A DNA stretch of 33,580 nucleotides from a virus. The notes beneath the pieces were generated by a model, which did no database searches, was not told where the DNA came from, and saw nothing but the letters and a program-made list of their open reading frames with translations. A program made the translations under genes and the position numbers. The stretch spans positions 1-33,580 of the IMG/VR virus record IMGVR_UViG_3300035698_017072; one strand, given 5' to 3'. This document shows positions 1 through 33,580 of the stretch, one piece after another; the stretch's first letter is position 1; every line of letters starts with the position of its first letter.

Positions 1-963
1 TCCTGCTGTTATTGTAACAGTTGTATGATCTATGTGTTCATTAGCTGCAAAATTAGTAAGAGCATCATGGTCAATGCCAGAATCATTTATTGTTATATCA
101 AAATCATCTGTTGGGCTTTCTACAAGAGTAAAATCATTACTGTCAAAATCTAACGTAGGAGCAGTAGTAGAAGCCCCAACTCCATCAATTTCTATAGTCG
201 TAAACGAATCAGTTCCAGGTGCACTATCAACATAATCCTTAACTGCTGCTGTTGTAGGAATGGATGTATCATTGTCAGAAGAGTTCAGCCCTTCTGATTC
301 TATTACGATGGAAGATGCGGCAAACTCTGTTACAGTTAAGTCAGACAGGTCAGAAGCCAAGATAGGTCTAAGCTCTAATGATCCGGAAGTTGCAGTTGCA
401 AACATTGCCTCTGTTGCCGTTGTTGATTCAGTTTCATACAAAGCTACTATTCCACTTTCGCCTGGAATAGCAACTTCCTGATTAGATGTGGCATGGCTCT
501 GTATCCTTGACACTGCACCGCCCAGTCCGGCGACTCTTAAGTCATCAGTGGTTAATATGGGAGCGCATGCTTCTCCTATGGATGAAACAAAAAACAAACT
601 TGATGCAGAACTGTCTTCAATTTCCAGAACATTTACTGATTGTCCGCTTGCTGCAATGATTTTCATAGGAAGAACTGCTGCTCCTCCAGATGTTATAACA
701 TTTCTATCGCTAGAGGATGGAGCAGTATATATGTATTGAGAATGATCATCATCTCCAAGTCCGCTCAGATCGCCGTGATCGCTTACTGCTGGCCCTCCCG
801 AAGAGCTTGAAGAAACAGAAGAATCCTCAACAACTAGCATACGCGCCGACAATTCATCTAAAGACTGATTGACCTTAGATGGCACAACTATCCAGGACCC
901 AGAGGCCTCTGGTGAATACCTTATATGGTCTGCGCTGTTGAAAAATGTCCTCTGCAAATTCAT
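1..963 (-). CDS. Tail-fibre-like structural protein, N-terminal part (runs off the window)
   Basis: An uninterrupted minus-strand frame of 321 codons runs from an ATG at 963 to the window edge, so only the N-terminal part is present. The translation starts MNLQRTFFNSADHIRYSPE. It has a Ser-rich stretch near residues 48-55, then HGDLSGLGDDDHSQY at about 63-77 and DHDALTNFAANEHIDHT near residue 305. Both are the H-x-x-L-x-G-L-x-D-D-D-H and DHDALxNF-type motifs common in phage tail fibres and appendages. Composition is rich in Ser, Thr, Ala and Asp with little Lys, as usual for beta-rich fibre shafts. The start overlaps the stop of the S8 protease gene as ATGA, so the two are probably translationally coupled. 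It likely acts in host attachment or as a virion appendage. The exact fibre type cannot be told without the C-terminus. Confidence 0.75.
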   Translation of the reverse strand, partial: MNLQRTFFNSADHIRYSPEASGSWIVVPSKVNQSLDELSARMLVVEDSSVSSSSSGGPAVSDHGDLSGLGDDDHSQYIYTAPSSSDRNVITSGGAAVLPMKIIAASGQSVNVLEIEDSSASSLFFVSSIGEACAPILTTDDLRVAGLGGAVSRIQSHATSNQEVAIPGESGIVALYETESTTATEAMFATATSGSLELRPILASDLSDLTVTEFAASSIVIESEGLNSSDNDTSIPTTAAVKDYVDSAPGTDSFTTIEIDGVGASTTAPTLDFDSNDFTLVESPTDDFDITINDSGIDHDALTNFAANEHIDHTTVTITAG

Positions 964-1772
964 CTTATAGCTAGCCCCCTTAAGGTCTTATAAACATCTG
1001 AAACAGAATAACTTTCCGACTTTTTATAGTTTTCAATAATTCTTGCCGCGACCCCAACAACTACTGCATTATAAAAGCTTGAACCTTTTATTTTTATATA
1101 CTTATCATCAAGAAAAAGAGTCTGTATTTCATTAGATGGAAAAATCAAAGAATGTCCCGAAGAAGACTGGGGGTGCGTGATTTTAGAATCAACTCCGACC
1201 GAAAATACAGTGTCAAATTTAGCGGGATAAGATGCTAAAGAGGCATTCATGGAAGATGAAGCATTAGCCGCAAATATGCATATATTATGATTATATGCTT
1301 TATCTATAACATCATAAAGCATCTGCGACTCTGAGGAGCCCCCAACGCTCATAACTATGATATCAACGTTTCTTACAATACTCCAAAGAATACTAGAAAC
1401 CATAGTATCATAATTGCCATTGCCAGAATCATCAAGAGCCTTTGCGTAATACAGCTTAGCTTTTGGAGCAAGACCCTTGACCTGCTTTTCATTATTGGCT
1501 GCTATGATTCCTGAGATAGCGGTTGCATGACCATTAGAGTCTTTGGGCTGAGATGATTTTTGAGTAAAGTCTGAAACTCGACTCATATCTATTGGAGGCA
1601 TATCCTTATGGCGTACAAAGCCTGAATCAATAATGCATATTTTTACGCCATTGCCTGTACCCCCCACGTGAGAAAGTCCAAAATCAGTTGGCTCGTAAAC
1701 ATGTTGTTTATTTATTCTCGAAGAAGCATATTTTGCGTTTGGCTTTTTACATTTTTTCATCACTGTCTGCAT
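960..1772 (-). CDS. Subtilisin-like serine protease (peptidase family S8)
   Basis: A 270-residue protein with the full subtilisin catalytic set in order: Asp49 in ICIIDSGF, His82 in NGHATAISGIIA, oxyanion Asn170 in IFAANAS and Ser232 in GSSFYNA. The last replaces the usual GTSMAxP, so the proline after the Ser block is missing. There is no signal peptide and almost no propeptide, so it probably acts inside the infected cell or in the virion. The start overlaps the GT9-like gene by 26 nt; an AGG lies about 10 nt upstream of the first ATG, and a second ATG four codons later has no better site. It ends in an ATGA overlap with the fibre-like gene. Its position suggests processing of an adjacent surface or tail protein, which is inference. 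Family assignment is firm; the substrate is unknown. Confidence 0.88.
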   Translation of the reverse strand: MQTVMKKCKKPNAKYASSRINKQHVYEPTDFGLSHVGGTGNGVKICIIDSGFVRHKDMPPIDMSRVSDFTQKSSQPKDSNGHATAISGIIAANNEKQVKGLAPKAKLYYAKALDDSGNGNYDTMVSSILWSIVRNVDIIVMSVGGSSESQMLYDVIDKAYNHNICIFAANASSSMNASLASYPAKFDTVFSVGVDSKITHPQSSSGHSLIFPSNEIQTLFLDDKYIKIKGSSFYNAVVVGVAARIIENYKKSESYSVSDVYKTLRGLAIR

Positions 1773-2505
1773 TATTTATAACCTGTAAAATGTTTCCTTG
1801 CCCAAAAAATTCTACATCGTAATTCAACCCTCGCGTGTCTATAAATTCGACATGTTTACGAAGAGCTATGGCTACATGCAAAGAAAAGAAATCATCAGTT
1901 ACTATGTATTTACAGCGATTTATTTCATCTATCCTTCTAATCAAATTCTTCTTAAGCGGTATGTGCCACATTTCTGACATACTAAGACTCAAGTGAGATT
2001 TTACAAATACTCTTAGATTGTCATCTAAAATTGCAATGCCTGTTTTATTTTTTTTGACTTTAGTTTTAGGATAGTAAGCCAAGTCATACCCATCACCCCT
2101 CCAGGTCATTCCAGATATCTTGAACAATATCTGTAAGTAATTTCGACTTGTACTTAAAGTCCCCTTTAATACTCGATAAGCTTCTTGTGCATACTCATCT
2201 GAAAACTCTAAAGAACCAGACGACTCTATGAAGCCTCGCCTAACCTTCGCATCAGAGTGGGACGCAATTATGCAAGCATCTATAGATGGACTTAGGTTTA
2301 TAGCTTCATCATAATGTCCTAAAGATAATTTAGATCCAATTTGTATATTATTAATTTTTTTATTATACTGAACAAATGGATAACACTCTTCAGATGTTGC
2401 AATGTCTAAAGTTAAATTCTTATGCCTACGGAATAAACCTGATATTATTGATGTAGATGCAATAAATTCCCATGGTTTGCCAAGATGTATAAGAAGAATT
2501 TTCAT
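1747..2505 (-). CDS. GT9-like (heptosyltransferase-type) glycosyltransferase
   Basis: A 252-residue protein. The N-terminus, MKILLIHLGKPWEFIASTSI followed by ISGLFRRHKNLTLDIATSEE, follows the pattern of ADP-heptose:LPS heptosyltransferases (GT9): a beta strand, a Gly-rich turn, a helix and the next strand. Near the C-terminus, DDFFSLHVAIALRKHVEFID resembles the GT9 block that usually reads S-G-x-x-H-L-A-A-A-L-x-K-P. The protein is shorter than typical GT9 enzymes (about 320-350 residues), so the acceptor-binding half may be reduced. It lies between an unknown gene and the S8 protease, with a start just after the preceding stop. With the GT4 enzyme two genes earlier it suggests a small sugar-modification cassette next to the fibre gene. 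Donor and acceptor cannot be read from the sequence. Confidence 0.6.
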   Translation of the reverse strand: MKILLIHLGKPWEFIASTSIISGLFRRHKNLTLDIATSEECYPFVQYNKKINNIQIGSKLSLGHYDEAINLSPSIDACIIASHSDAKVRRGFIESSGSLEFSDEYAQEAYRVLKGTLSTSRNYLQILFKISGMTWRGDGYDLAYYPKTKVKKNKTGIAILDDNLRVFVKSHLSLSMSEMWHIPLKKNLIRRIDEINRCKYIVTDDFFSLHVAIALRKHVEFIDTRGLNYDVEFFGQGNILQVINNADSDEKM

Positions 2506-2506
2506 G

Positions 2507-3232
2507 TCATTCCGCTTCTAGTTCATCAAAATCATCAATCTCTATTCCAAGTTGCTCCATATTGCTAAAGGTCTCCTGTGTAGTAATATCTTTGCTAGAA
2601 ATCTCAAATGAAATAGCACCCTCATCAACATCGGCCATACTTACAGATTGAGTGCTAGGATCGACCTTGCTCATCATCGGCTTTTTAGTCATAAGCTCTG
2701 AAGCCTGAGCGGGAGCATAGTCTCCTGAACCATCCATGTCTACAATCAAACTGTTAACGGCTTTTTCTTTAGCACTTGGACCTTTGGGAGAAGCGGCCAC
2801 CATGGTTGACTTTTGTTTAGAATCTAATATAACAATTTTACCTGCTTTTACTGCTTTCTGAAAAAGAGGCAGGTCAGTAATTCCATCATCTTCTAAATCC
2901 TCTAAGGAATGAAACTTGTTATGGAAAAATGTAACTGTCTCTGTTGCTCCCTCTTCATTTTGCCCTATGGGAAGAATGAGTTGCCCCTTTGCAGAATGAG
3001 CCCATAATTCATTAGAATAAGATACTTGCTCTACAACGGGAAGACTCCCTACTACACCTGATAGCAATGCAATTATCTCGTCTCCGGCTGCAACAGTTGC
3101 CGACTCTACATAAAAAACTTCTTTACCTGATAGTATAGAATTTATAGTAGACAATTGACTCCATGGCAATACTTGAACAACTTTGTCGCAAATCGTTATG
3201 GTTTGATTTTCAGAATCAAGAAATACAATCAT
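2507..3232 (-). CDS. Unrecognised protein with acidic C-terminus
   Basis: A 241-residue protein I do not recognise. The first 130 residues look like a folded, beta-rich domain beginning MIVFLDSENQTITICDKVV. The middle (about 135-200) is Lys/Ser/Pro-rich and probably flexible. The end is acidic and finishes IEIDDFDELEAE. There is no membrane segment, signal peptide or cysteine cluster. GGGAG about 9 nt upstream of the ATG supports this start. It sits between the GT4 and GT9-like genes with 1-3 nt spacing on each side, so it is probably co-expressed with them. It could be an accessory or acceptor protein for the glycosyltransferases, but nothing in the sequence proves this. Confidence 0.75.
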   Translation of the reverse strand: MIVFLDSENQTITICDKVVQVLPWSQLSTINSILSGKEVFYVESATVAAGDEIIALLSGVVGSLPVVEQVSYSNELWAHSAKGQLILPIGQNEEGATETVTFFHNKFHSLEDLEDDGITDLPLFQKAVKAGKIVILDSKQKSTMVAASPKGPSAKEKAVNSLIVDMDGSGDYAPAQASELMTKKPMMSKVDPSTQSVSMADVDEGAISFEISSKDITTQETFSNMEQLGIEIDDFDELEAE

Positions 3233-3234
3233 AT

Positions 3235-5841
3235 TTATTTTCTCCCATCCCTTGTACTATCCCATATTTCGTCCAGTCTCTTCTTTATTCTTCCAATAGA
3301 TTTCTTGACCGAGCAATTATCGATAATCCAATTTTGAAGATTAACATTCTTATCTTTATAATCTTCAATATTGTCGTATACATCTCTCATCGCTTCAGAC
3401 AAATCCGATATGAATTGATCTGATTTGAGGTTAGGAAATAACTGCCCATCCCAATAATGCACATGCATAGTATTTGGCATTACTTTACTAATACTATCAA
3501 TTTCTACTAAACGACTATTCTTATCGTTTAGAAACATTGTATGTCCGCTATGATTAGTAGCAATGCATGGAAGACCGCATAGGGATGCTTCACAATTGTG
3601 AGCGACACAACTTCCAGATATATAGCACTCATCATCTTTTACATCAAAATTATAAACAACATCAGTATCCTCGTAATGCTCTATCCTAACTACTCGCATA
3701 TATATGTATTTATCAGATTGATATATACGACTAGTAATCTTAGACTTATATACTCTATTATCTTTTTCAATCCAACGATCTTCGTTTTTCCGTAAGCCAT
3801 TTATCTGAACAATCCAATCCCTTCTTCGTCCGCCCCTTGGTTGCGATAAAGAGCAAGGCAAACCAAGATTCATAAGACAAAAATGTAACCTTCTTGATAA
3901 TTTTTCAGAAACACTAGAAGATGTAATACAGTTACCTAACTCACATGAATGTCCATCCCCATTTATGTAGCCATTTATAAATGATTTACAAACCTCTTTT
4001 GTAGAATTTTCTACGAAATCTGGAATTTCTTTATTATCTGATCCTTGACCACAAAAATAATCAAATATATCTGCTATAATACGATTACAAAGAACAACTC
4101 TAGCTGAGTTATCCTTATAATAAACTGAAGATTCTTCTTCAAATATATCTAATAACAATGACTTTACTTCATTGATATATTCTTTTTCGTCCGCATGAAA
4201 ACTAAATTCAACAGCATTCCCTTTGCTAAAAATCGATCCTTCGGCTGCATAGTAGCCAAGTAGTTTTGCAAATTTTTCATCTAAATTCAAATATCTTCTA
4301 ATTGGTTTTTTGTCTTTATTTTTTCCATTAGAATAACAACTATATATTTTTTCTTCTTTTTTAGATTTTTCGATTAGAGGCGAAAAGAAAAAGTCAGTTT
4401 CTACATTATTGATAATATCTAATAAATCAACTGTTTGAAAATCTTGCTCCCAATTTTGCTTGATAGGGAATACAAGATAATGATCTGTAGTTAGGTCTCT
4501 AGCTCTTGCCCATTCCGGAGTCCATGTATCAGTGTCTTCGTCTGCCGTCAAGAACTTTCCACCCTTTCCTCGCTTGGGCTTATATGACAAAAATGCATGA
4601 TTAGAAGTTGCTTCCATAGTGTCAGGATACAGCATGTGCTTTATAGAAGTAAAATCTCCCTCATATTCATTTTTATGAATTTCTGTTACTGCTTTTACAT
4701 TGCCAAATCCAGAATAAATCATGTCTCCTTCTGCAATATCTTGTATAACTTTTTCGCCATTTGGAGTTTGTATTTTTGTATTTTTCTTAAAGCAATAGGG
4801 CATGCCAAAGCCTTCGCCGCGAGAAGGCAGAACGAAAGCATCTCCTGCATTATAAATACGAGGCATCTCATATTCCGGGATAACCCTACTGCATCTTGCT
4901 ATGTGAGGAGGATTGTCTCCGCCGTATTCTTTTAAATACTTATCTATAGCTTCTTTTATAACCCCGCTTCTCTTTTCAGAGTATTGGAAGCGACTCATTA
5001 CCAAGAGAGAGACATCATCATCTCCAGTGAATTCCTGTAGATATGCTTTCAATAAAGCATCATAACCCTTTCTATAGCTCCAACCAAAAATGCTCAAAAA
5101 AGTAAAACCATTCAACTCCGGCCTAAAATCATAAGGCTCATACTCATCGCTGTATAGGCTTGAGTTTATAGGATTAGGCATAACGAGTATATCGCGAGTT
5201 ACTCCGCCCTCTTCAAGTACCTGTTTGCAAAAATCTGAAGTAACCCAAACTTCATTGTAAATATTGCATGCGTCTACAATCTGCTTAGGCACGGAAGCCG
5301 CCTCAATAGTTGTATATAAAATGCGATATGTCTTAGACGAACTAGCATGAGAAAAAGTAGGAATTATACTATCGATAACAATTGCTTCTCTGCCCAGTTT
5401 TTTCTTCAATGGAGCAAGCTGCTTCACTTCAATTTCATTAAGATCATTTTTGCTCGTACTAACAGGTCTTATCTCTACCTTAGCCCCAAGAGCATTTAGA
5501 CCTAATGCTAAAGTTCGATTCACTTTTGGATATCCGCCAGCTTCATAAAAATGGCCTCTAATCGCTACTTCTAAAGTCTCACCGCTTGGCATTAGGCTAT
5601 CCTCTTCTGAATCATTTTGTTCATTTTTATTTTCGCCCTGCAATCGAAGTAGATTCTTTTCAATTCTAGCGTCTTCTATTTCAACTATTTCGATATGACC
5701 GCCTGCAACAAGAGACTGAAACGAATGAGACTTTAGAACGTCTTTCGTTGACAACTCCTGAACCTGGTCTCCGTCAAAGGGGATGCCTGTATCTATATCT
5801 GACAGCCAAATAGAATTGCCTGTATTGTTTATAAACTTCAT
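3235..5841 (-). CDS. GT4-family glycosyltransferase interrupted by an intein
   Basis: An 868-residue precursor counted from the ATG at 5841; an in-frame TTG at 5859 would add six residues, and neither start has a clear ribosome site. Residues 1-60 form a short beta-type N-terminal module. The GT-B region follows, with FGWSYRKGYDALLKAY typical of the GT4 core. The nucleotide-sugar EX7E motif is split: E343 ends the N-extein (EGFGMPY), a 400-residue intein occupies 350-749, and the C-extein resumes CEASLCGLPCIATNHSGH. Splicing would restore E-x7-E exactly and leave a 468-residue enzyme. It probably transfers a hexose from a nucleotide sugar to an unknown acceptor. A terminator-like hairpin sits just upstream. 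Family and intein calls are firm; the acceptor is unknown. Confidence 0.9.
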   Translation of the reverse strand: MKFINNTGNSIWLSDIDTGIPFDGDQVQELSTKDVLKSHSFQSLVAGGHIEIVEIEDARIEKNLLRLQGENKNEQNDSEEDSLMPSGETLEVAIRGHFYEAGGYPKVNRTLALGLNALGAKVEIRPVSTSKNDLNEIEVKQLAPLKKKLGREAIVIDSIIPTFSHASSSKTYRILYTTIEAASVPKQIVDACNIYNEVWVTSDFCKQVLEEGGVTRDILVMPNPINSSLYSDEYEPYDFRPELNGFTFLSIFGWSYRKGYDALLKAYLQEFTGDDDVSLLVMSRFQYSEKRSGVIKEAIDKYLKEYGGDNPPHIARCSRVIPEYEMPRIYNAGDAFVLPSRGEGFGMPYCFKKNTKIQTPNGEKVIQDIAEGDMIYSGFGNVKAVTEIHKNEYEGDFTSIKHMLYPDTMEATSNHAFLSYKPKRGKGGKFLTADEDTDTWTPEWARARDLTTDHYLVFPIKQNWEQDFQTVDLLDIINNVETDFFFSPLIEKSKKEEKIYSCYSNGKNKDKKPIRRYLNLDEKFAKLLGYYAAEGSIFSKGNAVEFSFHADEKEYINEVKSLLLDIFEEESSVYYKDNSARVVLCNRIIADIFDYFCGQGSDNKEIPDFVENSTKEVCKSFINGYINGDGHSCELGNCITSSSVSEKLSRRLHFCLMNLGLPCSLSQPRGGRRRDWIVQINGLRKNEDRWIEKDNRVYKSKITSRIYQSDKYIYMRVVRIEHYEDTDVVYNFDVKDDECYISGSCVAHNCEASLCGLPCIATNHSGHTMFLNDKNSRLVEIDSISKVMPNTMHVHYWDGQLFPNLKSDQFISDLSEAMRDVYDNIEDYKDKNVNLQNWIIDNCSVKKSIGRIKKRLDEIWDSTRDGRK
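3595..4794 (-). mobile_element. Intein with LAGLIDADG homing endonuclease inside the GT4 gene
   Basis: The 400 codons encode a complete class 1 intein. Block A starts at Cys350 with CFKKNTKIQTPNGEKV. Block B is TSNHAFLSY with the expected His. Block F is YNFDVKDDECYISG, and the end is VAHN followed by Cys+1, so the penultimate His748, terminal Asn749 and nucleophile Cys750 are all present. The centre carries two LAGLIDADG motifs, LLGYYAAEGS with Glu534 and FINGYINGDGH with Asp629, about 95 residues apart. Both acidic catalytic residues are kept, so the endonuclease may still be active. The reading frame is intact. By analogy with other inteins it should self-splice from the glycosyltransferase and could home into intein-free alleles. 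Confidence 0.93.
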
Positions 5842-5860
5842 AATGTATTTATCGGCCAAT

Positions 5861-5894
5861 ATAAAAGAAAAGCCCCGTCTATAAAGACAGGGCT
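5861..5894 (-). terminator. Rho-independent terminator-like hairpin before the GT4 gene
   Basis: Read on the minus strand, a 9-bp stem (AGCCCTGTC with GACGGGGCT, one G-T wobble) closes a 6-nt loop and is followed by TTTCTTTTAT. It lies 65 nt after the stop of the 127-residue gene and ends about 20 nt before the GT4 ATG. A smaller inverted repeat (CACTAC/GTAGTG, 5917-5939) lies just upstream. GT4 expression would need read-through or a promoter overlapping this hairpin. Confidence 0.7.
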
Positions 5895-5958
5895 AATTTA
5901 AGTAAGTCAAGCGAGCCACTACTTCTCTACTCTGTAGTGTATTTTATTAATTTACTTC

Positions 5959-6342
5959 TTAAACCTCTGCCTCAACATCTGAAACTATGGCATCGGTAAA
6001 GAACGGACTAAGCTCTGCCATGTCAGCAATAGAAACTGTCTGAGATCCTAGTTCATCAATGGAAACTGGATCCCAATCTATCTCTACTTCTTGCATAACC
6101 AATTCGGTCCACTCTTTTTGAAATTCGTCTTTCTTGTCATCTTCAACCTCAATGCGGTCGTCGATTTTAGTACCGAACTTTTCAAACAAAGCCCTTCTAT
6201 GTACTTCTAAGCCTTGTAAATTTTCTCGAATGTCTTTAGCCAATCTACCGAACTGCCATGCAGTTTTTGCTTCAACCTTCATGCGAATTAGACTCTCTAG
6301 AGCATTCTGCATTGTATACATTTGTCCTAGTGTAAGCTTCAT
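5959..6342 (-). CDS. Small phage protein with helical N-terminus (DUF1617-like pattern)
   Basis: The frame opens at 6363, but AGAGGA lies 5-6 nt upstream of the ATG at 6342, so I choose MKLTLGQMYTMQNALES as the N-terminus (127 residues). Residues 1-70 form a long helical hairpin rich in Lys, Arg and Glu; residues 70-127 are acidic. The pattern of MKLTxGQ followed by a helix, an ExFxKEWxEL-type segment and a short beta tail resembles small phage proteins often encoded near capsid genes, loosely like DUF1617; that match is from memory and uncertain. Function is unknown. The terminator-like hairpin follows its stop by about 65 nt. Confidence 0.8.
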   Translation of the reverse strand: MKLTLGQMYTMQNALESLIRMKVEAKTAWQFGRLAKDIRENLQGLEVHRRALFEKFGTKIDDRIEVEDDKKDEFQKEWTELVMQEVEIDWDPVSIDELGSQTVSIADMAELSPFFTDAIVSDVEAEV

Positions 6343-6352
6343 TTTGTTCCTC

Positions 6353-6430
6353 TCAATTATCATTTAAAATAGCGATCTCCGCTTCAGCTATTAGTATCGT
6401 CCAGATCAATATTTCTCTTGAAATTTTCAC
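6353..6430 (-). CDS. Possible 25-residue hydrophobic peptide
   Basis: A GTG-started frame reads VKISREILIWTILIAEAEIA and ends in TGA 10 nt before the next gene's ATG. Its start overlaps the preceding small frame's stop as GTGA, with AAGGA a few bases upstream. The spacing resembles coupled small genes, but the length is so short that chance is a real alternative. Confidence 0.2.
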   Translation of the reverse strand: MKISREILIWTILIAEAEIAILNDN

Positions 6431-6644
6431 TCATCCTTCTTATATTCACCTTCATTGATGTCAAAATAAATTCCACCCCTTTTCTCTATTTCGCAGTCCG
6501 TAAACCAAGAATCCCTGCTAGAATTTTTAAATAACATCAACTTATTTTGCATTATCTTTAAGAAAATTTCTAAAATAGAAATCTGCCTTCCTTGAGCTTC
6601 TTGTAATTTTCATTTATCAATTCTTGTTCTGTCTATTTAGACAT
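6427..6644 (-). pseudogene. Decayed small gene with amber codon and frameshift
   Basis: This is most of the 305-base stretch 6364-6668 that has no intact ORF of normal size. On the minus strand an ATG at 6644, preceded by AAAAGAG, reads MSK, then TAG, then TEQELINENYKKL. A second frame, open from 6609, reads KLQEAQGRQISILEIFLKIM and continues NKLMLFKNSSRDSWFTDCEI to a TGA at 6427. Joined by one frameshift and one amber read-through they give a plausible protein of about 72 residues. The last part could still be made alone as a 41-residue peptide from the ATG at 6552, though its ribosome site is weak. It looks like a small gene damaged by a stop and a frameshift; sequencing error at the shift cannot be excluded. 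Confidence 0.4.
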
Positions 6645-6668
6645 AATATAACTCTTTTTTGTAATTAT

Positions 6669-7034
6669 TTAAATAAGCTCTTCCGCTTCGACATGCGACT
6701 GATGAACAACGAAATCATATTCTTCAGGAAAATAATGTCCTAATTCTTTCTCATTACCCAATTCGCAAACTATGCGACTCTTATCAATTGAACGAGAAAG
6801 ACAAATAGGCAAATCCTTTACAGAATGGGACTTAGTGTCTGCAAGTTCTAAATTAGCATTTACCGATTCATGTAGAGTGTATTTACTGGATGGATTATCA
6901 TACACCTGTTTTAATCTGTTCTTGGGAATACACATGCTTATCTTTCCGAAATTTTCTTGTTTGATTACTTTGTATTTTTCTGTTCTCTCAAAGTATCTGT
7001 CTATATTCATAGTAATCTGCATATCATCATTCAT
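6669..7034 (-). CDS. Unrecognised small protein
   Basis: A 121-residue protein starting MNDDMQITMNIDRYFERTEK, with GAGGAAAGGG about 8 nt upstream of the ATG. It has an amphipathic N-terminus, mixed charged middle and acidic end (HQSHVEAEELI). There is no membrane segment, cysteine cluster or repeat, and I recognise no family. It follows the homing endonuclease by about 70 nt; a small stem (CTCTC/GAGAG, about 7084-7100) lies between them without a T-tract, so it is not a terminator. It may be an original neighbour of the capsid gene that was separated from it by the endonuclease insertion. Confidence 0.65.
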   Translation of the reverse strand: MNDDMQITMNIDRYFERTEKYKVIKQENFGKISMCIPKNRLKQVYDNPSSKYTLHESVNANLELADTKSHSVKDLPICLSRSIDKSRIVCELGNEKELGHYFPEEYDFVVHQSHVEAEELI

Positions 7035-7104
7035 TATTTTACCCTTTCCTCAATACGGTGAAAATCATCTTGATCTGTTTCGCACTCTCAAGCGAGAGCC
7101 TTTT

Positions 7105-8745
7105 CTACAATTCATAGCTCCATCTCTTTTTTCCGCAGTCCCAAATACGATACAGCCCTCTCTCTATCGACCATTCTCGTTCAGTCATTCCATCAGGACA
7201 CTTAACTGCCTTTTTCCTCTGAGACTGTTTCGACTTGTATTCGTTATTTTTTGAATCCCAATAGAAATAATCAGGCTTTAGCTCATCATCTAATTCAAAA
7301 CCTAGCGTCCTATATATATCTCCATTAGTCCAAGAGTTATCTGACCATGATATGATCTTTTCATAACCTTCTTCTTTCGCCCATTTTACAAAACTCTTAA
7401 ACAACCTACTTGCTCCACCAACAACATTATGATCTGCTACCGAACAAAATCTATTCAATACAACAACACTACCTTGCTCCTGCCTATGATGAGATGATGC
7501 TGTCATGCTACTAACTATTTGCTGATTATATTCTAAGTTAAAATATTTTATAGTTCTTCTTCCGTAACCTTGAAGATGATTTATATCGATAAAGTCACGA
7601 CAATTCTTATTGTTAATTTCGCATTTGCGCGCATATATTTGCTTAGAATTTTGATTCAATATATTCTTAATAAAGTTATGATATTTCTCAGGATTTAGAT
7701 CATAATCTCGCTCAAATATATGCAAAAGACGGATACCCTTTTCTTGGCATTTTTTAGTTTTTACATAATGTTTATTCCTAGCATCTTTGGAATCAAGATA
7801 AGCTTCCGAATGCCAATAACTACCATTTAATTCTATAGCAAAATTAAAATCTTTTACAAATATATCTAATTCTAAAGGCGAAATAACTGACCTATCATTT
7901 AATCTAACTTCTAAATCAAAAGATTTAATAAAATTAAAAATCTCTGTCTGCTTCTGATGTGATGGATAAGAATATATAGATCTAAAGCGATCTTTAAATT
8001 CATCTCTCGACAAAGTAGAAGCTACAGACTGGTAAGGAAGATTAAACTTATTACTTGCCTCTTTTATAGACAATCCAGATTCTATCTCTTTCCAAAATGC
8101 CTCGCTTCTTAGTATGTTTATGAGTACATAATTATCATTATCCTTAATTGAATCTTGATAAGATAATAGTCTTTTATTTTTTACACTATTATCCTGATGT
8201 ATATTAGAGCATCCAAATCTCTTTACAACAGTTTCTTTTTGCTTGAGCTTTATTTTTTCCGACTTCAGTGGGTGTTCAACACCATATCTTTCCAGATTTG
8301 TTTTCTTTGATTTTTCTTTTATTTCTTCTAACTGAAAAACATTATCAACTCCATATTTTTCCTGAACCGTATTTTTAACCCTATTCTGATATTCGTCAGT
8401 CTTTTTTGTGTCTGATATCTTTTTACGAATTTGCTTTGAAGTGCTTGCAGACTTTACACCATATCTTTTTAGGTTAGTTTGTTCAGATTTTTTACGAACT
8501 TCAGGATCAGAAAAGGGCGACACCTGCTGCTTCATTTCTTCTATTTTACATTCTTTATGACATGCGGAACCAGATTTTGAAAATGTTCCCTTTCTCAATT
8601 TGTGTGTCTTACCACAATATCTACATGTTGCCACAATAAACTTATTGGAAGTCTTCCCAAGAGTATCCGGATGGTATCCAAATTCTTTTATTGTCTTATC
8701 TGTTAAAATTACAGATTCATAATTGTGTATTTTTCTACTTGACAT
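7105..8745 (-). CDS. Free-standing Vsr-like (EDxHD-type) homing endonuclease
   Basis: A 546-residue protein. The N-terminus has a zinc-finger-like set C41-x2-C44, C62-x3-C66. Residues 85-190 carry four short repeats around [K/R][Y/F]G[V/C], such as TNLERYGVEHPLKSEKIKLK, a modular DNA-binding element seen in phage homing enzymes. The nuclease core at 290-350 shows PLELDIFV (E292, D294), AIELNGSYWHSE (E305, H312) and LLHIFERDYDL (H342, E345, D347), the Vsr-like fold used by the EDxHD family. Residues 375-490 look like a GNAT-type domain. AGGAG 6 nt upstream supports the start. It sits just after the capsid terminator, an intergenic position typical of homing endonucleases. It is the only gene here that ends in TAG. 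It probably spreads itself by cutting the capsid-gene region of related phages. Confidence 0.85.
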   Translation of the reverse strand: MSSRKIHNYESVILTDKTIKEFGYHPDTLGKTSNKFIVATCRYCGKTHKLRKGTFSKSGSACHKECKIEEMKQQVSPFSDPEVRKKSEQTNLKRYGVKSASTSKQIRKKISDTKKTDEYQNRVKNTVQEKYGVDNVFQLEEIKEKSKKTNLERYGVEHPLKSEKIKLKQKETVVKRFGCSNIHQDNSVKNKRLLSYQDSIKDNDNYVLINILRSEAFWKEIESGLSIKEASNKFNLPYQSVASTLSRDEFKDRFRSIYSYPSHQKQTEIFNFIKSFDLEVRLNDRSVISPLELDIFVKDFNFAIELNGSYWHSEAYLDSKDARNKHYVKTKKCQEKGIRLLHIFERDYDLNPEKYHNFIKNILNQNSKQIYARKCEINNKNCRDFIDINHLQGYGRRTIKYFNLEYNQQIVSSMTASSHHRQEQGSVVVLNRFCSVADHNVVGGASRLFKSFVKWAKEEGYEKIISWSDNSWTNGDIYRTLGFELDDELKPDYFYWDSKNNEYKSKQSQRKKAVKCPDGMTEREWSIERGLYRIWDCGKKRWSYEL

Positions 8746-8820
8746 AATGTCTCCTAAATATAATAGATCAACTATGAAGATATCGGCAATATAGAAAGAT
8801 TACTTTATTTTACACGGATT

Positions 8821-8853
8821 AAATAAAAAAGGCCCTCCCCAACGGGAGAGCCC
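8821..8853 (-). terminator. Strong terminator after the capsid gene (possibly bidirectional)
   Basis: On the minus strand a 9-bp stem (GGCTCTCCC with GGGAGGGCC, one wobble) closes a GTTG loop and is followed by TTTTTTATTT. The capsid stop is about 20 nt upstream. On the plus strand the same stem is followed by CCTTTTT, so it could stop transcription from either side. Confidence 0.9.
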
Positions 8854-8873
8854 CTTTTTGACCTATTCAACTA

Positions 8874-9746
8874 TTAGCTGAGTTCAGTGACTTCGATTTT
8901 GCTTATCGCGTAATCGTTGATTACCGCGATTCCAACTTCTTCGTAGATGACCCATCCGAGACGAAGCTTCTTAGGATCGTCTGCTGGAAGAACCGTAATG
9001 TCCTGACGGACAGGGAAGGCTCCAACCGTGTCTGGAGATGCAACTACGAGGACTGTGTTCGAATCCATTCTCGAAGAGACGTGGATATCAGCAGTCCAAA
9101 GGTGACCGTAAAGACCTGTTGTAAGGATTTCACGAGTCGTTGCCTCGTCGTAGAAGTCTTTACCGAATGTACGGATGTCTGCATAACGATTAGCGTGTAC
9201 AACGATTTTTGTTGCAACAAGGTCGTGCTGCTCGATGAAGCGGAAAGCTGCATTAAGGGAAGCTGTTGAAAGCGATCCCATGTCTGTAACGATCTGCGAA
9301 TCACGGTTATCAGCAGCAGCGATAAGGCTGTTGAAGATGTTTGTGTCCTCTTCCTTCTGGATTGCTTCCTTAGCCTTGATCTGCGCGCGGTCTACGATGT
9401 AGAAACGACGTGCCTTGATCTCGGACAAACGAATCGTTGGGTTAGCAGCGATTTCGAATGTAGGTACGAGAATTTCCTCGCCTTCCTGAATCTGGTCAGG
9501 AACAGCACCTCTGCGAGAAAGGACGTGAGCAACGGATGCTACGTCTCTCTCGTAACGGGCTAGAGCGCCCTGAGGTAGCTCGTCAACCATAAGAAGCTTA
9601 CGACCTACTGCTTGGTACTCAAGAGAACGACGAATTGGTTCTACCATTGCCTGCGCAAGTGCGGTACGACCTTCATCTGTTTCGAGAGCTTGCGCGATTA
9701 CGAACTCGCGCTCTTGGTCAGAAAGACCTGTTCTGTTATATGCCAT
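8874..9746 (-). CDS. Major capsid protein (HK97-type fold)
   Basis: A 290-residue protein starting MAYNRTGLSDQEREFVIAQA. It has the expected pattern of an HK97-fold capsid: a helical N-arm, then EGEEILVPTFEIAANPTIRL (E-loop region), a long helix (RRFYIVDRAQIKAKEAIQKE), an NSLIAAADNR spine helix, and a beta-rich P and A domain ending GWVIYEEVGIAVINDYAISK. It is in the right place, after the protease and candidate decoration genes. Its codons are distinctly more GC-rich than those of neighbours (CGT, GTT, AAG-type choices), which fits very high expression. AGGAG 6 nt before the ATG, an upstream sigma70-like promoter and a strong downstream terminator suggest it has its own abundant transcript. 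The protein is shorter than the HK97 capsid itself, but within the fold's range. Confidence 0.85.
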   Translation of the reverse strand: MAYNRTGLSDQEREFVIAQALETDEGRTALAQAMVEPIRRSLEYQAVGRKLLMVDELPQGALARYERDVASVAHVLSRRGAVPDQIQEGEEILVPTFEIAANPTIRLSEIKARRFYIVDRAQIKAKEAIQKEEDTNIFNSLIAAADNRDSQIVTDMGSLSTASLNAAFRFIEQHDLVATKIVVHANRYADIRTFGKDFYDEATTREILTTGLYGHLWTADIHVSSRMDSNTVLVVASPDTVGAFPVRQDITVLPADDPKKLRLGWVIYEEVGIAVINDYAISKIEVTELS

Positions 9747-9785
9747 TTTAATCTCCTAGTTATTCGTTGACTACTATGGTCAAAG

Positions 9786-9815
9786 TAATAACAATAAATG
9801 TTTTGTTTTTGTCAA
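9786..9815 (-). promoter_or_regulatory. Sigma70-like promoter for the capsid gene
   Basis: On the minus strand a perfect TTGACA (-35) at 9815-9810 is followed by an 18-nt AT-rich spacer and TTATTA (-10) at 9791-9786, about 40 nt before the capsid ATG. It sits in the only sizeable gap between the decoration and capsid genes. The -10 box is imperfect (TATAAT expected). Confidence 0.5.
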
Positions 9816-9827
9816 TCAACCCTAAGA

Positions 9828-10385
9828 TTAGGTGTCGTTGATGTCCAAGCTAATACGCATGAAGTTTCCGCTCGTTATGGAGCCATTGATATCCACACCT
9901 GGAACACCGCTCTCTAGGGCTGCTGGCCTTCCAACCATAAACCCAACGCGGTATCCTGCATCTGTGGTTGTCAGCAAGCCAGCGGCGGTGCACCAAACGG
10001 CTCCGCCAAGATTGTATGCATCCCAGTTGACTTCTGAATCATACTGGTCGGTCAAAAACTCTCCGCCAGACATATACACGGTCATCATTCCAGATGACTG
10101 AGTTTCATTGAAAAAGTCAGATACTCTATTACTCGTCGAGCGAGTATCGCCAGACGGGCTGATTACAATATCAGCAGAATTTTCTGTAAATCCTCCGGAC
10201 TGAGTAAGCGAATCGCCTGCCAAGCCAATAATAGGATTGGCAGCATCGCCTCTCTTTACGAACCCACTGCTGTCCAATTGGACAGGCATTCCTTCTATGA
10301 TGTCATTGCTGTCCACTGCGCCGAAGTGCTCTGGCTCAACATCAAATTGACTCGCCACTACATGGTATACTTCTTTAAGTGCCAT
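9828..10385 (-). CDS. Candidate head decoration protein
   Basis: A 185-residue, beta-rich protein with little Lys: MALKEVYHVVASQFDVEPEH, then a segment IIEGMPVQLDSSGFVKRGD, then GLAGDSL. An early G-x-x-V-x-L-D-x-x-G-x-V followed by I-x-G-L-A is a pattern of small capsid decoration or stabilising proteins (DUF2190/lambda D-like). It lies directly upstream of the capsid gene and downstream of the protease, the usual place for decoration genes. AGGAG 8 nt before the ATG supports the start. It probably binds the outer capsid surface. It could instead be a head fibre or another minor head protein. Confidence 0.6.
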   Translation of the reverse strand: MALKEVYHVVASQFDVEPEHFGAVDSNDIIEGMPVQLDSSGFVKRGDAANPIIGLAGDSLTQSGGFTENSADIVISPSGDTRSTSNRVSDFFNETQSSGMMTVYMSGGEFLTDQYDSEVNWDAYNLGGAVWCTAAGLLTTTDAGYRVGFMVGRPAALESGVPGVDINGSITSGNFMRISLDINDT

Positions 10386-10422
10386 TTATAAATCTCCTAA
10401 AATACATCTATCGCTAGATAAG

Positions 10423-13400
10423 TTATCCTCGTCCATGAAGGGTACGAAGCTCATGGATACTTCCTTCTGTTTCTTCGATCCCCTCAGCAAGTTTATTTTG
10501 CTGATCAAGCTTGAATAGGCCCTGAAGCTTATTCGATAGCTCGCCGCCAGCAGTTCTTACATTGCTATTTTCTGGGATGATCAGGGGTTGTTGAATTCCC
10601 CTCGGAGCCGTGTTAAGACCCTTTGATGCATAAGAAAACATTGACTTCTCTAAATCTTGAATCTGATTTACATCGTACTGCATAAGTTCTTCAACCTTGC
10701 CAAGTAGATTATCAGCGTCAATAAGATCTGCCTTTACCATTCGACCTGCTAGGCCAAATGCTGCTTCCTTGCGAATCTTGGTCTTCTCATCGCCCGATGC
10801 GATGACAGTTCCCTTATCTTGCGTTTGCTTTTCTGGAGCATAACGTTCGTTTTTATCTTTCTTAGAATCTCTTCCGCCGCCCTCTGGGAATTCAGGGTGG
10901 TCAGCGGGAGATTTAGGTACGTCGCCCTGGTCATCCTCATGACCCATGTGAGACTTGTTACCTTGCTCAGGAACATCTACTTCATCAGAATCTTCATGAG
11001 GAGTTCTCTTCATATCTTCTGGAGTATTAGAATGATCCTTATTATTACCAATGGGCTGAATGTCCTTATCATCTGCAACTGGCTTTGGCTCGTCGAGCTT
11101 GCCAGAGGTTGCGATAAGTCTTTCTGCTAAGTCATTCTCTTGAGCCTTTGTTGAGGCAGATCGATTGTTCCCAGCGCCGTCTTCGCCGCCAGTTTGAATT
11201 GTCTGCTTCTCGGCTGAATAGCCCTGATCTTTCTCGTGACCCATTTCTGCATTGCCATGAGGAACTGTTGGGAGAACTTCCTTAGAGTCAAGCCCATCAG
11301 TCTTTTTCTCATTACCCATCTCTGCCTTGCCAGTGAAGACATCAGGACCGGATAGGTCTACATTCTCTTCGTGGCCCATTGTTGCCTTGCCGCCATTGTC
11401 AACATCTCCGAGATCGGAATCATCTTGAACGGGAGAAATCGATATCGCTGAGTCCGCTGCTTTTCTAGTCATCCCAATGGCATCCATTACGCTGGAAACA
11501 TCTAGATCGATTTTTCCATGTCCGGAAATCTTATGGGGCTTGAATGACTGAGCTTCTTTCATAAATCGTTCCTCGTTGGAAGATGCGTAGGATGGTTCGC
11601 CTTCCTTCTCCATATCTTCGCAAGGCTGGCAACTATCTCCTCTTTCTCTTTCTCTATTTTGGCTATTTTCTTCGTCATTAGACATAATGGCTGGCATAGA
11701 TGAGTCCATAGACTCAACGTCGTCGTCGTCGTCGTCGTCGTCGTCTATGTCTTCAATCATTTCGTCGCCTATGTCTTCAACTCCCTCTCCCTCATCAGGA
11801 CCAAGATCGTCTCCGACTTCATTGGCTGCATCTTCAAGAGCATCAACTCCTTCGAGCGTGTTCTCTGCTGCATCTTCAATAGCGTCGGCGGCTTCGCCTG
11901 GAAGTTCTATGAGAGCATCGCCCTCTGGAACATCGCGATGATGCTCTTCTTTCATTGGATCTTCGCCCCTGGCCATATCAATTGCTTGCTCGAACTGATC
12001 AATAATATCTAGAGGTAGTTCAACCGTAATTGAATCTCCACCCTCTTCGACATCGAATGGATCTTCTGAATCAAATGGTGATGGCTGATCATCAATGACA
12101 TCAATTATGTCTATGCCATCTTCAAATCCTCCGTCCATTTCTTCGTCTCCGAATTCGTCGCCTAGTTCATCAGCTAGCATCTCAATAGCTTGAGCATACT
12201 TGGCCTTGATCTTAGAGCATGCGAATACTGAATCTTCAATCTTATATCCATCGCGGATAAAGTCTTCAACGCATTCGTGAGAAGGATCTCTTTCTGTATA
12301 AACTTGAGCTAACTTGATTGCAAGTCCGTCATTGTATATATTTGCTGACTTCATTTGGTTGCATACGCAATCGACTAAGCTTGAACCCTCGCAAGGACCG
12401 CTAAGCGCAAGGGAGTTCTCTCCGAATCGTCTAGCCAACTTTTCGCGACAAGCTTCTACTGGGAATGTTTCGCCAGCATAATTGAATGCCTTCTTGAAAT
12501 CCCCTATAACCGAACCCTTCTTGGATGCAGTCTTGAGGTGCTTGAATGAACCGCTGCTCTGCATTTTTATAATAACATCGCCTCGCTGCTTGACTGTCAT
12601 AGCATCAAATTCTGCTTCAGTTATGCCAATATCCTTAAGTCCTCTGACAAATGCGGTCTTCGCTCTATGGCAAGATGGGCAAGAATCAGCAAGCTTCATA
12701 GGAACAGCGTAGAATCTCCATTCTGCAAATGCTACCTTGTTCTTATTCATTGCAAGACGAACGCCATACTGCTTACCCGTATCAAGGCAGAAGTATTTAT
12801 TGTCTGCAAGCTTCTCTGTATTTGTAGATCCAGTATAAGGACTAACCGTTCCAAAACTGATATTAGATTCTGCTAGCTTCTTAAGTGCGCCTGGTCTAAT
12901 GACGGTTGATGCCGCTACAGGCATTGGATCTTGACCCATGCCTCCCATTCCCATGTCGTCAACAGGTGCTTCATCATCAAGGGCAAAGCCCTGTCCTGCT
13001 GTTTCATCGCCTTCGCCCTCTTCAGTGTCCTCGTCGCTAAGACCGCTCCACTTTGTAACTTCAAGACTGATCTTGTAGTTGAATTCAGATGAACAATTAT
13101 TGCACTTACCTTTGCCCTCTACTATATTTACATCTTCAGAGCCGCAAACTGGACAAATTGATCCAGGTGGCTTGGGCATAAGATCTCCATCTTCGCCTCC
13201 CATGTCGAAGTCGAATTCATCTTCGCCTCCGCCATCAAAGCTTTCTACAGGAGCCACTCCGCCTGCTCCTGGAGGTTGAGGCAGGGTTGCTCCAGCGCCA
13301 GGAGCTTGAGATGCTCCGCCCTGACCACCCATCTGTCCTCCCATCATCTGTGCTTGCTTGATAATCTCTTCCCTTCTTTGCTGTCGAGAAGCATACTTAT

Positions 13401-16296
13401 CTTTGGTGTAATAGGAATCATCAGCGCTATCGTCATCTTGATTTAACATTTTTGCTGCATCTTCATATCTATCTGTTTCTTCCTCAGCGATATCGTCGTC
13501 GTCGTCGTCGTCGTCGTCGTCAGCAATCTTAGAAAGAGAATTTCTTTCCTCAGCCGTCAATACTGACTGCTCTTTGAGCATAACTTGGAATGCGCCATTG
13601 CTATCAACATCAATGTTGGTTACAATAAGGCTGTCGCTTCCTGCTTCTTTCTTAGCAAAAGCAGATGCAGCAGCAACAAAGCCTTTAGCATCAGAATTAT
13701 CTAAGCCAAGGTCTTCCTTTATCGATGCCATAACTCTGTATACTCCATCATCAGAACTATTAATGTCCTTGAATGCTTGACGGAACAAATTGTCATCAGA
13801 AACCCCAACGGCAACTTCCGACCTAGCATTGGCGAGCTTTTCGCGACCTGCTGATTCAGCCTTCTTGAATGCTGCTTCGTCATTTACAACAAAACGCAAA
13901 GCATTTACAAGATCAGTTGCTTTGTAATATGCAACATTGTCTCCGAGAGCAGCCAAGACAAGATCAATTGGCTTTTCATTGATAGACTTGCCATGATAGT
14001 TATTACGATCAACAGATGCTTTTCTTTCCGCAAGCTTGCCTGGCGTTGCATTTATCAATGTTAGATAAGCCGCCTTCATTTGAGAATGAGGAGTTGACAA
14101 TATTGTATTAGTTGCGTTTACGATGTCTGCTGGTGAAAGACTATATGATGCAATTGAGTCAGCAACGGCTTCTGTTGCAGACTTAAGCAGGTTCTTTCTG
14201 TAATCTAAAGCAGATGCGCCTTTCCAGCGAGCCGTATGGTCATTTTCTGTAAGAGCATCTTTTTGACCTGCAAGCTGTCGCTCAGTAATATAGCCAGGAT
14301 CTTCCCAGCGATGGTTTTCGCGAAGAGATGCGAGTTGTTGCTGAGAGATAGACTCTAGCCAATCGCCAGGCAATACAGATCCGACAGCGCTGGAGAAGTC
14401 GGTCCATTGCTTCTCGGTAATAACTTCTGGGAAGTCCTTCCAACGAGCAACGCAACCGTCAGTAACGGCTGCAAATTGTGCTTCTGTTATAAACTCATAG
14501 GCTCCTGCGCGGGTCTGAGGAGATGCAGAATTTGTATCGTTATACGCATCCGAATCTCTACCTAGTTGTTCGTCTGATTGAGTTATGCCTCCGTAGAAGT
14601 TTCCTTCGCTACGAGCGGTATACTCAGGTGTATCCGAATTGGTAAGCTGCTTTTCGGTAATTTGCTCAACCTGTGCAGGCTGAACTCCTGTTCCCGCAGC
14701 TTCTTTTTGGTGCGAATCTTTCATTTTATTGCCTGACTCCTTTGATAGTCTGTGATTCAGAACAAGCTGAGCAGCTTTGCTTGGGTCTTGTGTAATTAGA
14801 TCGCGAAGATCTTTATCTATGCCTGTTGATGCAACAACCGAGATAACATCTTCGTCTCTCAATTCGGAAACAAAAACTTCTCCTGCGTCATCAGCAGAAA
14901 TAACTACTCTATAGTCTCCTGATAACGCTTCTGCCAATCTGCGGGTATTGCTCACAGTATCTCTCCTACTTTGAATATTTGATTCGAGCCACTGCGAGTG
15001 ACTGCAAACGTGCTTTACATCATTCATCAACTTCTCTGCAACTCTAGTAAAGTCCTTCCTAGACTTTTCATTATTTGACGAAAAACTAGGCTTTGTAACG
15101 GTTCCAATGCCGCCCATGTCATTCGATGATGACCCTGGATTCATCTGCGGCATAACAGTCGGAGCTTGCATTGCTGCGGGATCCATCTGTTGTGATCCTC
15201 CATCAGAAGGAGAAGCAGGATCAGTTGTACCTGCTTGAGCCTCTGGAATAGATGGGGAAGGAAGTTGAGGGTATCCCATTTCAATTAGTTCATCAGCCGT
15301 TTCTTGAACCTGAGCAATCGTGTCTACTAGATCGCTTACATAATCCATCGAAACTGACTGCTTTTGGGCCATCATGCTGCGGACAACGCTCTCAAGAAGA
15401 TTCATTGCGTCGTTGAGTTCATTGATCTCTCTTTCCCCTGCAACTTTTTGCAACTTGCCGTTGCCTGCGTCAGCAGCTACCTTGCGAACCTGTCCTGCTA
15501 CCTCAGCAACTCTTTTTCCTAGCAGGTCAAGATTTAAAACATCGCATACTAAGCAGTCATGACATGCCGGATTTACAACAAAGCTATCTTCAATGAATTT
15601 GATATTATAGTTATATTCAAATACAGAAGTATCTTTATGTGCTATTTTATTTGCTTCATCTTTCTTGCATCCACATTTTGGACAATCATCTAAGGGAGAG
15701 CAAGAGCTTTTATGATAAGAACAATCTTGCTTTCCGCTAAATTTCTTATTTTTTCTCTCCGCTACATGAGAACAGAACTCATCGGCAGATGCAGCCTTGT
15801 TATGACAAATGGAACAAAGAGAATAACCAACCTGAGCGCCCATGGACGTTCCGGTTATGTACCCCTCTTCAATTCCTCTGGCCAGCTTAGGGTAGGCTTT
15901 GCGATCTACCATATTGACACAGTAGATGCCATTCATCTTCTCATCGAACCAAGCGTGAGCGACCATGCCTCTTGCTTTTTCAATATCATCATTTTGATGA
16001 TTAACAAAAACAGGAACACCTATAAATGTCTTTGCCGCTTTTTGCAACTCTCCTCCGGAGAAGTAATCGCCATTGTCGTTGATCTCGTCAGCTTTTATGG
16101 CAAAGACCTTAACAAAAAGATGATCTGGATGGTCTCTAATTGCTGCTTGCAAATCGAAACCTCCCAAGTCAGCAGGCTTAGTCTTATCTATAGATGCTAC
16201 CTTGATGTGACTGCTATTGACAAGCTCCCAACCTCTACCCTCTGGTATGTGTAGGGCCTCAGCTTGCAAGCTAGTGGTAGCTGTTTTTTCTATCAT
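10423..16296 (-). CDS. Giant prohead-protease-like protein with scaffold-like C-terminal region
   Basis: The frame opens with a TTG at 16329, but GGAG lies 7 nt before the ATG at 16296, so I choose MIEKTATTSLQAEALHIPEG (1957 residues). Residues 40-260 resemble HK97/S78-type prohead proteases: VFVNHQNDDIEKARGMV with His100, then EEGYITGTSMGAQVGYS with Ser151. A Cys/His cluster follows at once (C161, C164, C175, H177) with more CxxC pairs to about 260. Then come Pro/Gly/Met-rich linkers, ITE-Q repeats (546-700), a helical region, two poly-Asp runs (about 925-934 and 1518-1526), a zinc ribbon from C1048, a Cys-containing domain at about 1130-1400, an acidic region and four MG[H/N]E repeats near the C-terminus. 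Typical prohead proteases have 200-300 residues. It probably cleaves head proteins, and its long tail may act as internal scaffold (inference). Confidence 0.75.
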   Translation of the reverse strand: MIEKTATTSLQAEALHIPEGRGWELVNSSHIKVASIDKTKPADLGGFDLQAAIRDHPDHLFVKVFAIKADEINDNGDYFSGGELQKAAKTFIGVPVFVNHQNDDIEKARGMVAHAWFDEKMNGIYCVNMVDRKAYPKLARGIEEGYITGTSMGAQVGYSLCSICHNKAASADEFCSHVAERKNKKFSGKQDCSYHKSSCSPLDDCPKCGCKKDEANKIAHKDTSVFEYNYNIKFIEDSFVVNPACHDCLVCDVLNLDLLGKRVAEVAGQVRKVAADAGNGKLQKVAGEREINELNDAMNLLESVVRSMMAQKQSVSMDYVSDLVDTIAQVQETADELIEMGYPQLPSPSIPEAQAGTTDPASPSDGGSQQMDPAAMQAPTVMPQMNPGSSSNDMGGIGTVTKPSFSSNNEKSRKDFTRVAEKLMNDVKHVCSHSQWLESNIQSRRDTVSNTRRLAEALSGDYRVVISADDAGEVFVSELRDEDVISVVASTGIDKDLRDLITQDPSKAAQLVLNHRLSKESGNKMKDSHQKEAAGTGVQPAQVEQITEKQLTNSDTPEYTARSEGNFYGGITQSDEQLGRDSDAYNDTNSASPQTRAGAYEFITEAQFAAVTDGCVARWKDFPEVITEKQWTDFSSAVGSVLPGDWLESISQQQLASLRENHRWEDPGYITERQLAGQKDALTENDHTARWKGASALDYRKNLLKSATEAVADSIASYSLSPADIVNATNTILSTPHSQMKAAYLTLINATPGKLAERKASVDRNNYHGKSINEKPIDLVLAALGDNVAYYKATDLVNALRFVVNDEAAFKKAESAGREKLANARSEVAVGVSDDNLFRQAFKDINSSDDGVYRVMASIKEDLGLDNSDAKGFVAAASAFAKKEAGSDSLIVTNIDVDSNGAFQVMLKEQSVLTAEERNSLSKIADDDDDDDDDDIAEEETDRYEDAAKMLNQDDDSADDSYYTKDKYASRQQRREEIIKQAQMMGGQMGGQGGASQAPGAGATLPQPPGAGGVAPVESFDGGGEDEFDFDMGGEDGDLMPKPPGSICPVCGSEDVNIVEGKGKCNNCSSEFNYKISLEVTKWSGLSDEDTEEGEGDETAGQGFALDDEAPVDDMGMGGMGQDPMPVAASTVIRPGALKKLAESNISFGTVSPYTGSTNTEKLADNKYFCLDTGKQYGVRLAMNKNKVAFAEWRFYAVPMKLADSCPSCHRAKTAFVRGLKDIGITEAEFDAMTVKQRGDVIIKMQSSGSFKHLKTASKKGSVIGDFKKAFNYAGETFPVEACREKLARRFGENSLALSGPCEGSSLVDCVCNQMKSANIYNDGLAIKLAQVYTERDPSHECVEDFIRDGYKIEDSVFACSKIKAKYAQAIEMLADELGDEFGDEEMDGGFEDGIDIIDVIDDQPSPFDSEDPFDVEEGGDSITVELPLDIIDQFEQAIDMARGEDPMKEEHHRDVPEGDALIELPGEAADAIEDAAENTLEGVDALEDAANEVGDDLGPDEGEGVEDIGDEMIEDIDDDDDDDDDVESMDSSMPAIMSNDEENSQNRERERGDSCQPCEDMEKEGEPSYASSNEERFMKEAQSFKPHKISGHGKIDLDVSSVMDAIGMTRKAADSAISISPVQDDSDLGDVDNGGKATMGHEENVDLSGPDVFTGKAEMGNEKKTDGLDSKEVLPTVPHGNAEMGHEKDQGYSAEKQTIQTGGEDGAGNNRSASTKAQENDLAERLIATSGKLDEPKPVADDKDIQPIGNNKDHSNTPEDMKRTPHEDSDEVDVPEQGNKSHMGHEDDQGDVPKSPADHPEFPEGGGRDSKKDKNERYAPEKQTQDKGTVIASGDEKTKIRKEAAFGLAGRMVKADLIDADNLLGKVEELMQYDVNQIQDLEKSMFSYASKGLNTAPRGIQQPLIIPENSNVRTAGGELSNKLQGLFKLDQQNKLAEGIEETEGSIHELRTLHGRG
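10930..11395 (-). repeat. MG[H/N]E repeats in the giant protease protein
   Basis: Four copies of a short block are seen: KATMGHEENVD, KAEMGNEKKTD, NAEMGHEKDQGY and SHMGHEDDQGD, spaced by 25-90 residues of charged, disordered sequence. The DNA of the copies is only partly alike, so they are old or selected at protein level. Confidence 0.6.
11719..11744 (-). repeat. GAC trinucleotide run encoding poly-Asp (second)
   Basis: A near-perfect (cgt)n run on the plus strand encodes a stretch of consecutive Asp residues at about 1518-1526 of the giant protein. Such runs can change length by slippage. Confidence 0.8.
13493..13521 (-). repeat. GAC trinucleotide run encoding poly-Asp (first)
   Basis: A (cgt)n run on the plus strand encodes nine consecutive Asp residues at about 925-934 of the giant protein, just before the zinc-ribbon region. 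It is of the same type as the run at 11719-11744. Confidence 0.8.
14218..14661 (-). repeat. ITE-x-Q protein repeats in the giant protease protein
   Basis: About six degenerate units begin ITEKQL (residue 546), ITQSDEQL, ITEAQF, ITEKQW, ISQQQL and ITERQL (residue 670). The better units are 20-24 residues long and often include a basic-aromatic pair such as ARWKD, HRWED or ARWKG before the next unit. The DNA has diverged, so these are protein-level repeats. Confidence 0.75.
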
Positions 16297-16367
16297 GAAA
16301 TAACTCCGCGTAAAAGCATATAATTGCAATTACTTTCTAATGTTGCAAAAAGAATAAAAATCCTCTT

Positions 16368-18053
16368 TTATCTTTTCATTATCCTTTTCATGGACTGACG
16401 TGTCTCGGACAATCTCTGCTCATCCATTCTGGTGTTAGTGGGCATTTCTGGTGTAACCTCTGTTACTTCTGGTGTAGGAACCTCTGTTTGTGGAGACTGA
16501 GGAGCGCCAGGATAAGACGAAGGCTCATTTATCTTGCCCTGTATGGCTGCCAGTAGTGCTTCGTCTGCTTTTATTATATTTTGCTTCATTCCAGAAAGTA
16601 TACTTTGATCATTTGTATCCATTTCGTCATGACTCATATTGAGATACAGTGAAGCTAGATACCCCATGGCATCTTGTGGGTTTTCAAAGTCTTCTTGGTC
16701 TGGAGTTCCTCTTGATTTAGTTGCAGCGGCCAAAACGGTGTCTCTTGCAGGACTAAATTCCATAGAAAGAACTGTCCACTTATGACCCCTGTTTACTGTT
16801 ATTCGCTCTCCGCCTACAACATCCCCTGGAACTGCCTTTGTTGACGGTACTGCAAACTGAGGTCTAGCAAAAGCCTGTCCCTCTCCTAGGTTTTCTGCCA
16901 TTGAGAACTTAGGTCCAACTAAAATTACCTTCCATCCCTCATAGGGAACATGGTAATCAGTACCATTAGTTTCTTCAACCAAAGCTCTTAGGCTCTTAAG
17001 TGCTTGTATGCCAACTGGGTTCCCTGTGTCGCTTACCACCATCTTAGCTTCATCTGTCAAATCAAATGGACCGAACGAAGATGCTCTTTCTCCATTTTTG
17101 CGAGGCTTCTTGAACCATTCTTCTCTGACAGTATCATTATTTTGTAAAGCCTCTGGCCTCATAAGAGACTGTATCTGATCTGGAATCAAATAATGTATTA
17201 CAGCATTATCGTTTTTGCCTTGCTGTATAAAAAGGGCTCCTTGATCGTCTATCATGAACTTCCAAAGAAAATCAGGATTTGATCGCTTTTCCTTGTATTC
17301 TTGAATGATTCTCTGTGCCATATCTTCAGAAAGATGATTTGTTCTAGGCTTGGTCGCAGGTTCCAAACTTCCATCAGGTCCAGCAGGAGCATAAACTTGA
17401 GATTTGTTTATTTCTAAGTTGCCTTTGAATAGTTTTCTAAGAGAATTAAAAGCTTGACCCCAAAATATAGGCTCATCTCCTTGCTCGCTTCTTATGACAA
17501 TACTATGTCCTCGACCAGTGGGTGCAACTTCCAACGGTCCTGTTTGATACTCTCTCTTATGCTTTTCATGAGTTACATTCCTTAGTTCCGCAGGCCTAGA
17601 TCTCGCAACATCAGTAACTCCATTTGGAATAAGATCTTTATATGCATAGGCATACCATGACAGCCAAAAATCGCTACCTATCTCTTTTGTCGGATCGATA
17701 TTAGTCGTAAGCTTAATGGATTTTTCTTTGACAAAATTTGCAGCCTCCGACAACCCTGCTTCCGCAGCTTTCTCTTCAATGTCTTGACTAATTGCGGTAT
17801 CGTGGGCGTAAATTGCAAAGATCATGCCTCCAAAATTCTCTGGAGACATTCCCACATACCTGGCGAAAGTATCCTTAAATTCTGCGGACTTCCCAACTAG
17901 CAACTGTGACAATGCCCCAGGCATATTTGGATCTGGATTGAAAGGATCAAATCTTAGCCAATTCAATCCCCTTGATCCCCAATGAACCTCTCCGGTAAAT
18001 GCTGGCATATCTGCATGCCTTCTAAGCATGCGTCTAATATTGTTTTTGTTCAT
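16368..18053 (-). CDS. Unrecognised head-region protein
   Basis: The frame opens at a TTG at 18062, but AAGGG lies 10 nt before the ATG at 18053, so I choose MNKNNIRRMLRRHADMPAFT (561 residues). It is rich in Trp and aromatic residues in the first 200 positions (GEVHWGSRGLNWLRFDPF) and looks globular up to about residue 480. The last 80 residues are Pro/Thr/Glu-rich (TEVPTPEVTEVTPEMPT) and end in the basic RLSETRQSMKRIMKR. There is no membrane segment or recognised motif. It lies between the portal-side 142-residue gene and the protease, where head morphogenesis or portal-associated proteins usually sit. Function is not known. Confidence 0.75.
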   Translation of the reverse strand: MNKNNIRRMLRRHADMPAFTGEVHWGSRGLNWLRFDPFNPDPNMPGALSQLLVGKSAEFKDTFARYVGMSPENFGGMIFAIYAHDTAISQDIEEKAAEAGLSEAANFVKEKSIKLTTNIDPTKEIGSDFWLSWYAYAYKDLIPNGVTDVARSRPAELRNVTHEKHKREYQTGPLEVAPTGRGHSIVIRSEQGDEPIFWGQAFNSLRKLFKGNLEINKSQVYAPAGPDGSLEPATKPRTNHLSEDMAQRIIQEYKEKRSNPDFLWKFMIDDQGALFIQQGKNDNAVIHYLIPDQIQSLMRPEALQNNDTVREEWFKKPRKNGERASSFGPFDLTDEAKMVVSDTGNPVGIQALKSLRALVEETNGTDYHVPYEGWKVILVGPKFSMAENLGEGQAFARPQFAVPSTKAVPGDVVGGERITVNRGHKWTVLSMEFSPARDTVLAAATKSRGTPDQEDFENPQDAMGYLASLYLNMSHDEMDTNDQSILSGMKQNIIKADEALLAAIQGKINEPSSYPGAPQSPQTEVPTPEVTEVTPEMPTNTRMDEQRLSETRQSMKRIMKR

Positions 18054-18058
18054 ATTTA

Positions 18059-18487
18059 TCAACCCTTGACGTGTCTTGGAATGTATACGCTTTCTAATAT
18101 CTGTACATCATAATCAATTTGATCTTGAGGAAAAGAAACTCCCCATCTTTCCGAGGCATAACTCAAAGCGCCTTTTATTGTTGAAAAATATTCCCCATAT
18201 GGCGAATACATTTTCTTTTCACTACGCTCTTCCTTTGGAGGTAATTTCTTGACACCTGCAAACCATCTTTTACCAACATTTTTTTGTATGGAGGGGCCTA
18301 CAACAACGTAATAATCAGAATCCGTTGTATAATCATGGCCTTCCCACCTCCTGTATGATCCTGGCCCAATTAGAGAATCAAATCTCTTTTTCAAGGGTTC
18401 AGATCTATCTCTATAGACTTCATGCCAAGAGATACCTCTGTCCTTAATGGGCTTATAACCTGCAAGCTTGAAGATATTACGTTCCAA
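18059..18487 (-). CDS. Unrecognised small protein with TTG start
   Basis: A 142-residue protein beginning MERNIFKLAGYKPIKDRGIS. The start codon is TTG, with CAGGAG 9 nt upstream; the site is encoded in the last codons of the portal gene. No ATG occurs before about residue 94, so the TTG is very probably real. The protein is basic and aromatic (GSYRRWEGHDYTTDSDYYVV, RWFAGVKKLP) and likely a single small alpha/beta domain. It shares the portal-protease operon. I recognise no family. An early K-x-A-G (FKLAG) matches the motif described in the findings. Confidence 0.75.
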   Translation of the reverse strand: MERNIFKLAGYKPIKDRGISWHEVYRDRSEPLKKRFDSLIGPGSYRRWEGHDYTTDSDYYVVVGPSIQKNVGKRWFAGVKKLPPKEERSEKKMYSPYGEYFSTIKGALSYASERWGVSFPQDQIDYDVQILESVYIPRHVKG

Positions 18488-18488
18488 G

Positions 18489-20765
18489 TTAATTCACTCC
18501 TGATATCTTTGCGCCTAAGCTATTGACATCAATATCCATTGCGTATTTCATATTCTTCCACTCTTGAGGGGTATTAGCCTTCTTAGAAATAGCTCTTTTT
18601 TGTTTTGAAGCTTCTACCAGTGTGTTATGTATTGCGTCCTGAATTTCATTCATCTTTTCATTGATGGCTTCTTCAGTAAACCTTAGACACGTCCAGCCCA
18701 TCTGTGCAAGCTTAACATCTCTTTCTCTGTCATGAGCTTTATCCTCTGCCGAAGTATGCCACTTCTCGCCATCTGCTTCAATATTTACCCCAACATCAGG
18801 ATAGGCAAAGTCAAGGTTATATGGCTGAGAATTACCTGGTATATCAACTTTGAATTGAGCATAAAGCTGATAAGGTATTTTCATTCCCTGTAATGCATTA
18901 TAAATTTTTATCTCTGGACCAGTCAAGTGGACCATCTGAGTCTGAGACATCATCTGCGATGGCTCGTCGTTGTCATCTGACTTTTTTGGGCCTTTGCCTT
19001 TTTTGAAAACCTTAAGAGGAGCTTCGCCTCCGCCCCCGCCCCCCATCTCTCCTGAAGCTGCGGCTCCCATAGTCGCTCCGCCCATAGGTGCTCCTCCTAT
19101 AGGCGCTCCGCCCATTCCTCCCCCCATATCGCCTCCCATGGGGCCTCCCATGGGGCCTCCGCCCATAGGTGCTCCTCCCATGTCGCCTCCCATGAGGCCT
19201 CCGCCCATGCCACCTCCCGGTGGCATTCCTCCAGGAGGTCCACCTGCGGCTCCCATTCCCTGTCCACCCATTCCAAGTGTAAGTTGCTCCTCTCGACGTT
19301 CCTTGATCATCTGATCATAATCTATATCAAATTGATCTAAGAAATATCTCATAGAGATCATACCTTTGTCATACATTTGCATATACATCTGTAGTTCATT
19401 GGTCTTGTCTCTAAGTCTCAAGTCATTCCATCTAAGATGAGGATAGATATAGATGGGCTCTCCGAGTTCCTTAGTTGCGTCTTCGTCTATAAAGCCCTGC
19501 ATCTGCGCAATAGGCAAAAAGATATTCTTCTCTGCCCACTCCGCTAACTCGTCTCTCCAAGACTGCAAACGACGGATCATGGTCTCTACGCCGACCTGTG
19601 CGTTTTGATAACCGCCCATCTCTCCGTTAAGAAGAGCCTGGTTGAGCATGACCCCATCAAGTATCTCTTTACCAATCTGTTCTACTTCAGCAGTTATGTT
19701 ATGTATGCGACCCGTGGCACCGTACCACTCATAATCAAATGCATGGTGAGTAACGATTGTTAGGTTAGGGTCGTTAGCCACTGCTGCAAGCTGAGATACA
19801 GTATCAGCGATGTCATCAGCCTGAGCAGGTCTGTCCTTGTCTCCAACCTTGACAACACGGATAGGAAGGATCAATCGCTCAGCAATAATCCAGTTTGCTG
19901 TCATAAGCTTAGTTTTATATGCCAAAATTGTAAACAGCCTACGAAGCATTGACTCTCCATAAACTCCATACGGAGCGCCTCCATGCTTGAGGTGGCTAAC
20001 GGATCTATTTGAAAGAGGTATTGGCCTACCCATAAGCACAAGCTGCTTAACCATATTTGGTAAACGATCAAAAATCTGTTTAGGTTGCTGTTTCATAACA
20101 ACCGATTTTAATTCTTCGTCTGGCAACAAAGCGATCAAGGGCTCATCAGCTAACTGATTGTCGCTAACCTCAACCCAGTCTGGATTAAGAATAAGAATTC
20201 TTTTGAATGTTCCATCTGGGTGGTTGCATGCCTCGCCATCATCTGTTACTCCTGATCCTCCACACTGTGGACAGTCAATATCTAAGAAGACAAAAACATC
20301 TCCGAGCAAGAAATATTCATGGCTAATTTTGCGGAACCAAGTATTCAACTGAAGTCTCTCTACTACTCTTTCAAAATACTTCTTTACCTTAGTTGACTTG
20401 CATTCTAATTTAAAACCGTTAATTGGAAACTGAGAATAGAAATCAATTGCCGCTGCGACTTTTGGTTCATTCTCATAATAAAATCTAGCCCATTGATAAA
20501 CTTCTCTACGCTTACTGGCAATCTGCCAGTTTTGCGGAGTATGCAATGGAGAAAAGAACATAGGCTGAGTCCAAGCGACGTTTGCGCCTGATCCAGCAAA
20601 TTGAGCGTTCTTTGTAATAGGTACGGAAGCCATTCCGCCCTTGGAGTATTGGGTAGTTTGTCCCATTGCTCCTTGAATTTCAAAGCCTTTAGCTTTCTTG
20701 ATCAGATTTTTTGTGTTCTGATCAGGAAGCTGAATAGCAAAAGTATTAAAGCTTTTTTTAGCCAT
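18489..20765 (-). CDS. Portal protein with C-terminal DUF559/Vsr-like nuclease domain
   Basis: A 758-residue protein. Residues about 60-490 look like a phage portal: FYYENEPKVAAAIDFYSQFP, HEYFLLGDVFVFLDI, LILNPDWVEV, YGESMLRRLFTIL and the later helical stem and crown with KEILDGVMLNQALLNGEMGG. A zinc-knuckle-like insertion CPQCGG...EACNH (C165, C168, C180, H182) interrupts the core. Residues 498-582 are an extreme Gly/Met/Pro linker. Residues 615-720 are a separate domain with YNLDFAYPDVGVNIEADGEK, WH, RDVKLAQMGWTCLRF, the signature of DUF559/Vsr-like PD-(D/E)XK nucleases. AGAGG 10 nt upstream supports the ATG. It forms the ring through which DNA enters the head. The fusion is unusual. The linker and nuclease stay in frame with no sign of assembly error. 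Confidence 0.85.
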   Translation of the reverse strand: MAKKSFNTFAIQLPDQNTKNLIKKAKGFEIQGAMGQTTQYSKGGMASVPITKNAQFAGSGANVAWTQPMFFSPLHTPQNWQIASKRREVYQWARFYYENEPKVAAAIDFYSQFPINGFKLECKSTKVKKYFERVVERLQLNTWFRKISHEYFLLGDVFVFLDIDCPQCGGSGVTDDGEACNHPDGTFKRILILNPDWVEVSDNQLADEPLIALLPDEELKSVVMKQQPKQIFDRLPNMVKQLVLMGRPIPLSNRSVSHLKHGGAPYGVYGESMLRRLFTILAYKTKLMTANWIIAERLILPIRVVKVGDKDRPAQADDIADTVSQLAAVANDPNLTIVTHHAFDYEWYGATGRIHNITAEVEQIGKEILDGVMLNQALLNGEMGGYQNAQVGVETMIRRLQSWRDELAEWAEKNIFLPIAQMQGFIDEDATKELGEPIYIYPHLRWNDLRLRDKTNELQMYMQMYDKGMISMRYFLDQFDIDYDQMIKERREEQLTLGMGGQGMGAAGGPPGGMPPGGGMGGGLMGGDMGGAPMGGGPMGGPMGGDMGGGMGGAPIGGAPMGGATMGAAASGEMGGGGGGEAPLKVFKKGKGPKKSDDNDEPSQMMSQTQMVHLTGPEIKIYNALQGMKIPYQLYAQFKVDIPGNSQPYNLDFAYPDVGVNIEADGEKWHTSAEDKAHDRERDVKLAQMGWTCLRFTEEAINEKMNEIQDAIHNTLVEASKQKRAISKKANTPQEWKNMKYAMDIDVNSLGAKISGVN
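18606..18923 (-). other. DUF559/Vsr-like nuclease domain at the portal C-terminus
   Basis: Residues 615-720 of the portal. Asp652 (LDFAYP), Glu663 and Asp665 (IEADG), Trp669-His670 and the RDVKLAQMGWTCLRFTEEAI helix-strand unit match the DUF559 pattern of catalytic D, E-x-D-G, W-H, and RDxxLxxxGWxxLRF. The candidate catalytic residues are all present. Confidence 0.8.
19014..19272 (-). repeat. Gly/Met/Pro-rich linker repeats in the portal gene
   Basis: Degenerate copies of codons for GGxMGG and GGAPMGG repeat through portal residues 498-582. On the plus strand this appears as many cctcccat/cgcctcccat units. It joins the portal core to the nuclease domain and is probably flexible. Confidence 0.75.
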
Positions 20766-20779
20766 GCTTAATATGCCTC

Positions 20780-21229
20780 TTATTCTATCGCTAGAGAATC
20801 TGCTGATTCTACTACTGATTGAAGATGTGATTCATCTGAGTTATCAGGATCGTCAACCGATAGATGTACAATTTTGTCTGATGAATCGCCCATTGGTACT
20901 GCTCCAGCTTCCGTAGATTTGTTCTTCTCTTCTCCGTTATAAGATAAATTTCTTTTGAACGGAGAAATCTCAGATGAAGTTACAACCGAATGGACTAACG
21001 ATGGCTGTAACGAACTTAATATCGGCATATTCGGATTTAGAACAACTGATCCCTGTCCTTCGTACTTAGGATTATCTTTGGTAGCAACTTGGCTACTTTC
21101 GCTACCAGGAGTAATGTGAGACAAGTTTGTTTGACAGTTTGAACACTGAGCAGCATCGCCTGCATTGTTAGATTTGCAGTTAGGACATGTTTTATTCCAC
21201 TTTGGAGGTTCTTCTCCGATGGCTTTCAT
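20780..21229 (-). CDS. Zinc-ribbon protein, possibly made as a frameshift extension
   Basis: From the ATG at 21229 it encodes 149 residues. Residues 15-32 are a zinc ribbon (TCPNCKS...AQCSNCQTN; C15, C18, C29, C32). The rest is Ser/Glu/Asp-rich and probably disordered. The ATG has only a weak ribosome site. The same frame stays open upstream through codons for SKLKSAQFGGLEP up to an A9 run at the end of the preceding gene, where a -1 shift would join the two. So it may be a C-terminal extension of the 441-residue protein rather than an independent gene. The stop lies 15 nt before the portal ATG. A structural zinc-binding role is likely; nothing more can be said. Confidence 0.65.
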   Translation of the reverse strand: MKAIGEEPPKWNKTCPNCKSNNAGDAAQCSNCQTNLSHITPGSESSQVATKDNPKYEGQGSVVLNPNMPILSSLQPSLVHSVVTSSEISPFKRNLSYNGEEKNKSTEAGAVPMGDSSDKIVHLSVDDPDNSDESHLQSVVESADSLAIE

Positions 21230-21258
21230 TGGTTCAAGACCGCCGAATTGAGCAGACT

Positions 21259-22584
21259 TTAGTTTACTTTTTTTTTACTAGCAGATTTTAGATTAAAACC
21301 TCTGGATGTAATCTTTGCATAACCATTTTCGTTCCAATCTGTAGGATCACCGCTAGAATCAGGTTCATATCCTCTATCACCCTTTGCTCGCATGGCTTCC
21401 ATTCGGGCTTCAGTCAAGCCATGTTCTGGCAGTCTTGGACGACGAAGCTGTCCAGGCTTCAATTGATAATTATTACCTTCTGGAATAAATTTATCAGTTT
21501 CAAATCGCTTCTCTATATATCCGCCGACCCAATCTCCATCTTGATTCCTGTATGGACGACTGTATTTGTCCATAACATTTCCTCTCCAGATGGCTTCATA
21601 GTCTATATCCCAAACATCATCAATCTGAAGTCCAAACCCTTTGTTCCTCTCGACAAGATGCCAGTCGGAAATAGGCATCTTGGTGAACATGTCAACAGAC
21701 TTCTCGGCAGGACCATACATAAAAGCATTATCTAATCCTTTATGCTGAGCATGCTTCTTAAGGTTGAACGAAGATGACCCCTTGGATAATTTTGCATAAT
21801 GCTTAGCGACCCTCTGTATGGTTTTGTCTGTTTCTTCAACAACCATAGCTACTGTTTTAGGTACTCCCATAACCGCTCCATCTCCTACGCCGTATTCAGG
21901 GGTCTTCATTGTATTAGGCAATGCCTCAAAAACTGGTTCGAGCATATTGATCTCATCCTGTGGCGTTATTCCAGGACTGTCCTTAAATTGCAAATATCTC
22001 TTAATAGAATCATTGACTTTTTGTTCGCTATCATCAGAAACTATACTTGTAAAATGAGCAATGATGTTGTCAGTAGTTCTTACAACATCAACTTCCTCTC
22101 CGTCGAGTTCATCAATTTGACCATCAATATAAGACTTCAATTCAGATGTATCTGCAAAACTATGACCTGATGCATCTTCAATTGAAACCCCATCGCCGTT
22201 AGGAGCCATTGGATCTGCCATTGGATCTGCCATTGGATCTGCCATTGGATCTGCCATTGGATCTGCCATTGGATCTGCCATTGGATCTGCCATCTGAGAA
22301 TGCTTTGACAAATCAAACACGCTTATTGATGCAGCTAGCTGCATTGCAACATCTGCTCCTGGAATGCTATTCATGTCTTCTTGCATTTCTTCTGTATTGT
22401 CTAGATACTCATCTAGAACCTCCATGGCATCATTCGTAAAACCAGCGCGCCTTCGAGCATCATTGATATATTGCTCTTTATCATTTGTGCTATTTGAATC
22501 ATCTGGCATATGACCAACAACGCTACTAATATTACCAGTTGCGTTGTCTAATTGATTCAAAAGATCTGCGCTTGTACCTGGCAT
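21259..22584 (-). CDS. Unrecognised protein with MADP tandem repeats
   Basis: A 441-residue protein starting MPGTSADLLNQLDNATGNIS; GAGGG about 12 nt upstream comes from the end of the preceding gene. Residues 1-105 are acidic and helical. Seven perfect MADP repeats follow at about 96-125. Then come an acidic helical region and, from about 270, a more ordered, aromatic part (DNAFMYGPAEKSVDMFTKMP, DIDYEAIWRGNVMDKYSRPY) that may be a folded domain. It ends RGFNLKSASKKKVN at an A9 run, 8 nt after which the frame stops; see the slippery-site entry. The gene lies in the terminase-portal island. Function is unknown. Confidence 0.75.
   Translation of the reverse strand: MPGTSADLLNQLDNATGNISSVVGHMPDDSNSTNDKEQYINDARRRAGFTNDAMEVLDEYLDNTEEMQEDMNSIPGADVAMQLAASISVFDLSKHSQMADPMADPMADPMADPMADPMADPMADPMAPNGDGVSIEDASGHSFADTSELKSYIDGQIDELDGEEVDVVRTTDNIIAHFTSIVSDDSEQKVNDSIKRYLQFKDSPGITPQDEINMLEPVFEALPNTMKTPEYGVGDGAVMGVPKTVAMVVEETDKTIQRVAKHYAKLSKGSSSFNLKKHAQHKGLDNAFMYGPAEKSVDMFTKMPISDWHLVERNKGFGLQIDDVWDIDYEAIWRGNVMDKYSRPYRNQDGDWVGGYIEKRFETDKFIPEGNNYQLKPGQLRRPRLPEHGLTEARMEAMRAKGDRGYEPDSSGDPTDWNENGYAKITSRGFNLKSASKKKVN
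21268..21276 (-). other. A9 homopolymer, candidate -1 frameshift or slippage site
   Basis: On the minus strand GCT AGT AAA AAA AAA GTA AAC TAA ends the 441-residue frame. A -1 shift on the nine A residues avoids that stop and continues AGT AAA CTA AAG TCT GCT into the zinc-ribbon frame. A9 runs are known sites of ribosomal and transcriptional slippage. No strong downstream stem is visible. Confidence 0.4.
22211..22294 (-). repeat. Seven 12-bp tandem repeats encoding MADP
   Basis: The unit ggatctgccatt (plus strand) occurs seven times in a row, the last differing at its final base. It encodes seven MADP units within the 441-residue protein. The near identity at DNA level suggests recent expansion and possible copy-number variation. 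Confidence 0.95.
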
Positions 22585-22587
22585 AAA

Positions 22588-23433
22588 TTAGCCGCCCTCG
22601 TTAGAGTTGAACATGTCAAATAGCTTATCAACCGCTGTTTGATGTCTGTTGTTGCTCTTTGGGGACTCTGCATCTCCAACAAGACTGTCTAGTAAGCGGT
22701 TCTGAACATCTTTCGAAGAAAGAGCTTTCTGATTTTCAGCTTTCTTCCAAGAGTCATCTTTCTTAGCGGCTCTACGCTGAATCCCTTCACCTGCGGTTGG
22801 CTCAAGTCTTTCAAATTCAGACTTATCAGAAATACTCATATTGCCAGCGGTTACACCGAATACAGAAGAACGGCTTTCTGAGAATGCAGTAACGATGCTA
22901 GAAGGAGAAGCAATAACATCAATACTATTTTGATCAGGGAACTTCTTGGAACGATCTTCTTTATTCATCTGATCCCTGTTGTCTGATATGGACTGTCTTT
23001 CTGAGGCTGTCTTTTCTCTGCCACTCATGCTCTCCGCAAGCTTACTCACGATGTCAGAATCAAAAAGAGAGTTCTTGTTTTTACAGCCAATCATATTACC
23101 TGATCCGCCTTCATTTGTTATAAACTCAGCGGTTGCTGGACGAACATGATTTCTAGTTCTTAGATCAGACATAATTCCCTTGTCTGAAAGATCCTGTTGA
23201 ATTTCTTCAAATGATTCCCAGTTAGAACGAGAAGCCTTCTTATCTTCTTCTCTCTGTTTTCTCCAGGCGCTCTTCATGGATGGAGCATCATCTTGTATGA
23301 CGGGATCTTTTCTTTCATTATAAAAAATTCCATCAAGAGGATTGTCATGAGGCTTAGAGGCCTCTTTTTTAGTATCATTATTGACAAAATCAAAAACGCT
23401 CATCTTGTTTTGGCCTGAAACTTTATCTAACAT
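22588..23433 (-). CDS. Unrecognised, mostly disordered island protein
   Basis: A 281-residue, strongly hydrophilic protein starting MLDKVSGQNKMSVFDFVNND. AAGGAG 7 nt upstream supports the ATG, which overlaps the preceding stop. It is rich in Ser, Asp, Asn and Lys with short ordered patches such as SPSSIVTAFSESRSSVFGV, and ends NSNEGG. An early TKKEAS and a later GREKTASER match the K-x-A-S motif described in the findings. There are no cysteine clusters and no membrane segment. It is likely an internal or assembly-associated phage protein by context; I recognise no family. Confidence 0.7.
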   Translation of the reverse strand: MLDKVSGQNKMSVFDFVNNDTKKEASKPHDNPLDGIFYNERKDPVIQDDAPSMKSAWRKQREEDKKASRSNWESFEEIQQDLSDKGIMSDLRTRNHVRPATAEFITNEGGSGNMIGCKNKNSLFDSDIVSKLAESMSGREKTASERQSISDNRDQMNKEDRSKKFPDQNSIDVIASPSSIVTAFSESRSSVFGVTAGNMSISDKSEFERLEPTAGEGIQRRAAKKDDSWKKAENQKALSSKDVQNRLLDSLVGDAESPKSNNRHQTAVDKLFDMFNSNEGG

Positions 23434-24134
23434 TACTTATCTCCTTGAGCAGACTTTAGCAGTCCATCTAAACACTGTTCTCGACTTTCTTTGATCATTT
23501 CCTGAACTGTCGAGGCGGCTTTTGAATTAGAGCCTTTATCTCCGCCCGAAAGAAGCCTATCGAAAGACGTACCGCTTGCTTCGTCCTCTTCCGTCTGAGC
23601 AGACCCAGATTGAAACGTAATCTTATAATTAGATCCACTATTCTCAAGCTTCTGTATCAAACCAAACTGAGAACTTATCTGTTGCGCGATCTGCTTGGCT
23701 TCGCTTTCTCCTACCTCTCCTTTTGCGGTATAGGTAGGAATCAAATAGTGTCCGCTAAGAGTACCATTTGCCAAGTCTTCAGTTGACTTGAAAACTTTAT
23801 CTGAAGTTTTGTCTAAAATTCTACCTGGAATCCCCAACCCTTCTAGAAGCTGAAAAATATACTTACGAAGGCTGCTATCGTTAGCATCATGAATAGCTTC
23901 TTCTGGTTGTTCTAATTCCAAATCCTCTTGCGGACCCTGAGCATCAAGGCCAAACGAATCAGGGTCCTGATCCAAATTACCCCGTACAGCATTAGGATCG
24001 ATGTCCTCAACAATCTGAGCAACCCTAACCAATGATTTGATATCTTTCTCAGAACCTAAATCAGCGCCTTCGATGCTGCCCCAATAAGACTGAGATTCCA
24101 TACTTTTTCTATTTCCGCAAGGAACTATAGACAT
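23433..24134 (-). CDS. Unrecognised acidic island protein
   Basis: A 233-residue protein starting MSIVPCGNRKSMESQSYWGS, with AAGGAG 7 nt before the ATG. Residues 40-85 are very acidic. The middle (about 85-180) looks folded, with alternating helices and strands (RKYIFQLLEGLGIPGRILDK, GHYLIPTYTAKGEVGESEAK, SQFGLIQKLENSGSNYKITF). The C-terminus ends GLLKSAQGDK. It carries RVAQ at residue 37-40 and KSAQ near the C-terminus, both of the island motif type. Its stop overlaps the start of the next gene, which suggests coupling. Function is unknown. Confidence 0.7.
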   Translation of the reverse strand: MSIVPCGNRKSMESQSYWGSIEGADLGSEKDIKSLVRVAQIVEDIDPNAVRGNLDQDPDSFGLDAQGPQEDLELEQPEEAIHDANDSSLRKYIFQLLEGLGIPGRILDKTSDKVFKSTEDLANGTLSGHYLIPTYTAKGEVGESEAKQIAQQISSQFGLIQKLENSGSNYKITFQSGSAQTEEDEASGTSFDRLLSGGDKGSNSKAASTVQEMIKESREQCLDGLLKSAQGDK

Positions 24135-24145
24135 TCAGAAACTCC

Positions 24146-24787
24146 TTATTTGTCTTGAACGATAGCATCAACATAATCAGCAGGATAAATTGCGCTAAAG
24201 TAGTCCGAGACAAACTTCTTCTGTTCGGTGCTTAGGTTAGCAATCTTCTCAAATTTGCCCATAAAGTCAGCAATTCTTTCATTGCAAGGATCAGCAGATG
24301 CACAACTTTCTTTGTCCGTGTCGTCATCGTCCGTGTCATCATCGTCCTTGTCGTCGCCATCAGAATCCTTCTTCTTGAACATATGCTCTTTGAGGGCTTC
24401 TGGCAATTCGCCTGCTTCCTTCTTAGTAGAAGCTTCCTTGGTTTCGGTCCCGTCTTCGTCTTCAGCTTCCTGCTTAGGCTTGAAGTCTTCAGGGAACTTA
24501 CCTGTTTCAACACAATCCTGATCGTCCTGATCACAGCCTTCAGCAACCTTAATTTTGGTTTCTGAATCTGATTCGGTCATTTCGCCTTCGACCTTTTGGG
24601 TCTCAGGGAATTTGCCCTTCTCTGCGTCTTTGCAATCATTTGAGCTTTCGTCTGTGCTGTCTGCTGCTGACTCTTCGGCCTGAGCAGTTTTGATGTGAGA
24701 CCCTGTGCGATCTGCTAGAGCCTTTTTGACAAAATCGCCAAAGCCTTGTGAACTTCCTAGTGGAATTCTATTAGTAATCAATTTCAT
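24146..24787 (-). CDS. Highly acidic island protein
   Basis: A 213-residue protein starting MKLITNRIPLGSSQGFGDFV with AGGAGAAGG upstream of the ATG. After HIKTAQ (residues 31-36) it becomes very acidic, with three GKFPE-type repeats (KGKFPETQ, TGKFPEDF, and the related GELPEAL) and a DDKDDDDTDDDD run. The last 50 residues form a helical domain (RIADFMGKFEKIANLSTEQK). The acidic middle recalls internal scaffold or DNA-mimic segments, but composition alone cannot distinguish them. It is the first gene after the 171-nt gap that holds a candidate promoter. Confidence 0.7.
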   Translation of the reverse strand: MKLITNRIPLGSSQGFGDFVKKALADRTGSHIKTAQAEESAADSTDESSNDCKDAEKGKFPETQKVEGEMTESDSETKIKVAEGCDQDDQDCVETGKFPEDFKPKQEAEDEDGTETKEASTKKEAGELPEALKEHMFKKKDSDGDDKDDDDTDDDDTDKESCASADPCNERIADFMGKFEKIANLSTEQKKFVSDYFSAIYPADYVDAIVQDK

Positions 24788-24911
24788 TGCAGCCTTCTCC
24801 TGTACAATATGAATATTAGAGTTTTACGCACCTGCGCTTCTCTCTTAGATAGATAGGACTCGACAAAAATCCTTCTTGTTTTTTAGATTTTACGATATGA
24901 CTTATATAAGA

Positions 24912-24940
24912 ATTATAAATAGTTTCTTATTTTATATTAA
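24912..24940 (-). promoter_or_regulatory. Candidate sigma70-like promoter in a 171-nt gap
   Basis: On the minus strand TTAATA (24940-24935), a 17-nt spacer and a perfect TATAAT (24917-24912) lie about 125 nt before the ATG at 24787. The gap 24788-24958 is very AT-rich and otherwise holds only the ribosome site; chance TATAAT is likely in such sequence. Confidence 0.3.
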
Positions 24941-24958
24941 ATGTTACGGTGTTTTCTT

Positions 24959-26314
24959 TTAAAATCTACCTTTAGCACCTCTGTTGTTGTGTCTTGCTGG
25001 TGCTGGTGCTGGTGCTGGTGCTGGTGCTGGTGCTGGTGCTGGTGCTGGTGCTGCTGGGGGTTGTACTGTTGTTGCAGTCGGTACAGTCGGTGCAGTCGGA
25101 GTTGCGGCAGGGACAGTTGCAGCGGCGGGGGTAGCAGATGGATTACCAAATCTGCTTAATGCCTCATCCAAGGCTAATTTTTCCTTACTATGCTGGTTGG
25201 CCCATCCTTTTAGAAGTTCAACCCTTTGGGGGTCATCCATGCTATCTAGAATACTGGGATTATTCACGAACTGCTCCATGGTTGGCTGGGCGTTGGGAGA
25301 TATATTTGTGGATGCATCAGCAGTGGCTCCTGCTGCTGATGATGATGATGATGATGATGATGATGTGCCTCCTGCGTCAGACTGACCTTGACCTGACTGA
25401 TACTGTCCTGCTTCGTTAGTTGCCTTTTCAAGGGATTGTCTAATATTTTGCCATTTTTGTTTCATCTGGAATGATGCTTGAGGCATAAGGTCATTCAATG
25501 CGGCAACCGTCTGAGTTGACCTTTGCTGCTGAGAAGGCGTTCTTCCAGGGTTTTTTTGCAAATACTCCAATAAAGCATCCCTTGCAGAACCAACTATCGT
25601 CAATTCTGACTGAGCTTTTTTCATGGCGTTATCCATGACTTTAATTTTATTTCCTATCTGGTAGGACTGCCCAAAACCAGAAGCCAAATCCTTACCAACA
25701 TTGGCAATGCCACTCATTACACCATCGCCAAATCTAGCCTCTTTTATGTTAGAATCTTCTACAAGTTGATTGGCAGCAATAAAAATACATTCTGCCAAAT
25801 CCTTATCTGAGACTTTGATCTGCTTTCCAATGTCAACAATTTCTGCAACAGCCTCTATGGTCTTATTTTCAAAAGAATTCAACTGTCCAGCTACAGACTG
25901 CACAACAGCGCTCCCCAAAGGAACCCCCTTAGAAATCTTATCTTTTACAGACTTGCGATATGGCTCATAAACATAATTATTGCGAGCCTCTGCGCTTTTT
26001 ATGAAGCCAGCATTGGCATCTGCATACTTAGACCAGTCAGCCTCGTCATTATTAATTGATTCTATATATTCAGAATGACAGTCAGTCCAGATTTCCCAAG
26101 TTGCCCTATCGGGGCTGCTTGATCGTTTTTGCCTATAGCAGTTGCTCCAACAGCGACCATTTCTTAGCCAATAGCCCTGTACCCCTACATATTGAGCGGT
26201 CTTGACATCAAGCAAATCTTGACAAACAACATCTATCCTACTTGCTAGAGCAGTCTTGTTTTGTCCATCTAATTCTTCAGCTATTGCTGTTAATAGCTCT
26301 AAAACATTATCCAT
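24959..26314 (-). CDS. Unrecognised protein with Ser and Ala-Pro repeat tail
   Basis: A 451-residue protein starting MDNVLELLTAIAEELDGQNK, with GAGG about 9 nt upstream. The first 40 residues are one amphipathic helix ending DVKTAQ. A Cys/Trp-rich, basic segment follows (GYWLRNGRCWSNCYRQKRSS, DCHSEYIESI), which may bind metal or nucleic acid. Residues 115-290 are helical. The C-terminal third is low complexity: a run of nine Ser at about 320, then Pro/Ala/Thr, then eight or nine Ala-Pro pairs, ending ARHNNRGAKGRF. It lies just before the gap with the candidate promoter. The repeats are true microsatellites in DNA. I recognise no family. Confidence 0.75.
   Translation of the reverse strand: MDNVLELLTAIAEELDGQNKTALASRIDVVCQDLLDVKTAQYVGVQGYWLRNGRCWSNCYRQKRSSSPDRATWEIWTDCHSEYIESINNDEADWSKYADANAGFIKSAEARNNYVYEPYRKSVKDKISKGVPLGSAVVQSVAGQLNSFENKTIEAVAEIVDIGKQIKVSDKDLAECIFIAANQLVEDSNIKEARFGDGVMSGIANVGKDLASGFGQSYQIGNKIKVMDNAMKKAQSELTIVGSARDALLEYLQKNPGRTPSQQQRSTQTVAALNDLMPQASFQMKQKWQNIRQSLEKATNEAGQYQSGQGQSDAGGTSSSSSSSSSAAGATADASTNISPNAQPTMEQFVNNPSILDSMDDPQRVELLKGWANQHSKEKLALDEALSRFGNPSATPAAATVPAATPTAPTVPTATTVQPPAAPAPAPAPAPAPAPAPAPARHNNRGAKGRF
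24995..25048 (-). repeat. Nine 6-bp tandem repeats encoding Ala-Pro
   Basis: The hexamer tgctgg (plus strand) occurs nine times without change and encodes the Ala-Pro tail of the 451-residue protein. Six-base units keep the frame, so only length can vary. Confidence 0.95.
25338..25364 (-). repeat. Nine GAT trinucleotide repeats encoding poly-Ser
   Basis: (gat)9 on the plus strand encodes nine consecutive Ser residues in the 451-residue protein. The run keeps the frame when it changes length. Confidence 0.95.
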
Positions 26315-26319
26315 AGGAA

Positions 26320-27216
26320 TTACCTCGTTATAAATTTTTTCTCAAACTGTCCTGGCATAAGATCGAATAATTCTATATTTTGCATAATAAACGCCCTAAT
26401 ACCTCCCACTGTTCTGTCAAACGTTATCATTATTTGTCTATTAGTGGATTTGGCATAGTAGTTTCCGTGGGGTTCAACCTCTCTCTGGATGACCCTTCCG
26501 CTGTCAGTCGTATACACAATAGACATCGCTTTGCTATTATCTTCGGCATATTTTACCGCATCAAATAAGTTGTCAAACTGTTCTTGACCTTCTTCCTCAA
26601 ACTCCCCCTGTGGCATTTGCTGAGGTTCATTTATTTCTTTTATATCATCTTTGAATTCATTAGCACTAGGTTCAATATGAGGCTCGGACTCCTCTTGAAC
26701 GTCTTCAAGGTATTGACTTATCTCCTCCTGGGTGATGACTGGCAAATCTCGCTTAGTTCCAAAAGAAGGCTCTTCAACTTGGACTGCGGGAGTCTCGTCG
26801 GCAACAATAGATTCTTGAGAGACTTGGGATTCTCGAAAGATAGAGCTTCGCGTTTTTTCAAATGTGACGTAGTACCCCCTTCTGTCGTCAAGACTTACAA
26901 TTACCGTGTCTCCCTCTCCTATGTCTTGTTTTGCAAAATACCCCTCATTAACTTCTATTGCAAACTTACATGGAGCCTTGCTGCTGACAGACATCTTATC
27001 AAGTGGTCTAATGTGATCAACTTTAACTATACGACCATGACTGTCAACGAATGCTATATCGAGAGGAATGTATGTATTTTCTCCCCAAAATTTCAATACT
27101 TGTTTCCTCGAAAAAGAAAACAGCATCCCCTCGTCAAAGGGCATACTCTTAACATACATCAAGCCTTCGGACTGTTTATGTGGAGTATCCGCTACCCTAA
27201 CCCATAACTTACTCAT
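26320..27216 (-). CDS. DUF192-domain protein with WYL-like C-terminus
   Basis: I choose the ATG at 27216, giving 298 residues that begin MSKLWVRVADTPHKQSEGLM; an in-frame TTG 18 nt earlier is less likely. Residues 1-110 match DUF192: ADTPxxxxxGLM (10-20), GMLFSF (30-35), FWGENTYIPLDIAF (43-56), GRIVKV, EVNEGYF (88-93) and a GD before the last strand. Residues 110-205 are acidic and probably linker. Residues about 210-298 resemble a WYL domain: AMSIVYTTDSGRVIQREVEP, HGNYYAKSTNRQIMITFDRT, then GIRAFIMQNIE. WYL domains often sense ligands or nucleic acids; the DUF192 role is unknown. The start overlaps the preceding gene by 8 nt. DUF192 is firm; WYL is tentative. Confidence 0.75.
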   Translation of the reverse strand: MSKLWVRVADTPHKQSEGLMYVKSMPFDEGMLFSFSRKQVLKFWGENTYIPLDIAFVDSHGRIVKVDHIRPLDKMSVSSKAPCKFAIEVNEGYFAKQDIGEGDTVIVSLDDRRGYYVTFEKTRSSIFRESQVSQESIVADETPAVQVEEPSFGTKRDLPVITQEEISQYLEDVQEESEPHIEPSANEFKDDIKEINEPQQMPQGEFEEEGQEQFDNLFDAVKYAEDNSKAMSIVYTTDSGRVIQREVEPHGNYYAKSTNRQIMITFDRTVGGIRAFIMQNIELFDLMPGQFEKKFITR

Positions 27217-27547
27217 GACTTTCAAATCCGCCAATATGCCACTCGCAAGTATTGGTATCTAGATAAAAATCTAAGTACCCTATATCGTTTCCGTTTCTTC
27301 TTATACTTGCATTAAAATCAAAACTCTGACTTGATGCTTCTGTATCTGAAACTTCAATTATATCTTTTCCAAAATATTTTTGAGCCTTTACTTGAACCTC
27401 TGCATCGCTAGGATAAACAACAAAAGACCTAACATCATCAGTATCATGACCATATTTTTGCTTCCTAAAACAAGGCTTGTTCCAATCTATATAGGAATCA
27501 TCTTTTTGAGACAACTTCATGCAAGATGATGTTTTAATAATTTTCAT
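27209..27547 (-). CDS. Unrecognised small protein
   Basis: A 112-residue protein starting MKIIKTSSCMKLSQKDDSYI. Its ATG overlaps the preceding stop as ATGA, and its own end overlaps the DUF192 gene by 8 nt, so three genes are tightly coupled. It appears to be one alpha/beta domain ending IGYLDFYLDTNTCEWHIGGF. There are three cysteines but no paired CxxC motif. Function is unknown. Confidence 0.7.
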   Translation of the reverse strand: MKIIKTSSCMKLSQKDDSYIDWNKPCFRKQKYGHDTDDVRSFVVYPSDAEVQVKAQKYFGKDIIEVSDTEASSQSFDFNASIRRNGNDIGYLDFYLDTNTCEWHIGGFESHE

Positions 27548-27921
27548 ATACTCTTATACCTTATATCGTGTCTGTCTAAATCATATTCTAACCTAGATTT
27601 ATGATGATCATCGAACTCTATTCCAATGCCTTGAGAGTTTACTTCAAATCTATCTATCTCAACATTGTAATATCTTTTTCCGACTCCCTGTATCCATTCT
27701 AGTATATCTTCTTTGTTACTTACGGATTTATATACATGTTCTTCGTCATCCTCGACAGATGGATATGTTTTCTTGCTAACAGGGTCATACTTTGTTACAA
27801 CCTTGCCCCCTCTAAACTTCCTCATCTGTTTTATATCATGATCGTACCAGTAAAGATCCTTATCAATCTTCTTCTTTACTCTCATTTGTTTTTTGATTAT
27901 CTCAAGAAACAGCTTTGCCAT
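27544..27921 (-). CDS. Unrecognised small basic protein
   Basis: The frame opens at 27936, but AGGG lies about 9 nt before the ATG at 27921, so I choose MAKLFLEIIKKQMRVKKKID (125 residues). The first 40 residues are strongly basic and helical; the rest is mixed with an acidic patch (PSVEDDEEHVYKSV) and ends in alternating charge (FDDHHKSRLEYDLDRHDIRY). The start overlaps the preceding gene by 20 nt. No family is recognised. Confidence 0.7.
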   Translation of the reverse strand: MAKLFLEIIKKQMRVKKKIDKDLYWYDHDIKQMRKFRGGKVVTKYDPVSKKTYPSVEDDEEHVYKSVSNKEDILEWIQGVGKRYYNVEIDRFEVNSQGIGIEFDDHHKSRLEYDLDRHDIRYKSI

Positions 27922-28360
27922 TCTTTGCCCTATCATACCATGTCGCGGTTTTGTCTATACTGCTCGCAATCTTTACTATCCTATTATTGCTCGCAAAAGA
28001 TTCGTTTGCCTCGAACGTACAGTGGTCGTCACTTAGTATCATTTCGTTAAGGATACTTGCCCCTTTTGGCGTTATCTTTAAATCACTACCGAAGACCTTG
28101 ACATATCCGCTACTCTCAAGCAATCTTATATCAGACTGACTAAGAGTCTTAGGCATCCTAATTCTCCCATTAGCAATACGATTACCCTCATCTCCCCATA
28201 TGTCATAAAGCTTCTTAGCATTGGGGTCTGTCTTTGGACCAGACTTCAAGATCAATTTTAGATCCTTGAGTTCTGGAATATTATCCATAATAAGATCTAG
28301 CAATGATTGTTGAGCAATCTTATTATGAGATGAATTTATAATTATATCTGTTGTCTTCAT
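27902..28360 (-). CDS. Winged-helix-like protein
   Basis: A 152-residue protein starting MKTTDIIINSSHNKIAQQSL with GGAAG 7 nt upstream. Residues about 65-110 (TLSQSDIRLLESSGYVKVFG, SDLKITPKGASILNEMIL) have the helix-turn-helix plus short-hairpin layout of a winged helix, with the usual LxxxGYVxxxxxxLxxTxKG pattern. A later IVKIASSIDKTA matches the island motif. In phage structural regions such folds can be DNA-binding or protein-contact modules, so regulation is not implied. Fold call is moderate; role is unknown. Confidence 0.6.
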   Translation of the reverse strand: MKTTDIIINSSHNKIAQQSLLDLIMDNIPELKDLKLILKSGPKTDPNAKKLYDIWGDEGNRIANGRIRMPKTLSQSDIRLLESSGYVKVFGSDLKITPKGASILNEMILSDDHCTFEANESFASNNRIVKIASSIDKTATWYDRAKNGKAVS

Positions 28361-28363
28361 AAA

Positions 28364-29116
28364 TTAACTTCCAAAAAGTACATTTCTGTGGGGATATGGA
28401 TTAGAATCTTCATCGTCAAAGGCGTAAGGTTCATTGCGGATCTCTCTCCAATGAAAACCTTCTTTTACTCCATCATCATTAAGTCCATCAAGACCCGTAG
28501 TATATCTTGGCTGATTCCTAATGTCATTGCTTCTGCCTCTTATTTCTTCATCAATGTCGTCCCATGAGAAAGTTCTTTCTTCAACTGGAAGATCTAATCT
28601 ACCCCATGGCCCTCCAACTCCTCTTGCCTCAACCTCTTTAGAAGCTTTGCCGACTCTAGCATACCGTCTTATTAGAGCGCATATATACAAATCGCGATAA
28701 ATCAAATGGTCCAACCACTCTATTGCAATTCTATAATCAACAAATTTAGACATTACATTCCCGTTATATCTATCAGAGTCAACAGACAACATCTCTTGCA
28801 AAACATTACAAGTTCCATCAACTCTCAAATGATCATATTTATATGATAAATTATAGATAGACTTAACTGCGGGAACAAAAAGTTTTCTAATATCTTTACA
28901 GACTTCGCCTTTTTCATCTATGCGCGAAGATAACTTAACAATATCTTGCCAATAATTATATATAAGCTTTTTATTGCTTGTTGATCTCTTTTTAAGGGAG
29001 CGATAGCATTCCGCTAATGACATAGTGCTACCCTCAAGTATGCATTCGTTGTCTGACACAACACAAACCGAGCGAGCTTCGAGTTCTGAAATGATAAAAT
29101 TTCTAAAGTCAGCCAT
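28364..29116 (-). CDS. Unrecognised helical protein
   Basis: The frame opens at a TTG at 29128; I choose the ATG at 29116 (MADFRNFIISELEARSVCVV, 250 residues), though neither has a clear ribosome site. Residues 20-160 are helical, with Cys residues scattered and not paired. The C-terminal third is acidic and aromatic (RTFSWDDIDEEIRGRSNDIR, AFDDEDSNPYPHRNVLFGS) and may be extended. There is no membrane segment. No family recognised. Confidence 0.7.
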   Translation of the reverse strand: MADFRNFIISELEARSVCVVSDNECILEGSTMSLAECYRSLKKRSTSNKKLIYNYWQDIVKLSSRIDEKGEVCKDIRKLFVPAVKSIYNLSYKYDHLRVDGTCNVLQEMLSVDSDRYNGNVMSKFVDYRIAIEWLDHLIYRDLYICALIRRYARVGKASKEVEARGVGGPWGRLDLPVEERTFSWDDIDEEIRGRSNDIRNQPRYTTGLDGLNDDGVKEGFHWREIRNEPYAFDDEDSNPYPHRNVLFGS

Positions 29117-29141
29117 ACTAAAAACCAAAAAAGAAGTTTAC

Positions 29142-29846
29142 TTATTGTACTTCTTCATTGTTTTTGCGGCTAGTCCTTTTTTTAGTAGACTTCTTTGAAG
29201 ACTTCTTTGTAGACTTCTTTTTTACCAGCTTGACCTCTGCCCTCTTTGCGAGCTTCTCTAATTGATGTTCGGCATCAATAAAAGCTTCACTGAGATTCTC
29301 TTCCTCATTATCATCAAGATCAATAATAACAGTATCTATACTGTCAGTTTTTTTCGGAGGTTCGTTTATCTTAGCATTATCAGGCCTGTGGACATACATA
29401 GCGGTTGGTTTCTCTGCACCCCCTTCGTCAGAGGGAACCTCTACGGTCTCTTCTGTAGTAGACTTTGTTACTTTTGAAGTTTTCTCAAAAACCTTCTTGT
29501 CCTCTTTGCAAAGAGACAGGAACTCGGCTGTAATTGCTTGCTGTATTTGAACATCAGCAAATTGCTCTGAATTCACAAAGAATTTCTCATTAGGAGCAAC
29601 AGTCCTGCCTAGGCACTTAAAGGATATGGGCCTTTTATGGATGGATGCCAGCTTATAAGAAGATTCAGCAGATCTTTTGGGTTCGTCCTCTAGAGCAACA
29701 AGATAACCTTGATTGATGGCCCACTGGTTATGAGAAGAGAAAAACAATTCATCGCTCAGTGAAAATTCTGATCCTGAACGAAATGTTCTATTGAAGCCCT
29801 CTACGCGAAGCTCTCCCTTAAAACTATCTGATACTTTTACTTTCAT
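29142..29846 (-). CDS. Unrecognised protein with beta N-terminus and Lys-rich tail
   Basis: The frame opens at a TTG at 29855, but GAGAGG lies 9-10 nt before the ATG at 29846, so I choose MKVKVSDSFKGELRVEGFNR (234 residues). The first 55-60 residues resemble the N-terminal module of the GT4 enzyme (see findings). A second beta-type segment (ISFKCLGRTVAPNEKFFVNS) follows. Residues 110-190 are acidic and flexible. The tail is KLVKKKSTKKSSKKSTKKRT, encoded by imperfect 12-15 bp DNA repeats at 29187-29222, and may bind DNA by charge. Function is unknown. Confidence 0.7.
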   Translation of the reverse strand: MKVKVSDSFKGELRVEGFNRTFRSGSEFSLSDELFFSSHNQWAINQGYLVALEDEPKRSAESSYKLASIHKRPISFKCLGRTVAPNEKFFVNSEQFADVQIQQAITAEFLSLCKEDKKVFEKTSKVTKSTTEETVEVPSDEGGAEKPTAMYVHRPDNAKINEPPKKTDSIDTVIIDLDDNEEENLSEAFIDAEHQLEKLAKRAEVKLVKKKSTKKSSKKSTKKRTSRKNNEEVQ

Positions 29847-29863
29847 TTTTAACAACCTCTCGT

Positions 29864-30427
29864 TTATAAACGCTGGTCTTTTCTGACCCTACCAAATATA
29901 TCATTCTTATCGCCCATTTGTCTCAAACTGCCTGGACGAGGAATCGAACCGTAGGGAGTTGACCTATCTCTATTGTTATCGTCAAGTTGTCTCATAACTG
30001 TTTGGTTGACCCCCATAGGAGAGTCTCCTGCCATTCCTGCATCATCGTGAAGCGCTATTCCATGGTCCGTACTAGTACCTGTTCCAAATGGAGTCTTGTT
30101 GTCAACCCTTCCAGAAAATGGATGCTCGGCCTCATAGTCTTTTGATCCTGGAATATCTTTTTCGTTATTTGATATATCCGTATCTTCAAATTCGCTAGTC
30201 CCCTCAGGACCGCCTTCTCTCTCATTAGAACCCAACCACCTAGCACCAGCATCAGGAGACTCGCCAGGCAAACCTTCGCTGCCCCCTCTGGTTCGATCAT
30301 GACCTTCTCCCTTTAGGTTGTCAGGCCTCTTATAAGGATCACGACTATCAGGACTAAAGGCACGAGGCACGCCTTCTTGTCTTTGAGATTGCTTAATAAA
30401 ATTGGAAAGATTAAATTTATGATTCAT
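29864..30427 (-). CDS. Unrecognised disordered protein
   Basis: A 187-residue protein starting MNHKFNLSNFIKQSQRQEGV. It is almost entirely Gly/Asp/Ser/Pro/Arg-rich, with no predicted hydrophobic core, so it is probably disordered. Its start overlaps the preceding stop, and the ribosome site is weak (GAAGAG about 13 nt upstream), so translation may be coupled. An N-terminal FIKQSQRQ is the only helical patch. By position it is a phage assembly or internal protein; nothing more is supported. Confidence 0.65.
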   Translation of the reverse strand: MNHKFNLSNFIKQSQRQEGVPRAFSPDSRDPYKRPDNLKGEGHDRTRGGSEGLPGESPDAGARWLGSNEREGGPEGTSEFEDTDISNNEKDIPGSKDYEAEHPFSGRVDNKTPFGTGTSTDHGIALHDDAGMAGDSPMGVNQTVMRQLDDNNRDRSTPYGSIPRPGSLRQMGDKNDIFGRVRKDQRL

Positions 30428-31404
30428 TAAAATGGAGTCTCTTCTTTTTTAATATCTCTAAAATCGCCGTCCTTGCGTCCTGTGTCAAAATAATCTTTTT
30501 CTATGTTAGAGTCTTCTTGAGTCATCACATCCTGCCCAAAATTGCCAGGAACAGATTCAGGATCATCTCTTAGCTCCAATCCTCCTTTTCCGTCATCGAC
30601 CCACTCGGAATTATCCTGATGAGCATCCCATTGGGCATCGATATCGTCAGACTGAGCTTGTCTAATTAGTACAGAAAGAATATTAGATTTGTCAAAATTT
30701 ATACCATCAATTAGTTTCTGTTCTATTTGAGTAACATTCCTGTTTTCGCTAGCTGCTGACGCATAAATATGGAACAGCATAGCATCTGCATCTTTTATAG
30801 AATCCCTAATCATTACAGATGCCTTTTTCCCGATTGCAGAAAAAGGCTTTATCTTATTTTCTTTTGTTTGAGAACCAATATTTTTGCTTTGGTCCTCATT
30901 GCTAGGAACTCCATCAAAATTACTGAACCTTTCAGGCCTATTGGCCAACTGGCTTCCGCTAACAGGGACTTGACTTTTTATTACCGTCTTGTCTCCTAGC
31001 ATTTGTTCTCCAGGACTCTTATCCAATACTCTCTTGCTGTTTTGCATTGTCTTCTTTTCAGCAGAAGATATAGCGTCTCTCATTTTGCTGTCATGAGCTT
31101 CTGATAAAACATCATTAGGCTTGACAAATTGCTGAGGTGCGCTGCCCCTTTCGGAATAGCTAATGTTTTTATCTATATTAGCTTCGTTGGTTCCATGATC
31201 CGCAACAATGGCTGCTTCTCTGTCCTTGTCTAATCTTGCCTCGTGAGTAACTGAATCAGTAGGATCTCTTTGAGATTCTAAAAGTCCGTTATAGCTTGGA
31301 GGCACTTCTCCATCAATAGACACCTTGTGCTGATCAATACTGTCAGCTAGCATCTTTTCGTGAGTCTTTACTTGCGCTTCTTTTTTATTTCTAAGGTTAT
31401 ACAT
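30427..31404 (-). CDS. Unrecognised hydrophilic protein after terminase
   Basis: The frame opens at an ATG at 31413 whose GGAG touches the start codon; the ATG at 31404 has GGAG at 9 nt, so I choose MYNLRNKKEAQVKTHEKMLA (325 residues). The first 190 residues are charged and largely disordered. Residues about 190-260 form a helical domain (AIGKKASVMIRDSIKDADAM, LFHIYASAASENRNVTQIEQ). The end is acidic. KKEAQ at residues 7-11 matches the island motif. It follows TerL by 18 nt, so it is in the same operon. Function is unknown. Confidence 0.7.
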   Translation of the reverse strand: MYNLRNKKEAQVKTHEKMLADSIDQHKVSIDGEVPPSYNGLLESQRDPTDSVTHEARLDKDREAAIVADHGTNEANIDKNISYSERGSAPQQFVKPNDVLSEAHDSKMRDAISSAEKKTMQNSKRVLDKSPGEQMLGDKTVIKSQVPVSGSQLANRPERFSNFDGVPSNEDQSKNIGSQTKENKIKPFSAIGKKASVMIRDSIKDADAMLFHIYASAASENRNVTQIEQKLIDGINFDKSNILSVLIRQAQSDDIDAQWDAHQDNSEWVDDGKGGLELRDDPESVPGNFGQDVMTQEDSNIEKDYFDTGRKDGDFRDIKKEETPF

Positions 31405-31422
31405 TTCAACCATCTCCTTTTA

Positions 31423-33339
31423 TTAATATCCTGCTCTATTATTCCACGCCTGAGAGCGATTTTCTAGGTCCCTGGAGACTTGTTGTCCCGTTCCTGTTCC
31501 CAATACGCCCTGCATGGTTCTCCAGGTTTGCTGTCCTGCCCCTGATGATACTGCATTATCAACAAGTTTTCCTTGAGGTAATTTTGTTACTTGATGATCG
31601 ACACAGTTGTATACTGCCCCTGCCAGGGCATCGACCAAATCATCTGTATTTATATCAGAATCGGCCTTTGGAAATACCTTATATTTAGTAGAATGTCCTA
31701 GCCATTTTCTTTGAAGATTAGCCATCTCTCGTTGCAGCCTAGGATGGTCTGGAATCAATAATCTTCCTGACATTGCCAATTCTGATAAGTTATCATAGAT
31801 TTTAACTTTATTTCGCGCGCTGAATGTCAACTCCTTGCATGGAATGGCGTGTTTTCTAAGATTTTGAATAGAATTCTGAGAATTCCATTGATCATAAGTC
31901 ACCACTCCAAATCTAAACTTTCTACTATACTTTATAACTTCCTGATCTATAACTGAAGATACAATGGGCTCTCCTGGCTTAGGAGACCAGAACCTAACAT
32001 GATCCACAATTACACAAAACTCTCTGCAACCTCTCTCTGTGTCATAGTAATATTCTTTATGACAAATGCAAAGAGCATAATTATGACTAGAAGCCGCTGG
32101 ATCCAAATGAGCATAATATATAGTATTTGGCTGTCCAAGATCCTTAAACTTAAGATCTTTCTTGCGGAAACAAGATTCTATCTCTTCTTTCTGAAAGAAG
32201 TTATCTCCTGCCGTGCCTGAGAATTCTGCTCCAAATTCCATGTGGAACTTTTCAGGTGACATGTCTGGAAATTCATTAAGCAGACCATCTTCTGATTGTC
32301 GCGGACTAACCTTCCAAGTAGGGAGCCTGCACATGAGTCTGTGCTTTACCTTAGCAGCATTATTATATAACTTGAAGAAAATGCCGTCTTCGCCGCGAGG
32401 TGATGAAATGCATATAATTTTACCGTCATAGACGCTCTTTAAGGATGGCTGACCCTTCTCGTCATAAATTACCTCTCCGTCTTTATCTGTTGCAATTTCT
32501 TGCCGAACATAAGTAGCAACAGTAGGAGTAAGAGCACCATAAAGTTCTTCACCAGAAGATGGTCCTGATGTATTCTTGTAAAGACCAATCTCGTCAAAAA
32601 TAACAACAAAACAACCTTTACCTACAAGCGATGTAGATTCAGAGTGACCTGTTTGAATAAGTATTGATCCCAATCTAGGAGAAAGCCCTCTGCCCTCCCT
32701 CTCTTTATTCTCTGCTATGTCGCGAGGAGTGAGCAAGTATATTTCTCCGTCCTTTGCTACACCTTCTTTTATAAATCTATGTCTGAAGTAAGGACTGTTG
32801 TGAAGCTTGCCTGCAATTTCCTTATAAGCAATCTTAGCCTGCTCTTTAGCATTAGCAATGGTAAGAATGGTAATAGTAGAAGCATCTCCAAGCCCGTAGA
32901 AACGGTGAGGATCTCCTCCGGGGCATTCGATTAGTTTTAATGCTTCGTATAGAGCTAAGATAGAAGCAAAGAAATCTTTTCCGCTTCGTCGTCCCCAAAC
33001 CAAAACTAGCTCTCTAAACAACTCGCCAGTATAGTATTTATCAATAATGTTTCCGTTATTATCGTCGTTGAGTCCTAGATCTTTGCATATCTCCATTTCC
33101 TCTTCTGTAAGTCGGAGGTCTTCATTTCCTGGAGATCCTCTATAGAATGTCTTCAGAACAACTCTCTGCGCGGGATATAAAGTTATACCGCGTTTATTTA
33201 ATCCTAAATATTTATCAGACTCTACAAACTCGATAATGCTTGGAACGTAACCAGATGCAGTTAGCTCTGCACCTCCTATAACATCCTGCTTTAACTGACC
33301 TGCAAGATCAGATAGGTTGATTTTTTCTTTTTTCGCCAT
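31423..33339 (-). CDS. terL: Terminase large subunit (TerL)
   Basis: The frame opens at 33399, but AAAGGA lies about 8 nt before the ATG at 33339, so I choose MAKKEKINLSDLAGQLKQDV (638 residues). The ATPase half shows Walker A WGRRSGKD (115-122, Lys121), Walker B VVIFDE (245-250, Glu250) and coupling motif ISSPRG (311-316). The nuclease half shows YYAHLDPAAS (Asp413), VTYDQWNS (Asp483) and TDDLVDALAG (Asp567/Asp570), the three acidic positions of an RNase H-like nuclease. It packages DNA into the prohead through the portal and cuts it at the end. No small terminase is visible nearby. It starts the long operon that runs to the portal. Confidence 0.97.
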   Translation of the reverse strand: MAKKEKINLSDLAGQLKQDVIGGAELTASGYVPSIIEFVESDKYLGLNKRGITLYPAQRVVLKTFYRGSPGNEDLRLTEEEMEICKDLGLNDDNNGNIIDKYYTGELFRELVLVWGRRSGKDFFASILALYEALKLIECPGGDPHRFYGLGDASTITILTIANAKEQAKIAYKEIAGKLHNSPYFRHRFIKEGVAKDGEIYLLTPRDIAENKEREGRGLSPRLGSILIQTGHSESTSLVGKGCFVVIFDEIGLYKNTSGPSSGEELYGALTPTVATYVRQEIATDKDGEVIYDEKGQPSLKSVYDGKIICISSPRGEDGIFFKLYNNAAKVKHRLMCRLPTWKVSPRQSEDGLLNEFPDMSPEKFHMEFGAEFSGTAGDNFFQKEEIESCFRKKDLKFKDLGQPNTIYYAHLDPAASSHNYALCICHKEYYYDTERGCREFCVIVDHVRFWSPKPGEPIVSSVIDQEVIKYSRKFRFGVVTYDQWNSQNSIQNLRKHAIPCKELTFSARNKVKIYDNLSELAMSGRLLIPDHPRLQREMANLQRKWLGHSTKYKVFPKADSDINTDDLVDALAGAVYNCVDHQVTKLPQGKLVDNAVSSGAGQQTWRTMQGVLGTGTGQQVSRDLENRSQAWNNRAGY

Positions 33340-33362
33340 AATATATTCCTTTATATTTAGGC

Positions 33363-33580
33363 TTAGGCGAAGAATCCTCCGACGATCCAAGCATACCATG
33401 TCACTCCAGCATCTACACTAACAAACTTAATCATATGTATACCAGCTATCTGTGACCCGCTTGTTCCCATGTTATTAAAAACATCGTCAGTGGCGTCATC
33501 TCCGCCAGGCCATCTAGTTCCGCCCGGCCAAGAGACCGAACTATAAGTAAAAGTATCTCTTCTATCAATTATAAGAGTAA
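33363..33580 (-). CDS. C-terminal end of an unidentified structural protein (runs off the window)
   Basis: A minus-strand frame is open from the window edge to a TAA at 33363, giving about 72 residues: TLIIDRRDTFTYSSVSWPGG, then two close RWPGG-type turns, then IAGIHMIKFVSVDAGVTWYA and WIVGGFFA. The alternating hydrophobic pattern and aromatic Gly-rich end look like the beta-rich C-terminus of a phage tail or fibre protein. It stops 24 nt before the TerL ATG. The call rests on composition and place only. Confidence 0.55.
   Translation of the reverse strand, partial: TLIIDRRDTFTYSSVSWPGGTRWPGGDDATDDVFNNMGTSGSQIAGIHMIKFVSVDAGVTWYAWIVGGFFA

Follow-up and report, generated by a model that had tools for sequence, protein, structure and literature searches.

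A DUF559/Vsr-like nuclease domain joined to the portal protein in a lineage of very large, uncultured tailed phages

Portals are among the most conserved parts of phages and are regarded as passive gates. A first-pass annotation, made from the sequence alone, proposed that one open reading frame (ORF) of an IMG/VR virus record (IMGVR_UViG_3300035698_017072, whose 33,580 nucleotides were analysed as a whole and are called the window here) joins a portal protein to a nuclease, and one may ask how a nuclease and a packaged genome could coexist at such a gate. With a covalent portal nuclease fixed in very large phages, the idea that DNA is processed enzymatically from the capsid interior becomes testable, and the fusion offers a defined single-chain target for further study.

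One reading frame, two protein families

The fusion ORF starts with ATG and runs in a single frame without an internal stop or frameshift. Its residues 52-427 belong to portal family phrog_16240 (PHROGs, E = 8e-47) and residues 247-480 match Pfam Portal_Mu (E = 1e-6), while residues 648-716 match Pfam DUF559 (PF04480) with 33.5 bits against a curated cut-off of 20.6 (E = 4e-8; E = 5e-11 in another search). The gene sits in a head and packaging module with the genes for the terminase large subunit (TerL) and the major head protein, as a tailed-phage portal gene should (Table 1). These results confirmed that a portal core and a DUF559/Vsr-like domain share one ORF, and the fusion is real, well beyond chance. 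All of the family residues that the first-pass annotation had named were there (D652, E663, D665, W669-H670 and RDVKLAQMGWTCLRF). It had also described an 85-residue linker rich in Gly, Met and Pro; the composition was right (45 Gly, 16 Met and 12 Pro among 111 residues), but the length is about 111 residues (498-608), and disorder was predicted over residues 501-608 (AF2 pLDDT <50).

Table 1. Features of the fusion ORF and of neighbouring genes in the window
Feature	Position	Strand	Basis or remark
Portal-nuclease fusion ORF (758 aa)	18489..20765	minus	ORF list and translation; Pfam and PHROGs
Portal core, residues 61-497 (wing, stem, clip, crown)	19275..20585	minus	phrog_16240; identity to phage G gp14; AF2 model
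Flexible Gly/Met/Pro-rich linker, residues 498-608	18942..19274	minus	AF2 pLDDT, dN/dS, composition
DUF559/Vsr-like PD-(D/E)XK nuclease domain (predicted), residues 612-720	18606..18932	minus	Pfam, AF2, Foldseek, dN/dS
Active-site segment D652 to D683 (D652, E663, D665, G666, H670, D679, R682, D683)	18717..18812	minus	Alignment of 77 domains
Variable basic C-terminal tail, residues 721-758	18492..18605	minus	Poorly conserved in alignments
142-aa gene directly downstream of portal	18059..18487	minus	Most consistent portal neighbour; candidate partner
Terminase large subunit (TerL)	31423..33399	minus	phrog_2, E = 1.5e-20 over 129-606; phrog_2699 over 484-605
1968-aa head protein with N-terminal maturation-protease-like region	10423..16329	minus	phrog_18299 head maturation protease, E = 1.5e-13 over 69-206
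Major head protein	8874..9746	minus	phrog_2522, E = 3e-66; 80-84% identity in relatives
Free-standing Vsr-like homing endonuclease	7105..8745	minus	phrog_3339, DUF7487; adjoins major head protein gene; not found in the loci of relatives
Glycosyltransferase-like ORF	3235..5859	minus	Split by an intein-like insert that matches LAGLIDADG and Hint
Subtilase-family (Peptidase_S8) protein	960..1772	minus	Near head genes

Structure prediction pointed the same way. The AF2 model of the isolated C-terminal domain, built from 77 aligned domains, had a mean pLDDT of 87 and a pTM of 0.78, and Foldseek matched it to NGO0050 (3HRL; E = 4.5e-4, TM 0.76 normalised to the target) and to the catalytic domain of I-Bth0305I (3R3P; E = 7.6e-4, TM 0.82 normalised to the target), with Vsr itself (1CW0) further down the list (E = 0.028). 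A sequence profile of the domain also retrieved 3HRL and 3R3P, the I-Bth0305I match having E = 3e-7. The full-length model was weaker overall (mean pLDDT 68.8, pTM 0.50) because of its N-terminus and linker, although most core blocks reached a pLDDT of 80-95; residues 731-758 of the C-terminal tail were of low confidence. It gave 131 PDB matches (E <= 0.001), of which the best 50 were portal, neck or connector structures. These models predict a portal fold for the core and, for residues 599-758, a PD-(D/E)XK fold of the Vsr-like branch, as the annotation had anticipated. Both halves of the fusion belong to known families and hold up in the family tests applied.

In nearly every relative whose sequence extends that far, the 142-aa gene comes immediately after the portal. 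Its homologues, in 131 sequence entries that overlap in content, amount to 75 distinct sequences, and the product has conserved W-x-E-x-Y and RWEGHDYTT motifs and no match in Pfam or PHROGs.

Distribution, selection and co-inheritance

When viral contigs were scanned for the portal core and for the nuclease, all of the 100 distinct relatives whose C-terminus was complete carried the nuclease domain. As the nuclease scan would bias this figure, we counted separately the loci from two portal scans, whose peptide patterns lay wholly (one scan) or mostly (the other) within the core, and found the domain in 69 of 69. Portals of the lineage without it were only ORFs cut by contig ends, and apart from L108, which is a fragment likewise cut by a contig end, all matches of the nuclease-only scan lay in portal fusions. 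The relatives came from many metagenomes and from contigs of up to 548 kb, and each of seven records of 296-548 kb had the domain in its portal. None of the relatives encodes the two parts as separate or frameshifted genes, the arrangement that the annotation had said would count against it. The nuclease-bearing portal is fixed throughout a lineage of very large, uncultured tailed phages. No relative was found in the bacterial and archaeal genomes scanned, and the named phage records searched yielded, at the sensitivity used, neither a portal-nuclease fusion nor a named phage of the lineage. Among the predicted viral structures of BFVD, the best named matches were free-standing DUF559 or endonuclease proteins, none of them named portal.

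The putative active site was strongly conserved. Residues T615, E618, Q637, D652, E663, G666, H670, D679, R682, D683, L686, G690, W691 and R695 were invariant in 77 of 77 domains, and position 665 was Asp in 75 and Glu in two, so that the PD-(D/E)XK catalytic residues D652, E663, H670 and D679 were intact in all 77 and D665 in 75. Median dN/dS was 0.079 for the nuclease, 0.092 for the core and 0.29 for the linker over 159 pairs. Since many of these pairs are near synonymous saturation and not mutually independent, more weight can be placed on differences between regions than on the values themselves. By this comparison, the nuclease is under purifying selection equal to that on the core, with the linker under looser constraint. 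Core and nuclease identities were correlated (r = 0.94; none of 2000 permutations as high), and the two parts have therefore been inherited together.

In four relatives (L017, L072, L078 and L106), and in a fifth (L100) that is cut by a contig end, an intein-like insert separates E663 from D665, and position 664 holds the Cys at its downstream junction. Of the four complete inserts, three matched Intein_splicing below its cut-off and all matched LAGLIDADG_3, two of them above the cut-off. Inteins generally persist at sites from which they cannot be lost imprecisely without ruining an essential protein, and inserts within the E-x-D-G motif fit an essential active site. The invariant active site, the low, core-level dN/dS and these inteins support the suggestion in the annotation that the domain is selected for nuclease activity.

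Inserts are not confined to this motif. Among 105 distinct portals of the lineage (L002-L181), 52 have in-frame insertions of more than 100 aa, one to four per core, and the insertions tested (in the L023 core and in the nuclease motif) matched intein or LAGLIDADG models. The linker varies as well, being longer in the L143-L181 subgroup (about 170-200 residues), where a recurring Y-D-G-L/F...GG...P-L-N segment replaces the Gly/Met-rich repeat and the basic motif.

Position in the head and possible functions

The stem, wing and crown of the T4 portal lie within the capsid and its clip outside (PMC9958956), and GFP placed on the C-terminus of T4 gp20 was located in the prohead interior (PMC10893049). 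In our model, helices 455-501, which come after the long helix 390-423, appear to take the position of the crown. Given these modelled helices and the interior location of the T4 crown and gp20 C-terminus, the tether most likely leads into the head. Because portal C-termini lie on the head-interior side, the likeliest arrangement is that up to twelve tethered nuclease domains, as many as the annotation had envisaged, surround the DNA entry point on the crown side within the capsid, and the virus most likely keeps these domains within its own head.

Our preferred reading, held tentatively and at rather less than an even chance, is a housekeeping role in which the putative nuclease processes the phage's own DNA during packaging or head maturation. 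A Vsr/DUF559-family endonuclease domain would have become a permanent part of each portal subunit by way of a long disordered tether that exits the crown, so that the domains would ring the site where DNA enters the head. There the metal-dependent enzyme would routinely work on the DNA of the phage itself: it might, for example, nick or cut DNA that is aberrant, branched or stalled on emerging into the head, or release the end of a genome that has stalled. It would be a built-in equivalent of nucleases that are recruited to the packaging machinery in other phages. T4 endonuclease VII is described as associating with packaging proteins and the portal and as releasing stalled branched DNA (PMC10893049), and the non-specific DNase activity of T4 gp4 is reported to be necessary for packaging (PMC7824862). 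A search for four resolvase families in the seven large records, which may be incomplete, found no canonical resolvase over the cut-off in six of the seven (RuvC in 0/7, RusA in 0/7, T7 endonuclease I in 0/7 and endonuclease VII in 1/7), which weakly favours a packaging role, and one constant domain under portal-like constraint fits housekeeping better than it fits a swappable effector.

Several observations speak against this packaging role. A nuclease in the interior would have difficulty in acting on a branch held up at the terminase, outside the head, and the phage G-type relatives described below manage without the domain. No obvious step is missing either, since TerL retains recognisable ATPase and nuclease motifs and with them would make the ordinary packaging cuts; for the same reason we rejected the idea that the domain replaces the terminase nuclease. 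A nuclease free in the head would also endanger the packaged genome, and would therefore have to be structure-specific, modification-sensitive or restrained.

The interior position is, on the other hand, fully compatible with an ejected effector, in which the portal-borne nuclease would be freed by the head maturation protease or at ejection, enter the new host with the genome and cut DNA without the phage's modification, whether of the host, of a plasmid or of a rival phage. Three genes downstream of the portal lies the coding sequence for a maturation-protease-like region, and the linker would be accessible to a protease because it is predicted to be disordered. There is also a precedent in the portal-binding MuF proteins, which have toxin domains at the C-terminus; a nuclease domain is present in over half of the putative toxins (PMC5576092), and the proteins are hypothesised to be delivered together with DNA (PMC5576092; PMC3482391). 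DUF559-like domains, moreover, weakly match defence-system proteins. Such effectors are polymorphic, however, whereas a single domain that evolves as slowly as the portal is constant here, and a covalently attached domain would need cleavage in order to leave. We saw no clade-wide cleavage motif at the linker end, K-x-x-K-[RK]-G being absent in the L143-L181 group. We regard delivery at ejection as unlikely but as the strongest of the rivals: the constant, slowly evolving domain favours packaging, while the interior site counts against resolving branches outside and is compatible with ejection.

These same considerations place third, as improbable, a DNA-holding module that would anchor the last-packaged end or gauge fullness by binding DNA near the portal, with catalysis unused. 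The T4 crown and wing do touch packaged DNA (PMC9958956) and Vsr-like folds bind DNA, but the domain is acidic (computed pI 4.8), all of its metal and catalytic positions are invariant, which is more than binding would demand, and it is the catalytic motif that the inteins target.

We give a slim chance to a mobile endonuclease, domesticated or still selfish, that came from a free-standing or an intron or intein homing endonuclease and would cut rival portal genes and so spread its own portal allele. I-Bth0305I, one of the two best matches among solved structures, is a homing endonuclease, the portal genes of the lineage are rich in inteins, and the window itself encodes a free-standing Vsr-like endonuclease. 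That endonuclease is nonetheless distant from the portal domain (E = 0.002), which in sequence comes closest to DUF559-helicases and to DUF559 proteins from plasmids of Bacillales; a tree with outgroups, built to see whether the nuclease had a single origin, did not separate the portal nucleases from these plasmid and helicase domains (support 0.57). Instead of the sporadic presence expected of a homing gene, the portal domain is fixed in all complete relatives, with no empty site in the lineage, and is inherited with the core, and a subunit of a virion ring is an unlikely home for a homing enzyme. An artefact (an assembly chimera, a frameshift or a misannotated neighbouring gene) has virtually no probability and is already refuted, because the relatives from many metagenomes share a single open frame.

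We see a nearly even prospect that in this huge-phage lineage the DNA gate carries up to twelve active endonucleases within the capsid, on the same side as the packaged genome. The lineage would then need some mechanism, specific to structure or to modification, by which its own packed DNA is spared while incoming DNA is checked or the ejected genome is armed.

Comparison with known systems

Both families are known, and their permanent covalent union in a portal-DUF559 fusion was not described in the literature searched, a scope outside which most subscription journals lay. The nearest named relatives of the fusion are the portals of the Bacillus phage G type. The gp14 portal of phage G (Donellivirus type) is 31.7% identical to the core over residues 61-494 and has a low-complexity Gly/Pro tail after it, but in the ten loci of this type that we retrieved, phage G included, the tail is disordered and no nuclease domain was seen; most of these tails end in a short charged segment. 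The portals of LR745208, Rctr197k and mycobacteriophage Tonenili are also without the domain. A different portal fusion occurs in the sister group, where the portal ORF of one phage G-type contig (L186; 1016 aa) continues in frame into a product whose likeness to phage G gp15 was judged by eye. We considered gp15 as a MuF protein and rejected this for want of Pfam support.

On the nuclease side, I-Bth0305I shares the PD-(D/E)XK Vsr-like fold in its catalytic domain, but it is a homing endonuclease of a mobile intron and is unattached to a virion protein. DUF559 proteins (PF04480), such as NGO0050, those of Bacillales plasmids and the phage DUF559-helicases, form the family that the portal domain matches above the cut-off and have the same motifs; they differ in being single-domain or helicase-fused, with none fused to a portal among the named phage and plasmid records searched.

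T4 endonuclease VII (Golz and Kemper 1999, as cited in PMC10893049) is a nuclease associated with the portal gp20 that helps packaging past branches, but it is a separate protein of another fold and its association is non-covalent. The head-completion nuclease of the T4 gp4 type (TnsA-like) is virion-associated, has a REase fold and is reported to be necessary for packaging (PMC7824862), whereas it, too, is a separate protein and belongs to another REase family. The MuF polymorphic toxins of temperate phages are portal-associated head proteins whose C-terminal domain is often a nuclease (PMC5576092), and Pfam gave no match to a MuF domain within the fusion. In those toxins the carrier is MuF and the toxin domain is swapped among members, whereas in the fusion the carrier is the portal itself and the nuclease domain is the same in all of its complete relatives.
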